A program made the translations under genes and the position numbers. A stretch of DNA of 64,000 nucleotides from Thiorhodovibrio frisius. GTDB lineage: Bacteria > Pseudomonadota > Gammaproteobacteria > Chromatiales > Chromatiaceae. The notes beneath the pieces were generated by a model that did not search any database, had not been told where the DNA came from, and saw nothing but the letters and a program-made list of their open reading frames with translations. Positions 1-64,000 of the stretch are shown here, in pieces. Within the stretch, counting starts at the first letter, position 1. Each line of letters opens with the position of its first letter. The stretch covers positions 1,792,501-1,856,500 of the forward strand of contig NZ_CP121471.1 of the NCBI RefSeq assembly GCF_033954835.1. The letters run 5' to 3'.

Positions 1-2103
1 AGACGAGAAGCTGAAACCTTATTGCGAACGGCCATAGGCGATTCGGCAGGGTGCTTTCGTGACGGCCAGTGGGAGGCCATCGACGCGCTGGTAAACCATC
101 GGCAACAGCTCATGGTGGTGCAGCGCACGGGCTGGGGGAAAAGTTCTGTCTACTTCATCAGCACTCGGATTCTGCGAGATTCAGGGGCTGGACCCACGGT
201 GATCGTCTCTCCCTTGCTGGCGCTGATGAGGAACCAGATCGAGGCGGCACAGCGACTTGGAATTCGCGCCGAGACGATCAACTCGACAAATCAGCAGGAA
301 TGGCCAAAGGTGCAGCGGAAAATCCTGTCGGATCAAGTCGATGCCATCCTGATTTCACCGGAGCGGCTGTCCAACGAATCCTTCGTTGAGGAGGTTCTAC
401 TCCCGATTGCCGACAGAATCGGCCTGCTGGTCGTAGACGAAGCGCATTGTATCTCGGACTGGGGGCATGATTTTCGGCCAGACTACCGTCGTCTTGTAAA
501 TATTCTTCAGCAACTACCGCCGAACGTGCCACTGCTTGGAACCACGGCCACTGCGAATAATCGCGTGATCAAGGATGTTCAGTCGCAGCTCGGCGACATC
601 GAGATTCAACGCGGTACCTTGGTTCGCGAGAGCTTGGTGCTCCAAACCCTGCGCATGAAAGATCAAGCATCGCGTCTCGCTTGGTTGGCTCAGCGCATTC
701 CTGAGTTACCGGGCACCGGAATCGTTTACGTGCTGACGGTTCGCGATGCGGAGCAGGTCGCAGAATGGCTCCAATCTCAGGGGATAGAGGCGCGGGCATA
801 CTACGGTAGCGTCGAGCATCCAGACTTTGCGGACAAGCACAAATATCGAGAACATCTCGAGGATCTGCTACTTCACAACAAGATCAAAGCACTGGTTGCG
901 ACGACGGCACTGGGGATGGGCTACGACAAACCGGATCTCGGTTTCGTTATCCACTATCAGACCCCTGGGTCGATCATCGGCTACTACCAACAGGTCGGTC
1001 GTGCCGGACGAGGGATCGATACGGCGTATGGCGTGCTGCTGTCCGGCAAAGAAGACGAGGATATCCACGAGTTCTTCCGGCGCAGTGCATTTCCGGATGA
1101 GCGGGATGTCAATGCGATACTCGACGTTTTGGCAGCAAGTGACGGTCTTTCATTACCGCAGATTCAGTCCCGGTTGAATCTCAGGCAAGGCCAGATTGAG
1201 AAGGTATTGAAGGTCTTGAGCGTCGAGACGCCAGCACCGCTGATCAAGGAAGGAAGTCGCTGGCTCCGTACCCCTGTCCAATACACAATGGACCACGAGC
1301 GTATTCAGCGCCTTACCGAACAGCGAGAAGGTGAATGGAAGCAGATTATAGACTACGTAGACAGCCAAACGTGCCTGATGGCGTTCCTGAGAAACGCACT
1401 CGATAACCCCGAAGCAACTGAGTGCGGAAGGTGTTCGGCATGTCGGGGCGAGCCGGTCGTCGGGATCGATGTGGATCGAGGGCTGGCCGTCAAGGCTGGG
1501 CAATTTTTACGTCATGCAGAAATGACCTTTAGCCCGAAAAAACAGGTTGATCGCGGTGCATTTGCCACCTACAACTTTTTGTATGGCCCAGGTGGGCGTG
1601 TTCCTCAAAGTTTGTGCGCAGAGAATGGTCGAATCCTGTCGCGCTGGGGTGATGCGGGTTGGGGTGGCTTGGTCACCGACGACAAGCACACGGGGCACTT
1701 TCGCGATGAATTGGTCGGAGCCGTGGCCGACATGATCGACCAGCGGTGGCAACCTGATCCGGCTCCGCGCTGGGTGACCTGCGTGCCTTCCCGAAACCAT
1801 CCCAACCTGGTGCCCGATTTCGCCCGAAGGCTTGCCGCTCGCCTTAATCTGCCTTTCGTCGATGCCATCGACAAGGTTCGCGATAACGAGCAGCAAAAGA
1901 TGCAGCAGAACCGCTTCCATCAATGCCGTAACCTTGACGGAGTCTTCCAAGTGGCGGCGCAGATTCCCTCGGGTCCACTGCTGCTGGTTGACGACATGAT
2001 TGATTCTGGGTGGACCGTCACAGTGCTTGCTGCTCTGTTGCGGCGGGCCGGTAGCGGGCCGGTATTTCCTGTTGCGCTAGCCTCCACGACGAGTGGTGAT
2101 TGA
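1..2103 (+). CDS. RecQ-family DNA helicase with C-terminal phosphoribosyltransferase domain (5' end outside window)
   Basis: This is a superfamily 2 DNA helicase of the RecQ type. The frame is open to base 1 and the residues before the first in-window start codon (TTG at 22) fit the family, so the true start lies upstream. The ATP-binding motif is TGWGKS, the DEAH box is in VVDEAHCISDWGHDFRP, and motifs V and VI appear in ATTALGMGYDKPDL and QQVGRAGR. A four-cysteine RecQ zinc element follows (CLMAFL...ECGRCSACRG). The last ~200 residues end in LLLVDDMIDSGWT, the PRPP-binding signature of type I phosphoribosyltransferases such as ComF. The downstream dprA-like gene starts immediately after its stop, so the two form one unit. 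Helicase function is secure. The role of the phosphoribosyltransferase domain is unknown to me. Confidence 0.92.
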   Translation, partial: RREAETLLRTAIGDSAGCFRDGQWEAIDALVNHRQQLMVVQRTGWGKSSVYFISTRILRDSGAGPTVIVSPLLALMRNQIEAAQRLGIRAETINSTNQQEWPKVQRKILSDQVDAILISPERLSNESFVEEVLLPIADRIGLLVVDEAHCISDWGHDFRPDYRRLVNILQQLPPNVPLLGTTATANNRVIKDVQSQLGDIEIQRGTLVRESLVLQTLRMKDQASRLAWLAQRIPELPGTGIVYVLTVRDAEQVAEWLQSQGIEARAYYGSVEHPDFADKHKYREHLEDLLLHNKIKALVATTALGMGYDKPDLGFVIHYQTPGSIIGYYQQVGRAGRGIDTAYGVLLSGKEDEDIHEFFRRSAFPDERDVNAILDVLAASDGLSLPQIQSRLNLRQGQIEKVLKVLSVETPAPLIKEGSRWLRTPVQYTMDHERIQRLTEQREGEWKQIIDYVDSQTCLMAFLRNALDNPEATECGRCSACRGEPVVGIDVDRGLAVKAGQFLRHAEMTFSPKKQVDRGAFATYNFLYGPGGRVPQSLCAENGRILSRWGDAGWGGLVTDDKHTGHFRDELVGAVADMIDQRWQPDPAPRWVTCVPSRNHPNLVPDFARRLAARLNLPFVDAIDKVRDNEQQKMQQNRFHQCRNLDGVFQVAAQIPSGPLLLVDDMIDSGWTVTVLAALLRRAGSGPVFPVALASTTSGD

Positions 2104-3456
2104 ATGACGGTCTCTGCGAATACACAAGCCATCCTGCTTTTAACAACCCACTTCAACAAGACCGAATCGGCCCTAATCAAGCCGCTTTCGCCCAGGGAAT
2201 GGGGACGATTTGCTGACTGGCTTTGGCAACAGTCGCTAACGCCGGAGCATTTGCTGCGGGGCGATCTGCACAACCTGCTGGCCGAGTGGCACGACAAGGC
2301 TGTTTCCATTGAAAGAGTGGGGGCTTTGCTTGATCGGGGATCGGCCTTAGCAATCTCGATGGAAAAGTGGCTGAGGTCCGGTTTATGGGTGATGACCCGC
2401 TCAGATCCGGACTATCCGCGACGATTAAAGCAGCGTCTGCGGGGTGACTCACCCGCCGTATTGTTTGGCTGCGGTAACAGGAATTTACTCAATGGCGGCG
2501 GACTCGCTGTGGTTGGGTCACGCAAGGTCAAGGATGCGGATTTAGCCTATAGCAGCAAGCTCGGCGCGCTTGCTTCGGAAGCTGGGGTTTCGATTGTTTC
2601 CGGTGGAGCGCGTGGTGTCGATGAGACGACGATGCTTGGTGCCCTTACGGTAGAAGGAACAGCGGTAGGCGTATTGGCTGATAGCCTACTGCGTGCTTGC
2701 ACAAGTGTGAAGTATCGAGAATATCTGCTGAACAACAGTTTGGCTCTGGTCTCGCCGTTCAATCCCGAAGCCGGGTTCAACGTGGGGAACGCAATGCAGC
2801 GTAACAAGTATATCTACTGCCTAGCGGACGCAGCGCTTGCCGTGCATTCGGGTAAGACGGGTGGCACTTGGAACGGTGCGCAGGAAGACTTGAACAAAGG
2901 CTGGATACCTCTGTGGGTCAAGCCGACACATGACCCCGAAGCCGGTAATGCGGCGTTGATCGCCGCTGGGGCTTCGACAGCGCCTGCTAGCATTGATGAG
3001 GTGAATGTCGTCGCGTTTTTCGGAGCAGGTGAAAAGCCGCCGAAAGCCGATTTGCAGTTATTTGAACAGGTATCGATGGCTGTGGAAGCATCATCGCCCC
3101 CACAGGGGCCTAATGCAGAGGCAGTTCCTGGGAGCGAAGTGCAGAAAAAGTCAACGCGGGTGGTTGATGACAAGGAAAAATCTTCTGTGCCCGAAGAAAT
3201 TGGTAGTAGGGGGGTGCCGCAGGTCGCAGACCTATCAAAGATTACTTTTTATGAACTTTTTGTAGCCAAAGTTAAATCGCTTTGCGCGGACCAGCCACGG
3301 ACTGCTGAGGAAATGGTTGATGCGCTTGCGATCAGCAAAACGCAGGCGAACGCTTGGCTTAAACAGGCTGTTCAAAATGGTGAGTTGAAGAAACTCGCTA
3401 AACCAGTGCGATACGAGGTGGACGGCAGTAAGCAGGGAGTTTTTGCACTGGAGTGA
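2104..3456 (+). CDS. DprA/Smf-like DNA-processing protein with C-terminal winged helix
   Basis: This is a DprA-family protein of 450 residues. The Rossmann-like core is recognised by VVGSRKVK, then VSIVSGGARGVDE (the nucleotide/ssDNA-binding SGxARGxD motif), GVLADSLL, and AVHSGKTGGTWNGA, the counterpart of the GTxxTA region. Residues ~385-445 look like a winged-helix domain, often present at the C terminus of DprA proteins. A charged linker (~330-380) separates the two. Classical DprA loads RecA on incoming single-stranded DNA. This copy is coupled directly to a RecQ-type helicase (its ATG follows the helicase TGA with no gap), not to dprA's usual topA/smg neighbours. It is therefore probably an accessory DNA-processing or defence module and not the housekeeping dprA. 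Confidence 0.88.
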   Translation: MTVSANTQAILLLTTHFNKTESALIKPLSPREWGRFADWLWQQSLTPEHLLRGDLHNLLAEWHDKAVSIERVGALLDRGSALAISMEKWLRSGLWVMTRSDPDYPRRLKQRLRGDSPAVLFGCGNRNLLNGGGLAVVGSRKVKDADLAYSSKLGALASEAGVSIVSGGARGVDETTMLGALTVEGTAVGVLADSLLRACTSVKYREYLLNNSLALVSPFNPEAGFNVGNAMQRNKYIYCLADAALAVHSGKTGGTWNGAQEDLNKGWIPLWVKPTHDPEAGNAALIAAGASTAPASIDEVNVVAFFGAGEKPPKADLQLFEQVSMAVEASSPPQGPNAEAVPGSEVQKKSTRVVDDKEKSSVPEEIGSRGVPQVADLSKITFYELFVAKVKSLCADQPRTAEEMVDALAISKTQANAWLKQAVQNGELKKLAKPVRYEVDGSKQGVFALE

Positions 3457-3652
3457 ATAGACAGCTCTGAGAACAGCGTACTCAACTCCAGAAATCAGCG
3501 ATTTAAAGATTTTATATCGTGCCTATTTATGACGAATTAAAGGGTCCATGGTCGGTTTAATTTCTCAAGCCGCCGGTTGAGTCATGGCGCCTGCCGGACG
3601 AGCACCGAGTACGCTGGGTGCTGATTTGTGGAATGAGGGATAAACGCATACC

Positions 3653-4132
3653 ATGAAACGTAAGGTTTACCTCGAAACCTCGGTTGTCAGCTACCTGACA
3701 GCCCGTCCAAGCAAGAATGTGATTGAAGCGGGTCATCAGCAAATCACCTACCAATTTTGGGATAGGCGCAACGATTTTGCTCTTTTCGCATCGGAGCTTG
3801 TTCTTACGGAATGCGCCGCTGGCGACCCGGAGGCCGCCGGCAAGCGGCTTGCTGCTTTGCGTGGTATCGAATTGCTTGACATCACACTTTACAGCGTCGA
3901 ACTCGCCAAGGAACTGGTAGCCACAGGGATCGTTCCCGCGAAGGCGAGTGAAGACGCATTGCATATCTCGATAGCCACGGTTCATTTTTCCGACTACTTG
4001 TTGACCTGGAATTGCCGTCATATCGCCAACCCGGAAATCCAAGCCAAAATTTCCGAGAACTTCCAGGGTAAAGGTCTATTGTTACCGTTTATTTGTACGC
4101 CAGAAGAGCTTATCGGAGGAGAAGATGAGTGA
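3653..4132 (+). CDS. PIN-domain toxin (VapC-like)
   Basis: This 159-residue protein has the PIN-domain opening VYLETSVVSYLTARPS and later acidic positions in ASEDALHISIA, followed by LLTWNCRHIANP, a signature of a PIN subfamily in which the first acid is E. PIN toxins are metal-dependent RNases, usually cutting tRNA or rRNA. The next gene overlaps it by 8 bases and is a plausible antitoxin, so the order is toxin first, which is typical of this subfamily. An attC-like site at the end of the antitoxin suggests the pair moved as an integron cassette. Activity is inferred from family. Confidence 0.85.
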   Translation: MKRKVYLETSVVSYLTARPSKNVIEAGHQQITYQFWDRRNDFALFASELVLTECAAGDPEAAGKRLAALRGIELLDITLYSVELAKELVATGIVPAKASEDALHISIATVHFSDYLLTWNCRHIANPEIQAKISENFQGKGLLLPFICTPEELIGGEDE

Positions 4133-4331
4133 CAGCATTGTTCAAGAAGTTCGCGCTATTCGCGAACAACATGCGGCCAGTATGGATTACGACTTAGATC
4201 GAATATATGCTGACTTGAAGGCTCGGCAGAAGAAGCACGCGGCAGAGGGATGGGTTATCGTTTCCCCTCCTTCCAGTCCCCCGTCAGAGCCTAACATGAC
4301 ATTGCAGCGGACTCGCTTCGCTCGCCGCTGA
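4125..4331 (+). CDS. antitoxin-like partner of the PIN toxin
   Basis: This is a small acidic/basic protein of 68 residues (MSDSIVQEVRAIREQHAASM...). It resembles the short antitoxin-like partners found directly after this PIN subfamily. Its start overlaps the toxin stop. Only the first ~45 residues look native. The C-terminal tail (from about SPPSEPNMT) is translated from the attC-like site at 4289-4345, so the original stop was probably lost or the gene always used the attC for its end. Recognition is by position and N-terminal pattern, not by a known fold. Confidence 0.65.
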   Translation: MSDSIVQEVRAIREQHAASMDYDLDRIYADLKARQKKHAAEGWVIVSPPSSPPSEPNMTLQRTRFARR

Positions 4332-4345
4332 ACTCGACGTTGAAG
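4289..4345 (+). repeat. attC-like integron recombination site
   Basis: The site starts with GCCTAAC (R'' box) and ends with GTTGAAG (a degenerate GTTRRRY R' box). Between them is an imperfect inverted repeat with the typical central hairpin, GCGGACTCGC then CTCGCCGC. It lies at the 3' end of the toxin-antitoxin pair, where a cassette attC belongs. The R' box deviates in its last base, so the site may be degenerate. Confidence 0.6.
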
Positions 4346-4470
4346 TAATCCGCTCCGCGGAGCTTCCTCGCCCGCCGGCCCCGACCCACACCTGCCGCTG
4401 ACAGCGCAATTGCAGATTGTCGCCCACACTGAAGATGACCCAATCAGGGTCGTTGACAGAGGGTCTGACG

Positions 4471-4618
4471 ATGACCGCATTACGCCAACGTATGATTTCC
4501 GCCATGCAGATGCATGGCTTCTCCGCGCGCACCCACCAGAGCTACCTCGCCGCAGTGTGCGATCTCGCCAAGTATTCACGACGCGCGCCTGACACGCTTG
4601 TACCGGCTGATCTTCAAT
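4471..4618 (+). pseudogene. tyrosine recombinase N-terminal fragment, interrupted by IS66
   Basis: From ATG 4471 the frame encodes MTALRQRMISAMQMHGFSAR followed by THQSYLAAVCDLAKY. This is the N-terminal SAM-like DNA-binding domain of tyrosine recombinases of the kind that travel with IS91-type elements. The frame breaks after ~49 residues exactly where an IS66-type end (GTAAGCG at 4619) begins. No catalytic domain follows, so this is a dead fragment. Confidence 0.6.
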
Positions 4619-4704
4619 GTAAGCGTTCAGTTAAGTACATCTAGCCCCGCCCATGGCGATCAGCCACGATGCCGCCCACATGAACAGCGACAGAGGGCAT
4701 CAGC

Positions 4705-5064
4705 ATGGCACATAGGCGGCGCACTCGCCAGCAGTGGCAAGCGTTGGTTGATGGGTGGGCGAGCAGCGGTCTGACCCAGGGCGAGTACTGCCGGCGCCAC
4801 GGCATCTCGGTAGCGAGTTTTGCGCGCTGGCGCGCCATCTTCCGCCGCCCACTCCAGCACCCGGCCCCTCCGGCCGAGCCAACGCCTAGCGCCGGCCCCA
4901 CTCATAGCCTGGTCCCGGTGCACTGGCTCAGCGACGACGCACCCACCGCCACCACCGCGCTGAGTCTGCATTGTCCCGGTGGCCTGTGCCTGGACATCGG
5001 TGCTGGCGTTGATACCGCGACATTGCAACAGGTCATCCGACTCCTACGCGCAGCCGCCTCATGA
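4705..5064 (+). CDS. tnpA: IS66 family accessory protein TnpA (IS66 Orf1)
   Basis: This 119-residue protein has an N-terminal helix-turn-helix (LTQGEYCRRHGISVASFARW), as in the IS66 Orf1/TnpA accessory proteins. The C-terminal half is proline-rich and then ends in a conserved-looking CLDIGAGVDTATLQQVIRLL stretch. TnpA is needed for IS66 transposition but is not the transposase. It overlaps tnpB by 4 bases (ATGA), consistent with translational coupling. Confidence 0.85.
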   Translation: MAHRRRTRQQWQALVDGWASSGLTQGEYCRRHGISVASFARWRAIFRRPLQHPAPPAEPTPSAGPTHSLVPVHWLSDDAPTATTALSLHCPGGLCLDIGAGVDTATLQQVIRLLRAAAS

Positions 5065-5414
5065 TCGGCATCGGCACCCACACCCAGGTCTATCTGGTAG
5101 CCGGCGCCACCGACATGCGCAAGCAGATCGATGGCCTGGCCGGGCTCGTCAGCGACACCCTTGCCGCCGACCCCTTCTCCAGTCATCTATTTGTCTTCTG
5201 CAATCGCGCGCGCGACAAACTCAAGATTCTCTATTGGTACAACAACGGCTTCTGGCTGTGGTATCGGCGTTTGGAACAACAGCGCTTCTGGTGGCCATCA
5301 GCGAGCGTCAGCCAACCTGTGACATTATCGCTACGCGAATTGCATTGGTTACTCGAAGGACTCGATCCGCAACAGATTGAAGGCCATCAGAAAGCGCGTT
5401 TCAATCTCATTTAA
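5061..5414 (+). CDS. tnpB: IS66 family accessory protein TnpB (IS66 Orf2)
   Basis: This is a full-length 117-residue IS66 Orf2 protein. The diagnostic motifs are VYLVAGATDMRKQIDGLAGL near the N terminus and LFVFCNRARDKLKILYW in the middle, followed by an LSLRELHWLLEGLD block. The gene appears intact, but the tnpC transposase that should follow is missing. Confidence 0.93.
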   Translation: MIGIGTHTQVYLVAGATDMRKQIDGLAGLVSDTLAADPFSSHLFVFCNRARDKLKILYWYNNGFWLWYRRLEQQRFWWPSASVSQPVTLSLRELHWLLEGLDPQQIEGHQKARFNLI

Positions 5415-5531
5415 TTAGCAAAAAATGCTTGTATTGGAACAGGTATTGTCGCTATGATTCGCAGCATGGCATCAATAAAAAGGGTCTGGATGGATTTGTT
5501 TTCCGGACTGTAAATCAACGCGCAATCAATC

Positions 5532-5595
5532 GCCTAACGATGGCCTTCAGTCCGACCACTCGCTACGCTGGCGGCGGCTGAGGCTGGCGTTAGCC
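5532..5595 (+). repeat. attC-like integron recombination site
   Basis: It begins with GCCTAAC, ends with GTTAGCC, and has matching inner arms (GGCCTTCAG against CTGAGGCTGG) around a GC-rich hairpin. The 64-bp length is typical of attC. It lies just before two orphan small genes, so they may be the next cassette. No integron integrase is present nearby. Confidence 0.55.
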
Positions 5596-5622
5596 GCATC
5601 CACTCAAACATGAGAATTAATT

Positions 5623-6051
5623 ATGATAGATACCACCATATCGAAAGAGCATGTGGAAAAAAGAGTAGATGACTGGGTGAAGCGCATTGCTAACCTATAT
5701 TCATCAATACAAGAATGGCTAGATCCGCTGCCTTCATACGAAATAAAAAAGGAAAATGACGTAAGGATGTATGAAGAACTTATGCAGAAGAATGATATTT
5801 CTGAGCGTACGTTAACTAGTCTTGAAATATATTTTGAAGGAAGTATCGTCGCAACAGTAAAGCCTATCGGTTTATGGATAGTTGGAGCGAACAGAAGAGT
5901 AGATATTTTGCTAAACAAAGGCGCTATAATGCTAGTTGATATATCAGAGCACTTTGAAGCCCCTATATGGATTTCACATCAGAGACCGAAGACAGGTAAG
6001 GGCGAAGAATTTAACAAAGAATATTTCTTCAATTTACTTGGGGTCGGTTGA
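5623..6051 (+). CDS. hypothetical protein, possible integron cassette gene
   Basis: I do not recognise this 142-residue protein. It starts about 27 bases after an attC-like site. It has an amphipathic helical N terminus (VDDWVKRIANLYSSIQEWL) and a middle part (LEIYFEGSIVATVKPIGLWI) that looks like beta strands. Base composition is clearly lower in GC than the flanking genes, which fits recent acquisition. The next small gene starts two bases after its stop. Confidence 0.6.
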   Translation: MIDTTISKEHVEKRVDDWVKRIANLYSSIQEWLDPLPSYEIKKENDVRMYEELMQKNDISERTLTSLEIYFEGSIVATVKPIGLWIVGANRRVDILLNKGAIMLVDISEHFEAPIWISHQRPKTGKGEEFNKEYFFNLLGVG

Positions 6052-6052
6052 A

Positions 6053-6202
6053 ATGAATATTTTCGAAGAGCTTGAAATACTATACTCGGAAATTGATGAC
6101 CACTACGCCAGGGAAGAATTGGCAGCACGCAGAAACTCTGATGATGAGAAAGAAAATGAATTTGCAAGAAGGAGAGAGCCCAAAGTACCGTTGCTTTCCT
6201 GA
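6053..6202 (+). CDS. small acidic hypothetical protein
   Basis: This encodes a 49-residue, highly charged, helix-prone protein (MNIFEELEILYSEIDDHYAR...). It starts two bases after the upstream gene, suggesting co-translation as a pair. I do not recognise a family. The compact two-gene arrangement could be a toxin-antitoxin or immunity-like pair, but nothing in the sequence proves it. Confidence 0.5.
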   Translation: MNIFEELEILYSEIDDHYAREELAARRNSDDEKENEFARRREPKVPLLS

Positions 6203-6229
6203 TTTCCGCCGTTCAACAGGAGCATTGTA

Positions 6230-7282
6230 ATGCGCAGATTACCCGTTTTCTTCGTACTGGACTGCTCAGAATCCATGGTTGGGGACAATCTCCGCAAGAT
6301 GGAGGAGGGCTTGCAGGCGGTTGTGCAGTCATTGCGCGGCGATCCGCATGCTCTTGAGACTGTGTATCTTTCCGTCATCGGCTTTGCTGGTGTGGCCAGG
6401 ACTATTGTCCCCTTGGTCGAGCTGGTGTCCTTTTATCCGCCGCGCCTGCCCTTGGGCGGTGGCACCAGTCTTGGCGCGGCACTCGAAACGCTGATGTACG
6501 AGATCGACCACGCTGTTGTTCGCAGTACGCCCGAGCGCAAGGGCGACTGGAAGCCGATTGTCTATCTGTTTACTGACGGGCATCCGACTGACGACCCCAG
6601 TGCCGCCATCGACCGCTGGCGTCAGCACTACGCCAATGCTGCCATGCTGATCGCGGTCGGCATGGGCCGGGAGGCGGATTTTACCGCGCTTAAGCGTCTG
6701 GCCGACCAGGTTCTTCTGTTTGAGGAATCGCGCGCGGGCGATTACAAAAAATTCGTCGACTGGGTCAGCGCCTCGGTGCTGTCGCGCAGCCAGAGCTTGG
6801 GCGATCCCACGGCAAGCCCCAGCGTGGATACCTTCGATGAGCGAGTGCTCAGCCTGGTTAAGAGCCCACCGCCCGGTCAGGCGGATGATTCCTGCGTGAC
6901 TCTGGTCGGGCGCTGCCAGAAGACGCGTCACCCCTATCTGATCAAATACGAGCGCGAACAGCAGAATCTGGCGACCAGCGAATTCAGCCTGCCCCTATCC
7001 GCCTATCGACTGGCGGGCTGCTATCCGCTCGATGAAGGCTATTTTGACTGGTCCGATCCGCGCAGTAATAATCAAAAGGTGAACAGCTCCGACCTGATGG
7101 GAGCGCCGGGATGCCCGCATTGCGGGAATGCAACGGCTTTTGCGGTCTGCGGCTGCGGAAAACTCATGTGTGTCAATGGACCCGGGGAGGCGATCTGCCC
7201 ATGGTGCGAAAAAACAGTCGGCTTCGCGCCCGCAACGGCGGGCGACGACGGCGGATTCGAGGTGCGACGGAGTCAGGGCTGA
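6230..7282 (+). CDS. TerY-like von Willebrand factor A domain protein with zinc ribbon
   Basis: This 350-residue protein is the first gene of a TerY-P triad. Residues 5-200 form a VWA domain with an intact metal-ion-dependent adhesion site: LDCSESM (DxSxS), the threonine in GGGTSLGAALE, and the aspartate in LFTDGHPTDD. The C terminus has a cysteine-rich zinc-ribbon segment (CPHCG...CGCG...CPWC), as in TerY-C proteins. The phosphatase gene starts 11 bases later and the kinase follows. In this family the VWA protein is thought to be a cytosolic scaffold controlled by phosphorylation. A good ribosome-binding site (AGGAG) precedes the ATG. Confidence 0.92.
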   Translation: MRRLPVFFVLDCSESMVGDNLRKMEEGLQAVVQSLRGDPHALETVYLSVIGFAGVARTIVPLVELVSFYPPRLPLGGGTSLGAALETLMYEIDHAVVRSTPERKGDWKPIVYLFTDGHPTDDPSAAIDRWRQHYANAAMLIAVGMGREADFTALKRLADQVLLFEESRAGDYKKFVDWVSASVLSRSQSLGDPTASPSVDTFDERVLSLVKSPPPGQADDSCVTLVGRCQKTRHPYLIKYEREQQNLATSEFSLPLSAYRLAGCYPLDEGYFDWSDPRSNNQKVNSSDLMGAPGCPHCGNATAFAVCGCGKLMCVNGPGEAICPWCEKTVGFAPATAGDDGGFEVRRSQG

Positions 7283-7293
7283 CGGAGACTCCG

Positions 7294-8529
7294 ATGGAGC
7301 AACTCCCACTTCCGCACGCAGCACCGCGCGCGGGCTTTTTTCTGCCCAATGCCAAGGTCGGGGTTGAGTATTGCGCCACCCTGGAAGGGCGTGATGCGAG
7401 CGGTCAGCCGGTCAACATTCTGGACCTCAGCCTGCCCGAGGAACTCGGCCTGATGTTCGACTCCCAGACCGGACGGGTCAGCGGCTCCCCGCGCAGCAGC
7501 GGCGATTATCGACTCCCTCTGCGCTGGAGTCCCGCAGCGAAGGGCAGTTATCCGGGGGAATGCCTGCTGATCGTCAACCCCGATCCAAAAAGCCTGTGGA
7601 AGCAGCTTGAGCCACCGGCCGATGCTCCCTATCCCAAGCCCCATCAGGACTGTCGTCTGATCACCGGCGAGTCTGGGCTTCAGCTCCTGGCCGCCAGTCG
7701 GCGCGGTCGTTCGCACGAGCATCAGGGCAGCTTTCGTGACGACGATTTTCTCATCCAGGCGGATGATAAGACCGGCTGGAGTCTGCTGCTGGTTGCCGAC
7801 GGCGCCGGCAGCGCGCAATTCTCGCGCGAAGGCGCCAGAGTCGCCGTCACAAGTGCAGCGGAGACCCTGAATCAAGCGCTCGGCGGCGATCTGGGAGAAG
7901 CCTTGGCACAGAAGCTCTCGGCCTGGGACTCAGACCCAGGCGCAGCAGCCGAAGCCATCGGGCGCGAGTTTCATGCGCTGTTTCATCAGGCCGGGACTCG
8001 AGCTGTTCAGGCCATTGAACAAGCCGCCAAAACCCAGAGCGCCAAGGCGCGGGACTATGCCACGACGCTGTTGGCCGCCGTGGTCAAACGCGAGAACAAT
8101 GGCCTCTTTCTGGCCTCCTTCTGGATGGGCGATGGTGCCATCGCCGCCTATGGCCCCGCCGGCAAGGTGCGACTGATGGGCACGCCCGATGGTGGCGAAT
8201 TCGCCGGGCAAACGCGCTTTCTCGACGCCGCCTCGCTCGCCGATCCGGGCTTTGCCAAGCGCATCGGCATCGGCTACTTCCAGGACATTGAGGCCGTGCT
8301 CCTGATGACCGACGGCGTCTCGGACCCACGCTTCGAGACCGACAATGGCCTGAAAGACCCGGTGCGCTGGGACGCGCTCTGGGACGAACTAAAGCCCCTG
8401 CTCGCCGCCAGCGAACCCGCGCAGGCACTGGTCGACTGGCTGCATTTCTTCTCGCCAGGTCACCACGATGACCGCACCATCGCGCTGTTGCGCCCCGCCG
8501 CCGGCACGGCCCCGATGAGGAACCCCTGA
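7294..8529 (+). CDS. PP2C-family serine/threonine phosphatase of TerY-P triad
   Basis: I place the start at ATG 7294, after the terY stop. The frame stays open upstream but overlaps terY. Residues ~10-100 look like an immunoglobulin-like beta sandwich (GVEYCATLEG...GRVSGSPRSSGDY). PP2C motifs follow: RDDDF, LLVADGAGS, the WMGDG aspartate, LLMTDGVSD and HDDRT, which supply the metal-binding acids. The stop overlaps the kinase start (TGATG), showing tight coupling. Its expected role is to remove phosphates placed by the partner kinase. Confidence 0.9.
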   Translation: MEQLPLPHAAPRAGFFLPNAKVGVEYCATLEGRDASGQPVNILDLSLPEELGLMFDSQTGRVSGSPRSSGDYRLPLRWSPAAKGSYPGECLLIVNPDPKSLWKQLEPPADAPYPKPHQDCRLITGESGLQLLAASRRGRSHEHQGSFRDDDFLIQADDKTGWSLLLVADGAGSAQFSREGARVAVTSAAETLNQALGGDLGEALAQKLSAWDSDPGAAAEAIGREFHALFHQAGTRAVQAIEQAAKTQSAKARDYATTLLAAVVKRENNGLFLASFWMGDGAIAAYGPAGKVRLMGTPDGGEFAGQTRFLDAASLADPGFAKRIGIGYFQDIEAVLLMTDGVSDPRFETDNGLKDPVRWDALWDELKPLLAASEPAQALVDWLHFFSPGHHDDRTIALLRPAAGTAPMRNP

Positions 8530-10028
8530 TGGCAGAGGTCATCACCTGCACCACCATGGACGGACAGAGCGTTTCCTTTGTTGATGAGGTCATCGGCTCG
8601 GGCGCGATGAAAGAGGTCTATTTCGCACCCGATGCCTCTTACGTGGTCGCCTTCTACAAGAACCCGCAGGACCAGCAGGCACGCGAGCGCCTACGGATGA
8701 TCACCGGTAGCTATCGCGAAAGCATTTTCGATCAGGCCGGTGGCGACTATTGGCGGCAGCTTTTTTGCTGGCCCACGGCCATGCTTGAGCATCAGGGACG
8801 CCTGGGTATCGTCGCGCCCAGCTACCCGCGCCATTTTTTCTTTGAGCACGGCTCGAAAAATAACGACATGCTCAAGATCAAAGGTCGCGAGAAAGAAGGC
8901 AAATGGTTCGCTGCGGCCAGTCTGCGGCAACGCTTCATGGACCCGCGCGAACTTGGCGATTGGCTCGGACATCTCAAGGTTTGCCTACTGCTGGCGCGCG
9001 CGGTGCGACGCCTCCACATGGCCGGGCTTGCCCATTCGGACCTGTCTTACAAGAATGTCCTGGTCGATCCCTCGCGCGGCCAGGCCTGTGTCATCGATGT
9101 CGACGGGCTGGTGGTGCCGGGAAAATACCCGCCCGACGTGGTCGGCACGCCCGACTTTATCGCGCCCGAGGTCGTCAGTACCAGCCAGCTGCCCAAGGAT
9201 GATCTCCAGCGCCGGCTGCCACGACGCGAAACAGATCAGCACGCGCTTGCGGTGCTAATCTACATGTATCTGCTCTACCGCCATCCATTGCGCGGGCGCA
9301 AGGTTCACGACGCCCAAGACGAGCAGCGTGATGAACTTTTGTCGATGGGCGAACGCGCGCTCTTCATCGAGCATCCGCAGGATTTCAGCAACCGTATTCA
9401 GCTCGCCAACGTCGAGCCCACTGAATTACCCTGGGCGGACACTCAAAAGCGCCCATTCCAACTCTGCGGACCCTATCTCAGCCCGCTATTTGAGCGCGCC
9501 TTCGTTACCGGACTGCACGACCCCGGCCGGCGTCCCACAGCCAACGACTGGGAGACCGCTCTGGTCAAAACCGTCGACCTGATCCAGCCATGTCAGAATC
9601 CCGACTGCGAGCAGAAATGGTATGTCTTCGACAACAGCGTCAAACCCCGCTGTCCCTTCTGCGGAACCGCCTTTCACGGTCAACTGCCGATCCTCAATCT
9701 CTATTCCTCGCGCGAGGAGGGACAATTCCGACCTGACAACCATCGTCTGATGGTCTGGACAGGGCAATCGCTGTTCGCCTGGCACGCCAACAACCGCATT
9801 GCCCCCAATGAACGCCTAACCGAGGCACAGAAGAGCCGCGTCGGTTACTTTATTCTGCACGACGCGCACTGGTGGCTGGTCAACGATGGCCTCCCCGACT
9901 TGCTCGACGCCACCACCAAAACCCCGATCCCCATTGGCGAAAAGCTGAAGCTCAGCGACGGACAGCAGATTCTGCTCTCATCAGAAGATGGCGGGCGACT
10001 CGCCGTGGTGCAGATGGTTGTTGCATAA
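8529..10028 (+). CDS. protein kinase of TerY-P triad with C-terminal zinc ribbon
   Basis: This 499-residue protein has a serine/threonine kinase domain. The glycine loop is IGSGAMKEVY, the catalytic loop is HSDLSYKNVLVDP, the DFG equivalent is DVDG, and GTPDFIAPE marks the activation segment. Around residues 355-380 is a zinc ribbon (CQNPDCEQKW...CPFCG). The C-terminal ~110 residues (MVWTGQSLFAWH...) may be a beta-rich FHA-like module. The kinase completes the VWA-phosphatase-kinase triad, which is known from tellurite-type stress islands and has been reported as phage-protective. Start overlap with the phosphatase stop is one base. Confidence 0.9.
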   Translation: MAEVITCTTMDGQSVSFVDEVIGSGAMKEVYFAPDASYVVAFYKNPQDQQARERLRMITGSYRESIFDQAGGDYWRQLFCWPTAMLEHQGRLGIVAPSYPRHFFFEHGSKNNDMLKIKGREKEGKWFAAASLRQRFMDPRELGDWLGHLKVCLLLARAVRRLHMAGLAHSDLSYKNVLVDPSRGQACVIDVDGLVVPGKYPPDVVGTPDFIAPEVVSTSQLPKDDLQRRLPRRETDQHALAVLIYMYLLYRHPLRGRKVHDAQDEQRDELLSMGERALFIEHPQDFSNRIQLANVEPTELPWADTQKRPFQLCGPYLSPLFERAFVTGLHDPGRRPTANDWETALVKTVDLIQPCQNPDCEQKWYVFDNSVKPRCPFCGTAFHGQLPILNLYSSREEGQFRPDNHRLMVWTGQSLFAWHANNRIAPNERLTEAQKSRVGYFILHDAHWWLVNDGLPDLLDATTKTPIPIGEKLKLSDGQQILLSSEDGGRLAVVQMVVA

Positions 10029-10113
10029 GCACGCATGATCAGAGTCGGGCTGATCGGCCACGCCCAGATCGGTTTTGACCTGTTGGCGTGGCACGATCAG
10101 GTGGCGATGACCG

Positions 10114-11163
10114 TTAGAACACTGGCGTGCTGTTCTCAAACGAGCGATCAGGTCTGATTTTAATGATCCGGTACGCCGAGGTTGAGCCGTAGGCCGTGCC
10201 ATCGCTAGAGATTGCGAAGTCCTCGAAGTATTCCGGCCAACCTTGCAGTTTGTCAGGACTGAATTGCGTATGGTTCAAGGTCCCCAATTTCGTGTAGGTG
10301 CCCCTCGAAAGACTGCCACTCAACACGATACTCTGATCAGGAGAAACCCCGATGCCGTAGTTAGAGCCATTGCCAAGCTCGAATAAGGTAATTTCCCCTT
10401 CGGGCGTGATTTTGGCGTTCACATCGGTGTAATTCAACACAATTCCAGCCTCGCCCTCAAAGAGCACCTCTGCCCCTGTCATGCTCGGGGAGTAGTAGAC
10501 CTTTTGTTCCCAAAGTTTTTCACCGCCGGGAACCGCAAAGACCATAAATTGGCTGGTTTTTCCATCGTGCTTCAGTTTGAACTCGGCTTTTTCCAGACCG
10601 CGCAGTTCTGACGGAGCTTGTTCTTTTGTCTCCGACTCGTCAGTGACGGTTTGTGTCAAGACGCCCAGTCGTTCACCAGAGGCATCAAGTCCCAGGGCGG
10701 CTATCTTCTGGCCCTTCGGGAAGGAAACACTGCCTTGCTCGCTCAGATCAGTCATATCAAGAAAGCTGATGATGTTACCGTTGTAATCAGGATTCAGAAC
10801 CGCGATCCGATTGGCCTCACGCGCGGCGCTCATCTTCTCTGATTTTGGCCGGTTTCCGGCAACCTCCCAAGTCTTGGTATCGATTGACAGCAGTGTTCCG
10901 CTGGTGTCTTCCGCCAAGAGCACGGTTCCGTCCTTGTTGAAATCAAGCTTGATGATGCAGGTACCCAGCCAAAGCCGGTTGACAACTTCCATATTCTCTG
11001 TGTTCAAAACGTACAAGGTCCGGTTTTCTCCAGCCGCTGCCAGGATGTCGTCCTTTGGCGATAAAGCAACGGCCAGGCCACCGAGCGGGGTGGAATTTGC
11101 CATTGTTGCGGTGGCGAACACCGATAAGATTCCCAATAGAGCCAAGATCGCGAGTTTTTTCAT
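10114..11163 (-). CDS. secreted WD40/beta-propeller-like protein
   Basis: This 349-residue protein has a clear signal peptide (MKKLAILALLGILSVFATATMA, cleavage near residue 22), so it is exported to the periplasm or beyond. The mature part has repeated strand patterns typical of beta propellers (LAVALSPKDDILAAAGENRT, GIGVSPDQSIVLSGSLSRG). These resemble WD40 or YVTN repeats but are too divergent to name a family. It is convergent with the TerY-P kinase and not obviously part of that operon. Function unknown. Confidence 0.7.
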   Translation of the reverse strand: MKKLAILALLGILSVFATATMANSTPLGGLAVALSPKDDILAAAGENRTLYVLNTENMEVVNRLWLGTCIIKLDFNKDGTVLLAEDTSGTLLSIDTKTWEVAGNRPKSEKMSAAREANRIAVLNPDYNGNIISFLDMTDLSEQGSVSFPKGQKIAALGLDASGERLGVLTQTVTDESETKEQAPSELRGLEKAEFKLKHDGKTSQFMVFAVPGGEKLWEQKVYYSPSMTGAEVLFEGEAGIVLNYTDVNAKITPEGEITLFELGNGSNYGIGVSPDQSIVLSGSLSRGTYTKLGTLNHTQFSPDKLQGWPEYFEDFAISSDGTAYGSTSAYRIIKIRPDRSFENSTPVF

Positions 11164-11474
11164 TCGTGTGTCTTCCTATGTGGGTTGTCACTAAGAGACG
11201 TCTGCGAGAGTCCTCCTGCCGGTTGGCAGGGGCAGTGCAACTCTAACACGGTATTGGCGACCGCTGCGGCCAGCCCGAAGAATGACAGGCTGCTGTTTCG
11301 GTAACGATGCGCAGGGAACGCGGATAGGCGTTGGCGCGGGCCATGGGCATCGGAACGCCCTCTGTCGCGGGCGCCCAGGGGTGAACTGGGTCTGTTCGCC
11401 GAAAGCATCCAAGGATTATCGGGAAGAGTCGCGTAGAATCGAAGTCTTTAACAATTCGCCGAGAAAGGTAACTG
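11164..11474. other. intergenic region between divergent genes
   Basis: This 311-bp region separates the leftward secreted protein gene from the rightward small basic protein gene. It should hold both promoters, but I see no strong sigma-70 hexamer pair, repeat or RNA gene. Confidence 0.4.
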
Positions 11475-11678
11475 ATGGCAAAACCCAATTATGCGTTCGA
11501 GAAACGCCAGCGCGATCTGGCAAAGAAGGCCAAGCAAGAGGCAAAGCGCCAGCGCAAGACAGCTGCGGCAGAAAACCCGGAGAGCCCAGAAAACCCGGAG
11601 AGCCCGGAAAACTCGGAACCGACCGCTCCACCAGCGGCAACAGATGATGGGATAACCGAGACAAAGCCGGGTTCTTGA
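11475..11678 (+). CDS. small lysine-rich conserved hypothetical protein
   Basis: This 67-residue protein opens with MAKPNYAFEKRQRDLAKKAK, a recognisable N terminus of small, highly basic gammaproteobacterial proteins of unknown function. A helical basic half is followed by a proline/glutamate tail containing the repeat NPESPE. The basic helix suggests nucleic-acid or ribosome binding, but that is inference. It sits just upstream of arfB and may be cotranscribed. AAAGG precedes its ATG. Confidence 0.7.
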   Translation: MAKPNYAFEKRQRDLAKKAKQEAKRQRKTAAAENPESPENPESPENSEPTAPPAATDDGITETKPGS

Positions 11679-11697
11679 TTCCTGTCACAATTTTCCC

Positions 11698-12117
11698 ATG
11701 CTTCAGATTACGTCCAGACTTTTCATCCCCGATGCCGAGTTGTCCGAGCGGTTCACGCGGGCGCCGGGTCCGGGCGGGCAGAATGTCAACAAAGTCGAGA
11801 CTGCCGTTCAGTTGCGCTTCGATGCCGCCCGCTCGTCGGCGCTGCCAGAGGAGGTGCGCCGGCGCCTGGTGCATCTGGCAGGACGGCGCGCGGATCAGAA
11901 TGGCGTAATCACCATCGAGGCACATCGCCTCCGCACCCGTGAACGCAATCGTGAGGATGCGCGCGAACGCCTGGTGAGCTTGATCCGTCAGGCGCTCCAT
12001 CAACCCAAACGCCGCATCGCTACCCGGCCAACCCGTGCTTCGCGCGAACGGCGACTCCAGGCGAAGCAGGTTCAGAGTCGGCTTAAGCAGCAGCGCAGAC
12101 GCGCCCTGGATGATTAG
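11698..12117 (+). CDS. arfB: alternative ribosome-rescue factor B (peptidyl-tRNA hydrolase)
   Basis: This 139-residue protein is ArfB (YaeJ), which releases peptides from ribosomes stalled at mRNA ends. The catalytic GGQ loop is in APGPGGQNVNKVETAVQLRF. The C-terminal ~35 residues are strongly basic (RASRERRLQAKQVQSRLKQQ), the tail that probes the empty mRNA channel. Length is normal and it acts in the cytoplasm. Confidence 0.95.
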   Translation: MLQITSRLFIPDAELSERFTRAPGPGGQNVNKVETAVQLRFDAARSSALPEEVRRRLVHLAGRRADQNGVITIEAHRLRTRERNREDARERLVSLIRQALHQPKRRIATRPTRASRERRLQAKQVQSRLKQQRRRALDD

Positions 12118-12287
12118 CGGCAAGTGCGGCGTCAGACAGGACTGGGCATGACCACTGGGGCGTCGAAGACCTCGGCCACTATCCGCTATTGGTGAAAACC
12201 AAAATGGATGTTGCTCAGGTGGAAAATCCGGTAAGGATCACTTATCGGCAAAAAAAACCGCTGAATCGGGTCGTGCTCTCTGGTTTT

Positions 12288-13181
12288 TTAGCTCAAATCG
12301 GACACGGGCTGCCCGGTGCGTCCAAATACGCTCAACGCGGTCACCGTGATCAGTATCAAAGCCGCGCCTAGAATCTGCGCAATGGCCAGGTGTTCATGCA
12401 AGATCACGACGCCAAAGAGTGACGCGGTCACGGGTTCCACCATAGCGATAATGGAGGCCACGGCTGGCGCGGTATGATTGAGGCCGATGATGTAGAGCAT
12501 GAACGACAAGCCAGCGCCAAACACACCGAGAGCCGCGAACAGCGGCCAATCCGGTGTGTTTAATGCCGCAAGGATCTGGTCGCTATCGCTCGGCCAGATC
12601 AGGATGGCGGCAAGGACGGCAAAGGCGATTGACAGAATCGCCTGCGGGCTGCCATGGGGAGCGGCGTATTTGAAGCCGAAAATAAAGACGGCGTAAGATA
12701 ACCCGGCCAGCAGTCCGGCACCGACCCCCAGCGGCGTGACGCCATTTGCCCCGATATCGTAAATCTGTGTCAGCAGCACAACGCCGAGCATGACCATGAC
12801 AATGGCTGCCCACTTGAGCGCGGTGGGCCGTTCCAGCCCGAGTGCGAAGGACAGGAGATAGACGAACACCGGCGCGCAGTACATTAAGGTCGCTGCCACC
12901 GCAACGCTGCCCTGCGCGATGCTGACAAAATAGAAAGAGAAATTGCCCGCCACGCCCAAGCCGGCAAGTGCGGACCAGAACCATAACCGGCGATTGGCCA
13001 GACCGCTGCGCCCTGGGCGCAGCGCAAGCCAGACGAGGACGCATAGCAGTCCGATCACGCCGCGATAAAATGAAACGACGAAGGCATCCCAGCCGCTGGC
13101 CATTAGGATACCGCCGATGCCGCCTGATAACCCCCAGAAAACCGCCGCCAAGACGACGAAAGCGGTACTTGCGCCAAGCAT
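12288..13181 (-). CDS. EamA/DMT-family inner-membrane transporter
   Basis: I choose ATG 13181 (MLGASTAFVVLAAVFWGLSG), which has an AAGGG-type ribosome-binding site. The longer open frame adds a non-hydrophobic leader unlike the family. The 297-residue product has about ten hydrophobic segments in two EamA repeats, as in drug/metabolite exporters of the RhaT/YdcZ type. Substrate cannot be told from sequence. The gene is a monocistronic-looking leftward unit upstream of a short spacer to arfB. Confidence 0.88.
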   Translation of the reverse strand: MLGASTAFVVLAAVFWGLSGGIGGILMASGWDAFVVSFYRGVIGLLCVLVWLALRPGRSGLANRRLWFWSALAGLGVAGNFSFYFVSIAQGSVAVAATLMYCAPVFVYLLSFALGLERPTALKWAAIVMVMLGVVLLTQIYDIGANGVTPLGVGAGLLAGLSYAVFIFGFKYAAPHGSPQAILSIAFAVLAAILIWPSDSDQILAALNTPDWPLFAALGVFGAGLSFMLYIIGLNHTAPAVASIIAMVEPVTASLFGVVILHEHLAIAQILGAALILITVTALSVFGRTGQPVSDLS

Positions 13182-13364
13182 TCGAGACACCCTTTTTATC
13201 GTGAAACGGCGGCTTTGGTGGCAGCGGGGCATGGCGCTCGAAGAATTCGAGCCTTTCGGGAAGGCTTGTGCCACTGCCAGGGCACCCAGCGCCGGTTCCG
13301 ATGGCGGGCAAACGGCGTTCGTGCTGTTTTGGCTCGGCGCTGCCGCCAAACTCGCTGTGGGCGC

Positions 13365-14405
13365 TCAGGCGTCGGCAAACACCGCGTTGTGCTGCTCCTG
13401 GACGCGAATGAAGGTGGTGCGCTTGCTAAGCTCTTTTAGGCGTTGGGCGCCGACATAGGTGCAGGCCGAGCGCAGGCCGCCGAGTATGTCATTGACGGTG
13501 TTGATCACCGGGCCACGGTAGGGCACTTCGACCGTCTTGCCTTCAGAGGCGCGGTATTTGGCCATGCCGCCTGCGTGCTTGTTCATGGCCGTGTCCGAGC
13601 TCATGCCGTAAAAGACCTTGTAGTGCTTGCCATCGCGTTCGATCCTGTCCCCGCCCGACTCCTCATGACCGGCGAGCATACCGCCGAGCATGACAAAATC
13701 GGCGCCACCGCCAAAGGCTTTGGCGATATCGCCGGGCACGGCGCAACCGCCATCGGAGATGATTTGCCCGCCCAGCCCATGAGCCGCGTCGGCGCATTCG
13801 ATGATGGCCGAGAGCTGGGGGTAGCCGACCCCGGTCTTGATGCGGGTGGTGCAGACCGATCCGGGGCCGATACCAACCTTAATAATGTCGGCACCTGAGA
13901 GCAACAGTTCCTCGACCATTTCGCCGGTGACCACATTGCCGGCGATGATGACGTGCTCCGGGAAGTGCTCGCGAGTCTTGCCGACAAAGTCGACGAAGTG
14001 CTCGCTGTAGCCGTTGGCCACATCGATGCAGATAAAATACAGTGACGGGTGACGCTCCAGTACGGTCTTCAGGGTATCGAGGTCGCGCTCAGTTGTGCCC
14101 GTGCTGATAGCCAGGTTGTCCTCAATGCCCGGATGGGTGTTGAGAAAGTCCGCCCAGGTATCCGGGCTGTAATGCTTGTGGACAATGGTGAGCAGGCCCG
14201 GCTTGGCCAGGGCTGCCGCCATCTCGAAGGTGCCGATGGTGTCCATGTTGGCAGCCATAATGGGCACCCCGGACCAGGCTTTTCCGCTGTGAAGAAAACT
14301 GAAGCTGCGCTCCAAGGACACCTGCGCGCGCGAGCGTAAGGTGGAGCGTTTGGGGCGGATCATCACATCCTTGAATCCAAGCTTCAGATCGGTTTCGATG
14401 CGCAT
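13365..14405 (-). CDS. guaC: GMP reductase
   Basis: GMP reductase converts GMP to IMP with NADPH in purine salvage. The start at ATG 14405 gives [20 protein letters not shown], matching the enterobacterial GuaC N terminus and its 346-residue length. The catalytic cysteine is in [13 protein letters not shown]. The phosphate-binding loop is seen in [20 protein letters not shown] and [14 protein letters not shown]. The cytosolic enzyme is complete and unremarkable. Confidence 0.97.
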
Positions 14406-14561
14406 GGGCGGACTCCTGCAATGGCTGGGATGGCGTGAGACGGAACCCAAGTCGATTCAGTCACCGATGCGCGAACCGACGACAAAACAACCCGGCGGGC
14501 CAAGAAATCTGGACCACAATAGACCAGCTGCGGATTGGAATACAGGCCCAGCGACCCTGCT

Positions 14562-15122
14562 TCAATCCTCGGTTTTCAGTGCTCTGCGGGCCTCAGCGAT
14601 GGTTGCATCCCAACGCGCGTCAAGTGCCCTGTTGATTCCGCGGCAACACCGGGCCACCTGTTCGGCCCAGTCAAGATACTCCAGCTTGCGCTCCAGCGGC
14701 CATCCGGCGGGTGGATCGGCAAGAATGTCACGAATATTGGCGATCTTGTCAGCGATCTTGAGTTGTTTGGCGGAGGCCGACGCATGAGCAGCGTGCTCAA
14801 TTTGCAGCGCCTTGCGCCTGTGTTTCGGCAGCGACTTGTCGTCTGTGACTTCCGCCACAAGCGCGCTGATCGCTGGCCCGAAGCTCTGTTCCAGTTCGAC
14901 CAAGGTGGCATCAGTGTCTTCAACCGTGTCGTGCAGCAGGGCGGCAGCGAGCAGGTCTGAATCGCGCACGCCGCCCTCTGACGACAAGAGCCAGGCGACA
15001 GCCAAGGGGTGGTTTATATAAGGCGAGGCTGCGGCATCCTTGCGCCGCTGATGACGGTGTTTTTCCGCAGCAAAGGCCGCAGCCTGAAGGAGCAGGGAAG
15101 ACTCGTTAACGGAGGTGTTCAT
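14562..15122 (-). CDS. HD-domain protein, small (p)ppGpp hydrolase-like (MESH1/SpoT-type)
   Basis: From ATG 15122 the product is 186 residues. The HD motif AAALLHDTVEDTDAT matches the SpoT-type hydrolase signature HDxxEDT. A first histidine is in AAEKHRHQRRK, and KIADKIANIRDI supplies a later conserved aspartate and asparagine. This corresponds to the stand-alone small alarmone hydrolases, which remove pyrophosphate from (p)ppGpp. Substrate is inferred from family. A longer in-frame start (15224) exists but lacks family-like residues. Confidence 0.8.
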   Translation of the reverse strand: MNTSVNESSLLLQAAAFAAEKHRHQRRKDAAASPYINHPLAVAWLLSSEGGVRDSDLLAAALLHDTVEDTDATLVELEQSFGPAISALVAEVTDDKSLPKHRRKALQIEHAAHASASAKQLKIADKIANIRDILADPPAGWPLERKLEYLDWAEQVARCCRGINRALDARWDATIAEARRALKTED

Positions 15123-15550
15123 GATGTTTAACGCCAGATGAGGCTCCATGGTTGCGCAGTTGACTGAAATTGCGCCTTGCCAGCCGAATCGTGCCATCGA
15201 CATCTTATACCCAGCGGACATCAACTTTTCGGCCTGTTTCGGACTGGGCAGCAGTCACGGGACGCCCTAATCCCTGCTGCGGGGACTCCATGGCGGCAAT
15301 TCTCCGCCGGAATCTCGTGACCGCGACCTGGCCTGAAACAGAAAACGTATTTGCAACTGCGATATTTCAGGTTTGTTTTGCAAGTAAACTCAGTGATCTG
15401 CCCGTCTTGCTAAAGCCTTGCGGGGCATCTGTGCATGGATTTTGCTTACTTAAGAACCATGACACGTCCACTCTGGCATTACATGGTCTGGTATCGCTCT
15501 GCCGCCACCGTGCGGCCAGACAATCATTTGTTGCCGTTTCCGGTCACCTT

Positions 15551-15800
15551 CTATGCGGCGGCACATTGCTCACCCCTGTCAGCCTGATTCGCGCAGCGGC
15601 CTTGGCTGGGGTCGATTTCGCTGAGGTGGTTGTTGAGCGATTGCACTGTGGCGAGGACAAAGTCGGCCTTGCAGGCGCGTTGTTTGGGCAGGAAGTCGTT
15701 CATGTCGAGCAGGCCGGGGGCTGTGGTAGTGGGTCGGACCATCGACCTCGAAGGCGATCATTTTGCTGCCAGCCCGCAGGGCGAAGTCGATGTAGCGGGC
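15551..15800 (-). pseudogene. remnant of a restriction-endonuclease-like domain
   Basis: On the minus strand from about 15796 a frame reads YIDFALRAGSKMIAFEVDGP then THYH. It continues, after a frame shift, as PGLLDMNDFLPKQR and ADFVLATVQSLNNHL in a second frame. The ID...AFEvDG pattern resembles PD-(D/E)XK-type nuclease cores of small endonuclease-like domains. There is a stop upstream in the same frame and a frameshift inside, so the gene is dead. Family assignment is tentative. Confidence 0.4.
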
Positions 15801-16138
15801 GCCGCCTTATCCAGCAAGGCTGCCAGTGTGGATTCGTCCATGTCGGTGAAGAATCGTCCATCCTTCTCGCGCTCCGTCGTTCCGTGTGTGAATGAGGCGT
15901 AGAAAATACCACTGGTTGTAAGGGCCTTGGCAAGCTGTTCTAGAATGTACGCCAAGTCGCTGCTAGGGATGTCAAGTAGGCTGGCGCAAGCCCAGATACC
16001 GTGAAACTCGTCGTGCCAAGGGATGTCGCGAAAGTTCATGCAGTGAATGGGCTCGCCCATATGCTCGCTTGCCAAGGCGACCAGAGACGGCGACGAATCG
16101 AATCCTGTTGTGGCAACCCGTGAAGGAGTCTTTGTCAC
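15758..16138 (-). pseudogene. 5'-truncated class I SAM-dependent methyltransferase
   Basis: The frame encodes TGFDSSPSLVALASEHMG, the motif II strand of class I methyltransferases, then FHGIWACASLLDIPSSDL and a motif resembling LAKALTTSGIFYASFTHG. The upstream GxGxG SAM-binding strand is missing, so about 50 N-terminal residues have been lost. The 3' end runs into the nuclease-like remnant and stops out of family. This is a relic, not a working gene. Confidence 0.65.
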
Positions 16139-16229
16139 CAGCCTCGTTGGCGAGGAACTGCGCTATTCACCGACTATCTGCGGAAATGCGGCACCGCTAA
16201 CTGTCCAGTCCCTGCCTGACGGTCTGAGT

Positions 16230-16406
16230 CAAACCGGCGCCGCGCGCATTCACGCCTATCTGCACCGCAAGGAAGGTGACCTGTGGAACTCCCGCTACCG
16301 GCACCGCCGCGCCGGCAGCGTCTTTCCGGATCACCTCAGCCTGCAAGAGGAATGGGACATGCTGGTCAGGGAGAACCTGAACCAACTGAATGGTCCGCAA
16401 GGCTGA
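16230..16406 (+). pseudogene. fragment of a conserved hypothetical protein
   Basis: The frame reads QTGAARIHAYLHRKEGDLWN then SRYRHRRAG and ends LQEEWDMLVRENL. The HAYLHRKEGDxxNxxYxxRRAG pattern is a C-terminal signature of a conserved bacterial protein of unknown function. The upstream part of the frame runs antisense through the methyltransferase remnant and is not family-like. It is therefore a 5'-truncated remnant. Confidence 0.4.
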
Positions 16407-16438
16407 TCCAAACGCTCGCTACCAAGAGGAGTTCCAGC

Positions 16439-17317
16439 ATGAGTTTGCACTGTCTTCCCTGTCTCGATTCCGTCGAACAGGCCGACGCGCGCCAACGCGA
16501 ATTGCAAATCCCACGCGAGCGAGCAGCCGCGCTTGGTCAGTCAGCGCTCAATGCTATCCTGGACGGGCATTACATCAACCAACAAGGGCAGCGGGTCGAA
16601 TGGCAGCAGGCGATTGGGCAGGCTCTCGCGCTGCGACGCTCCATCTCGCCAGATGAAGCCTTGCCAACAGCGGACCGGGTCGCGCCCAGCGCTACCCGCG
16701 TTCAGGTCACCAACCAAACCACATTGGCCGCAGCCGAGCGCTTGACCAAGGCCGGAGCGCAGTCGGTGCTGGCGCTGAACTTCGCCAACGGCATCCAACC
16801 TGGCGGTGGTTTTCTGCATGGTGCGCGCGCGCAGGAAGAAGTGCTGTGCCGTTCCAGTGCGCTCTATGCCACGCTGCAAGGCGATCCGATGTACGCCGAC
16901 CACCAGCAACGTCCGCTGCCTGATTCAACCGACTGGGCCATCTACTCACCCTTGGTCCCAGTGTTCCGCCGCGATGATGGCACAGCGCTGGATGCGCCTT
17001 GGCCGCTGACCTTCCTGACCTGCGCCGCGCCCTATGCGCCGAGGGTCGGCCAGCCGCGCTCGGGCGATCTGCTCCACCAGCGCATTCATCGGGTGCTGGC
17101 CATCGCACATGCCATGGGCCATGACGCCTTGGTGCTGGGCGCTTGGGGCTGCGGTGCCTTCGGCAATGATCCGCGACGCACTGCCGAGTCCTTCCGCACG
17201 CATCTGGAGCAGGCATTCCCCCGCGCCTTCGATCAGGTGGTCTTTGCCATCACCGACTGGTCCTCGGAGCGAACCACGCTTGGCCCATTCCGCGAAGTTT
17301 TCAGCCAGCCGGCTTGA
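16439..17317 (+). CDS. TIGR02452 family protein, microbial PARG-like catalytic domain
   Basis: This 292-residue protein starts at ATG 16439 after AAGAGGAG. It has the TIGR02452/DUF2263 hallmark LNFANGIQPGGGFLHGARAQ followed by EEVLCRSSALYATL. It also has a downstream VLGAWGCGAFGNDP block, as in macrodomain-fold poly(ADP-ribose) glycohydrolases. The predicted activity is removal of ADP-ribose from macromolecules. The family is common in accessory regions, and here it sits next to dead methyltransferase and nuclease pieces. Substrate is inferred. Confidence 0.85.
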   Translation: MSLHCLPCLDSVEQADARQRELQIPRERAAALGQSALNAILDGHYINQQGQRVEWQQAIGQALALRRSISPDEALPTADRVAPSATRVQVTNQTTLAAAERLTKAGAQSVLALNFANGIQPGGGFLHGARAQEEVLCRSSALYATLQGDPMYADHQQRPLPDSTDWAIYSPLVPVFRRDDGTALDAPWPLTFLTCAAPYAPRVGQPRSGDLLHQRIHRVLAIAHAMGHDALVLGAWGCGAFGNDPRRTAESFRTHLEQAFPRAFDQVVFAITDWSSERTTLGPFREVFSQPA

Positions 17318-18606
17318 GGGAAAAGGGGCGACCTGGCTCAGGCGAGCGACGCATCGACCTGCTGGCTTCATTTGGGCGCGGAGACTCAGGTTTTCTCGAA
17401 GCAAGGATGGGTAAATCCCCGATGTCGCTTTAAGAAAGTCCCTTATCCACCGACTCTGTGGATAACCTTGTGGGTAAAGTTGTCACAAGGCGCCTAAGTC
17501 CTTGTCTTGGTGCGCTTCGTTTTCGATTGGTCAGATTCTTTACGGTCTATAAGTGACTGTTTTTGTTTTTGTCTGGTGCCTATTCCATCATCTTGTAAGT
17601 GGTTGAAACAAGCATTTTCGCGCAGAACGTGTGTCCCAGCGGTGGCTGTTTATAAACTCCGGGCCGGTTGTCAAGTCCCGATGTCCCGCCGGTAAGCCTG
17701 AAGCATCGCAGGGGCGCAGCTTTCATCTGTTGCGGCAAGTCCCGACCGCGCGCTCCTAACCCACCAAAACTTGCGTCCTGGCTTCAGGTCACCGCCGGCG
17801 TTTTCAGCCGGCGAACTGCGGTGGCCTGCATCGCCTCAAGAATGACCGCCGTGCCGCGCGCCTCGATCGGCGGTTCTTTCGGCTTGGAGCCCAGCACACA
17901 TAGCACGGGCATGGTGCTGGTAGGCTCGTGCGTCGACAGTGCAAAAGAGGCTTCTGATTCATGTGCGGACGTCTTGCACAATTGAGCGCTCTACCGGATT
18001 CAACCAACGCACGCGCGGGAGCAATGCGATCACCAAAGGACAGCGCCTAGGTTGGAAGATGACGGGGAAGAGGATGCAATCAGCCGTGATGTTTGGACCA
18101 TAGCCGCTGCTTGCGATGGGGAAAGATCAGGTCTAGACTTTTATCCACACGGATGCCTCGGCATCCAATTGCTTTGCTGGCTGATACGAGGATACCGCTT
18201 TGGATCACGCACTGCTCGCCGTCGCGCTCACACCGACCACTGCCGATTTGACATCAGGCGGTTCGGTGATTTTGCGCGCGAGCGATCTGTCCAGTGCGAT
18301 CCATGTCGATTACCTCAGCTCATCACTGCGCCGCTGCTACCTCAACCGCCGACCATTCGGCAAAACGACAGCGCGCACTTGCTGATCGCCTGACCGGTGT
18401 CCCCGTCAGTCGATCTGGCGGGGTTGAGCAACACCGGAGTTCCCAGGCTTCTTTTTCCGAAACCTCCTCTTCGCAACGCCATCCCGCCGTGGTTCGGCCC
18501 CGTTGGCGCATAAAAGCCAATGGCGGTCATGTCGTCTCGGCGCCCTGGTTATACCCTGGCGCGCCGGACCAACACTGCCGCTCCGAAGCGGCGAGGAGGA
18601 ACAAGC
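17318..18606. other. 1.3-kb region without a convincing gene
   Basis: No frame here gives a recognisable protein. The region holds the DnaA-box-like cluster at 17443-17477, a T-rich stretch near 17550-17590, and one further perfect DnaA box (TTATCCACA, 18141-18149). The final ~20 bases carry the strong AGGAGG ribosome-binding site of rtcB. The region may contain regulatory or replication-related sites, or simply decayed genes. Confidence 0.5.
17443..17477. promoter_or_regulatory. cluster of three DnaA-box-like sequences
   Basis: Within 35 bp there are TTATCCACC (17443), TGTGGATAA (17457, a perfect box on the other strand) and TGTGGGTAA (17469). The first two form an inverted pair. This density is unlikely by chance in GC-rich DNA and suggests a DnaA-binding or titration site. 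It is far from any visible dnaA or gidA gene, so I do not call it oriC. Confidence 0.45.
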
Positions 18607-19797
18607 ATGCCCATCCGGCAGGTATTCACCGAGGGTGAGAAGCCCGTCAAGGTCTGGACCGATGACATCGATGCACGCTCGCAAGCGCAGCTCATCAACA
18701 TCTCCAGGCTGCCCTTCATTCACAAGCATGTCGCTGCCATGCCCGATGTCCATCTTGGCATCGGCGCGACTATCGGCAGCGTCATTGCCACCGACAAGGC
18801 CATCATCCCGGCCGCCGTCGGGGTCGACATCGGCTGTGGTATGGCGGCTGCGCGCACCTCGCTGACGGCGGATCAGCTCGATGAGAAGGGCCTGAAGAAG
18901 CTGTTCGACCAAATCAGCCGCGACGTGCCAGTCGGGCGCGCGCAGCACAAGGATGATCGGGCGCTGACCGATGCGGCTGAGCCCTTCGCTGCGCCGCTCA
19001 AGGTCATGACCGACAAGCACCCGCAATTGCTCAAGGCCTTCGGGCGCTTCTCCAACTGGGTCAACCAGATCGGCACCCTGGGCGGTGGCAATCACTTCAT
19101 CGAAGTCTGTCTGGATGAATCCGACCGGGTGTGGGTGATGCTGCACTCCGGAAGCCGTGGCAACGCCATCGGCCATTACTTCATCGAGCTGGCCCGGCGC
19201 GACATGGAGCGCTGGATGATCCAACTCCCGGATCGGGATCTGGCCTACCTGCCTGAGGGTACCGAGCACTTCGACGACTATGTCGAGGCCGTCTCCTGGG
19301 CGCAGACCTACGCGCGCGAGAATCGCGACCAGATGATGCGCCTGGTTTTAGCTGCACTTGCGCGGCATCTGCCGGAGTTCAGCGTCACCGAGGAAGTGGT
19401 CAACTGCCATCACAACTATGTGGATCGTGAAAACCACTTCGGCGCCAATGTCTGGGTCACCCGCAAGGGTGCCATCCGCGCGCGGGAAGGTGATCTTGGC
19501 ATCATTCCCGGTAGCATGGGCGCGAAAAGCTACATCGTGCGCGGCAAGGGCAACCCCGAGAGCTTCTGCTCCTGCGCCCACGGCGCAGGGCGGCGCATGA
19601 GCCGCACCGCCGCCGAGAAGCAGTTCAAGCCAGCCGACCTGGAAGCCCAGACCCAAGGTGTGGTGTGCCGTAAGGACAAAGGGGTGCTTGATGAAATCCC
19701 CGGCGCCTACAAGGACATCGACCAGGTCATGGCCAACCAGAGTGACCTAGTCGAAGTGGTGCATACCCTCAAGCAGGTGGTGTGCGTGAAGGGATAA
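18607..19797 (+). CDS. rtcB: RNA 3'-phosphate/5'-hydroxyl ligase RtcB
   Basis: RtcB joins RNA 2',3'-cyclic-phosphate or 3'-phosphate ends to 5'-OH ends using GTP and Mn2+. The start at ATG 18607 follows a strong AGGAGG. Metal and guanylation motifs are intact: GVDIGCGM (metal cysteine), GTLGGGNHFIEVC, HSGSRGNAIG, NCHHNY, PGSMGAKSYIVRGKGN, and HGAGRRMSR with the guanylated histidine. The 396-residue length fits the family. Neither rtcA nor the rtcR activator is adjacent, so it is not in the classical rtc operon. Confidence 0.95.
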   Translation: MPIRQVFTEGEKPVKVWTDDIDARSQAQLINISRLPFIHKHVAAMPDVHLGIGATIGSVIATDKAIIPAAVGVDIGCGMAAARTSLTADQLDEKGLKKLFDQISRDVPVGRAQHKDDRALTDAAEPFAAPLKVMTDKHPQLLKAFGRFSNWVNQIGTLGGGNHFIEVCLDESDRVWVMLHSGSRGNAIGHYFIELARRDMERWMIQLPDRDLAYLPEGTEHFDDYVEAVSWAQTYARENRDQMMRLVLAALARHLPEFSVTEEVVNCHHNYVDRENHFGANVWVTRKGAIRAREGDLGIIPGSMGAKSYIVRGKGNPESFCSCAHGAGRRMSRTAAEKQFKPADLEAQTQGVVCRKDKGVLDEIPGAYKDIDQVMANQSDLVEVVHTLKQVVCVKG

Positions 19798-19868
19798 GCG
19801 ACACGGGGCAGCCTGCTAGAGCCTCCTGGTTCTCGCTGACGCAATCTCACTCTATTCGAGGGCGAAGG

Positions 19869-20055
19869 ATGGCTAAACGCAATTTGATTAATCACGAGCG
19901 CGTGATGACGGCTCGGACGGTGAGGGATATCCATCCCGTCGTACGCCGCCTTGCAACCGATCTTGCGGGCGTCCCCGACCTCAAATACGTCAAGATTTTT
20001 CCGCGACGGGTTGCCGCCTCAAATATCCTTTCTGAGAACGGTAAAAAGAATCCTG
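19869..20055 (+). pseudogene. unidentified N-terminal fragment fused to ATPase remnant
   Basis: A frame starting MAKRNLINHERVMTARTVRD and continuing through PDLKYVKIFPRRVAAS has coding character for about 60 residues. It then overlaps, in another frame, a truncated ATPase tail. I do not recognise it. It is probably the 5' part of a lost gene. Confidence 0.3.
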
Positions 20056-20056
20056 T

Positions 20057-20446
20057 CGTTACAATCGGCGCGGCGCAACGGCATACGGAGGCAAATCGCT
20101 CCATGCGCAGTCACACGGAGAGTCATTCCTTGCGTTATTCGATAACCGATTTGAGCACGGGCTATACATTTTGGATGAGCCCGAGGCTGCCCTGTCGCCC
20201 CAACGCCAACTGGCCTTTCTAAGAATAATCCACGATCTCGAAGCTCCGGGTCATGCGCAGTTCGTCATTGCGTCGCACTCCCCGATATTGCTGGCATACC
20301 CGGGAGCTACTCTTTACCAGTTTACAGGCAGCGGAATTGAGGAAGTCGCCTACCGTGATACAGAACATTTCCTCGTCACCAAGGACTTTCTAAATGCGCC
20401 GGAGCGTATGCTGAAATACCTGTTCTCGGAAGATGACGCAACCTAA
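20057..20446 (+). pseudogene. C-terminal remnant of an ABC-type AAA ATPase
   Basis: The frame reads NRRGATAYGGKSLHAQSHGE (signature loop) and then LYILDEPEAALSPQRQLAFL (Walker B and D loop). It continues with FVIASHSPILLAYPGATLY (switch histidine), all typical of single-chain ATP-binding-cassette AAA proteins found in accessory islands. The N-terminal half with the Walker A motif is missing and there is a stop just upstream. The gene is truncated and cannot hydrolyse ATP. Confidence 0.7.
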
Positions 20447-20534
20447 CCAGAGCTGGTGGCACCGCGCACCGACAACGGCTAAACGTCCGGAGGTGGCTGG
20501 ACTCTGGATGGTCAGCTGACCAGCCTGACATGGC

Positions 20535-21086
20535 TCAGTTGGTTGAGCGCTTGCATTCGATGCGATCAACCTTCGAGGACGGAATCGCGGAGAGAGGGAG
20601 AAACATCGGAGTGGGCTCCGGTCGGTCGAGCAAGGTGCCTTCAAGCGCGGCGAACGGCTCGAAACCATAACGCAGATAGAAGTCCTGTGCCTCGGGCTTG
20701 GCGTCGACCACAACACCGACGCAGCCGATGTCCTCTGCTGTTCGGCGGGCGAGCTCCAACGCGAAACGCAGCAGGGCCTTGCCGATTCCGCAACCTTGCG
20801 CGTGTTGACCCACGGCAAGTCGAGCGACACGCAGGACTGGCAGTGGATAACGTGGAAGCCGGCGACGACGCTCTTCCGGAAGTGCGTCAATGGTAATCTC
20901 GGACGGAGCAACGGTGACGAAGCCGAGGATGTCGCCCTCCGCGACCGCAACGTATGTCACTCCGAGGTGATGACGAAACTGATTCTGGCCCGCGAAGCGC
21001 TGAAAGAACCGATCAAGATCAGGATTTCCGCTGGCGAATCGGCAGCGATCATCGCCGGGTTCGAGTCTGCGGATCCGAAGATTCAT
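20535..21086 (-). CDS. GNAT-family acetyltransferase toxin (TacT/AtaT-like)
   Basis: This 183-residue GNAT protein has the acetyl-CoA loop QGCGIGKALLRFALELA and the C-terminal YLRYGFEPF with the catalytic-type tyrosine. The N-terminal region (FFQRFAGQNQFRHHLGVTYV) matches type II toxins that acetylate aminoacyl-tRNA. Its start overlaps the end of an RHH antitoxin gene by 4 bases, giving the standard antitoxin-first order. The C-terminal ~20 residues beyond the GNAT core look non-conserved. Confidence 0.85.
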   Translation of the reverse strand: MNLRIRRLEPGDDRCRFASGNPDLDRFFQRFAGQNQFRHHLGVTYVAVAEGDILGFVTVAPSEITIDALPEERRRRLPRYPLPVLRVARLAVGQHAQGCGIGKALLRFALELARRTAEDIGCVGVVVDAKPEAQDFYLRYGFEPFAALEGTLLDRPEPTPMFLPLSAIPSSKVDRIECKRSTN

Positions 21087-21370
21087 TCGGAATCAAGCGG
21101 CAGAGCATTTCCGGGGTCGTCGAAGAGCGCCTGCATCACATGATTCGGCGGCTCGTTGGCCGATAATCGTTCAAGCAGCCTATCTCCGGCCTCGCGTCCG
21201 ACGACAAGCCGCCCCGGGATCAGCGCATCGTCCGGAATTTCACTGACCGCCTGTAGGTGATGCAGGAGGGCTTGTTCGATCACGAATCCTTTCTTCAGGC
21301 CGCGCGCTCGAACATAGCGTTCGAGACGGTCACGCGTTTCAGGAGAAATGTTTGCTGAGATCTGGGTCAT
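21083..21370 (-). CDS. ribbon-helix-helix antitoxin of GNAT toxin
   Basis: This 95-residue protein has an N-terminal ribbon-helix-helix (MTQISANISPETRDRLERYV), followed by a helical tail likely to wrap the toxin. It is followed by the GNAT toxin gene with a 4-base overlap. RHH antitoxins of this type also repress their own promoter. Confidence 0.85.
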   Translation of the reverse strand: MTQISANISPETRDRLERYVRARGLKKGFVIEQALLHHLQAVSEIPDDALIPGRLVVGREAGDRLLERLSANEPPNHVMQALFDDPGNALPLDSE

Positions 21371-21693
21371 TCGGACATTCCCGAGTTTTCTACGGAATTG
21401 TAGGAAAGTCTAGCATAGGACAAACCAGCAATGTCGAGACCGCTGGACGGAAGCCATCAAGCATGAGTGGCTCACCGCGCTGTTCCGGAATCGCCCGAAA
21501 CTCCAAGAAGCGAAGCTGGCGCGGACCATGACTTGAATCAACCGGGCCGTCCCAGACAGTTCGATCAACGGACACAAATGCACAATCAAACAGTTAGCGG
21601 CGGCGCGCCAGCTCAACACAGTCCTTGGCCAAGGAGCCGCTCGGAGACCGCACGGCTCCTACGGTCGTCCGCGTGCTGAAGATACGATCTCGG
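21371..21693. other. intergenic region upstream of defence operon
   Basis: Between the leftward antitoxin gene and the promoter of the DUF499 gene I see no complete gene. A short open stretch near 21440-21540 does not resemble a family. It probably holds the toxin-antitoxin promoter at its left end. Confidence 0.4.
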
Positions 21694-21722
21694 TTGCTGG
21701 GCACATGTCATGTGATTATATT
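21694..21722 (+). promoter_or_regulatory. putative promoter with palindromic operator ahead of DUF499 operon
   Basis: A -35-like TTGCTG (21694) and -10-like TATATT (21717) are spaced by exactly 17 bp. The spacer contains the palindrome CACATG-T-CATGTG (21702-21714). The layout suggests a repressor blocking RNA polymerase at the defence operon. It lies ~70 bp before the GTG start at 21790. Confidence 0.5.
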
Positions 21723-21789
21723 ATGTGCATGATTTTTGGATTTCTTTTTGGACTCTTGGGTTGTTTGAGTCCCGCGCAAGGAGACTGCC

Positions 21790-24700
21790 GTGCTCGCCAC
21801 CGTCCGTGACGCCTGCCAAATTCATCCGATGGTCCATGACTACCGGATGACCGAGGCCATCGAGAACCTGTCGGACTTGATTTCGGACGAAGGCGACGGC
21901 CGCGCGTTTTTTTCGCGTAACTATGTCACCCAGGGCATGGAAGAGCTGTTTCGCGAGGGGCTGCTGCGTCTGGCGGGCAAGTCCGACCAGGCCGCCTTCG
22001 AGCTGGCTCAGGCCATGGGTGGTGGTAAGACGCACATGATGGTCGCCCTGGGGCTGCTGGCGAAGCATCAGCATTTGCGGGGTGAGGCGTTACCGCAAGA
22101 ACTCGCCGAGCGGTTGGACTTTGGCCCGGCACGCATCGCCGCCTTCAACGGGCGCAACGATCCCGATCATTACATCTGGGGCGAGATCGCCGAGCAGCTC
22201 GGGCCGGATGGAATCGAGGCCGACCTCATCCGTCCTTATTGGGAGTCAGGTCCGCGTGGTGTCGACGAGAAGAAATGGCTCGAGATCATCGGCGAGAAAC
22301 CGACCCTGATCCTGCTCGATGAGCTTCCGCCCTACATGCTCAACGCCTCGACCCGGGTCGTGGGCAAGGGGTCCCTCGCGGACGTGGTGACTTACAGCCT
22401 GAGCAACTTGTTGGCCGCCGCCATCAAATTGCCGCGTTGCTGTGTGGTCATCGCCAACCTGTCGGGCAGCTACGAGGCGCAGACCAAGGACCTGGCGCGG
22501 GTCATGTCCAATTTGAAGCAGGAATCCAACCGCCAGGCGCAGACCATCACTCCGGTGCAGCTGGCCGGTAACGAGATTTATGAAATCCTCAAAAAGCGCC
22601 TGTTCACCGCGCTTCCGGAGGACAAAACCGTTGATTCGGTGGCGGAGACCTTCGCCGAACAGGTCAAGGCGGCCGAGGATGGCGGCTACATCGCCGCGCG
22701 CTCCATGGAGGAAGTGGCCGAGGAAGTGCGCGAGACCTATCCCTTCCATCCCTCGTTCAAAAACCTGGTCGCCTTGTTCAAGGAAAACGAAGGTTTTCGC
22801 CAGACGCGCGGACTGATGCAGTTCACCGCCAGGCTGCTGCGCAGTGTCTGGCAGCGTGATGACAACGACGTTTTCCTCATCGGAACCCAGCATCTGAATC
22901 TGAACGATGTCGAGGTGCGTGACGAAATGCAGCGCATCAATTCCGCGCTGATTCCCGCCGTGGTCAACGACATCGCTGACGATGGCAATGCGCGCGCCGA
23001 AGAGATCGATGCCGATCTCGGCGGTGACGCGGCCTCCCAGGTCGCCAAGCTGGTGCTCTCAGCCTCGCTGTCGCGCGCGGTCGGCGCTCACAGTGGGCTC
23101 ACCCAGGCCGAGATCATCGAGTACCTGGTTGCCGCGCATCGCAAGCCCGATGAATTTCTTGCCGGCCTCGATCGCCTGCGCGAGCGCGCCTGGTATCTGC
23201 ACCGTGAAAACGAGCAGTTCTATTTCAAGGAGACCGAAAACCTCGGGCGGCGCATTGAGCGCGACGCACGCCAAGTGCCGCTGCCTAAGATCGAGCAGGC
23301 GCTGATCAATCGCCTGACCGGCCTGTTCAAGACCCAGAGCAAGTCCCGCGCGGCCTACCAGGACGTGCAGATCATGCCCAAGCTGGACGACGTGAAGCTG
23401 TCTGGCAGCCGCATCCTGCTGGTGGTGCAGCCCGACGGGCGCACGCCACCGGAGGCGATTCGCACCTTCTACGAGTTCCAGCAAGAGAAGAACAACGTCC
23501 TGATCCTCTCTGGCCAAGACAGTCACCTGGCCAACGAGGTCGAAGCGCGTCTGCGAGAGCTTTACGCCATCGAGAAAATCCACGCCAACCTCAAGCCCGG
23601 CGATAGTCTCTATGACGAGGCGCGTGACAAGCTCGAGGAACTGGAGGAACGCTTCACCAAAGCCGTTTCTGGCGCCTTCAACCGCCTCTTTTTTCCGGGC
23701 GGCGATGGTGAGCTGGTCATGGCAACCATCGACAATGGCCTGAGTTTTGGCGAAGGCGACTATTCCGCCGAGACACAGATCGAGAAATTGCTTGCCAGCG
23801 CGCGCTGCGACAACAAGCTCGCGCTCGACATGACCGACGAGCTACCGAACTACTGGGCCATGGCTGAAACCTTCCTCTGGCCCGCCTCGGATCGGCGCGT
23901 CCCCTGGCGCGATCTGGTCATGCGTGCCAAGACCGACCCGACCTGGCCCTGGCTCCCAGGAGCACGCGGCCTCGAGGTTCTGCGTGATGAGGCGCTCAAG
24001 CAGGGCCGTTGGCGGCAACATGCCGATGGTCACATCGAAAAAGGACCTTTCCCGGCCGAGAAGACCTCGGTCAATGTCACCACGCTGAGCACCAACCGCG
24101 AGACCGGCGAGACCATCCTCTCCCTCACCCCGCGCAACGCCGGCGACAGCCCGCGCGTCTGTGTCCTCAAGACCAACGCCGTCAGCGAACAGGACGAGCA
24201 GGTCGACAACCTCGAGGAATATCGCACCACCGAGGCGACACTCTATTTCCTCGCCATCGACAGCAGCGGCAAGTACCAGACCGGCGAGCCGACCCGCTGG
24301 ACGGCCGATCTCACCATCCGTCATGAGCTGCACAAGGTCGCCGACGGCCGCAAGCTCGAGCTGCGCTGCACGCCCGCGGCCGAGATGCGCTACAGCCTCG
24401 ATGGCACCAATCCCAAGGAAGGCACGCTCTACAGCGAGCCCTTCGCGGTGCCGGCTTCCGCGTCGACCCTGCTGGTGGCCGCCAAGGCTGGTGAGGTGGA
24501 GAAGGTCGCGAAAATTTCCATCCCGGCCGATGGCGACGACCGGGTCAACATCGATATCACCAAGCCGGCACGCATCCCCGAGACCAAGCGCATCGCCATC
24601 GACAACACCGACAAGGTCTTCGGCATTATCAATACCTTCAGTGGTCGTCCCGACATCCATCTGCGTGGCGTGATGATCGTCATCGGCGAAGGCGAGCATG

Positions 24701-24912
24701 GGGTGCAAATCCGCTTCAACGAGCGCGAGCTGACCCTCGCCGCCATCGAAACCGCCATCCGCGGTGTGCGCGAGGCGATTGGCGACGAGCACGCGAGCGT
24801 GCAGGTCACCATTCGCGGCGGCATCAACTTCGGCGATGGCTATGCGCTGAAGCAATTCGCCGAGTTGGTTGGCGTCGGGCTGTCCGTCGGTGATGTGGAG
24901 CAAGACGCATGA
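21790..24912 (+). CDS. DUF499-family ATPase of anti-phage operon
   Basis: This 1040-residue protein starts with GTG after AAGGAG. Its N-terminal ATPase has a Walker A in LAQAMGGGKTHMMVALGLLA and a Walker B in LILLDELPPYM. The long C-terminal part contains IDNTDKVFGI and other beta-rich stretches. DUF499 proteins are large ATPases found with DUF3780, DUF1156 methylases and PLD/SNF2 helicases in predicted anti-phage loci. All of these occur downstream here. The stop overlaps the DUF3780 start by 4 bases. Confidence 0.9.
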   Translation: MLATVRDACQIHPMVHDYRMTEAIENLSDLISDEGDGRAFFSRNYVTQGMEELFREGLLRLAGKSDQAAFELAQAMGGGKTHMMVALGLLAKHQHLRGEALPQELAERLDFGPARIAAFNGRNDPDHYIWGEIAEQLGPDGIEADLIRPYWESGPRGVDEKKWLEIIGEKPTLILLDELPPYMLNASTRVVGKGSLADVVTYSLSNLLAAAIKLPRCCVVIANLSGSYEAQTKDLARVMSNLKQESNRQAQTITPVQLAGNEIYEILKKRLFTALPEDKTVDSVAETFAEQVKAAEDGGYIAARSMEEVAEEVRETYPFHPSFKNLVALFKENEGFRQTRGLMQFTARLLRSVWQRDDNDVFLIGTQHLNLNDVEVRDEMQRINSALIPAVVNDIADDGNARAEEIDADLGGDAASQVAKLVLSASLSRAVGAHSGLTQAEIIEYLVAAHRKPDEFLAGLDRLRERAWYLHRENEQFYFKETENLGRRIERDARQVPLPKIEQALINRLTGLFKTQSKSRAAYQDVQIMPKLDDVKLSGSRILLVVQPDGRTPPEAIRTFYEFQQEKNNVLILSGQDSHLANEVEARLRELYAIEKIHANLKPGDSLYDEARDKLEELEERFTKAVSGAFNRLFFPGGDGELVMATIDNGLSFGEGDYSAETQIEKLLASARCDNKLALDMTDELPNYWAMAETFLWPASDRRVPWRDLVMRAKTDPTWPWLPGARGLEVLRDEALKQGRWRQHADGHIEKGPFPAEKTSVNVTTLSTNRETGETILSLTPRNAGDSPRVCVLKTNAVSEQDEQVDNLEEYRTTEATLYFLAIDSSGKYQTGEPTRWTADLTIRHELHKVADGRKLELRCTPAAEMRYSLDGTNPKEGTLYSEPFAVPASASTLLVAAKAGEVEKVAKISIPADGDDRVNIDITKPARIPETKRIAIDNTDKVFGIINTFSGRPDIHLRGVMIVIGEGEHGVQIRFNERELTLAAIETAIRGVREAIGDEHASVQVTIRGGINFGDGYALKQFAELVGVGLSVGDVEQDA

Positions 24913-25565
24913 GCACTGCCACGATCAGCGTGCCGACCCATGCGGCGCGCGCCAATGCGGGGGCAGGTCTTGGAAAACGCTCGGCGAAGCCAGTCTATGC
25001 CCATCGCACTCTGGGCTTTGGCGTGCCGGCCACCTCCGATCCACATCACTTCGTCGTCACCATCCCCCGGGGCAACGCCGCCACGGTCCTGATCAGCGAG
25101 CACCTTGGGATGGGCGCCGGCGCCGCGCCGGAGCAGGTGCTGGACCGCGTCCTGCTGCAACGCGCGCGTTGGAGTGCGATTCGCGCCGAAGTGCAGCGCG
25201 CCTTCAATGCTCGCTTGAAAGAGCACAACCTTGCCACCGGTACCTGGAAGGTCGGTGACAATCCGGTCGATCGTCTGCTCGGCAAGGAGCTGTGCGTGCT
25301 GGCCTGGGCGATCGAACATCTGGACCCGGACAAAATTCCCGTCGCTGTGCGCAACTGGCTGGCCCTGCGCCCGGAAGAGCGCTGGTGGCTGTTTGGCATG
25401 ACGGCCATCGCCAGTGGCGGCATTCAGGACGGCGAGCAAGGCTGGCGCGTCGCACTGCGCTACGCCCTGGGCGATGTGGCGCAGAATGAACTCGTGCATT
25501 CCCGGCGCCTGGTCCCGAAAGTCGATGCCCGTCCGCAACAGACGCTGGCACTGTTCGACGATTAG
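24909..25565 (+). CDS. DUF3780-family protein of anti-phage operon
   Basis: This 218-residue protein is translationally coupled to the DUF499 ATPase (ATGA overlap). The stretch NWLALRPEERWWLFGMTAIA followed by GWRVALRYALGD is what I recognise as DUF3780, a small family known essentially only beside DUF499 and DUF1156 genes. No enzymatic motif is evident. A subunit or adaptor role in the same complex is likely but inferred. Confidence 0.8.
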   Translation: MSTATISVPTHAARANAGAGLGKRSAKPVYAHRTLGFGVPATSDPHHFVVTIPRGNAATVLISEHLGMGAGAAPEQVLDRVLLQRARWSAIRAEVQRAFNARLKEHNLATGTWKVGDNPVDRLLGKELCVLAWAIEHLDPDKIPVAVRNWLALRPEERWWLFGMTAIASGGIQDGEQGWRVALRYALGDVAQNELVHSRRLVPKVDARPQQTLALFDD

Positions 25566-25624
25566 GATCGCGAGTGATGAACTATGATTAATCATCAATC
25601 ATTTTTCCCCCAAGGAATTCGCCC

Positions 25625-25894
25625 ATGGCAAAAGCTGACACCCGCGTGCTCACCGCGCACGTTCCCCTCCCGCTGGCTGAGCGGTTAGACCAGGTGGCCG
25701 AGCGCTTGGAGCGCTCCCGTGGATGGGTCATCAAGCAAGCGCTCTCGTCTTGGATCGCCCTGCAGAAAGAGCGCGACCGATTGACGGGCGAGGCCTTGGC
25801 CGATGTTGACGCAGGCCGCGTGATCGACCATCAAGCGGTCCAAGCCTGGGCTGAGCGCCTGGACAGCGACAAGCCATTGCCCGTCCCCCATTGA
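25625..25894 (+). CDS. ribbon-helix-helix antitoxin (CopG/ParD-like), toxin partner broken
   Basis: This is an 89-residue RHH protein. TRVLTAHVPLPLAERLDQVA forms the ribbon and first helix, and RSRGWVIKQALSSWIAL the second helix. The expected ParE-type toxin follows directly but is truncated and stopped. The antitoxin is thus an orphan and could still act as a repressor of its promoter. Confidence 0.8.
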   Translation: MAKADTRVLTAHVPLPLAERLDQVAERLERSRGWVIKQALSSWIALQKERDRLTGEALADVDAGRVIDHQAVQAWAERLDSDKPLPVPH

Positions 25895-26018
25895 TCTTTT
25901 TCAGTTCGCTCCACGCGAGGTGCGGCGGCTGGTCATCGGCCAGTAAGAGCTGCGCTATGAGATTATCGGCGAGGTGATTTACCTGCTGCGGCTCTGGCAT
26001 ACCCGAGAGGATCGGTGA
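25893..26018 (+). pseudogene. ParE/RelE-type toxin remnant
   Basis: One frame reads PREVRRLVIGQ, a TAA stop (25944-25946), then ELRYEIIGEVIYLLRLWHTR and EDR, ending at 26018. This is the C-terminal half of a ParE-type toxin. A tyrosine codon has become TAA, and the N-terminal half is missing. The toxin is dead. Confidence 0.75.
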
Positions 26019-26090
26019 AGTCTGTCGTCAACTCGATGTTGGCGAAGAAACAAAAACCCCATTGAAAGCTGGTATTGACAACCCTAGGCT

Positions 26091-26111
26091 ATGCAACCAA
26101 AGTGGTTGCAT
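26091..26111. promoter_or_regulatory. perfect inverted repeat, likely VapBC operator
   Basis: ATGCAACCA and TGGTTGCAT are perfect inverted arms separated by AAG. The repeat lies 25 bp before the vapB start, and a TTGACA hexamer is present at 26075. This fits autoregulation by a FitA/VapB-type RHH antitoxin complex. Confidence 0.6.
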
Positions 26112-26136
26112 GTTACCTGAAACTGGTCTTCCGCCC

Positions 26137-26427
26137 ATGTCCTCTCTGACGCTCAAAAATCTTCCCGATCAACTGCTTGAACAACTTCGTGTACGCGCTC
26201 GGGCGCAACGACGCAGCCTGAACAGCGAAGCGATGTTGTTGCTGGAACAGGCCATGTCTAACGACTCGTGCGCATCGCCCGCGCAGGCCGGCGCGGCTGA
26301 ACAAGAAGCGCAACTCGCTGCCTGGGCACGCTTGAGCGGACGTTGGCCAGGAGGCGATGCGGCGCTGACGGCCATGGCGGCGGAAGTGGAGGCGTCGCGC
26401 ACCCTGGGCCGCGAGTTTGATCTGTGA
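26137..26427 (+). CDS. VapB/FitA-like antitoxin
   Basis: From ATG 26137 the product is 96 residues. The N terminus (MSSLTLKNLPDQLLEQLRVR then ARAQRRSLNSEAMLLLEQA) is the FitA-type ribbon-helix-helix. The C-terminal tail should occupy the PIN toxin groove. Its TGA overlaps the toxin GTG. An inverted repeat upstream is its likely operator. Confidence 0.87.
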   Translation: MSSLTLKNLPDQLLEQLRVRARAQRRSLNSEAMLLLEQAMSNDSCASPAQAGAAEQEAQLAAWARLSGRWPGGDAALTAMAAEVEASRTLGREFDL

Positions 26428-26837
26428 AGATTCTCGACACAGATGTGTGCATTGAGATCTTGCGCGGCAATCGGCAGGTGCTGCATTGGCGCCGGCACAC
26501 CCAAGCCCGCGTTGTCACCACTTGGATCACGGCCTGCGAGCTGGAGTACGGTACCGCCAAGTCGACGGCACCGGATCAAGCGCGCGCGCTGGTGGCGGAT
26601 TTCCTCAGTACGCTCGACATCCTGGGATTGGATCACGCAGCGGCGCGGCAATTTGGCCAGCACAAAGCGGCTTTAGCGCGCAGTGGCGAGATGCTGCCCG
26701 ATGCCGATCTGTTTATCGCATCGATTGCGCTGGCGCGGGGAGCTGAACTAGTCACTGGCAATCTGCGCCATTTTCGCCGTTTCCCCGGTCTGACGGTGGA
26801 AGACTGGATTCGCCAGTCGCCGCCTGAGATGAACTGA
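26424..26837 (+). CDS. VapC/FitB-like PIN-domain toxin
   Basis: This 137-residue PIN ribonuclease starts with GTG inside the antitoxin stop (4-base overlap). The catalytic acids are visible: LDTDVCIEIL, the E in TACELEYGTAKS, and LPDADLFIASIALARG. It looks intact. The module sits inside the defence operon, between the DUF3780 and DUF262 genes. Confidence 0.9.
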   Translation: MKILDTDVCIEILRGNRQVLHWRRHTQARVVTTWITACELEYGTAKSTAPDQARALVADFLSTLDILGLDHAAARQFGQHKAALARSGEMLPDADLFIASIALARGAELVTGNLRHFRRFPGLTVEDWIRQSPPEMN

Positions 26838-26879
26838 AATTGAGGGGTAGAAAGCCATGCGAAATAATACGAGGACAAC

Positions 26880-28622
26880 ATGTCCAAGTTAAACGTCGAT
26901 CAAAAAACGATTCTGGATCTTTTTTCTGATAAAAAAGCCGATTTCCTTATTCCTGACTATCAACGCCCTTATGCCTGGGATGAAGAGCAATGCCAAACGC
27001 TTTGGGATGACATGTTTGTCTTCTCATTTCCCAATGATAATTGTGATGCCTTTGATGAGAATGAAGAATATTTCCTTGGCTCAATAGTTGCGTATAAAAA
27101 CGAAAACGGAAAATCCGAGGTCATAGATGGGCAGCAACGCCTGACAACCCTGATGATTATCCTGCGAGCATTTTATGACCGTTTCGCCGATATGCAGGAT
27201 AAAAACTCAAAACTCACGCGGGAGTTGATCGAAAAGTGCATTTGGAAGACAGATGCCTTTGGTTCTCCCGATAAAACAAAGCTAAAAATTAACTCCGAAG
27301 TAGCGACGGATGCGGATAAAGAAGAGTTTCTGGACCTCCTTCGGACCGGCATCGTGCAGCCGAATAGTAAGAGCCAGTATGTCAAGAACTATCAGTTCTT
27401 CGAGAATAAAATCGAGGGTTTTTTGCAGAAATTTCCAGGTTATTTTGCTTACTTGCCGGCGCGCATCCTGAACAATTGCATTTTATTGCCGATTGAAGCG
27501 GAGTCCCAGGATACCGCACTCCGGATCTTCTCGACGCTAAACGACCGCGGTTTGCCACTCTCCGATGCGGATATTTTCAAAGCTCAGTTTTATAAGTTCT
27601 ACAGCAGTCTCGCCAAGAAAGAGGACTTCATCAGCGAGTGGAAGGAACTGGAGGAAATAACCAGTGCCATCTTCAATCCGCTCACTGGCACGCCGATGGA
27701 TGAGCTCTTCGCGCGCTATATGTATTTCCTGCGCGCCAGGGAAGGCAACAAGAGCACGACCACTGAGGCACTGCGTAAGTTCTATGAACGCAACAAATAT
27801 CAGTATTTGAAGGCGCCAACGACATTGACCGAGCTAAAAGCCTTGGCGTTGTTCTGGCAGAGTGTTATGCAACAGGACAAAACCCGGTTCTCGGAGGATG
27901 TACTTAAAAAGCTTTTTGTCCTGCATTATGCGCCAAACGGTATGTGGTTTTACCTGGCGTCGGTTTATTTCCTGCAACATCGAAATGAAGATGGGTTATT
28001 GGATGACGTTAAATTCGCCCAGTTCCTTTCTAAAATTACGGCGTTTATTTTTGCCTACGCGATCACCAATCCTGGTGTCAATGCATTGCGTACACCGGTT
28101 TATGATGAGATGGTGCGGATTGTTAATGGTGATGACGTGACCTTCGCCAAACATCGGTTTAAGCACGGCCAAGCGCGCTCATTTTTCGAGAATTTTGAGT
28201 TTACCAATCAGCGGAATGTGACGCGTTCCTTGATCACATGGTATGCCTATACTTTTCCAGAACAACCGCTGCTTGACCTCAAGGAGATTTTCCATCTGGA
28301 ACATATTTACTCAAGGAAGCGTCAAGAAATCCAAGGCGGCCTGAAGGACAAGCGCAATCTCGATTCGTTGGGGAACAAAATACTGCTTGAGGCCAGTATT
28401 AATATTAAAGCATCGGATTACCATTTTGACGATAAAAAGAAAATCTACAGCGGCGCGCAACGCCGTGGAAAAAACAAAGAGGCAAGCAAAATTCGTGAAA
28501 TCAACAATTTAATGGCTTATGACGACTTTGGGGAGCAACAGATCATTGAGCGCAACACGACGATATTGGATCGGTTTTTTGAGTATTTGAAAAGCGAGGA
28601 CCTCATCGCTGAGCAAGCATAA
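26880..28622 (+). CDS. DUF262/DUF1524 (GmrSD-like) nuclease
   Basis: This 580-residue protein has the DUF262 ParB-like NTPase/nickase motifs IPDYQRPYAW and EVIDGQQRLTTLMIIL at the N terminus. The C terminus is DUF1524-like with the HNH-type FHLEHIYSRKRQEIQ. This is the GmrSD architecture, known from type IV restriction of modified phage DNA. Here it is followed four bases later by the DUF1156 methylase. It either belongs to the same system or is a restriction module co-opted next to it. GC content is lower than that of the flanking methylase. Confidence 0.88.
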   Translation: MSKLNVDQKTILDLFSDKKADFLIPDYQRPYAWDEEQCQTLWDDMFVFSFPNDNCDAFDENEEYFLGSIVAYKNENGKSEVIDGQQRLTTLMIILRAFYDRFADMQDKNSKLTRELIEKCIWKTDAFGSPDKTKLKINSEVATDADKEEFLDLLRTGIVQPNSKSQYVKNYQFFENKIEGFLQKFPGYFAYLPARILNNCILLPIEAESQDTALRIFSTLNDRGLPLSDADIFKAQFYKFYSSLAKKEDFISEWKELEEITSAIFNPLTGTPMDELFARYMYFLRAREGNKSTTTEALRKFYERNKYQYLKAPTTLTELKALALFWQSVMQQDKTRFSEDVLKKLFVLHYAPNGMWFYLASVYFLQHRNEDGLLDDVKFAQFLSKITAFIFAYAITNPGVNALRTPVYDEMVRIVNGDDVTFAKHRFKHGQARSFFENFEFTNQRNVTRSLITWYAYTFPEQPLLDLKEIFHLEHIYSRKRQEIQGGLKDKRNLDSLGNKILLEASINIKASDYHFDDKKKIYSGAQRRGKNKEASKIREINNLMAYDDFGEQQIIERNTTILDRFFEYLKSEDLIAEQA

Positions 28623-28626
28623 TTCT

Positions 28627-31600
28627 GTGAACAGACCAGATCTAAATCCCTTCGCCCTCAAGGACGCCCCGGCCCTCATCGAAGCGGTATTTCCGGCGCA
28701 GAAGGTATCCTTCGAGGCGCAGCGCGAGCGCAAGGCCGGGGCTGGGCAGACGCTGACGGCCTTGGGTTCCTACTGGAAGGGGCGCAAGCCGCTGATCCTG
28801 GTGCGGGCGATTTTGCTCGGGAGTTTGCTGCCGCAGACCGATGATCCTGAAAAGGATCTGGAGATTTTCGAGCAGCTGATGGCGTTCGATCTTGGTGGTT
28901 TGGCACGACGCGCGCTGGAAGCCAAGGCATTCAAGCCAACGGAGATTGCACGTTCGCTGAGTCTCGATGACCCCTGGCGTTACTTCACCTACAAAATCGA
29001 AGCCACGGTGCTGTCCGCCGGCGAAGTCAGTCATTGGACCTTTCCGTTGGACCCGGACCAGGAAGGCATTCGCATCCGCTGGCGCAAGGAGTGCACCGAG
29101 GCGATGAAGCTCGCGCTCTATGGGCGGATGCTGGAACGCTTGCCCACCTACGAGGAACGCGCCGCGCGGTGCAAACGCCCGGAGGAGCTGGATCAGACCG
29201 CGCTCTATGCCCCGATCTGGCCGGCAGTGAACGCCCATCTGGGGCGCTTCGGCATTCAGGCGCAGTCGCATCAGGAAGTGGTCGAGCAGCTCGGTATTCT
29301 GCGTTTCGGCCATCGACCCAAGGTGGGCGATACCTTCTGCGGCGGCGGGTCGATTCCGTTTGAGGCCGCGCGCCTGGGCTGCGATGTCTATGCCTCGGAC
29401 CTCAATCCCATCGCCTGCATGCTGACCTGGGGGGCGCTGAACATCATCGGCGCGCCGCCGGAGAAGCGTGCCGAGATCGAGCAGGCGCAGCGTGAGGTAG
29501 CTGAGGCTGTTGATCGGGAGATCACCAAGTTAGGTATCGAGCATGATCGTCAGGGGAATCGAGCCAAGGCCTATCTCTATTGTCTGGAGACGCGCTGCCC
29601 GGAAACCGGGTGGATGGTGCCCATGGCACCAAGCTGGGTGATCTCGAAGACGCGCAATGTGATCGCCAAGCTGGTACCCGATCCGGCCAACCAGCGTTTC
29701 GAGATCGAGATTCACAGCAGTGCCTCCAGTGCCGAGATGGAAACCGCCGAGCGCGGCACGGTGCAGGATGGCCATCTGGTCTATGCGCTGGATGGCAAAA
29801 CCTATCGCACCTCGATCAAGACCCTGCGCGGCGATTATCGCGATGCCGAGGGCAATACCGCGAATCGGTTGCGGCGTTGGGAACAGCAGGATTTCAAGCC
29901 GCGTCCCGAGGATGTCTTTCGGGAACGGCTCTATTGCATCCAGTGGATGACGCGCGAGACGCTGAGTTCCCATCGCCCAGAGACTTTTTTTGCCGCCGTG
30001 ACCGAGGAGGATCGGGAGCGCGAGCGCCGGGTCGAGGCCATGGTTGCTGAGCATCTGGCACGCTGGCAGCAGGAAGGACTGGTGCCGGATATGGCGATTG
30101 AGCCGGGTGACGAGACGACGCGCTTGCATCGTGAGCGCGGGTGGATGTATTGGCAGCAGTTGTTCGATCCGCGCACGCTGCTTTCCGCCGCCCTGCTCAA
30201 TCAAGCCGCTAAACACGCGGAAGATAAATTCAATATCAATACATTACTGGATAACTCGGGACGATTGGTTCGCTGGCACTCGACGCCACCACATAAGAAT
30301 GGCGGCGGTCGTGATTTGCCTGCAAACGTATTTTCCAATCAAGCGCTGAATACATTGTTTAGTTTCGCAGCTCGTTCATGGTGGTCGGCGATGAACGTAT
30401 TGCGATACCAGTACCCAGGTGGCTCCGGTTTCACTGCCGATCATCAAGTGCTACCGCATGCCGCCGACTGCGATCTCGAAACGACGGATATCTTTGTTAC
30501 CGACCCTCCCTACGCCGACGCCGTCCATTACCACGAAATCACCGAATACTTCATCGCCTGGCTACGCAAAAACCCACCGCCACCCTTCGACCAATGGACC
30601 TGGGACTCCCGTCGCGAGCTGGCCATCAAAGGCTCCGGCGACGACTTCCGGCGCGGCATGGTCGATGCCTACCAAGCCATGACCGCGCACATGCCCGACA
30701 ACGGCATGCAGTGCGTGATGTTCACCCACCAGGACACCGGCGTCTGGTCCGACATGGTCAGCATTTTCTGGGCATCCGGTCTGCAAGTGGTCGGCGCCTG
30801 GTACATCGCCACCGAAACCACCTCCGAGCTTAAGAAGGGCGGCTATGTGCAGGGCACCGTGATCCTGATGCTGCGCAAGCGCCCGCCCGGTGACCGCCCC
30901 GGTTTCAAGCAGCGCATCCTGCCGGCGGTGAAGCGCGAGGTCGACGAGCAGATCAGGCAGATGCTGCATCTGAACAGCGAGACCGAAACCAAGATGGGCG
31001 CGCCGGTCTTCAACGACTCCGATCTGCAGATGGCCGGTTATGCCGCGGCCCTGAAAGTGCTGACTGGCAACACCCACATCGGCGGCGAGGATGTCACCAG
31101 CTTCGCGCTGCGCCCGCGCCGCAAGGATGAGACCACCGTGGTCGATGAGATCGTCGATCAGGCCGCCGAAACCGCGAATAGCCTGCTGGTCCCGGACGGC
31201 CTTGAGGCCGAGACCTGGGGCGCGATCAGCGGCATCCAGCGGTTCTATCTGCGCATGCTCGACATGGAGACCGCCGGCGCCTCCAAGCTTGATAACTACC
31301 AGAACTTCGCCAAGGCGTTTCGCGTCGACGACTATGCGGCGATCATGGCGAGCATCAAGCCCAACTCGGCTCGCTTGAAGACCGTCACCGAGTTCAAGGC
31401 CCGCGATCTGACCGACCGCACCGAGATCGGACCCACCCCGCTCGGGGCGCTGATTGTCGCCATCCAGGAGTTCCTGGCCGATAAGGAACCCGATGTGGTC
31501 ATGGCCAACCTGCGCGATGCGGTGCCGGACTATCTCAGCCTGCGCCCGAAGTTGGTGGACATGGCCGCCTTCATCGCCGCCAAGGCCCGCCAGCCCGAGA

Positions 31601-31656
31601 CCCGCCGCGCGGCCGAGGCCATCGCCAGTCGCATGCGCAACCAGCGGTTCCAATAG
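28627..31656 (+). CDS. DUF1156-family DNA methyltransferase
   Basis: This 1009-residue protein starts with GTG. The DUF1156 N-terminal region (ALIEAVFPAQKVSFEAQRER) is followed by a SAM-binding core (DTFCGGGSIPFEAARLGCDV) and the catalytic DPPY motif in VTDPPYADAVHYHEITEYF. DPPY indicates amino methylation (N6-adenine or N4-cytosine). It is the modification arm of the DUF499/DUF3780/helicase locus and would mark self DNA. The active-site and cofactor motifs look intact. Confidence 0.92.
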   Translation: MNRPDLNPFALKDAPALIEAVFPAQKVSFEAQRERKAGAGQTLTALGSYWKGRKPLILVRAILLGSLLPQTDDPEKDLEIFEQLMAFDLGGLARRALEAKAFKPTEIARSLSLDDPWRYFTYKIEATVLSAGEVSHWTFPLDPDQEGIRIRWRKECTEAMKLALYGRMLERLPTYEERAARCKRPEELDQTALYAPIWPAVNAHLGRFGIQAQSHQEVVEQLGILRFGHRPKVGDTFCGGGSIPFEAARLGCDVYASDLNPIACMLTWGALNIIGAPPEKRAEIEQAQREVAEAVDREITKLGIEHDRQGNRAKAYLYCLETRCPETGWMVPMAPSWVISKTRNVIAKLVPDPANQRFEIEIHSSASSAEMETAERGTVQDGHLVYALDGKTYRTSIKTLRGDYRDAEGNTANRLRRWEQQDFKPRPEDVFRERLYCIQWMTRETLSSHRPETFFAAVTEEDRERERRVEAMVAEHLARWQQEGLVPDMAIEPGDETTRLHRERGWMYWQQLFDPRTLLSAALLNQAAKHAEDKFNINTLLDNSGRLVRWHSTPPHKNGGGRDLPANVFSNQALNTLFSFAARSWWSAMNVLRYQYPGGSGFTADHQVLPHAADCDLETTDIFVTDPPYADAVHYHEITEYFIAWLRKNPPPPFDQWTWDSRRELAIKGSGDDFRRGMVDAYQAMTAHMPDNGMQCVMFTHQDTGVWSDMVSIFWASGLQVVGAWYIATETTSELKKGGYVQGTVILMLRKRPPGDRPGFKQRILPAVKREVDEQIRQMLHLNSETETKMGAPVFNDSDLQMAGYAAALKVLTGNTHIGGEDVTSFALRPRRKDETTVVDEIVDQAAETANSLLVPDGLEAETWGAISGIQRFYLRMLDMETAGASKLDNYQNFAKAFRVDDYAAIMASIKPNSARLKTVTEFKARDLTDRTEIGPTPLGALIVAIQEFLADKEPDVVMANLRDAVPDYLSLRPKLVDMAAFIAAKARQPETRRAAEAIASRMRNQRFQ

Positions 31657-31671
31657 ATCGGTTACACACCC

Positions 31672-31953
31672 ATGATCAAAAGTTTCGCCGACACCGAGAC
31701 GGAGCGCTTTTTCCAAACCGGAAAATCGCGTCGCCTACCGCCGGATATTTTGAAACGTGCCACCATGCGATTGATCCAACTCCAAGCAGCCACGCAAATC
31801 GGCGACCTTCGCTTTCCGCCATCCAACCGTTTGGAAACTTTAGGGCACGACAGGGCCGGACAATGGAGCATTCGCATTAACGACCAATGGCGGATTTGTT
31901 TTCGGTTCGAGAATGGTGATGCGTTTGATGTGGAAGTCGTCGACTACCATTGA
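31672..31953 (+). CDS. higB: HigB-type mRNA interferase toxin
   Basis: This 93-residue protein starts MIKSFADTETERFFQTGKSR and ends WSIRINDQWRICFRFENGDA followed by VEVVDYH, a standard HigB/RelE-fold toxin. HigB cuts mRNA on the ribosome. Order is toxin then antitoxin, as is usual for hig. It lies 15 bases after the methylase gene, within the defence operon. Confidence 0.93.
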   Translation: MIKSFADTETERFFQTGKSRRLPPDILKRATMRLIQLQAATQIGDLRFPPSNRLETLGHDRAGQWSIRINDQWRICFRFENGDAFDVEVVDYH

Positions 31954-31964
31954 GGTTAAGCGAA

Positions 31965-32276
31965 ATGATTACAAACGGTCTTCCTGCTGTTCACCCAGGT
32001 GCATTTCTCGACGAACTCCTGCATGAACTGGAGCTATCCCAGGCTGAGTTTGCCCAAGCCATCGAAGTCACACCGGATCGGTTGGCGGCCGTGGTCAGCG
32101 AAGAACAACCGATCACGGCCGACCTGGCTTTGTTGTTCGCCCAGGCATTCGATCAGTCGCCGCATTATTGGCTGAACCTTCAGGCTGAATACGATCTGGC
32201 AACTGCGTCGACCCATCTTGGCGCTCAACTCAAGCGCGTGCACAGAGTGGCAAACGATGAAAGTCGTCTACCGTGA
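31965..32276 (+). CDS. higA: HigA-type antitoxin
   Basis: I start it at ATG 31965 (MITNGLPAVHPGAFLDELLH) with GAGG upstream. A TTG 15 bases earlier is less likely. The 103-residue protein has an XRE helix-turn-helix (LSQAEFAQAIEVTPDRLAAV) and the HigA tail AQAFDQSPHYWLNLQAEYDL. It neutralises HigB and represses the pair. Confidence 0.92.
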   Translation: MITNGLPAVHPGAFLDELLHELELSQAEFAQAIEVTPDRLAAVVSEEQPITADLALLFAQAFDQSPHYWLNLQAEYDLATASTHLGAQLKRVHRVANDESRLP

Positions 32277-32391
32277 GAACGATGACCGAGCGGAGAAGCC
32301 CAAGAATCTCTCCTATTACGCTTTCGCGACCAAGCAGGCCGTTATCGTCAAGACAGCCATGATTAACTGGCCTGAGCGGTGTGCCACATGA
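32257..32391 (+). CDS. 44-residue ORF overlapping higA and a DUF2283 gene
   Basis: The frame starts inside the end of higA (20-base overlap) and its stop overlaps the next ATG (ATGA), so its translation could be coupled to both. The start MKVVYREND resembles the last strand of DUF4258-type toxins, the usual partner of DUF2283 proteins. The rest is unlike that family. It is most likely a toxin remnant left at a recombination junction. Confidence 0.4.
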   Translation: MKVVYRENDDRAEKPKNLSYYAFATKQAVIVKTAMINWPERCAT

Positions 32392-32588
32392 AGATTACCT
32401 ACTATGAAGAAGACGACATCCTGTTTATCGAGATGTCAAAGAGTCCCGTTGTGCGGGACGAGTCGGTGAGCTGGAATGTCAATATCGGCTATACCGCCGA
32501 AGGCATCGGTGAGATCACCATCTTGGATGCGCAAAAGCTCGGCGTCTATCCGCTGCAGATCGAGCGGGTCGTCTCCGAGGCTGCATGA
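32388..32588 (+). CDS. DUF2283 protein, antitoxin-like
   Basis: From ATG 32388 the product is 66 residues. ITYYEEDDILFIEMSKSPVV and the ending ITILDAQKL are characteristic of DUF2283. These small proteins usually follow a DUF4258-type toxin gene and are considered antitoxins. Here a complete toxin is missing. Confidence 0.8.
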   Translation: MKITYYEEDDILFIEMSKSPVVRDESVSWNVNIGYTAEGIGEITILDAQKLGVYPLQIERVVSEAA

Positions 32589-32642
32589 CGGATGCGCCAG
32601 GGCATGATTGGATAAATCACCCAGTTTCTGCGCGCAGACGCG

Positions 32643-35390
32643 ATGACCATCCAACGCTTCTCCTCCCGCACCCACCGTCTCGACCAGAGCTTTCTGGCCG
32701 AGCAGCTCCAAGGCGCACGCCGCTATCTGCGCATCGCCGGTTACTTCACCAGCTCCCTGTTCGAGATCGCCCACGAGTGGCTGGAGCCGATCCCGGAGGT
32801 GCGCATCGTCTGCAACGTCGATCTGGCGCCCGAGGATTTGAAGGTTGCCCAGCTGCGCGAGATGCGCATGCTCGGGCGCTGGAACGAGCGCTCCATCGAG
32901 GCGGAATCCCTGCTCAATCGCCCGCGCTACCAGCGGCTGCATGAATTTCTGGCCAAACGCGGCGAGGCAATCCGCGTCGCGCCGGACAGCGTCTGCGGCT
33001 TCGTCCATGGCAAAGCCGGGGTGATCGAGCGCGCCGACGGGACCAAGGTCGGCTTCATCGGCTCGATGAACGAGACCCGACACGGCTGGCAACGACACTA
33101 CGAGATTCTGTGGCAGGACGACGCGCCCGAAGGCATCGCCTGGATCGAGGCCGAGTTCGAGTTTCTCTGGAATGCCGCGCGCCCCTTACCGGAAGCGGTG
33201 TGCCGCGAGGTGGCCCGGCGCGGCCGGCGGGTCGAGGTAGCACTGCCGGAGCTCGACAGCGAGGACACCCTCACCCCCGCGGCGCTGATCGAATCCCCGC
33301 TCTACCGCGAGGGCATGACCTTGCAGCCCTGGCAGCAGGGGTTCGTCGCAGAGTGCCTGCGCCATCACAAGGACCACGGCCAGGTGCGCCTGCTGCTGGC
33401 CGACGAAGTGGGCTTGGGCAAGACGCTGTCACTGGGTACCGCGGCACTGACACTCTGCCTGCTGGATGAAAAGGCCGCGGGCAACGGGAACAAGCGGCGC
33501 AAGCCGATCGTGATCTTTGCCCCGGCGACCCTGTGCGAGCAGTGGCAAACCGAACTGCTCGACAAGCTCGGCATCCCAGCGGCGCGCTGGGACTCGCGGC
33601 GCAAGGTGTGGCTCGATCCCGAGGAGCGCGCGATCTCTCCAAGCGGACCCGAGCAGATCGCCCGCAGCCCCTTGCGCATGGGCATCGTCTCCACCGGACT
33701 GATGGTGCAGCCCTCGCGCGAGAAAGAAGTGCTGCTGGGGATCAGCTTCACGCTGGTGATTCTTGATGAGGCGCACAAGGCGCGCTCGCGCCACGGCATC
33801 GGCGCCAAGGCCGATGAGCCGAATGCCTTGCTAGCCTTCATGCTCGCCATCGCCGATCGCGCCGAGCATGTCCTGCTGGGGACCGCCACCCCGATCCAGA
33901 CCACGCCCGAGGACCTGTGGGATTTGATGCGCGTGCTGCACCGGGGCAGCACGGGCTTCGTGCTCGGCAATGATCTCGCCCCTTGGCATCGCCCGCGCCA
34001 GGTGCTGCCGATCCTCTGTGGCGAGGAGCAGGTGACCACGATCGAGGCCGGCTGGCGGTTGCTGCGCTCGCCGTTGCCCACCATGACTTCCAGCAACGAG
34101 CCCAACGCGCGGCGGCTGTTTCGCAATCTGCGCGAAGAGCTTGACCTGGAACCACGGGCGCACCTGGCCGGCGCCTTGAGCGATCTGCCGTTCGATGTGC
34201 GCGACGATCTGGAAACCGAGCTCGAGCGTGTCATCGATGGCGCGAGCTTCTTTCAGCGCGAGAATCCGTTCGTGCGCCATGTGGTGCTGCGCAAGCGCAC
34301 CACTCTGGAAGAGCGCGGGCTGTTGGACCGTATCGCCGTGAATATCCATCCCGATCAGGGGTTGGTGCAGTCGCCGCACCGGTTCAATGCGCTGTTTCAG
34401 GATTTGGCACTGCGTACCACGCCGGATTTTGATCATGCTTATGAGGAAGCACTCGCCTTCGGTCAGGTCCTGGCAAAGCGCGGCAAGGGTGGCGGTTTCA
34501 TGCACAGTCTCATGCAGCAGCGGGTCTGCTCGAGCGTGGTGGCCGGCATCAATACTGCCCAGACGCTGCTCGCCGGCCGCGAGGTGCAGGAAGAAACCGA
34601 AGAGGCCGATGTGAAGCTAGCCATCCAAAACGATGATGAGCGCGCGGCCTTGGTCAGCTTGATTTCCGCACTGGAGGCCATGGATGAAGACCCGAAACTG
34701 GCCGCTGTGCGCTTCTATCTCCAAGACGAAGGCTGGCTGATGTTGGGCTGCATCATCTTCAGCCAGTATTACGACACCGCGCGCTGGGTAGCGGATGCGT
34801 TGGCCGCCGATTTTCCCCAAGAGACGATCGGTCTCTATGCCGGCGCTGACCGCAGCCGACTTTACCGCGACGGCCAAGCCGTCGGCATCGTCCGCGAAGA
34901 GCTCAAGCGTATGGTCGCCGATCGCGAAGTCCGCCTGATGGTGGCCACCGATGCCGCTTGTGAAGGGTTGAACCTGCAAACCCTCGGTACTCTGATCAAC
35001 ATCGACCTGCCCTGGAACCCGACCCGCCTGGAGCAGCGCATCGGTCGCATCAAGCGCTTTGGCCAGGCCCGCACGGCGGTCGATATGCTCAATCTCGTTC
35101 ACCAAGGCACTGTCGACGAGAAGGTCTACGCGCGGCTGTCCGAGCGCATGCGTAACCGCCATGACCTTTTCGGGGGACTGCCCGATACCATCCGCGACGA
35201 CTGGATCGAGGACCTCGAAACACTGGGCGAGAAAATGGACCAGTACATCGAGGAGCGCCGCAAGGCGACAGGGTTTGATCTGCGCTACAACGACAGCCTG
35301 CAGCCGAGCGCGGACGCCTGGCGCGATTGCGCCACCGTGCTGGCCCGGCGGGATGTCGAGAATCTGATGCGGCAGGGATGGAGTGGGTGA
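32643..35390 (+). CDS. PLD-nuclease/SNF2-type helicase of anti-phage operon
   Basis: This 915-residue protein combines an N-terminal phospholipase-D-type nuclease (FVHGKAGVIERADG and VGFIGSMNET, ~110-150) with a superfamily 2 SNF2-like helicase. The helicase shows LLADEVGLGKTLSLG (Walker A), LVILDEAHKARS (DEAH), GTATPIQTTPEDLWDL and the C-terminal LEQRIGRIKRFGQ. It would translocate on DNA and cleave, and so acts as the effector of the DUF499/DUF1156 locus. It is the last gene of the operon. Confidence 0.92.
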   Translation: MTIQRFSSRTHRLDQSFLAEQLQGARRYLRIAGYFTSSLFEIAHEWLEPIPEVRIVCNVDLAPEDLKVAQLREMRMLGRWNERSIEAESLLNRPRYQRLHEFLAKRGEAIRVAPDSVCGFVHGKAGVIERADGTKVGFIGSMNETRHGWQRHYEILWQDDAPEGIAWIEAEFEFLWNAARPLPEAVCREVARRGRRVEVALPELDSEDTLTPAALIESPLYREGMTLQPWQQGFVAECLRHHKDHGQVRLLLADEVGLGKTLSLGTAALTLCLLDEKAAGNGNKRRKPIVIFAPATLCEQWQTELLDKLGIPAARWDSRRKVWLDPEERAISPSGPEQIARSPLRMGIVSTGLMVQPSREKEVLLGISFTLVILDEAHKARSRHGIGAKADEPNALLAFMLAIADRAEHVLLGTATPIQTTPEDLWDLMRVLHRGSTGFVLGNDLAPWHRPRQVLPILCGEEQVTTIEAGWRLLRSPLPTMTSSNEPNARRLFRNLREELDLEPRAHLAGALSDLPFDVRDDLETELERVIDGASFFQRENPFVRHVVLRKRTTLEERGLLDRIAVNIHPDQGLVQSPHRFNALFQDLALRTTPDFDHAYEEALAFGQVLAKRGKGGGFMHSLMQQRVCSSVVAGINTAQTLLAGREVQEETEEADVKLAIQNDDERAALVSLISALEAMDEDPKLAAVRFYLQDEGWLMLGCIIFSQYYDTARWVADALAADFPQETIGLYAGADRSRLYRDGQAVGIVREELKRMVADREVRLMVATDAACEGLNLQTLGTLINIDLPWNPTRLEQRIGRIKRFGQARTAVDMLNLVHQGTVDEKVYARLSERMRNRHDLFGGLPDTIRDDWIEDLETLGEKMDQYIEERRKATGFDLRYNDSLQPSADAWRDCATVLARRDVENLMRQGWSG

Positions 35391-35536
35391 GCTTTCCTTT
35401 CACTCCCCGCAGGCGGCTTGCGTCAACTGAGAGTCAACTGGTCGGGGCAGCGCTACTCAATTTTGCTGCGTCTGAGCCAACTTTGACTAGCTGGCTCCTA
35501 TCAAGTTGGCGCTGCGTGGGAACTTATGGGCCGCTC

Positions 35537-35964
35537 TCGGCCACTATGTGTAGCTACAAACTATGTGACGTTTGGTGAATTTTTTCCCAGCCATTGCGCG
35601 GTTGCTGGCTTTGAGGCGCGGCGTGCGACAGGGGAACTTCACATAGTCTGTCAGTTTTCTGAAGTGTTGTGAGTAACTTCAACTTCAGTCAGGCGCGCAC
35701 TTCAACGACATTGCACTCTACCTCGGGCATGAAACACCGACCACGACGCATCAGTATGTTGAGGCGAATCTGGCCATGAAGGAACAGGCGCTCGCGCGCC
35801 TGCAAGAGCCAACCGACGTCGCTCCCCGTTTCCAGCCAACTGACACGCTAGGCCAGTTCCTGGAGAGCCTGTAACTATGTGAAGAATGGGCTGGCTCCAA
35901 CGCAGGCCAGCCTAGCAATAAACATCCGAACTTCACATAGTTTGTAGCTCCACATAGTGGCCGA
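35537..35964. mobile_element. small inverted-repeat element with integrase remnant
   Basis: Two 36-bp inverted repeats (35537-35572 and 35929-35964) match at 34 positions. Each contains two copies of CACATAGT. More copies of the ACTTCACATAGT motif occur inside, near 35637 and (inverted) 35872. The 428-bp interval includes the C-terminal end of a tyrosine recombinase. It looks like the deletion derivative of a mobile element, MITE-like in size. Confidence 0.55.
35704..35874 (+). pseudogene. tyrosine recombinase C-terminal fragment
   Basis: The frame encodes NDIALYLGHETPTTTHQYVE then ANLAMKEQALARLQ. This is the final part of a tyrosine recombinase with the LGH motif and the catalytic tyrosine in HQYVE. 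It ends FLESL-stop as in recombinases that accompany IS91-type elements. Everything upstream is missing. It may be the opposite end of the same recombinase family whose N-terminal piece lies at 4471. Confidence 0.65.
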
Positions 35965-36206
35965 TACCGGCCTTCACGGATCACAAGCCACAGCTACGGG
36001 CAATCCGGTAGGGTCAGCTCGGACTGATCTGAGAAATTCCTGGGAAAAAATGTCAGCGACAACAGCAACCCGATAATGGACCGATGTGGCGGTGCTGAGG
36101 AGGTTAGAGACCGAGGGGATTGGGCGAGTATCGGTCGAGGGATATTTGCTGGAGGGGGCTAAAAGCGGTGCTGGGGTGATACAGAACATAGCACCAGCTT
36201 AGCACC

Positions 36207-36242
36207 AAAGAAAAAAGGCTTAACTCCGTTTGAAGTTAAGCC
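36207..36242 (-). terminator. rho-independent terminator, original tRNA-Asn terminator
   Basis: On the minus strand GGCTTAACT and its complement (36217-36225 and 36234-36242) form a 9-bp stem with an 8-base loop, followed by a run of six T. It lies immediately beyond the displaced 3' tRNA end at 36252-36298. It is therefore probably the native terminator of the tRNA operon before the island inserted. Confidence 0.75.
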
Positions 36243-36251
36243 CTTGTTCTA

Positions 36252-36298
36252 TTTGGCTCCCCGACGTGGACTCGAACCACGGACCCACTGATTAACAG
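36252..36298. repeat. left attachment site (displaced tRNA-Asn 3' end)
   Basis: These 47 bases are identical to 54798-54844, covering the CCA end, T arm and 3' anticodon arm of tRNA-Asn. Only the 3' portion of the tRNA is present, so this copy is the target half displaced when the island inserted. Confidence 0.9.
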
Positions 36299-36818
36299 AC
36301 CGGCGACCTTTTGACACCATAATACTTTCAATGACTTACGCATTGCCGATCCCCCATATGCCGCCCTATCACGCCCTTGTTGGCCCTCACGTGACTCCTG
36401 TAAGTCACGTTTACGTCACGCTGAAAGCTCCCGTTGCCGATGCCTAGCAGGCGAGAACCAGCGCAGATCGACCACTTCAACCGTACCGCATACTTGGCAT
36501 GAAAAATGCTTATTAGCCCAGTGGAGCCTGAACCGAGAGGGGTGGCGCTAGAATCGGCGTTATCCGATGTTTTGGGCTTCAGCTCTAAAAGCGCGGAGTG
36601 GGTCTCAAAAACCAAGCTCCCCAACGACTAAAATATGAAGTCGGTGGGCTCCAAGATGAGTTTTGCCGAGATTCTCCGAAGGTTTCGGGATCGCTGGAAC
36701 AAGTCACCCTCGGAAACCAACCCTGAAGACCGTCTAGAACACTGTTCAGAAAGATCAGCAACATTAGCAAAAAAGTTAATCATCATCAGTAAGCCATACA
36801 ATTAAATCAAAAAAAGTA
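36299..36818. other. island left end without a gene
   Basis: This 520-bp stretch has no convincing gene. It holds the arm-type repeats at 36388-36420 and is expected to carry integrase-binding sites. Confidence 0.5.
36388..36420. promoter_or_regulatory. putative arm-type integrase-binding sites, left end
   Basis: TAAGTCACGTTTACGTCACG (36401-36420), with a nearby CACGTGACTCC, closely matches TAAGTCACGTTTTAGTCACG at the right end (54736). Matching direct repeats inside both ends are what arm-binding domains of tyrosine integrases recognise. Confidence 0.6.
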
Positions 36819-37169
36819 TCACTTTTTAGGTGAACTTTTCTTCTTAACAATTACCCGTGGATGGTAAAAGTCTTCAGTAACCTGAACACTACATGAAAAA
36901 ACATGTTGCACGTCAGAACAAAATTGATGAAACTCCTTTTTCAATTTGACCGTCACTTCAATCTTCATTTTAGGTCTTGCCGATCCATCGGTACTTAAAT
37001 CTAAAAGAGTCCAGTAGTAATTCCAAGCTATTCTCCCTTGCATAAATAACATTTCCTCGATAATGTCAGGTAAGTACGGGAGTTGCTGCGATACTTTCTT
37101 CTTTATACTGTATTTAATGACGTCGAGGTCCTTCGAAGGAACATCGGAAATGTTATTCTGCGCTTTCAT
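36819..37169 (-). CDS. hypothetical island protein, 116 residues
   Basis: Not recognised. The protein is soluble and ends in a basic lysine-rich tail (VIVKKKSSPKK). It follows two other leftward small genes with short spacers, so they may form one operon. Coding use is AT-rich like the rest of the island. Confidence 0.6.
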   Translation of the reverse strand: MKAQNNISDVPSKDLDVIKYSIKKKVSQQLPYLPDIIEEMLFMQGRIAWNYYWTLLDLSTDGSARPKMKIEVTVKLKKEFHQFCSDVQHVFSCSVQVTEDFYHPRVIVKKKSSPKK

Positions 37170-37204
37170 GAAATTTCGCCATCAAAAGTGACTTTGGGAC
37201 TGAA

Positions 37205-37564
37205 TCAGAAATTTACAGTAACAAAATATGTGGCATATGAATAATCAGTAATTAAGACAAGGATGCCTTCTTCTTTTGGCTCATACAGATCGATCATTCC
37301 ACCAAGTTTCTCTTTACTTTCAACGGCATCAAATAATTCTAATATCTCCTGACGTGTCCTGTAATTGTGATTATTGGGAAGTTTTTTACTTAAAGCGCTT
37401 TTTGCATAAACTAACATCGCCCCTCGACCCACAGCTAAGAAACATTCTTTGTACAGCTTTGAAAATCTGGGTAAATCAGCTTTTAAAAACTCCAGAGCTT
37501 GGTCTTTTTGGTTAGATGAGTTCATAGAGGTTTTGAAAAGAGGTAAAGCTAAAGCTACCAACAT
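37205..37564 (-). CDS. hypothetical island protein, 119 residues
   Basis: Not recognised. The product may start with a short hydrophobic stretch (MLVALALPLF), which could be a start artefact because later in-frame Met codons exist. The rest is a mixed helical/strand soluble domain. It lies between two other leftward genes of unknown function. Confidence 0.5.
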   Translation of the reverse strand: MLVALALPLFKTSMNSSNQKDQALEFLKADLPRFSKLYKECFLAVGRGAMLVYAKSALSKKLPNNHNYRTRQEILELFDAVESKEKLGGMIDLYEPKEEGILVLITDYSYATYFVTVNF

Positions 37565-37594
37565 TGTTGAGGTAAAAAGCCGTAGACAATAGAC

Positions 37595-38029
37595 CTAGGA
37601 GTAATTTGACTCATCATCAAACATGACGGAATACATATCCTTGTTTGTCACGCAAGCAGTCGGGCATGTCTTACAAACTTTCAGAAGGTTGTCCCAGGCT
37701 TTAGCCGTGAAGTTCAATAGCTTATTAATCATTTTATCGTTCAAATCTGGAAAAGCTTTCTCAATATCGACGTAAGAAATTTCAAATATAGGAATATCTC
37801 CATCTAACTTTTTAATCACAACGGCCTGTAATAACCTCGCAAGATGAATGCAGGATTTATTAAAGGACTCTTTGGTATAGCCCTTCTTTGCTAAAGCTCG
37901 CTTTGTTCCGTAAGGGACAGCCCTGTCAATCTCGGAAGCAAGTTCGAAAGCAAACCAATTGAACCGAGTTTTTTCTTCGGCACAGGAAAAGAAATGGTCA
38001 GGTCTAATCTGAGAATAATCGGAAGGCAT
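37595..38029 (-). CDS. hypothetical island protein, 144 residues
   Basis: Not recognised. It has a helical N-terminal half (RFNWFAFELASEIDRAVPYG) and a C-terminal CKTCPTAC cysteine motif that could bind a metal. It is the first of three closely spaced leftward small genes. Confidence 0.55.
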   Translation of the reverse strand: MPSDYSQIRPDHFFSCAEEKTRFNWFAFELASEIDRAVPYGTKRALAKKGYTKESFNKSCIHLARLLQAVVIKKLDGDIPIFEISYVDIEKAFPDLNDKMINKLLNFTAKAWDNLLKVCKTCPTACVTNKDMYSVMFDDESNYS

Positions 38030-38157
38030 AATCTATACTCAAGAAAAGTTCCTAATTTTTGAACGTTCAACGATAAAAGTATTGGTAATTAAAATAAAAT
38101 AAAAGGAAACTTTAACAAGTTCAAACTAAATAAAAGTAACTCTGGTACTTAAGCAGA

Positions 38158-38694
38158 CTATCCTTTGAAACCGACTTTTACTAAAACCATAATAAACATC
38201 AAGACTGTTGGGTAAAAGGTTAAAGCGAAGCCAAGGGCACGAGAGGATGCGCCCTTCATGAAACCACTAAAAAACAATACTCTACCAACAGAAAAAGTAC
38301 AAGCGGCAAGGGGAACAACAGAAATCCATTTCGCTGGCATCACAGCCGCCCAGGCAAGATAAACAGTTAGAGCAATAACATACTGCTCAAGAGTATTTTG
38401 AAGAAGTGACTGTAAATATTGTGCCCTTTCCGAATCACTGGAAAGACCTGCACCCCCATCAATATCGTTCGGGCTAAAAAAACGATGCTTCGCAAGTCGT
38501 GCTATTGAAATGACAAGGAATGCCGCGGGTAGCAAAGACCATTTGATGGCGACTATTAAAAGGGATGTTTCAGAAAGAACATCATCGATCACAAATATAT
38601 CAAAGAAAATCCCGACCAAAATGATTGAAATTGATATAGCTAACCCCAGTAGAATACCCTTTAAAACACCAACCTGGTTTCGTGTTAAGCTCAT
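38158..38694 (-). CDS. integral membrane protein, four predicted segments
   Basis: This 178-residue protein has hydrophobic segments near residues 10-30 (VLKGILLGLAISISIILVGI), 45-65, 110-130 and 155-175. It has no recognised family. A possible role in island stability or phage immunity cannot be judged from sequence. Confidence 0.6.
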   Translation of the reverse strand: MSLTRNQVGVLKGILLGLAISISIILVGIFFDIFVIDDVLSETSLLIVAIKWSLLPAAFLVISIARLAKHRFFSPNDIDGGAGLSSDSERAQYLQSLLQNTLEQYVIALTVYLAWAAVMPAKWISVVPLAACTFSVGRVLFFSGFMKGASSRALGFALTFYPTVLMFIMVLVKVGFKG

Positions 38695-38753
38695 AATTGT
38701 TGTCCCGGTTGTTTAGCGAGTTAAATGATAATCAATGTATTTTTAAAGAGCAT

Positions 38754-39821
38754 TTATAAGATACGAATCGTCCAATCTTCGAGACCATTCCGCAATTCTT
38801 TTCGATGGTAAATCTCGTGTGATAAAGACTTTTTTGGACAAAACTCTTTATAGAAATATTCAGTGTTGACGTCACGGTCTTTAGTGCTAAGTTTTTTCTT
38901 TTTGCGTAACGATGCACCAATAGGGGACCTTGGCGCTTGCATGATCTTTATTCGTTCATTATACCAATTGATAAAATCGAAATTTACAAGATCTGTCAAG
39001 CAAAAAATCACTTCTTGGCTTATTTTTTTAGATCCTTCAAATCGAAACTCAGTATGAAGAGCCGGCTTCCCGTGTTTCCTGGGCCTTTTTTTAGGATCAA
39101 TGTTTAAACCGTAGATTTTAAATAAGTTCCCTTTGGCTTTTCGCTTCTTCTTTTTATCTGTGGCTTCGCTGTTTTGAGTGGTGGTCTCCCCGCAATTAGA
39201 GACTGCATTTTCGGACGTTTCCTTGTTCTTGCAACCTTCATTAGAACACCCTGATGCTTTTGGCTCTGAGTTGGTGCCATCTTTTGAAGAGCAACTTTTC
39301 TTTTTTCTAAACCACAAAGAAAATTTTATTAAACGACGGTTTTCTATAGTCCGACGGAATGTCGGCTTATTCTGTATTTTTTTCACAACCAGAAGAGGGC
39401 GAACTAACTTCATCAACTTCCAGACGTCACCTTTTCTTTTAGTCACAAAGTCCACAGCAATTTCTATTAAGCTGATCGTATAGTCGGCGCGCCGAAGAAT
39501 ATCGATCAACTCTTTTAAAAGATCGTCATCCGGCCTCCATAGTTTCAGGCTGAAACCGATAATTCGAGGTGAGAACCCGTATTTAGTCTTCTCGAAAATA
39601 GCGGAGAACTCATGTTTGATACGATTGTTTCCAGATAGAAGCTCTTCACATTGAATTTGGTAGGCAAGATTATTGACTTTGATAGTAAGAACATCAAAAT
39701 AACATAACCTTTCAACTACCAAATCATCAAACGAACGCTTAAACGAATCTATTCCAATATATCTAACTTCTGCCTTATAATGATTTAGCTTTTCTTTATA
39801 GGTCGATTTTCGTTTAGACAT
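38754..39821 (-). CDS. possible rolling-circle-type replication initiator
   Basis: This 355-residue basic protein has ISLIEIAVDFVTKR in the middle. Later it has NLFKIYGLNIDPKKR followed by LHTEFRFEGSK. The IDIAxDF, then IYG...xxEFRF, pattern recalls replication initiation factors of plasmids and filamentous phages (Rep_trans or RstA-like). A serine/lysine-rich low-complexity insert (~185-235) is unusual. A 657-bp gene-free region with a hairpin lies just upstream, where an origin could sit, and a UvrD-like helicase follows. The assignment is weak and rests on these two motifs and the context. Confidence 0.4.
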   Translation of the reverse strand: MSKRKSTYKEKLNHYKAEVRYIGIDSFKRSFDDLVVERLCYFDVLTIKVNNLAYQIQCEELLSGNNRIKHEFSAIFEKTKYGFSPRIIGFSLKLWRPDDDLLKELIDILRRADYTISLIEIAVDFVTKRKGDVWKLMKLVRPLLVVKKIQNKPTFRRTIENRRLIKFSLWFRKKKSCSSKDGTNSEPKASGCSNEGCKNKETSENAVSNCGETTTQNSEATDKKKKRKAKGNLFKIYGLNIDPKKRPRKHGKPALHTEFRFEGSKKISQEVIFCLTDLVNFDFINWYNERIKIMQAPRSPIGASLRKKKKLSTKDRDVNTEYFYKEFCPKKSLSHEIYHRKELRNGLEDWTIRIL

Positions 39822-40478
39822 AATTCTTTACTTCTATAATAATAACCCCTACATTCACCTTCTCTAAATTACAAAAACAGACCCTCATCAATCATTGAGC
39901 TCACGTTTAACACATTAACCCTCGATTTAAAGTAAAAGCTCAATTACAGATCGTCGGTATCAAAGATAATACTTAAACCTTTTTAATTCTTCTACCAACT
40001 TTACTTCTCTTGTAGGGTTTTGGCGGCGGATCAACCGCACGCCAAAACTATTACTACGCATTTAGTATGTGTGGTAGCATTTTCCTTTGTATTTGTGGGA
40101 TCGAGAGGTACTTTTACGTCAAACTTTACATTAAAGACTTTTTTAAAAGAAATGTTTAATAATCCTAGCTTTTGAACGGGTGTATATTTGAAGACTTTTT
40201 CAGCGAGGAACTATCCCAGGAAGGGTAGATAAAAAAACATCCAATAAAAGTCTTTATACAAACACCTATACCCGATGTAGAAGATTTTTAAGGATCATCC
40301 TAAAATAAGATTACGTTGTTGTTCCTTTTTGCTTTCGCAGAAAGCAAGTAATTAGAGGATTCCTTTAAAAGCTAAGATTCTAACCCTCAAACTTTTAATT
40401 TTAACCTTGAATTTAAAACTTTAAGGCGTAAAAGCTCAAGCTAAAATAGTCGTTGGATAAAATAGTCTGTGATAAACG
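39822..40478. other. AT-rich gene-free region, possible origin
   Basis: No gene is seen in this 657-bp interval between the Rep-like and helicase genes. It contains a strong hairpin (40017-40048), with AT-rich sequence around it. Confidence 0.45.
40017..40048. repeat. hairpin (GTTTTGGCG arms)
   Basis: GTTTTGGCG (40017-40025) and CGCCAAAAC (40040-40048) are perfect complements, and an inner CGG/CCG extends the stem. The GC-rich stem stands out in AT-rich DNA. It could be a replication or transfer origin structure, or a terminator without a T tract. Confidence 0.55.
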
Positions 40479-42272
40479 CTAAAGTGTTTTCACCTCACAA
40501 TATTTAGAAATTAAACTTCTATCAGGTAAAAAACTAATCAGTTGTCTCTCATGCTTTCCAACCTGTCGTCTTTTTTTCTCAGATTTTTCCTTCTGTTTGT
40601 TCTCAAACCCTAGATCTTCTTTAAAGAAGACAAGGTACAGTCTTTCTCTCGCGCGCGTAAGCGCGACATGAAAAAGGTTTGACTCCTCTCTCTTACTCCA
40701 TTTTTTAAATTTATAACTGATATTTCCCTCAAAAATATCAATCAGAAAAACATGATCAAATGTTCGGCCTTTAGCGCTATGCTGGGTATTAACATATATC
40801 GTGTCGTTTTCTGACTCTAAAAATTGTTCAATGCTCTTTTTCAGAGTTTCAATCTTTACTTTAGGATCGTCTGAAGCAATTTCATAGTTTTCTAGCAGGC
40901 CATAACGCCCTAACAGATTCTTAATTGCTAAATGAAAACTCCCATCAAGTTTTCCCTGGAACTTTTTAGTAAAGATTCTAAGTACCCTTTCAAAAGAGCA
41001 TTTTTCATCTAAAGTTATTATTCCGTTTAATCTATCTCTTGTTTTTCTTCTTGTCGAGTCATCAATTCCAAGCTCTTTTCCAGTAATTCGAGCATCAATA
41101 TTTGAACATATTGACGTTGCTTGTTCTTCACTCAGGTCCAAGTAATCCTGAAGGTAACTGACAAGCATTCTATTACTTTCATTTTCATCTAAAATAATTT
41201 CTAAGTAATAAAGGAAATGCTCAATCACTTCTAACTCATCAGCGGCCAGTTTTGAAACCTTGACTGGTACTCCGTTTTTAACAAGAAAAGACTGGAACTG
41301 ACGGAAGTCTTTCTTAAACTTTGTAATGCAAGCTATCGCTTTAGGAGAAACACCATCATCTAATAAACGCTTAATCTCTATAGCCGCAGCGTCAAGACCT
41401 TCTCTTCGACTGGAACATTCAAGAAAAAGGGGTTTGCACCCTGGTCTTAAACTTTTAATTCTTGGATAACCCTCGGTGTTCTCGCAGGCGTTGACTAGAG
41501 CGGCCGTTTCCATGGTTAACCGGTAAGAGCGATCCAAAGTCTCGTACTGGCAGTTAGGAATTTCGTCTTTTAGTTTTGAGACAGCATTAAAAGACGCTCC
41601 CTTGAAAGAGTAGATAGCCTGTCGATCATCGCCGACAATGATTCCTTTCTCAGAGACAGTGATTAATCGTCGAATAAATAGTTTCTCTGCGTCGTTTAGA
41701 TCTTGGAATTCATCAACACAAAGGAGTCTTGGAGGCTGAAAAGATACATTTTTGTTTTTAGACCAAGCCCAACATGCCTTGCTTCCTAAAAGAGTCATGT
41801 CTGTAAAGGAACAAACATTTCGTTTCTTCTTTTGTTTAGAAAATTCTTTCAGTAACTTTTTAATGATCGCTTCATCGAGATTTAAACTCTGACATATTTC
41901 TTTTCTAGACTGTCCTTTTTGTCTTGCTTTGAAAAAATCCTTTGCCTGGGTCTTTGAGAGAAAACCACGAGTCACAGACCGAAAGAGTTTTCTTTCAGAA
42001 CTTGAATGATAAAGTTTTGGTATTTTGGCAAAGCCAAAATATGAAGTGTTTTTTCTTATGAGATTAAAACCGAGTTTATGAAGATTTTTTACGGTTGCTT
42101 GGTTTCCTATCTCCCTGTTAAGTTCTTCAGCTAATTTCCGAGAGAAGGTAACAAAAAGAATTTGATCCGGACTAAGTCCATCATAATTTCTAGCAGTCTC
42201 TATTTCTTTTTTTAGCAGAGTTGTTTTGCCGCTTCCTGCTACTGCCTGGACTATTTTAACTTTTTTAGTCAA
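40479..42272 (-). CDS. UvrD/Rep-like superfamily 1 DNA helicase
   Basis: This 597-residue protein has the SF1 helicase motifs: VQAVAGSGKTTLLKKEI (Walker A), LLCVDEFQDLNDAEK (motif II), IVGDDRQAIYSFKGA (motif III), NTQHSAKGRTFDHVFLID (motif V) and FHVALTRARERLYLVF (motif VI). It is shorter than chromosomal UvrD/PcrA/Rep (~670-720). On this island it could serve replication or processing of the excised circle together with the Rep-like protein, which is inference. Its AT-rich coding shows foreign origin. Confidence 0.9.
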   Translation of the reverse strand: MTKKVKIVQAVAGSGKTTLLKKEIETARNYDGLSPDQILFVTFSRKLAEELNREIGNQATVKNLHKLGFNLIRKNTSYFGFAKIPKLYHSSSERKLFRSVTRGFLSKTQAKDFFKARQKGQSRKEICQSLNLDEAIIKKLLKEFSKQKKKRNVCSFTDMTLLGSKACWAWSKNKNVSFQPPRLLCVDEFQDLNDAEKLFIRRLITVSEKGIIVGDDRQAIYSFKGASFNAVSKLKDEIPNCQYETLDRSYRLTMETAALVNACENTEGYPRIKSLRPGCKPLFLECSSRREGLDAAAIEIKRLLDDGVSPKAIACITKFKKDFRQFQSFLVKNGVPVKVSKLAADELEVIEHFLYYLEIILDENESNRMLVSYLQDYLDLSEEQATSICSNIDARITGKELGIDDSTRRKTRDRLNGIITLDEKCSFERVLRIFTKKFQGKLDGSFHLAIKNLLGRYGLLENYEIASDDPKVKIETLKKSIEQFLESENDTIYVNTQHSAKGRTFDHVFLIDIFEGNISYKFKKWSKREESNLFHVALTRARERLYLVFFKEDLGFENKQKEKSEKKRRQVGKHERQLISFLPDRSLISKYCEVKTL

Positions 42273-43035
42273 GAATCAAGTCCGCCTTTAAGTCTTGAAG
42301 CCGTTAAGTATTTGCTAAATGCTTTAGGGGGATGGTTAAAACTTTGGTGCAGAGTAAGGGCAGAACCAAACTTCGTTATGATCCCTTGCTTAGAAGAAGA
42401 CCCGAAGACCTCCACTAACCATATTCTAGCAGAAGGATGGATTTCTGGTGTTGGTCAAGGAAGCAATGAAAGACGGACACTCTGATGAAAGGAATATGGT
42501 TTCTAGGGTTAGAGTCTCTCTAGCTAAGATAAAACAATTGGAAGGCAGAAGTATTTTTGTTTAAAACTACAAAATCTAGAACACCTAAGAACTCAAACAT
42601 AAAAGTATTCTCAATCTTCTGAGAACTTGAGTTGAAGTAGTTGGTTTTTAAAACACCTTGGACAAACAAACATGGAGGATTAGTGCTTAGGGTTATCGTT
42701 TTATAAGAAAGAAACAAAATGTTTATAAGTTCGAGACTCTTACTAATTAAGTGTTTAATAATTGCTTTAGCAAGAATTTATTGGTAACGAAATCCCAGAA
42801 CTGACTTAAAAGTATTTGAGCGAAGAATTTTAGATAACAAAAGCCTTCAGGCTAAGGGAGTCAAGCCTGGGGAAGGCAGGGCAGGGCGGTGAGGTGAATT
42901 ATCTAGCTGTTCAGTTTGGTAACTGGTAGGTCAAGATAGGTCAAAATTGTGTGAAAGCCAAAAGCGTAAAAACAAGAGTGAGGCCGAAAGACCTTCGGCT
43001 GGAACTTGTCTTGAACACTTACGTGAGGCCAACTC
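42273..43035. other. region between helicase and first excisionase-like gene
   Basis: No convincing gene is present. The region contains the divergent promoters and, near its right end, tandem TAGGTCAA boxes (42927 and 42937) and the sequence block shared with the second excisionase gene. Confidence 0.45.
42927..43012 (+). promoter_or_regulatory. upstream control region of first excisionase-like gene
   Basis: TAGGTCAA occurs twice with a 10-bp period (42927, 42937). CAAAAGCGTAAA (42959) and AACTTGTCTT (43003) recur with nearly the same spacing in front of the second excisionase-like gene (53379 and 53422). Helical phasing and reuse suggest a shared regulator. Confidence 0.5.
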
Positions 43036-43413
43036 ATGACTGGAAAACTTCTTTATCGCTACGCTGAGGCGGCAGAACTTCTTGGAATTAGTGATCGCAC
43101 CCTACGGCGTCTCGTAGATAGTGAGAAGATTCTTTCTGTTCATCCTTGTGAGCGTACTCCTCGAATTCCAAAGCAAGCACTTAATCAGTATGTTAAGGGT
43201 TTGCTTGATGATGCTTACAGGGAAAAGGAGGAAAAAGCAAACAAAGAAACGAGTAAGACTGAATCAGAGGTGCAAAACGAAGAACCAACGTCTGAATCTG
43301 ACAGTTTGAGCGGGACCCAAACTCGAAAGCGGCTTCAGAAAAATAAGGCCGAAAGTAATCGTGAAACAAAGGTAGCGCGGAAAACTGGCACGAGAAAGCG
43401 CGCTAGGATTTAA
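43036..43413 (+). CDS. excisionase/MerR-type helix-turn-helix protein
   Basis: This 125-residue protein has an N-terminal winged-helix HTH of the excisionase type (RYAEAAELLGISDRTLRRLV). The long, charged, repeat-like C-terminal tail is rich in Lys, Glu and Arg. A paralogue lies at 53456 and both share their upstream regions. It probably acts as a recombination-directionality factor or a regulator of the island genes. Confidence 0.75.
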   Translation: MTGKLLYRYAEAAELLGISDRTLRRLVDSEKILSVHPCERTPRIPKQALNQYVKGLLDDAYREKEEKANKETSKTESEVQNEEPTSESDSLSGTQTRKRLQKNKAESNRETKVARKTGTRKRARI

Positions 43414-43542
43414 GTTTTACAAGGGCAAAGGACTGCCCATGATAAATGTTCGGGAAAAAATAGCGGGGTCCAGAGGTCAAAAAGAAGAGTTGAAGTAGTT
43501 TTGACGGTTGTAGCTGCTTTTTTTCCGCCATGAAAGAAAATC

Positions 43543-43962
43543 CTAGCTAGCCAAAATGTCAATATTGTGTTCTTTGCACCATTCTTTGAGAGCTCTTTGC
43601 TGGGTCTCGTTTTCAAAATCAAACCATTTTTCTAGCAGACCTTCTTCTTCGAGAAGCGCCTTATACCGTGAGTAGGCGCCTTTGTGACTGAAAATACGTT
43701 CGATGTCGCCGATTTGGTCGGGTAAATACTTATCGGCAAACTCAAATACCAAATCTTTTCCTAGGCCAAGATCATTCTTGTGAGGAATCTCGATGTAGTC
43801 ATCACTGAAAATATTATCCGGTAGTTCTTCTTCGTTGGGACCATATTCTGAATGCCAGAATATTTTACCAGACTCTTTATGTAAAAAAGCCTGGTGCTCA
43901 TACATCTGGCCGAAGCTGACAAAGTCAAAAGCCTCAAGAAGTTCTGAAAACTTGGTGGTCAT
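43543..43962 (-). CDS. UPF0158 family protein
   Basis: I start at ATG 43962. The product has the UPF0158 pattern: GKIFWHSEY near the N terminus, DYIEIPHKNDLG, and the C-terminal GAYSRYKALLEEEGLLEKWF with WCKEHNID. The family is widespread and uncharacterised, and often sits in accessory DNA. It forms a leftward group with the next genes. Confidence 0.85.
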   Translation of the reverse strand: MTTKFSELLEAFDFVSFGQMYEHQAFLHKESGKIFWHSEYGPNEEELPDNIFSDDYIEIPHKNDLGLGKDLVFEFADKYLPDQIGDIERIFSHKGAYSRYKALLEEEGLLEKWFDFENETQQRALKEWCKEHNIDILAS

Positions 43963-44042
43963 AACCGAGGAGAAAAGCACTCAGGTTAAAAAGTAGGGCA
44001 GGGCATCTATGCTGCGTCTTTTTTCTTATTACCCATAACCGG

Positions 44043-44465
44043 CTAAAAGTATGCTGGATACTGTACTGGATTCTTACCTACCGCCTCCACTACGTGCGGA
44101 TAAGATGTTCCGGGTTGTTCTGCTTTGATCTTTCTTCTTGTTCTGGAGATTCTAAAATACCAACTGTCACCATAATCGAACAAGTAAAATAGCTTTTTAT
44201 GTTTGCCCAGCGGGAACAATTGGCCGACGGGGACATCCCAAAGCCCCGCGTTTTCATTATCAAATCTTGTCTTTTCGCGACTTCTAGTATTGTTAGCGAT
44301 AAAAAATTCATACATGTGATCATTGTCGAAATCTATCGCCTTTTGGATGCAAAGATGTAAGACTTCAAGGTTCGAGTTAGTTGGAATTTCGATCAACCGA
44401 TACCAGTCCTTAGAAGCTGGGTCAAAACTCCCGTAGGCGCCTTCAATTTTCAGTGTGATGATCAT
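44043..44465 (-). CDS. plasmid pRiA4b ORF-3-like protein
   Basis: This 140-residue protein shows the family pattern: DWYRLIEIPTNSNLEVLHLC, a helix with AIDFDNDHMYEFFI, LGKHKKLFYLFDYGDSWYF and an ending with PQYP. Function is unknown. The family is common on plasmids and islands. Confidence 0.88.
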   Translation of the reverse strand: MIITLKIEGAYGSFDPASKDWYRLIEIPTNSNLEVLHLCIQKAIDFDNDHMYEFFIANNTRSREKTRFDNENAGLWDVPVGQLFPLGKHKKLFYLFDYGDSWYFRISRTRRKIKAEQPGTSYPHVVEAVGKNPVQYPAYF

Positions 44466-44535
44466 GCTAAAGATTTAGAGCGGCAAAAACTGAAAGGTAG
44501 TAAATTTGGGCTAAGAACTGCGATCAGATAGTTTG

Positions 44536-44937
44536 TTAGTGAAGCGTAGATATAGAATATGTTTCTTGGTCCGGGCCATCGAGGTTGTTATTATAAAGTG
44601 GTCTTGAGGCGACCCGGATAGCATAGCCATCATTTTTAAGTTTAATTTCACTGTACTCAATATAAGAAAAAGTTTCTGGAAACATACGGACTTTTTCATC
44701 AATTAACAGTTGAATATCTCTTAAAATATTGGCAACGTTTTCGTCACTATCATTTGGATTTTTTATTTTGTAGTTGGCCGAGAATTCATCCAGCGCTTCT
44801 TTCCTTAAGGACTCGGGTAGAATGGCAATATTCCAGGCCACACAGAGAACATTTAGATAATTCTGCTTTTCTTCCAGTTTGCTGCCAAGATCAATATAGT
44901 CAGCAGCAAGATCTATAATCATTTGAGAAATATTCAT
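44536..44937 (-). CDS. hypothetical protein, 133 residues
   Basis: Not recognised. It is mostly helical in its first 100 residues (MIIDLAADYIDLGSKLEEKQ) with a possible beta-rich end. It lies in the same leftward group as the pRiA4b-like and UPF0158 genes. Confidence 0.6.
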   Translation of the reverse strand: MNISQMIIDLAADYIDLGSKLEEKQNYLNVLCVAWNIAILPESLRKEALDEFSANYKIKNPNDSDENVANILRDIQLLIDEKVRMFPETFSYIEYSEIKLKNDGYAIRVASRPLYNNNLDGPDQETYSISTLH

Positions 44938-45017
44938 AAAATGAATCTATGCGATTCGGCAATCAGATTAGGAAAATCTTGTGACTCGTTACTATTGTAT
45001 CTTAAGCAAGAACGTCA

Positions 45018-45290
45018 TCAAGCCAGAAAAGAGTCAGATGTTCTTAAGTCGGCATTTATTTCTATAAAATTCAGAAAACATTTATCGACCGCATTACTGT
45101 TCAAGCAGGACTCACAAAACTGAAATTCAACACAACACTCGCCGTCAAGTGAATAATCACAATCAGCTTTATTGCAGACATAGGAGTTCTTCACGCTTAC
45201 CTTGCAGACGCTAGAATCCCATTCTTTAGCGTTGATCGTCTTAAGTTCATGATCGAATAGTTGTTGGCAACCGTCGCATACTGATATCAT
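45018..45290 (-). CDS. cysteine-rich small protein
   Basis: This 90-residue protein has a CxxC near the start (VCDGCQQLF) and further cysteines in YVCNKADCDYS, ECCVEF and FCESCL, suggesting two zinc sites. No family recognised. A GGAAA-type ribosome-binding region precedes the ATG. Confidence 0.6.
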   Translation of the reverse strand: MISVCDGCQQLFDHELKTINAKEWDSSVCKVSVKNSYVCNKADCDYSLDGECCVEFQFCESCLNSNAVDKCFLNFIEINADLRTSDSFLA

Positions 45291-45343
45291 TTTGATTTCC
45301 TTTTTCGCAGTCTAAGATTTATCTTAGAAATAAATCGAACCCA

Positions 45344-45682
45344 TTAATTGCAAACGGTTACCGATTTACTGAAAATCAATTCTTTTAGCTTCTCCATTGC
45401 AAATTTAGTCCTAGATTCAGGATTTAGGCTTATGCTCAGAGAAGTTGCCCATTCAAGTAATTCGTAAATATCAACATAAACTCTCACGACATGGAATCCT
45501 TTACTCTCCATATCTCGATGTGTCGATTCGGTGATCGCCATCATTTCTTCATATGATATTGAAAATGTTTCTTTATCTATTGATGCTTCACGCAATAGAT
45601 CATACTGTTCTCTCCGGTAATAAGGTATTGAACAGATTCTTTTCTGTAACTTTTTCATTTTCTCCCATCTATATTTCTGCAT
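45344..45682 (-). CDS. hypothetical protein starting inside an attC site
   Basis: This 112-residue protein is not recognised. The ATG falls inside the GTTATGC end of the attC at 45679-45739, a typical cassette arrangement in which the gene follows the recombination point directly. An internal ATG (45658) is an alternative. The central VVRVYVDIYELLEWATSLSI looks like a small helical domain. Confidence 0.6.
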   Translation of the reverse strand: MQKYRWEKMKKLQKRICSIPYYRREQYDLLREASIDKETFSISYEEMMAITESTHRDMESKGFHVVRVYVDIYELLEWATSLSISLNPESRTKFAMEKLKELIFSKSVTVCN

Positions 45683-45739
45683 AACGCCGGCATCAGCCGG
45701 CGCGCTATTCGCGCGCTCGACGGAATGCCATCGTTAGGC
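45679..45739 (-). repeat. attC site
   Basis: On the minus strand it runs from GCCTAAC to GTTATGC. The inner arms form a GC-rich hairpin (GCCGGCGCGC against GCGCGC). It separates a 23-codon mini-ORF cassette from the next gene. The R'' box matches the consensus; the opposite box has one variant base. Confidence 0.7.
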
Positions 45740-45757
45740 GGTTTCGTAGGTTTTGGC

Positions 45758-45829
45758 TCATTTCCTGGGAATTAAATCGAACCTAATGAGTCCTTTAATT
45801 GCAGATCTCTTTCCGATTCGATATTTCAT
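45758..45829 (-). CDS. 23-residue mini-ORF of an integron-like cassette
   Basis: The ORF (MKYRIGKRSAIKGLIRFDLI...) lies between two attC sites only ~120 bp apart, so it is the sole content of that cassette. Its GGTTCGATTT coding string recurs next to two other cassette ends. It may be a decayed gene end and not a working peptide. Confidence 0.35.
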   Translation of the reverse strand: MKYRIGKRSAIKGLIRFDLIPRK

Positions 45830-45858
45830 GATAGCCTCTTCTTGGGGATGGCTTAATG

Positions 45859-45920
45859 GCCTAACGTTGCAAATCAGCCGCGCGCGCATTTCGCGCGTCG
45901 GATGGAGCTTCTTGTTAGCT
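45859..45920 (-). repeat. attC site
   Basis: It starts GCCTAAC and ends GTTAGCT on the plus strand, with CGCGCGCAT/CGCGCG inner arms. The Sel1-repeat gene ends 21 bp from it, so it is the 3' site of that gene or gene pair. Confidence 0.72.
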
Positions 45921-45940
45921 GTGTTTGGCTTTAATTGGTA

Positions 45941-47848
45941 TCAATCGGATTTTACGATGTCATCGGCTTTTGCTTGCAATGATCGCTTGGTAGCTAGACG
46001 CTCACGTCTAGATATTTCATCACTGAAAACATCCAAGTATCTGGTATTATCTAAACTAGTACTAGATTTATTTATCTCCTCAAGCCTTTTGAATTCGTAC
46101 TCCCAAAATTCTGCTTTTTCTAAATCAACATTCCCCGCAGTGTTGTCACGATAAATAGTGCTGAGCATTTTACACGATTGAGTAAATCCTTTTTCCGCTG
46201 CCATGCGAAAATGCTCTAACGCCTTCCCTAGATCCTTCTTTGTTCCTTGTCCGTAGTAATACTTCAAGCCTAGGTTATGAAATGCTGCCGCATTGCCTTT
46301 TTCTGCCGATCTCGTGAAATATTTTATAGCTTTGGTATGATCAACAGGCAAAGGGCCGCCTACACTATAAAAATAACCCAACTGAAATTCTGCAGCTTCC
46401 ACTCCCATATCAGAAAGCTCTTTCAACATTTCAACACTTTCGTCCCAGAGCGTCTTGAATGCTTCATCCTGCAACTGAATACGGGCGATTTGCATAGCTG
46501 CCCTTGTTATGCCTCCATCTTTAGCTTGCCGATACATTTTTATAGCTGATTCCGTATTCTTTTTGGTTCCTCTTCCATGTTCTAGCATGCTACCCAACCA
46601 ATACGCGCACTCAGCTTCTCCTGCAGTAGCCCCGACTCTAAACCAACAATATGCCTTCTTGTAATCAACTTGGTGTCCGTCACCAAAGTAGTGATACTTT
46701 GCAATCCATTTAATCGCTTCAACTTGGCCCGAGTCGGCCGTGATGTGCATCCGTCGATACTCTTTTCCGATGCGATCATGATCTTCTTCATTTCCTTTCC
46801 AATACATCCATTTAGGGCGAAGCATTAGCGCGCGTGGCCCCTTAACTCCCACAAGCGGATTTCTTTTGCTTGCTTCTTTCCACCATCGACATTTTGAATA
46901 ATCTTTTGCACAGCTACGGCCAAATTCGTAGTGCAATGCAACAAAATCCGCCGCTTCTAAAAAGCCTTTCTCGTAAGCTGTCTTGTAAAATTGAAAAGCC
47001 TTCTCAGAGTCGCGATTTACTCCATCACCAATGTCATATCTATAGCCCAATTTAAATTGAGCGAGCGGATGGCCATGTTTTGCACCAAGAGATTCTATAA
47101 AGATTTCTTCTTTTTCATCCTCTGGTAGATATCTACCTGCGAGTGCATGCCCCCATAACTTTATCTGCGCTGACCTATGCTCTTGTTCCGACGCCAAAAT
47201 ATACCAATCAAGCGCCTCTTGTAGATCTTCAGGAACTCCATCACCACACTCGAGCGCCTGAGCTAGAAAGAAGCGTGCATCTGCTAGCCCCTGCTCGGCA
47301 GCAAACCTGTACCAACGTGTCGCCTCTGCTGGATTCCTCAGAACACCGTCCCCATTATCATACTTAGCCCCGAGATTAAACTGAGCTTCTAAATGTCCAT
47401 TCTCGGCAGCTAAGCGATACCAATTGACTGCTCGTTTATGATTTCGTTCTGTACCAAGTCCAGATTCACACATCCAGCCTAGCTTGTTTTGGGCATCTGT
47501 GAATCCTTGAGCGGCTGCACGATGAAACCAATAGAAAGCGTCCTCACAATTTTTTTCCGTACCATTTCCATTCAAATAACATATTGCTAACTCGTACTGA
47601 GCCTCTGCATGACCAAACTCGGCAGCGATTTTGTAATTCGTAAATGCTGAATTCCAATCGTCAATCTCTCGATAGTTAGATGCGTTCTTGAATGCCGGCA
47701 AAGCCTTTTCGTTGTCGATTGCTTCTTGCTTTCTGGCAAGTGGAAGTAAGTCATCTGTGATTCGCTCAAGTACAGGGTTACCATGGGTTTGAATGGCTCT
47801 CCTTGTTTCGTGGAGCGTCAGGTATTTCTTACTGTTTTCAGTCAACAT
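45941..47848 (-). CDS. Sel1-repeat protein (TPR-like), 635 residues
   Basis: At least ten Sel1 repeats are visible, for example YWFHRAAAQGFTDAQNKLGW, WYRLAAENGHLEAQFNLGAK, and KYFTRSAEKGNAAAFHNLGL. Sel1 solenoids are protein-interaction scaffolds. No signal peptide is seen, so it is cytosolic. It starts 14 bases after the exonuclease gene, so the two are one transcript. In this setting it may be the sensor or scaffold partner of the nuclease, which is inference. Confidence 0.92.
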   Translation of the reverse strand: MLTENSKKYLTLHETRRAIQTHGNPVLERITDDLLPLARKQEAIDNEKALPAFKNASNYREIDDWNSAFTNYKIAAEFGHAEAQYELAICYLNGNGTEKNCEDAFYWFHRAAAQGFTDAQNKLGWMCESGLGTERNHKRAVNWYRLAAENGHLEAQFNLGAKYDNGDGVLRNPAEATRWYRFAAEQGLADARFFLAQALECGDGVPEDLQEALDWYILASEQEHRSAQIKLWGHALAGRYLPEDEKEEIFIESLGAKHGHPLAQFKLGYRYDIGDGVNRDSEKAFQFYKTAYEKGFLEAADFVALHYEFGRSCAKDYSKCRWWKEASKRNPLVGVKGPRALMLRPKWMYWKGNEEDHDRIGKEYRRMHITADSGQVEAIKWIAKYHYFGDGHQVDYKKAYCWFRVGATAGEAECAYWLGSMLEHGRGTKKNTESAIKMYRQAKDGGITRAAMQIARIQLQDEAFKTLWDESVEMLKELSDMGVEAAEFQLGYFYSVGGPLPVDHTKAIKYFTRSAEKGNAAAFHNLGLKYYYGQGTKKDLGKALEHFRMAAEKGFTQSCKMLSTIYRDNTAGNVDLEKAEFWEYEFKRLEEINKSSTSLDNTRYLDVFSDEISRRERLATKRSLQAKADDIVKSD

Positions 47849-47862
47849 ACAACTTGCATTTC

Positions 47863-49515
47863 CTAAACAGAATATTTTGAAATACTCAGCCCAGTAAGAT
47901 CTTCAATTTCTTTTCGTAATTTTTCTGCTTCTTCGGATAATTGCTTGCATTGCTTATTGATTGTGCATCTGTGCATTTCAGCAATTTCGTTAATATATTC
48001 AGGACGTCTCGCAACAAGCCTTGTAAGCTCATAATTTGGGTCGAGTCGCAGCTCGTCTATCGCTTCTAAAGTCTCTAAGATCATGCCTTGTAAGCTCTCG
48101 TATAGTCGTTTGAGCTTGTATAATTCGGAATCCTCAGAGAGATCCAGTTCTGCATATCCGAGTCGCTTAACATACATCTGAGGATCGTCTGCAATTTCGC
48201 GCAGCTTTTCGATGTTTCCTTGCTTATATGCAATATTAATTTCTTGCTGAATTTTGGTATAGGTTTGACGTACATCAGCATCCATGATTCTGTCGGGATG
48301 AAAAATTGATGTCAGCTTTCGTGCAAGGCTTTTTAGCTCACCTTGTTCCTCCTCGGTAAGTGATTTCTTAGATTGCGCAAGAATCTCAGCTTCCTTATAT
48401 TCCTCGTATGCTCTTGATTTGGATTCGCGAAATTCTTCGCGAATATTTTCAATTCCCTCCTCACCCTCTAGCATAATCTGTTCAATAATTCGACGTCTAA
48501 AGTCTACAAGAAGCTGTAGTTCATCTCTTTTCTTGTAATCTTCCTTTAGTAGATTGAACAATGTAGCCTGGGTAACACCAATTGAATTGCTATCCCTGGC
48601 GTAAATGACTTGAAGATCAGATAGCCGTTCTCTCGCCGCATTGATGAGATATCTAATCTGCTCTAGTTCCAAATCTTTAAAAATTACTAGGCCAGTTCTC
48701 GCTTCTCCTTTAACTCCGGTTGACTTATTAAGGTCAATTGCTGTAGCAGCAGTAAAATAGGAACTTGTTGTATCGTCAAAGCTTTCCAGTTGTTCTAAGT
48801 ACCACAACCCCATTCTTGAACTGCGCTTGTTCTGTGATCGGGAAAGCCACTCAAGCCAGTCTTGGAGTTCTTTATCATGACGAGCATCAGAGTAAAGACG
48901 TCCTTTAAATTTTCCAAAGGCTATTCTAGAAGGAAACCATTCTTTCTCGGAAAAGCGAACAATAGCATCCCAGTCATTTAGCTGGTGTTCCTTGAGCAAG
49001 GGCAGCAATACTACACGAAACAGGTCAAGCAGAGTTAAGACGTCTCCCAACGCTGAATGCGCCCCCCTTTCTGGTAAACGATAAAATTGGCGAAGTGTTT
49101 GGAGCTTACAATTACCTGCAGGAACGGGATCTAGCAGGCGTTGAGTAAGACGAAGCGCGCAATAGCCTCTCTGCCCAATAGGCGGTATACGAAGTCGTGT
49201 CCATTCCGGTAGAAGTACTCTGTCGTAGTCGAATTCCATGTTATATGAAACAATCGGATCGTCTCCTATATAGTTTCGTAATTGTCCGTAAACATCACCT
49301 GCTGATAGCCCATCTCTTTCTAGAATTTCTCTAGTGTATCCATTTAGTCGGGATGCTTCAGGCGCAATGTCAGCGTTCTGATTTATAAGCGACTGAAAGG
49401 GTGGGCCATCAGGTTCTTCTCCGCACATGCGCTGTGCAGCAATATCCACAACATAAATTGGAGCATGTATTCCATTAGTTTCTGTGTCAATCAGTATCCA
49501 AGGGAATTTTTTCAT
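47863..49515 (-). CDS. DEDDh exonuclease fused to a J-domain-like region
   Basis: I prefer ATG 49515 (MKKFPWILIDTETNGIHAPI) over a TTG further upstream. The N-terminal ~170 residues are a DnaQ-type 3'-5' exonuclease: IDTETNG (DxE), YNMEFDYDRV and the ending HSALGDVLTLLDLF (HxxxxD). A DUF3820-like region follows (FGKFKGRLYSD...LQDWLEWL). Residues ~390-450 carry LARKLTSIFHPDRIMDADVR, with the HPD motif of a DnaJ-type J domain. The exonuclease and J-domain mix with a Sel1 partner is unusual. Confidence 0.85.
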   Translation of the reverse strand: MKKFPWILIDTETNGIHAPIYVVDIAAQRMCGEEPDGPPFQSLINQNADIAPEASRLNGYTREILERDGLSAGDVYGQLRNYIGDDPIVSYNMEFDYDRVLLPEWTRLRIPPIGQRGYCALRLTQRLLDPVPAGNCKLQTLRQFYRLPERGAHSALGDVLTLLDLFRVVLLPLLKEHQLNDWDAIVRFSEKEWFPSRIAFGKFKGRLYSDARHDKELQDWLEWLSRSQNKRSSRMGLWYLEQLESFDDTTSSYFTAATAIDLNKSTGVKGEARTGLVIFKDLELEQIRYLINAARERLSDLQVIYARDSNSIGVTQATLFNLLKEDYKKRDELQLLVDFRRRIIEQIMLEGEEGIENIREEFRESKSRAYEEYKEAEILAQSKKSLTEEEQGELKSLARKLTSIFHPDRIMDADVRQTYTKIQQEINIAYKQGNIEKLREIADDPQMYVKRLGYAELDLSEDSELYKLKRLYESLQGMILETLEAIDELRLDPNYELTRLVARRPEYINEIAEMHRCTINKQCKQLSEEAEKLRKEIEDLTGLSISKYSV

Positions 49516-49618
49516 AACAAGCAACTATCAGATATTAATAGAATATTTTATGAGTTATATAATGGTTTCACAAGAATTATTTATTTATTATTTTTTGATA
49601 CCTGACTATATTTGACTA

Positions 49619-50191
49619 TTAGGATTTCGGCCATTGCTTTTTCATCTTGGAAAGAATAAGATTGAGGATTTCAGCGGCTTCTTTTTCATAGCTATCAATT
49701 AAAGCAGATAAGTTGACGCGAGGATGAGTGATCTCATTTGGGGATTCCCATTTTTCATAAATAAACTCATCGTAATTACCAAACGTGCGCCCCATGAATG
49801 TTCGTGTTAATGGTAACGTTTTTGGTCTATCCTTTCGTGCCGGATGACCAGCGCAAGTATTCCGGAATAACCTTAATTTTTGCCAATTTTTAAGTATTTT
49901 CGTGTTGAGTGATTTTCCGATAATGGCATTAAATAACTCAGAGATCGAATCTTGTTGAATAACAATGGCTTGCATGACGCCCCAAAATTCAATATATGCA
50001 ATGAGCGAATCTTCCGAGAAGCCCTTAATCCGATGCATGCATATACTTTCATGCGTATCCTGAATCAAATACATGCTAGTGTAATATGCAGAATATTTTT
50101 CTATATTTTGATCATTAAAGAAAAAAGCTTGGCATTTCTCGGATCTATGAAAAAAATCGTAAATTGCAGATCTTGCTTTGCTAATGCACAT
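49619..50191 (-). CDS. HEPN-like hypothetical protein
   Basis: This 190-residue protein has LRLFRNTCAGHPARKDRP, which fits the RNx4H RNase motif (R then polar residue, H five positions on) of HEPN domains. It is otherwise helical (AYIEFWGVMQAIVIQQDSIS). It lies upstream of the exonuclease/Sel1 pair with about 95 bases between. RNase function is a guess from one motif. Confidence 0.45.
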   Translation of the reverse strand: MCISKARSAIYDFFHRSEKCQAFFFNDQNIEKYSAYYTSMYLIQDTHESICMHRIKGFSEDSLIAYIEFWGVMQAIVIQQDSISELFNAIIGKSLNTKILKNWQKLRLFRNTCAGHPARKDRPKTLPLTRTFMGRTFGNYDEFIYEKWESPNEITHPRVNLSALIDSYEKEAAEILNLILSKMKKQWPKS

Positions 50192-50356
50192 TAAATCTTA
50201 GCTGTCGAAAAATAGACGAATTTGAGTTGAAGCCCTAACTCACCGGAATTTTTGGATGTACTATAATGCGTTTCAGCGATATTTAATTTTCTTAAGCGAC
50301 TTTTTATTTTCACCACTTGATGGCAATCTTTTATTTTACTTTTGGGTACTTGTTGC

Positions 50357-50428
50357 AGCTAACGCGACGCTCTGCTGACCCGGTTGAGCGTGAGCGAAAC
50401 CGGTTTCGGTTGGAGCACCGTGTTAGGT
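50357..50428 (-). repeat. attC site
   Basis: AGCTAAC on the left and GTTAGGT on the right (plus strand) bound 72 bp with an inverted arm pair (CCGGTT with AACCGG). It lies beyond the 3' end of the RDD protein gene. Confidence 0.72.
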
Positions 50429-50507
50429 GATATAATCAAATCGAACCCGGAATATTTAAACTGAACCTTTAACCCATCGTAGTTGCGCACTTTTTATATA
50501 AAAAACA

Positions 50508-51119
50508 TTAATTTGCTCGTCCGGCATTTTCAATTACTAAGCAATTAGATATTAAATCGTGTAAAGACTGTTTATTTTTTGTAAAAAACATTATTAAGAA
50601 ACCGACAAACAGGGTTAATGTAGAAATTAATTTTCCCCAATGTCGGGCGCTTGCCTTCCAAAAACCAATTTGTCCGCCATAAAGATCCGTAACCTTTAAT
50701 CCAAATGCAATTTTTCCAAAAGTAGCTTGCAGACTTGAGCTTTCCAATGCTGCAAAATATATCCACCAGACTAAAATGCCAATACCGTCTAATTGGGAAT
50801 CAAGTTGATTTTGATCTATAGAATTTTGCACTAGTAATAGCATAAAAACTAGTCCGAGAACAAATCCCACTATTAAACTTATAAAAATATCCACAATTCC
50901 AGCCCCGATTCTCTTCCAAGGCGTTAAATAAGTTTGTGCATATCCAGAAACTTTAGGCTGTTTTTTTACCTCTAATTTTTCCTTAGCAGTTATTGATTTT
51001 ATTGGAGGGCAGGCGGTGATTTGGCCGTCTGTGGTATCAATATTGATTATAGGATATCCACAGCTAGGACAGAATTTTCTTTTTGTTATAAGCTGGGTTC
51101 CACATTCAGGGCAATACAT
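50508..51119 (-). CDS. RDD-family membrane protein with N-terminal zinc ribbon
   Basis: This 203-residue protein starts MYCPECGTQLITKRKFCPSC (a zinc ribbon). Three hydrophobic segments form an RDD domain (GAGIVDIFISLIVGFVLGLV, WWIYFAALESSSLQATFGKI, STLTLFVGFLIMFF). It lies between two attC sites, so it is a one-gene cassette. Transport function is unproven for the family. Confidence 0.88.
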   Translation of the reverse strand: MYCPECGTQLITKRKFCPSCGYPIINIDTTDGQITACPPIKSITAKEKLEVKKQPKVSGYAQTYLTPWKRIGAGIVDIFISLIVGFVLGLVFMLLLVQNSIDQNQLDSQLDGIGILVWWIYFAALESSSLQATFGKIAFGLKVTDLYGGQIGFWKASARHWGKLISTLTLFVGFLIMFFTKNKQSLHDLISNCLVIENAGRAN

Positions 51120-51144
51120 GAGATTTCCTTCTATTATGCTACAT

Positions 51145-51241
51145 CCCTAACGTTGCGGTAAGCCGAACGGCGCGCGGCCACACGTTTCAGATTAGCTCAC
51201 GACGCCGGCCGCGCGGGGTCGGCTTGAGCGCAGTGTTAGGC
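51145..51241 (-). repeat. attC site
   Basis: Plus strand: CCCTAAC (51145) to GTTAGGC (51235). Inner arms GCCGAACGGCGCGCGGCC and its partner GGCCGCGCGGGGTCGGC match. The extended 97-bp length is within the range for attC. It sits 3' of the small Sel1 gene. Confidence 0.78.
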
Positions 51242-51292
51242 AATTATTAATTCATTTATGGAAAGAAAATGTGATCTGTCTCGGCATTGTCT

Positions 51293-51580
51293 CTATTCGG
51301 CGTATTTTCTCCGCCAGTATTCAGCTTTTTCCTTATCTACATCGGTAGCGATACCCATTTGATAATGTTTATACAAATTGCGTTGTGCATTTTTGTTACC
51401 TTGCTCGGCTGCTTTTTGATACCAATAAATGCACGGTTCTATGCCGTCAATAAGCGGCATATCAAAGCCTAGGCGATGCCCAACTCTATAGCAATCCCCT
51501 AGCTTTAATTGAGGCTCTGTATTTCCACTTTCGGCCTGGCCAAGCATTTCTTTAAAGGCTTCTTCATCAATCAAAGACAT
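51293..51580 (-). CDS. small Sel1-repeat protein
   Basis: This 95-residue protein has two Sel1-type repeats (IYWYQKAAEQGNKNAQRNLY and a first one around GNTEPQLKLGDCYRVG). It is flanked by attC-type sites on both sides, making it a cassette. It may interact with proteins, like larger Sel1 proteins. Confidence 0.8.
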   Translation of the reverse strand: MSLIDEEAFKEMLGQAESGNTEPQLKLGDCYRVGHRLGFDMPLIDGIEPCIYWYQKAAEQGNKNAQRNLYKHYQMGIATDVDKEKAEYWRRKYAE

Positions 51581-51646
51581 CTGTTCTCCTTTCCGCTGAA
51601 CTGATTGGATCGCAATGCTGCGTGGGGCTCAGTCTCGATGTTTGTG

Positions 51647-51692
51647 GCCTAACGAATAAGGATAGGTCGTGCGAGGAACGAGCCACGATTAG
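51647..51692 (-). repeat. degenerate attC-like site
   Basis: GCCTAAC (51647) is followed by a TCGTG/CACGA hairpin and a variant GATTAGT in place of GTTAGGY. Its position upstream of the small Sel1 gene fits a cassette boundary. Confidence 0.4.
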
Positions 51693-52140
51693 TAACTATA
51701 GATTCTTGCTGTCTGAACGGACCTGGAATGGTTCGTTGAAAAAATAGAGCCTTGGGCCTTGGGCACCGAGGGACAGAAATTCCCGTCCTTAATACGCCCG
51801 AATGGTGCATGTTCCCAGACTAGACAGGTCAGACCTGGCGCTGACAGCTCCACAAGATCATCTTCGTCTTCGGTGTAGATTCCTTGGCCTTTTTCCTCGA
51901 AGACGCAGAAGGCAGAAATCCACACCTTAAAGTTTCCGATGTTTAATTGCAAACAGTTTAGGGTCTGGCCTTCCCACCAACTACTTGAGTCCCGTGCTCG
52001 CTTCATGGGCGCTACAGTCACCAGTAAGCCTAGCCGATAACGCAGGTTTTTCCAAAAACACTTCCAGTTGCCGGTTAGGCAGGCCCTGTCTCGCTCCGAC
52101 AGCTATAACCCGTCGCACGTCCGGGCTTAGGTGATTCTGT
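51689..52140 (-). pseudogene. decayed copy of the JAB-domain protein gene
   Basis: The frame from ATG 52021 (VTVAPMKRARDSSSWWEGQT and ICAFCVFEE-like stretches) matches the C-terminal half of the JAB protein at 52358. Read further upstream, the matching frame contains a TAG where the intact gene has a sense codon (FYVSEGDR region becomes L-stop-LSERDR). The JAMM half is gone. This is a truncated tandem duplicate. Confidence 0.8.
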
Positions 52141-52357
52141 CGGAAAGGTGCCGGGTAGGACGTAAGTTTTGAACTGTTGAAGACCTGAAGACCTAAGGCG
52201 GGGAACGAGACCCACATTGGAGCGACTGTGCTGGTGTTCTTTTACGCTCTTAGCGTCATGGAAATCATTTTGGCCTCAGAAACGATCCAGAAAACACTTT
52301 TTCCACTACACCCGATTTACGCAAAGCCCACAGAAACTGTCTCCAGGAACATTTTCC

Positions 52358-53083
52358 CTACGCTGCCGCTAGCTCGAAAGCCCCGTTTTTGTATTTTCCG
52401 AACTCTGCATGTTCCCAAACTAGACCGGTCAGGGCAGGTGCTGACAACTCAACGCCCTCATCCTGGTCTTCGGTGTAGCACCCCTTGCTGTTTTCCTCAA
52501 AGACACAGAAGGCGGAAATCCAGAGTCTAAAGTTACCGATGGTGAACTGCAAACAGTTTAGTCCCTTTCCGTCCCACCAGCTCATGCTTTCCCGTGCTCG
52601 CTGCATCGGAGCGACTGTTACCACCAAGCCTAGCCGATAACGCAGGTTTTTCCAGAAAGACTTCCAGTGGCGGTCAAGGTTGGCTCTGTCACCCTCTGAC
52701 ACATAGAACCCTTGGCACTTCCGTGCTTCAGTGAGGTTTCCGTAGGGGTGCGAGTGGAAGTCGCCAAGGTAGTCAAGATGCGGCCAGAACGCGCCAAGGG
52801 CAGCCCGTTTCAGGGAAATCGCCTCTTCACTATATTGAACCGAGCATGTTGTTTGCCGAGCCGTCGTATCTGTCTGAGCCATCTCCAGGCGGAACAATGT
52901 TCGACCGTCCGCAAGTGTTGTGTGCTGGCCGTAAATGCTCCCGTAAGTCTCTAGTTCCTTCTTGTTTTTTCCTCGAGCTCCGCGTTTTTCCACCGCGTAG
53001 GCTTCCAGCGAAGACAGGACAAGGGAGATCAGGGCGTTCTCTGACAGGACCACCAAGTAACCGTTTTCGTTTTTCTGGTACAT
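52358..53083 (-). CDS. JAB/JAMM-type (MPN) metalloprotease-like protein
   Basis: This 241-residue protein has ELETYGSIYGQ with a glutamate, then LGDFHSHPYG and YVSEGDRANLD. Together these fit the E...HxHP...SxxD zinc-binding JAMM pattern of JAB peptidases. The C-terminal half (NLRYRLGLVVTVAPMQRARE, LWISAFCVFEEN) is family-specific. Prokaryotic JAB proteins remove ubiquitin-like or other isopeptide-linked tails and occur in several defence systems. No ubiquitin-like or E1/E2 gene is adjacent here, so its substrate is unknown. It is divergent from the second excisionase gene. Confidence 0.75.
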   Translation of the reverse strand: MYQKNENGYLVVLSENALISLVLSSLEAYAVEKRGARGKNKKELETYGSIYGQHTTLADGRTLFRLEMAQTDTTARQTTCSVQYSEEAISLKRAALGAFWPHLDYLGDFHSHPYGNLTEARKCQGFYVSEGDRANLDRHWKSFWKNLRYRLGLVVTVAPMQRARESMSWWDGKGLNCLQFTIGNFRLWISAFCVFEENSKGCYTEDQDEGVELSAPALTGLVWEHAEFGKYKNGAFELAAA

Positions 53084-53378
53084 CGGAACCTCCGAAAAAG
53101 TTTTGGGAACGATTCTCAGTCAACTTAACAATGTTTTGCACATATTGTGTGAAACATTTTTGATGTTAAAAGAATACTGGGTGTTTTTCTTGCTGATTGC
53201 TCAAAGGAGCCATCAGCATGTTTTCAACAATCTGTTGAAAATATTTTTGATTTCTTGTCATAGAAAGTATGACGAAAACTTTAGCCGCTTAATTTATTTA
53301 AAATATTGCGCTCTATTTTCGATTCCTAAGTTATAAAACATAAATCTTCATATTAATTTTGGTCAATGGCGTATCGAG

Positions 53379-53431
53379 CAAAAGCGTAAAGGCTAAGTGA
53401 GATGGAATGAAATTCTGTCGGGACTTGTCTT
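53379..53431 (+). promoter_or_regulatory. upstream control region of second excisionase-like gene
   Basis: CAAAAGCGTAAA (53379) and GACTTGTCTT (53422) repeat the elements upstream of the first excisionase-like gene at a spacing of 43 versus 44 bp. They lie 34 bp and more before the ATG. Confidence 0.5.
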
Positions 53432-53455
53432 TTAATTCTACGCTGAGCCGATTCC

Positions 53456-53845
53456 ATGACTGACAAGCTTCTCTTGACCTATGAACAAGCATCCGAGCGC
53501 TTGAGCATCAGTAAGCGCTCGCTTCAACGGCTGATTGAACAAAAGAAGATTGAGCGCGTTTACCCTGTGAGGCGTGCACCTCGTATTACTGCAAGGTCAA
53601 TACAAGGGTACATTGATAGCTTGTGCGAATTAGGCTATACTGTCAAGGAGGGATCGGCTATGCGTAATCCGAATACAGGAGATACGCCATGGCCAAACGA
53701 AACGACAAAGACGGCCTGCACCAAAGGAAAGACTCGCCATACTGGTGGGCGAGCTACAAAGACTCAGGCGGGAAGAGAGTTAGATGCTCGACTGGGACCC
53801 AGGACAGGGAAGAAGCCGCAGCGCTCCTTGCGAAATGGAAGTTAG
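53456..53845 (+). CDS. excisionase-like helix-turn-helix protein, paralogue of 43036
   Basis: This 129-residue protein has the HTH TYEQASERLSISKRSLQRLI. It resembles the first excisionase-like protein in its first ~60 residues, including RAPRI against RTPRI. Its 3' end overlaps the integrase gene by 157 bases in another frame. The overlapped tail is basic (TKTAC...TGKKPQRSLRNGS) and may be dispensable. It is the likely excisionase of the island. Confidence 0.75.
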   Translation: MTDKLLLTYEQASERLSISKRSLQRLIEQKKIERVYPVRRAPRITARSIQGYIDSLCELGYTVKEGSAMRNPNTGDTPWPNETTKTACTKGKTRHTGGRATKTQAGRELDARLGPRTGKKPQRSLRNGS

Positions 53846-54738
53846 AGGCATTTCAGCAAAAGCAATGGAATGCTCCCGAGTCAGCCACGTTTGAACAAGT
53901 CATGCTGTACTTTCTTGACGAGACCGAATCTGTCAAGCGAAGTCACAAGGATGATTTGTTGCACGCAAGAAATCTTCGCGAGAGTTTTGAAAACGAAGAT
54001 ATGCGTGCGCTGACGCCGGTTGCGGTTGGGGAACATATTGCTCGGCGAAAGAAAGATGGTGTTTCTAACGCTACGATTAATCGCGAGCTTTCTTTGTTAT
54101 CAGCCGCGATTAATCGTTACAACCGGGACTTTATAGATAGCTTGCCGAATCCAGCGAAAGGGCGAAGACTGCAAGAGCCGGAAGCGAGGATTCGCTATCT
54201 GACCAGAAGGGAAGCTGAAAACTTGATTGCGCAGGCGGAAACCGCTTTTCGGGCACCACATTTGCCAGACTTTATTCGTCTGGCCTTGCACACCGGCTGC
54301 CGTGCTCAGGAGATGTTGGGGCTGGAGTGGTCTCGGGTGGACCTGGAAGGGCGCCTGATCTTTCTTGAAAGACAGCATACCAAGGCGGGAAGGCGGCGTT
54401 CGGTGCCGCTAAATGATGTGGCTTACAAGGCAATTCAGAGTCGCCAGGTATTCTGCCAAGAACATTGTCCTGACAGTCCTTGGGTGTTCTGCAACGGCCA
54501 GGGCCAGCGGATCACAACGGTGAAGAAAAGTTTTGCGACAGCTTGTCGGAAAGCTGGGATCGAGGATTTTCGCATCCACGATCTCCGCCACACCTGCGCG
54601 GCATGGCTGACCACCGCTGGGGTGCCAACACCAGAGATCCGGGATCTTCTAGGGCATGCTTCGATCACGATGACCGAAAAGTACGCCCATCTCGCACCCG
54701 ATAACATTCGTCGGGCGGTAGGCGCACTGGAAGGGTAA
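53689..54738 (+). CDS. int: tyrosine integrase of the island
   Basis: This 349-residue tyrosine recombinase catalyses integration at tRNA-Asn. The start at ATG 53689 has AGGAG and gives the family-typical NDKDGLHQRKDSPYWWASYK. The catalytic arginine is in LALHTGCRAQEMLGLEW, the HxxR block is FRIHDLRHTCAAWL, and the GH and tyrosine are in LLGHASITMTEKYAHLAP. It ends 62 bp before the tRNA, as usual for such islands, and appears intact. Confidence 0.95.
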   Translation: MAKRNDKDGLHQRKDSPYWWASYKDSGGKRVRCSTGTQDREEAAALLAKWKLEAFQQKQWNAPESATFEQVMLYFLDETESVKRSHKDDLLHARNLRESFENEDMRALTPVAVGEHIARRKKDGVSNATINRELSLLSAAINRYNRDFIDSLPNPAKGRRLQEPEARIRYLTRREAENLIAQAETAFRAPHLPDFIRLALHTGCRAQEMLGLEWSRVDLEGRLIFLERQHTKAGRRRSVPLNDVAYKAIQSRQVFCQEHCPDSPWVFCNGQGQRITTVKKSFATACRKAGIEDFRIHDLRHTCAAWLTTAGVPTPEIRDLLGHASITMTEKYAHLAPDNIRRAVGALEG

Positions 54739-54773
54739 GTCACGTTTTAGTCACGTGCGATTCTGGGTCACGT
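54736..54773. promoter_or_regulatory. putative arm-type integrase-binding sites, right end
   Basis: TAAGTCACGTTTTAGTCACG (54736-54755) and a following GGTCACGT (54766) match the left-end repeats at 36388-36420. They overlap the last codon of the integrase and lie just inside the right attachment site. Confidence 0.6.
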
Positions 54774-54797
54774 CCAGAATCGCCGTAACTACTTGAT

Positions 54798-54844
54798 TTT
54801 GGCTCCCCGACGTGGACTCGAACCACGGACCCACTGATTAACAG
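54798..54844. repeat. right attachment site within tRNA-Asn
   Basis: This 47-bp segment is identical to 36252-36298. It forms the 3' part of the intact tRNA-Asn, from the CCA end through the anticodon 3' side. The tRNA stays complete after integration. Confidence 0.9.
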
Positions 54845-54875
54845 TCAGTTGCTCTACCAACTGAGCTATCGGGGA
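54800..54875 (-). tRNA. tRNA-Asn (anticodon GTT)
   Basis: The 76-nt cloverleaf on the minus strand has acceptor arms TCCCCGA and TCGGGGA and a genome-encoded CCA. The D arm is AGCTC...GAGCA, the anticodon loop holds CTGTTAAT with GTT, and the T arm contains GGTTCGAGTCC. Its 3' half is the island attachment sequence. Confidence 0.96.
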
Positions 54876-54894
54876 ATTGAGCGGATTTTTGTTG

Positions 54895-54971
54895 TGGCGC
54901 GCCCGGAGAGATTCGAACTCCCGACCACCTGGTTCGTAGCCAGGTACTCTATCCAGCTGAGCTACGGGCGC
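54895..54971 (-). tRNA. tRNA-Arg (anticodon ACG)
   Basis: The 77-nt minus-strand cloverleaf has acceptor GCGCCCG pairing with CGGGCGC and an encoded CCA. The anticodon arm is CCTGG-CTACGAA-CCAGG with ACG, and the T loop is TTCGAAT. It is upstream of tRNA-Asn, and the two share a promoter. Confidence 0.96.
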
Positions 54972-54983
54972 TGCGAGCCGATT

Positions 54984-55012
54984 ATTCTCTTGTTTTTGGG
55001 TTGTCGTGTCAA
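54984..55012 (-). promoter_or_regulatory. promoter of the tRNA-Arg/tRNA-Asn operon
   Basis: On the minus strand a perfect -35 TTGACA (55007-55012) is 17 bp from a -10-like GAGAAT (54984-54989). A GC-rich discriminator (CGGCTCGC) precedes the tRNA-Arg start, typical of stringently controlled stable RNA promoters. Confidence 0.65.
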
Positions 55013-55141
55013 GGTGCAATTTTTTTGCTTGTTGGGTTCTCTTGGTGGCTGGGGTTGTGTTGGAGTCGGTTGCGGGCTTCAGTCTCTTGCCTACGGGGGT
55101 AGACTGGCAGGTTTTCAGGCACATTTTCGGTGGAGTTGGCG

Positions 55142-55840
55142 ATGCGGGTGCTGTTGGTTGAGGATGATGTGCAGCTTGGTGCTTATCTGAAGAAAGCCCT
55201 GGCGGAGATCGGTGCTTTGGTGGATGTCGCCGAGGATGGCCGTGAGGGGTTGTTGATGGCGGCGAGCAGTGAGTACGACTTGTTGCTGCTTGACCGCCTC
55301 TTGCCGCAGGTGGATGGGTTGACGATTTTGCGGACCTTGCGTGCCTCGGGTGATCGCACGCCGGTGCTGATTCTCAGTGCGCTGGGCGATGTGGATGATC
55401 GGGTCGAAGGACTGCGTGCCGGGGGGGATGATTATCTGGTTAAGCCGCCGGTGTTTTCAGAGTTGCAGGCGCGGATCGAGGCGCTGATGCGGCGCACATC
55501 GCCGGCCGAGGCGGCCAGTACCCGTCTGCGGTTGGGAGATTTGGAAATGGATCTTTTGGCACGCGAGGTGACGCGCGCGGGTGAGCGGATCGCGCTGCAG
55601 CCGCGCGAGTTTCGGCTGCTGGAGTATTTGTTGCGACATGCCGGGCAGGTGGTGACGCGCACCATGTTGCTAGAGCATGTCTGGGATTATCATTTTGATC
55701 CTCAGACCAATGTGATCGATGTGCATGTCAGTCGCTTGCGTGGCAAGATCGATAAAGGCTTCGCCTATTCCTTATTACATACGGTGCGTGGGGCAGGCTA
55801 TGTGATGCGGGCACCGGATGCGCCTGAGTCGGGGAGCTGA
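55142..55840 (+). CDS. OmpR/PhoB-family response regulator
   Basis: I use ATG 55142 (MRVLLVEDDVQLGAYLKKAL), not the upstream in-frame GTG. The receiver has the acidic pocket VEDD, the phospho-acceptor aspartate in LLLLDRLLPQVDG and the lysine in YLVKPPVFSEL. The C-terminal winged helix contains LQPREFRLLEYLLRHAGQVV and the HVSRLRGKID recognition helix. It sits just before a cognate sensor kinase. The controlled genes are unknown. Confidence 0.93.
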   Translation: MRVLLVEDDVQLGAYLKKALAEIGALVDVAEDGREGLLMAASSEYDLLLLDRLLPQVDGLTILRTLRASGDRTPVLILSALGDVDDRVEGLRAGGDDYLVKPPVFSELQARIEALMRRTSPAEAASTRLRLGDLEMDLLAREVTRAGERIALQPREFRLLEYLLRHAGQVVTRTMLLEHVWDYHFDPQTNVIDVHVSRLRGKIDKGFAYSLLHTVRGAGYVMRAPDAPESGS

Positions 55841-55841
55841 G

Positions 55842-57308
55842 ATGCCGGGCGCGCCTTCAGCGGTGAAGCGGGGCAGGTCAGGTTCTTTGGTGGCCGGGTC
55901 GGTGGTGGGCAGGCGTGTGCATGAGCGGCTGGGTGCGATTGTGGCGAGTTCCACTTTTCGCCTGGCTCTTTTGTATGTGGCGTTGCTTGCAACCTCCATG
56001 GTCTTTTTGCTTGGTTTTACCTACTGGTCGACGGCTGGCTACATGGCGCGCCAGACGGATGCAACCATTAACGCCGAAATTCGCGGTCTTGCCGAGCAGT
56101 ATCGGCGTCGCGGGCTCGGGGGGCTGACAGCGGTGATCGCTGAGCGCTTGCGGCGTGATCCTGGCGGGGCGGCGCTCTATCTGCTGGTGGATGATGACGG
56201 GCAGGCGCTAGTGGGCAATCTCAACCGCTGGCCACCGGACCCCGTTGCATCGACTGGGTGGATGGATTTTCGCGTGCGCGATCCGGCTGGCGTGCAATCC
56301 TCTGAGCAGGGTCGGGCCATGGCGGCACGGGCGAAGGTGTTTCGGCTGCGCGGGGACCTGCGCCTGCTGGTTGGGCGCGATGTGCGCGAATTGAGCGCGG
56401 TGCGGGACTTGATGCTGGACGCGCTCTGGTCCGGGCTCGCCATCACTGCCGCGCTGGCGCTGCTGGGTGGTTGGCTGATCAGTGCCAGCGTGGTGCGACG
56501 GTTGGAGGCGGTGAATCAGGTGAGCCGCGAGATTATGGAGGGCGACCTGTCGCGGCGGGTGCCTGCCGATGGCAGTGGCGATGAGTTCGACCAGCTTGCC
56601 GCGAACCTCAACCGGATGCTCGCGCGCATTGAGCAACTGATGGCCAGTGTACGCGAGGTTTCCGACAATATTGCGCACGATCTGCGCACGCCGCTGACGC
56701 GTTTGCGCGCCAAGTTGGAGCTGCTGGTGCAGGGCCAGCTTCCGCCCGCTGCGCGAACGGAAGCTGAAGAGGCAGTGACCGATGCCGAGGAATTGCTGGC
56801 CACCTTCAACGCCTTGTTACGCATCGCGCGGATCGAGTCAGGCAGTCGCCGAGCCGCCTTCGCGTCTTTTAACCTTGCGGACTTGGTGCGCGATCTCGCC
56901 GAGCTTTATGAGCCTTTGGCTGCCGAACGCGAGCAGCGTCTGGAGGTGACGGCGCCGGCCGAGCTCTGGTTGGTGGGTGACCGGGATCTGCTGTTTCAGG
57001 CATGTGCAAATCTAGTGGATAATGCGATCAAATACACGCCGGCGATTGGCTTGATCGCACTGGCAGCAAGCGGGCAAGGGCGCGAGGTGCGCGTGACGGT
57101 GGCGGATTCCGGGCCAGGCATTCCGCCTGAGTGGCGCGAGAAGGTTTGCGAGCGTTTTTTTCGCCTGGACGGCAGTCGCTCAAGTCCCGGCAGTGGGCTT
57201 GGGTTGAGCCTGGTGCGCGCGGTTGCTGAGCTGCACAGGGGGAAGCTTGAACTCGGCGACAACGCACCCGGCTTGCGGGCCAGCATTCTCATTTCGGCGG
57301 CGGGTTGA
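55842..57308 (+). CDS. sensor histidine kinase, HAMP-containing
   Basis: I start at ATG 55842 directly after the regulator stop. An upstream ATG at 55818 overlaps it. Two membrane segments (LALLYVALLATSMVFLLGFT and LAITAALALLGGWLISASVV) flank a periplasmic sensor of about 120 residues. A HAMP linker (SGDEFDQLAANLNRML) follows, then the phosphorylated histidine in NIAHDLRTPLTRLR and the ATPase motifs ANLVDNAIKYTP (N box), DSGPGIP and GSGLGLSLV. The signal is unknown. Confidence 0.93.
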   Translation: MPGAPSAVKRGRSGSLVAGSVVGRRVHERLGAIVASSTFRLALLYVALLATSMVFLLGFTYWSTAGYMARQTDATINAEIRGLAEQYRRRGLGGLTAVIAERLRRDPGGAALYLLVDDDGQALVGNLNRWPPDPVASTGWMDFRVRDPAGVQSSEQGRAMAARAKVFRLRGDLRLLVGRDVRELSAVRDLMLDALWSGLAITAALALLGGWLISASVVRRLEAVNQVSREIMEGDLSRRVPADGSGDEFDQLAANLNRMLARIEQLMASVREVSDNIAHDLRTPLTRLRAKLELLVQGQLPPAARTEAEEAVTDAEELLATFNALLRIARIESGSRRAAFASFNLADLVRDLAELYEPLAAEREQRLEVTAPAELWLVGDRDLLFQACANLVDNAIKYTPAIGLIALAASGQGREVRVTVADSGPGIPPEWREKVCERFFRLDGSRSSPGSGLGLSLVRAVAELHRGKLELGDNAPGLRASILISAAG

Positions 57309-57440
57309 TTGCTCTTGGCACTTGGGTGTGATGGATCTCGTCCCGATATTCCCGACTAGAGCGATGGGGAATAGTGTCGGGCATCCGGCTCGCATCGCTG
57401 TCGTTTCACGATCCGGAATATCGCAAAGGGGAAGAAACCG

Positions 57441-58058
57441 ATGAAAATCCAAAATTTTGCTGCGCTCACACTGGCCGCTGTTCTGACAAGCGCCACGCTG
57501 CCCGTCGCCGCTGATTGGGTGTTGGAGCCTGAACAGTCGCATTTGTCCTTCATCTCGATCAAGGCCAAAGACATCGCCGAGATTCACAGCTTTACGCAGA
57601 TGACTGGCCGGGTTGACGAGAATGGGCAGGTGAACCTAGCGCTGCAACTCGACAGTGTCGAGACGCTGATTCCTGTGCGCAATGAGCGCATGCGCGAGGT
57701 GCTGTTTAAGACCACCGATTATGCGCAGGCGACCCTGAGCGCCAAGATCGATCCGGCGGTGATTGATGGCATGCAGGTCGGCGATATCGGGCAGTTGCAT
57801 GGCGAGGCGGTGCTGTCACTGCACGGACAGGAGCAGCCGGTGACCCTGAAGCTACAGCTGGCGAAGGTGGCGCCCGATGTGATTTTTGTCGCTAGCCGCG
57901 AGCCGCTGGTGTTGGATGCCGAAAAGTTTGGACTGAGCGACGGGATCGAGCAGTTGCGAGAGATCGCCGGTCTCGAGAGTATCAGTCACGCGGTGGCGGT
58001 GAATTTTGTGATGACTTTTGTGCGTGAGCCGGTCGCGGAGGACGCGCCGCAGGACTGA
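57441..58058 (+). CDS. YceI-like periplasmic lipocalin-fold protein
   Basis: This 205-residue protein has a signal peptide (MKIQNFAALTLAAVLTSATL, cleavage after PVAA). The mature part has the YceI pattern DWVLEPEQSHLSFISIKAKD, a central beta barrel and VNFVMTFVREP at the end. YceI proteins bind isoprenoid-type lipids in the periplasm. It follows the kinase gene by about 130 bases and may be its target. Confidence 0.88.
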   Translation: MKIQNFAALTLAAVLTSATLPVAADWVLEPEQSHLSFISIKAKDIAEIHSFTQMTGRVDENGQVNLALQLDSVETLIPVRNERMREVLFKTTDYAQATLSAKIDPAVIDGMQVGDIGQLHGEAVLSLHGQEQPVTLKLQLAKVAPDVIFVASREPLVLDAEKFGLSDGIEQLREIAGLESISHAVAVNFVMTFVREPVAEDAPQD

Positions 58059-58139
58059 ATCCGCCGCGCGTTTTTCGTTGGATTTTTGGTGCTGGCTGGA
58101 TAGAGGCTGGCGCACGGGGCTGAGGGATTGGGTGATGCC

Positions 58140-59660
58140 TCAGTCGGTATCTGGCTGGCGGCCATAGAGCTGCACCAGATGGCGCAAGCGATCCGACAGC
58201 CCCGGGTCGACTGCTGACCAATCGAAACGCCAGGTCCAGTTGCCCTTGGTGGTGCCAGGGCGGTTCATGCGTGATTTCCCGTCCAGTTCCAGCACATCCT
58301 GCATCGGGATGATTGCGAGGTTTGCAACCGACGCTAGGGCGCTGCGGACTAGTGGCCAGGGCATGGGCTCGCCGATAGGGTCGCCTGTGGGCGGGGTGGC
58401 CGGGTAGGCGAGATAATCGGCCAGGTGCCAACGGTCCGCGTCGTCGAGCGAGCGGAACCAGCCGAGCGTGGTGTCGTTGTCGTGGGTGCCGGTGTAGACG
58501 ACGGAGTCCGTCTCGTGGCGACAGGGCAGGTAAGGGTTGTCTGCGCCGCCGTCGAAGGCAAATTGCAGGATTTTCATCCCCGGCATGCCATATTTTTTGC
58601 GCAGCGCAGTGACTTCGTCGGTGATGACGCCAAGGTCCTCGGCCACCAGCGGCAGGGTGCCAAACTCCGCAGCCAGGCGCTCGAATAATGCGTCTCCGGG
58701 AGCCGGCACCCAACATCCGTTGATGGCGACCGGCTCGCTTGCGGGGATTTCCCAGTAGGCTTCAAAGCCGCGAAAGTGATCAATGCGGATAATGTCGAAT
58801 AGACTGAGTTGGGTGCGGATGCGCTCGATCCAGAAGGTGAAACCATTGCTTTTGAGCCGATCCCAACGGTACAGCGGGTTACCCCAGCGTTGGCCGGTTT
58901 CCGAGAAATAATCCGGCGGCACGCCCGCAACGACACGGGTGCTGCCGTCGGGATTCAGGTCGAAGTCATCCGGTCGCGCCCACACCTCGGCGCTGTCGTG
59001 GGCGACGAAAATGGGCATGTCGCCAAATAATTTGACGCCCCGGCTGTTGGCATGTTCGCGCAGTGCGGCCCACTGGGTGAAAAAGACAAACTGCTCCCAG
59101 CGGATGTACTCGATCCGATCGGCCAGTTTTGTTCTTGCCTGCTTCAGCGCGCGGCTCTCGCGTTTGCGCAATCCTTTGGGCCACTGCCACCAGGGTTGGG
59201 CGCGGTCCTCGCTGATGGCGCGAAACAGCGCGTAGTCCTCAAGCCAGTAGTCGTGCTGGCTGGTAAAACGGGTGAGGGCGGCTTTATCCTCATCACCTGC
59301 CACCTGACGGAAGCCGTGGTAGGCCAGTCGCAGCGCGGCAGGCTTGGCGCGCGGGTCATCAAGGTTGTCCGGAAGTTGATCCAGCCAGCCCGACTTGAGT
59401 AAGGGGTCCAGGCCGATGAGGCGCGGATCGCCCGCGTGCGCCGAACTGGTCTGATAGGGCGACAGATCGCCCTGTGGCGGCCCAACCGGTAGCATCTGCC
59501 AGGCGCTCAGACCGCTGTCGGCCAGGAAGTTGACGAAATTGAACGCCTCCCAGCCAAGATCGCCACAGGTACCGGCGCCGGGCAGGGAGGTGATGTGCAG
59601 CAGCAGGCCCGCGCGTCGCTGGTGCAGCGTGGCGGCGGATCTTTGGTCAGGGTATGTCAT
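58140..59660 (-). CDS. malQ: 4-alpha-glucanotransferase (amylomaltase)
   Basis: This 506-residue GH77 enzyme transfers maltodextrin segments between glucans. The nucleophile aspartate is in FDIIRIDHFRGFEAYW, the acid/base glutamate in VAEDLGVITDEV, and the transition-state aspartate in YTGTHDNDTTLGWF. Length is normal and no signal peptide is seen, so it is cytosolic. It is divergent from glgB, which fits shared glycogen metabolism. Confidence 0.97.
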   Translation of the reverse strand: MTYPDQRSAATLHQRRAGLLLHITSLPGAGTCGDLGWEAFNFVNFLADSGLSAWQMLPVGPPQGDLSPYQTSSAHAGDPRLIGLDPLLKSGWLDQLPDNLDDPRAKPAALRLAYHGFRQVAGDEDKAALTRFTSQHDYWLEDYALFRAISEDRAQPWWQWPKGLRKRESRALKQARTKLADRIEYIRWEQFVFFTQWAALREHANSRGVKLFGDMPIFVAHDSAEVWARPDDFDLNPDGSTRVVAGVPPDYFSETGQRWGNPLYRWDRLKSNGFTFWIERIRTQLSLFDIIRIDHFRGFEAYWEIPASEPVAINGCWVPAPGDALFERLAAEFGTLPLVAEDLGVITDEVTALRKKYGMPGMKILQFAFDGGADNPYLPCRHETDSVVYTGTHDNDTTLGWFRSLDDADRWHLADYLAYPATPPTGDPIGEPMPWPLVRSALASVANLAIIPMQDVLELDGKSRMNRPGTTKGNWTWRFDWSAVDPGLSDRLRHLVQLYGRQPDTD

Positions 59661-59784
59661 GCAAGCTTCAGGTCCGGGTTGATGTACTGCGTCAGAGTCC
59701 AGATCGGCACAGGTGTGGAACGGGGCGCGTCAGGAATGCGTCTGTCCTATGTTAACATTATGCCTTTCAAGGGTGCCGGGCATC

Positions 59785-59859
59785 GCAACTTTGGGCATGG
59801 CAACCTCAGGAATTGCAACCCTAAGAATTGCAACCCTAAGAGTTGCAACTCAGTGAAGG
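59785..59859 (+). repeat. five tandem 15-bp repeats between malQ and glgB
   Basis: GCAAC-type units start every 15 bases at 59785, 59800, 59815, 59830 and 59845. The three central units share GCAACC, and the last bases vary slightly. They lie in the 328-bp spacer between divergent malQ and glgB. The even spacing suggests a slipped-strand repeat or an array of regulator sites. Confidence 0.85.
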
Positions 59860-59988
59860 ATTGGCCGCCAGCTTCTGGCGTCCCATCATCCTGACCCGAA
59901 AAATGCCCGGCCTTGCATACTCAGCGCACTGCGCCTGCTTGCGTGCGCCGCCTTTACTCAGACTACCCACTGCGGAACTGCTAAAACC

Positions 59989-62433
59989 ATGGCTACTGTC
60001 GAGAAGACGCCCAGCAACTTGCCGGAACCGCTGCGCTTAATCGTCGAAGCGCGTCATCATGACCCTTTTGAAGTCCTTGGGCGCCACGCGCTTGAGGACG
60101 GGCGAGCTGTGGTGCGGGTGTTTCTGCCGCAGGCTGAGCGAGTGCGACTAAACGGCGGTCAGCTTGAGCTTGACCGTGTGCCAGGTACCGATCTTTTCGT
60201 GTGGGAGGGCGACGCAGAACTGGTCGCTGGCCATTATCTGATCGACTGGTACGACAAACAGGGCCAAGTCCATACCCAGTATGACCCTTACCTCTTTGGC
60301 CCGCAGTTGAGTGACTTCGACCTGCATCTGTTCGGCGAGGGGCGTCACTGGCATGCCTATCGCTTTCTTGGTGCCCACCAACGTCGCCTTGAAGGGACTG
60401 GGGAGAGGGGCGAGGATGGCATAGAGGGCTTCGCCTTCGCGGTCTGGGCGCCGAGCGCGGCGCGCGTTAGCGTGATCGGGGAGTTTAACGACTGGGATGG
60501 GCGTGTTCATCCGATGCGCGTTCGACCGGGTACTGGCGTGTGGGAGTTGTTCATCCCTGGGCTCGCGCCAGACCAACTTTATAAGTTTGAGATTCGCGAT
60601 CAGGCTGGTCTGCCGCTGGTCAAGATCGATCCCTATGGCAACGCCTTTCAGAAGCGCCCGGAGACGGCGGCGATTTTGCAGGGGCCGAGTGCGTTTCAAT
60701 GGCGCGATGCGCAATGGCTGGAGCAGCGCGCCAAGCGTAACTGGCAAGAGCAGCCGCTGTCCGTCTATGAGGTGCATCTGGGCTCCTGGCAGCGCGCCGA
60801 AGATGGCGGCTTTCTGAATTATCGGGATTTGGCCGAGCGCCTGGGCGATTACTGCGCAACCATGGGGTTTACCCACATTGAGCTGATGCCCGTCACTGAA
60901 CATCCGCTCGACGCCTCCTGGGGCTATCAGGCCACCGGCTATTTTGCGCCGACTGCTCGTTTTGGCACTCCGGACGATTTTCGTTTTTTTGTCGATCATC
61001 TGCACGAGCGCGGCATTGGCGTGCTGCTTGACTGGGTGCCGGCGCACTTTCCGCGTGATACAACGGCGCTCGGGCGTTTTGATGGGACGGCGCTGTTTGA
61101 GCACGCTGATCCGCGTCAGGGTGAGCACCGCGACTGGGGAACCTACATCTTTAATTTCGGGCGCCATGAGGTGAAGAACTTCCTGCTCTCAAGCGCGCTT
61201 TATTGGCTGGATGAATATCATATCGACGGCCTGCGCGTCGATGCCGTGGCGTCCATGCTCTATCTGGACTATTCGCGCAAGGAAGGCGAATGGATACCGA
61301 ATAAATACGGCGGTAATGAAAATCTCGATGCGATTGAATTTCTGCGGCAGTTAAACACAGTCACCCACGAGCAGCATCCTGGCACCCTGATGATTGCCGA
61401 GGAGTCCACCTCTTGGCCGCAGGTTTCGCGCCCAACCTACTTGGGTGGTCTCGGCTTCAGCATGAAATGGAATATGGGTTGGATGCACGACACACTCTCC
61501 TATATGGAGAAGGACCCCATCTACCGCCATTACCATCATGACCTGCTCACCTTCGGGCTGCTCTATGCCTTTACCGAGAACTTTGTGCTGCCTTTCTCGC
61601 ACGATGAAGTGGTTCATGGTAAGCGCTCAATGATCGACAAAATGCCGGGTGATGCCTGGCAGAAATTCGCCTCGCTGCGGCTGCTTTATACCTTCATGTA
61701 TGCCTATCCGGGCAAGAAGCTGCTGTTCCAGGGCTGTGAATTCGCCCAGGGGCAGGAATGGAACTTCGACGAGGCACTCGACTGGTATCTGCTCGAGCGC
61801 CAGCCGCACTTGGGTATCAAGCAGATTGTTGCGGATTTAAATCGGCTGTATCAGGACTTGCCGGCGCTTCATCAGGTGGATTTTGACAGCAGTGGTTTCG
61901 AGTGGATTGACTGTCACGATAGCTCCCAATCGGTGTTGAGCTTTGTGCGCAAGTCGAAGGATCAAAAGCAGATTGTCGCGGCTGCCTTTAATTTCACCCC
62001 GGTGCCGCGCGAGAATTATCGCATCGGTGTGTCGCGCGCCGGTTTCTACCGTGAGGCAATCAATTCCGATGGTGCCTTTTACGGCGGTAGCAATGTTGGC
62101 AATCAAGGCGGTGTGCATTCCGAGGCATTGAGTTGGATGGGGCGAGAACACTCCATTCCCATTGCTCTGCCACCACTGGCGGGCGTCATCATGGTGTTGG
62201 AGCCTGATGAATCCCTCGCAGCCGATGAGCCGGCGATCGGCAAGGCTGCGGTGCGGCCGGAAGGCGACCCCCAGATGGACCAGGCCAGTGGTCCGAACAG
62301 CGATCAGGCCAGGGATCAAGCAAGTGAAACCACCAGCGCGCTGGCGCCGGGCGCCGATGCCCCGAATTCCGCCGAGCCATCGCAGGCGCCATCCGGGGTT
62401 GTGGCCGATTCTGAAACCCAGCGTCCGGGCTGA
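59989..62433 (+). CDS. glgB: 1,4-alpha-glucan branching enzyme
   Basis: This 814-residue GH13 enzyme makes alpha-1,6 branches in glycogen. It has two N-terminal CBM48-like regions ([20 protein letters not shown] and [20 protein letters not shown]). Catalytic residues are the aspartate in [18 protein letters not shown], the glutamate in IAEESTSWP and the aspartate in [11 protein letters not shown]. The enzyme core ends near residue 735. The last ~75 residues are a low-complexity Ala/Pro/Asp/Gln tail not expected in GlgB. The start at ATG 59989 is preceded by a weak ribosome-binding site. Confidence 0.97.
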
Positions 62434-62490
62434 ATGTCGGCTCTGGTTGCCAAAGGCACTTGGCCGAAGCGGGGACAATCAGGCCGTCGA

Positions 62491-64000
62491 ATGATGCTGC
62501 CTGTTGCCCGGCTGCTTGATCTGTTCCTGATGGCAGTGCGGACGGTGTCGTTCGCATTGGCCATGAGCTTGATCCTGGCTGCGGCCTTGTTGACGACAAC
62601 GGGCGCGCGTGCCGCTCCCGCCACCACCTTGCCGGGCAAGCTTGATGCCCAACTGTCCGAATGGGGGCTCGACATCAGCCAGGTTAGCGTTTATGTGCGC
62701 GCTGTCGATGCCGAGGAGCCGCGATTGCTGGTCAACCCCGAGACGCCGCGAGTGCCGGCATCGGTGATTAAACTCCTGACTAGCATTGCCGGGCTCGACA
62801 TTCTTGGTCCGAATTATCACTGGGCAACCGATGTGTACGTTGATGGCCGCGTGGTCGGAGGGCAACTTCAGGGCAATCTCTACATCCAGGGCTATGGTGA
62901 CCCCTATCTCACAGCCGATGCCTTTGCCGGCATCCTGCGCGCGTTGCGCGTCAAGGGGTTGATCGCCATCGAGGGAGACGTGGTGCTCGATAACAGCTTT
63001 CTGGCCCCGCCGGAACAGGAGCGCGGCGACTTTGACGGCGCTGCCCAGCGCAGCTACAACGCCCTGCCGTCGGCTTTGAGCGTCAACCGTCAGGTCACGG
63101 ACATTCACATCTACCGCGACTGGGTCAATAACGGTGTTGGCGTCTATACCGAGCCGCCGCTGACCGGGGTCGAAATCGTCAATGAAGCGCGCTTGGTCGA
63201 CGCGCCCTGCGCCCGGCGTTATCACAATCCAATCGCGACCTTTATCCCAGCCACCGAAACCGCCGGTCCCAAATTGCGTATCTCTGGCACCTTTGCCGAT
63301 GAATGCGGCGAGGAGCAGGTCGGGCGGCTGCTGCTCACACCTGAGCAGCATGCCGCTGCCGCTGTGGACGCCTTGTGGCGGGATCTGGGCGGCAGTATTG
63401 GCGGCAAGATTCGCCTCGGCAAGGTGCCCAAGGGCGCGCGTCAGTTCCACCGCGCGCTGTCGCAGCCGCTGGGAGTCATTATTCGCGACATTGACAAAAA
63501 CAGCAATAACCTGATGGCGCGGATGCTGTTTTTGACTCTTGGCGCGAGCGAAAAAGGGGCTCCCGGTACGCTTGAGAAATCCCGCGATACCATCAATGCT
63601 TGGCTCAATAAGCGCGGCCTGCCCATGCCGGAGCTGGTGGCCGACAATGGCTCCGGCCTGTCGCGCGAGACCCGCATCAGTGCCGGCAGTCTGGGCGAAC
63701 TGCTGAGCTGGAGCTACCGCCAGCCGTGGATGCCCGAGCTGCTGGCCTCCATGTCTATCGCCGGTGTCGATGGCACCACCCGCCGGCGTCTGCGCCGCGA
63801 GCCCATTGCCGGGCGCGCGCATCTCAAGACTGGCACTGTGCGGGACGCAAGCTGCATTGCCGGCTATGTGCTCGACCGCAACGACAGGCGCTGGATTGTG
63901 GCAGTGCTGGTCAATGGTCAGGATGGCCAGGCTCTGGGTGCCTGGCGCGGCCACGCCGTGCACCACGAGATTCTCCGCTGGGTCTATCGCGGGGCCCCCC
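62491..64000 (+). CDS. dacB: D-alanyl-D-alanine carboxypeptidase/endopeptidase, PBP4-type (3' end outside window)
   Basis: The frame is open to the window end. It begins MMLPVARLLDLFLMAVRTVS with a signal peptide (AAALLTTTGARA). The serine active site is VPASVIKLLTS (SxxK), followed by IDKNSNNLMARM (SxN) and HLKTGTVRDASCIAGY (KTG). This identifies class C PBP4/DacB, which trims or cuts peptidoglycan cross-links in the periplasm. An ATG at 62494 or 62530 could also serve. It follows glgB by 57 bp. Confidence 0.93.
   Translation, partial: MMLPVARLLDLFLMAVRTVSFALAMSLILAAALLTTTGARAAPATTLPGKLDAQLSEWGLDISQVSVYVRAVDAEEPRLLVNPETPRVPASVIKLLTSIAGLDILGPNYHWATDVYVDGRVVGGQLQGNLYIQGYGDPYLTADAFAGILRALRVKGLIAIEGDVVLDNSFLAPPEQERGDFDGAAQRSYNALPSALSVNRQVTDIHIYRDWVNNGVGVYTEPPLTGVEIVNEARLVDAPCARRYHNPIATFIPATETAGPKLRISGTFADECGEEQVGRLLLTPEQHAAAAVDALWRDLGGSIGGKIRLGKVPKGARQFHRALSQPLGVIIRDIDKNSNNLMARMLFLTLGASEKGAPGTLEKSRDTINAWLNKRGLPMPELVADNGSGLSRETRISAGSLGELLSWSYRQPWMPELLASMSIAGVDGTTRRRLRREPIAGRAHLKTGTVRDASCIAGYVLDRNDRRWIVAVLVNGQDGQALGAWRGHAVHHEILRWVYRGAP

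Follow-up and report, generated by a model that had tools for sequence, protein, structure and literature searches.

We conclude with good confidence that the locus described here is a complete Type-2 BREX-related (BR), RM-like operon carrying passenger genes in two internal slots that flank its methylase gene, and that the GmrSD-type nuclease in one of these slots is most likely independent of the operon. The locus lies in a stretch of 64,000 nucleotides (hereafter, the window) from Thiorhodovibrio frisius (NZ_CP121471.1, positions 1,792,501 to 1,856,500), and coordinates are those of the window unless preceded by one of our locus labels (L046 and the like). The ORF list of the window contains five large ORFs, all on the plus strand, at the coordinates given by the initial annotation (Table 1). 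Two gaps, at 25566-26879 and 31657-32642, hold six small genes that the initial annotation had left out. Slot B is the interval between the DUF3780 and DUF1156 genes, and slot C is that between the DUF1156 and helicase genes.

Table 1. Genes of the operon and its two slots, in window coordinates
Feature	Coordinates	Strand	Length and main family match
DUF499 AAA+ ATPase (core; HmaC-like)	21790..24912	+	1040 aa; NF042962 equivalog 1456 bits, cut-off 1200
DUF3780 protein (core; Type-2 BR marker)	24909..25565	+	218 aa; NF042961 276 bits, cut-off 200
RHH (CopG-type) antitoxin-like, without evident partner (slot B)	25625..25894	+	Pfam RHH_1 2.4e-9
VapB/FitA-like antitoxin (slot B)	26137..26427 (listed ORF from 26062; ATG at 26137 used)	+	FitA-like_RHH 2.4e-10
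VapC-like PIN toxin (slot B)	26424..26837	+	Pfam PIN 4.4e-11
GmrSD-type (DUF262 + GmrSD_C) nuclease (slot B passenger)	26880..28622	+	580 aa; GmrSD_N 1.2e-43, GmrSD_C 1.4e-8 (Pfam)
DUF1156 amino-methyltransferase (core)	28627..31656	+	1009 aa; NF042963 1366 bits, cut-off 1000
HigB-like toxin (slot C)	31672..31953	+	Pfam HigB-like_toxin 2.3e-20
HigA-like HTH protein (slot C)	31950..32276	+	HTH_3 5.8e-5, 23.5 bits, cut-off 23
DUF2283 protein (slot C)	32379..32588	+	Pfam DUF2283 1.8e-11
PLD (HKD)-SNF2 helicase (core effector)	32643..35390	+	915 aa; NF042964 1186 bits, cut-off 1100

Core operon and genomic setting

All four core proteins score above curated NCBIfam equivalog cut-offs made for anti-phage loci (NF042962, DUF499_antiphage; NF042961, DUF3780_antiphage; NF042963, DUF1156_antiphage; NF042964, phospholipD_antiphage), and they also match the corresponding PADLOC models (PDLC02189-02193). 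The best PADLOC match of the fifth large protein, the GmrSD-type nuclease, is HEC-06 (8.3e-42, 141.5 bits). In the DUF499 protein, the PDLC02192 DUF499 match is accompanied by a HmaC match (8e-49) and by a Pfam Fn3_assoc match at residues 856-898. Pfam DUF3780 is matched at 8e-77, and the DUF1156 protein, whose gene starts with GTG, matches PDLC02189 with 1406 bits and Pfam DUF1156 at 4.5e-21. In the helicase (PDLC02193, 1307 bits), a PLDc_2 domain at residues 20-176 is followed by SNF2-rel_dom and Helicase_C (Pfam), so an N-terminal HKD/PLD nuclease is present.

The translations contain the strings GGGKT and LILLDE (DUF499), DTFCGGGS and DPPY (DUF1156), HGKAGVIER, GSMN, DEVGLGKT, DEAH and QRIGRIKR (helicase), and YQRPYAW, DGQQR and HLEH (GmrSD), all of which we take to be catalytic motifs. 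Among full-length relatives, DPPY occurs in 82 of 82 DUF1156 rows and a GGGKT-type Walker A in 67 of 67 DUF499 rows; narrower patterns were found in varying proportions (G[ST]xN 69/69, DEAH 60/69, LILLDE 40/67, F[CA]GxG[ST] 35/82, HxKxG 15/69). The order and strand of the core genes are identical in all 85 sequences in which all four were found, the window included.

This arrangement corresponds to a published family, as DUF499-centred BREX-related systems, among which Hma is counted, have been defined in PMC12839542 (NAR 2026, gkag035). Type-2 BR is recognised there by a DUF3780 gene that stands alone (1090 taxa, 98%) and by a helicase that begins with an HKD nuclease, and 53% of its DUF499 proteins have FnIII-like domains. 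The window shares the four core proteins, the stand-alone DUF3780, the HKD-front helicase and an Fn3-type match in DUF499, and differs from the described systems in the extra genes of its two internal gaps (PMC12839542). Thus, the initial annotation was right to describe five large same-direction genes with motifs in place, and its view that the operon is of an anti-phage type and encodes an amino-methylase together with a nuclease-helicase is borne out by four equivalog-level matches and by the fit to this family. The function of the family is itself graded as "likely" in PMC12839542, and the phage experiment cited there concerns the helicase HmaA.

No TUDOR family was among the Pfam matches at 0.001, the assignment made in the paper being structural. 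A structure model of DUF3780 (mean pLDDT 83.8, from 53 rows) returned 146 PDB matches at E<=10, of which none reached E<=0.001, and we set it aside as a guide to function; this result agrees with the account in PMC12839542, where no definitive homologues were found for DUF3780.

As for the genomic setting, a DUF3780 match was present in one of the three genomes of the genus, namely the window's own, and the two congeners were without it. The operon travels, as indicated by DUF1156 relatives on 20 of 72,556 plasmid records at 1e-60. None of 50,697 phage records matched DUF1156 at 1e-20; it was found in 23 viral-contig loci, the weakest of which, L150 (24% identity), may not be of Type-2 BR type. 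An 18.6-kb element with a 47-base direct repeat (36252-36298 and 54798-54844), overlapping tRNA-Asn, adjoins the operon. Its G+C content is 0.39 over 37-51 kb, and by reading only we take two of its ORFs to be integrase-like (53689-54738) and UvrD-like (40479-42272). The operon ends at 35390, outside the direct repeats, and was rejected as a part of this element. Comparison with the congeners defined no insertion boundary either, the flanks being repeat-rich and offering no clean junction.

Two repeated segments nearby are worth recording in their own right. The segment 18105-19799 contains an RNA-ligase gene of the RtcB family (18520-19797), and further copies of the segment, at 85-86% identity, are found once elsewhere in the same genome, three times in one congener and once in the other. 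Just behind the helicase gene, a short repeated element with inverted ends (35529-35975), which looks like an IS remnant or a MITE, has copies elsewhere in the same genome and in one congener.

Variable cargo on both sides of the methylase gene

The window was compared with 80 of 445 confirmed genome relatives of DUF1156, 23 viral-contig loci and 2 plasmid loci, with flanks of up to 10 kb. In genome loci where both flanking genes were found, one of 71 gaps separating DUF499 from DUF3780 was longer than 600 bp, compared with 41 of 73 for slot B and 21 of 73 for slot C. Fisher's test of the latter two against the first gave 1e-14 and 2e-6, respectively, nominal values given that the rows are related. 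The corresponding counts for viral loci were 0/17, 4/17 and 2/22.

Both slots are variable in content. Over 75 tree rows, slot B was empty in 31 and held DarTG in 15, toxin-antitoxin genes in 10, Schlafen-like genes in 7, Uma2 in 5, an ABC-type ATPase in 2, unassigned cargo in 4 (L046, L059, L076, L094) and GmrSD with VapBC in one, the window; this coding is our own, "DarTG" including L093 with DarG-like matches only and "Schlafen" including L088 (short matches) and L065 (mixed). Slot C was empty in 52 of the 75 rows, the rest being distributed among a ParA-like set (8), PIN (3), HigBA (2), AAA with subtilase (2) and other genes (8). On the DUF1156 tree (82 of 83 rows, with L121 left out), the minimum number of changes was 20 for slot B and 19 for slot C, as raw counts without a shuffle control.

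Among chosen cargo proteins, Pfam recognised DarT and macro domains, Schlafen AlbA_2 with an ATPase domain, Uma2, AAA_21, AIPR, AAA with subtilase, a ParA-like ATPase, DUF559, PDDEXK_3 and XisHI, together with the toxin-antitoxin families PIN, DUF3368/UPF0175, YafQ, ParE, PemK and DUF433/DUF5615. PADLOC assigned some proteins to DarT, DarG, PDC-M28, Ppl, AbiU, HEC-01A and IetS. DarT and DarG lie together in slot B of 14 genome loci (L067, L068, L073, L078, L081, L082, L085, L089, L095, L101, L102, L107, L114, L116) and DarTG is found there in three viral contigs too (L128, L133, L140); none is present in the window. The main text of PMC12839542 contains no occurrence of "DarT", "macro domain", "ADP-ribos" or "Uma2". 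A set of three genes (about 142, 442 and 475 aa) occupies slot C in L056, L059, L065, L067, L068, L073, L078 and L123, two of them corresponding to PADLOC PDC-M28B and C in L065. We also observed a 246-aa slot-B protein common to L057 (L057:3665-4405) and L065 (L065:8267-9007), the L057 copy being without a Pfam or PADLOC match.

Loci with alignable cores may have slots B that cannot be aligned, as in L086/L095 (core DNA identity 76-83%), L116/L123 (75-80%) and the window/L050 (81-88% over the aligned parts), and an alignable slot B is common to L095/L114 and to L082/L078. Cargo matches lie on the operon's strand in 71 of 71 cases in slot B and 44 of 45 in slot C, counts that cover matches to chosen representatives only and come from ORF picking that favoured the plus strand. 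The rule is not absolute, as L109 and L110 have minus-strand ORFs in this slot.

In the window, slot C repeats the order HigB-like, HTH, DUF2283 seen in L050 (Lamprobacter), to which it is 82% identical over 804 bp; DUF2283 is found in slot C of both L049 and L050. Such identity suggests that HigBA-DUF2283 probably arrived with the operon. Slot B is 70% identical over 471 bp to that of L049 (Thiocystis), which is consistent with a VapBC common to both. Behind the RHH gene, at 25890-26020, a seeming ParE-like remnant without one open frame was noticed by eye.

It might be asked whether the slot genes are simply neutral insertions tolerated at the junctions, so that GmrSD, VapBC and HigBA add nothing to the operon's defence. 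The frequency of empty slots is in line with this idea, as are an IS1 transposase gene in the viral contig L129 (slot B) and a minus-strand pentapeptide-repeat gene in slot C of L110. However, the cargo representatives belong mostly to toxin-antitoxin or defence families and their frames are open, by a raw tally over chosen representatives, and the close likeness of slot C between the window and L050 implies that it has been kept. We consider neutrality improbable on balance.

It is also tempting to speculate that the two slots recruit toxin-antitoxin or self-contained defence modules under the control of one operon, in which case a failing or inhibited core (e.g., through loss of the methylase transcript) would free a toxin or a backup nuclease. 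The modules in question would be DarTG, VapBC, HigBA, PemK, YafQ, Schlafen-like, IetS-like, Ppl, PDC-M28 and GmrSD, and the window, having modules on both sides of the methylase gene, would represent one state of a combinatorial array. We offer this idea tentatively and hold it less likely than not.

The GmrSD-type nuclease of slot B

The 580-aa protein carries both GmrSD domains in one chain and had no NCBIfam family match at 0.001. Its gene ends 4 bases ahead of the GTG of DUF1156 on the same strand, and has a G+C content of 0.449, compared with 0.616-0.659 in the flanking core genes. One of four promoter-like sites lies just before it (26840-26868), in a scan that was at chance level overall (4 promoter-like sites vs. 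5.0 expected; 15 terminator-like vs. 13.8).

The initial annotation treated GmrSD as a member of one five-gene system. Put explicitly, such a system would be integrated and GmrSD would be a working part that reads the methylation state set by DUF1156, an idea to which its position directly before the methylase gene lends some appeal. We looked for GmrSD in the 105 other loci (80 genome, 23 viral, 2 plasmid) by phmmer at E<=1e-3 plus one motif pair, over six-frame ORFs of at least 100 aa. None of the 92 loci that hold the DUF3780-DUF1156 interval (73 genome, 17 viral, 2 plasmid) had GmrSD in it, and as far as these loci go, DUF262 beside DUF1156 is not conserved in relatives. Thus, comparison of gene order upheld the core but not the fifth gene, and the five-gene system is disfavoured on comparative grounds.

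Outside the interval, L099 and L133 have a GmrSD-like gene immediately behind the helicase gene, and L132 has one 0.3 kb upstream of DUF499, which speaks in favour of a working connection. In L071, a GmrSD-like 715-aa protein (L071:1006-3150), the end of which matches RAMA below the threshold, lies about 3 kb upstream of the Type-2 BR operon. Pfam confirms the genes of L099, L132 and L071. GmrSD is thus loosely associated with the operon ends, more than would be called accident.

Relatives of the window's GmrSD itself were matched at 1e-20 in 5 of 96 genomes of the same family, the window's own included. The other four are 72-76% identical to it, and core genes were absent near them in the stretches fetched (8 to 19 kb). 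Their Pfam neighbours are purK-like (L156), endonuclease III-like and nadC-type QRPTase-like, one on each side (L157), adenylosuccinate synthetase (L158) and RimP (L159); GmrSD lies within 0.4 kb of a contig end in L158 and L159 and about 2 kb from one in L156, so that little of one side is seen there. In three of the four, only housekeeping-like genes were among the neighbours read or searched, which argues against the integrated system. The exception is L156 (L156:9460-11939), where an MT-A70 methylase-like gene (1.1e-30) stands 113 bp behind GmrSD and is followed by a weakly HEPN-like gene. This may be a GmrSD-methylase pairing outside BR operons, and it counts in favour of the integrated system; an adenine methylase neighbour has thus been seen for this subfamily in two settings. 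The four relatives are AT-rich too (G+C 0.33-0.44 vs. 0.51-0.61 in their surroundings). We read GmrSD as a gene that moves independently and sometimes lands beside methylase genes.

The best precedent is BrxU. In the pEFER BREX island, its gene sits between brxC and pglX; deletions distinguished two classes of phage, and BrxU was sufficient by itself (PMC8565348). Like the window's GmrSD, it is a single-chain GmrSD-family enzyme whose gene immediately precedes that of the methylase in a BREX-type operon (PMC8565348). Its place before pglX might be taken as support for integration, but its sufficiency alone points the other way. The hosts differ, being Type 1 BREX for BrxU and BR for the window. 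A phmmer search of the PDB set at E<=0.01 with the window's GmrSD found only the DUF262 protein 9jfl (1.4e-9) and SspE chains, with no match to BrxU and hence no sign of the BrxU subfamily; any substrate preference ascribed to GmrSD is for this reason borrowed.

Another point of comparison is HEC-06, one of the Hma-embedded candidates that showed antiviral activity (PMC12988326, citing the bioRxiv preprint of Payne et al., 2024). The match to it is far from identity, and HEC-06 is named for embedding in Hma, whereas the window's GmrSD sits in a Type-2 BR operon. GmrSD-family enzymes are mentioned once in the main text of PMC12839542, as auxiliary nucleases of BREX and BR generally.

Given also the low G+C content of the GmrSD gene and the nuclease that the core already has, we regard an integrated five-gene system as unlikely. 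By analogy with BrxU in BREX, GmrSD is most likely a captured passenger that would act as an independent type IV enzyme. The GmrSD-like genes at operon edges and the MT-A70 neighbour of one relative lower our confidence in this passenger reading.

Proposed mode of action and significance

Gene content, family membership, the lack of GmrSD in slot B of the relatives compared and the variability of the slots are what we show; we infer every biochemical step of the Type-2 BR model as it would apply here. Drawing on family knowledge and on PMC12839542, we suppose that DUF1156 would methylate adenines of host DNA, that DUF499 and DUF3780 would sense unmethylated or otherwise foreign DNA and license attack, and that the PLD-helicase would move on the sensed DNA and cut it. 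Ahead of DUF1156, slot B holds the RHH antitoxin-like gene together with GmrSD and a VapBC-type pair; behind it, slot C holds DUF2283 and a HigBA-type pair. GmrSD would most likely act alone, like BrxU, by cutting base-modified phage DNA that escapes the core, without reading the DUF1156 mark. The toxin-antitoxin pairs are probably addiction or abortive-infection modules.

A defence pair within a restriction operon has a counterpart in DarTG2, which lies between hsdS and hsdR of an E. coli type I restriction-modification operon (PMC12255303). The Type-2 BR relatives resemble this case, DarTG being their commonest slot-B cargo; the host operon is a different one, and the window itself is without DarTG.

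Overall, both this kind of system and passengers like those that it carries have been described before, and the locus illustrates clearly how operons of this type acquire and exchange additional weapons. As GmrSD is most likely a passenger, the five genes should not be annotated as a fixed system. We believe that the slot pattern, which we do not claim as unpublished, is the most useful by-product of this work: Type-2 BR operons gain and swap modules, most often DarTG, at the two junctions that flank the methylase gene, and this pattern can be tested. If the slots do couple toxins to the state of the core, the operon would follow a guard design.
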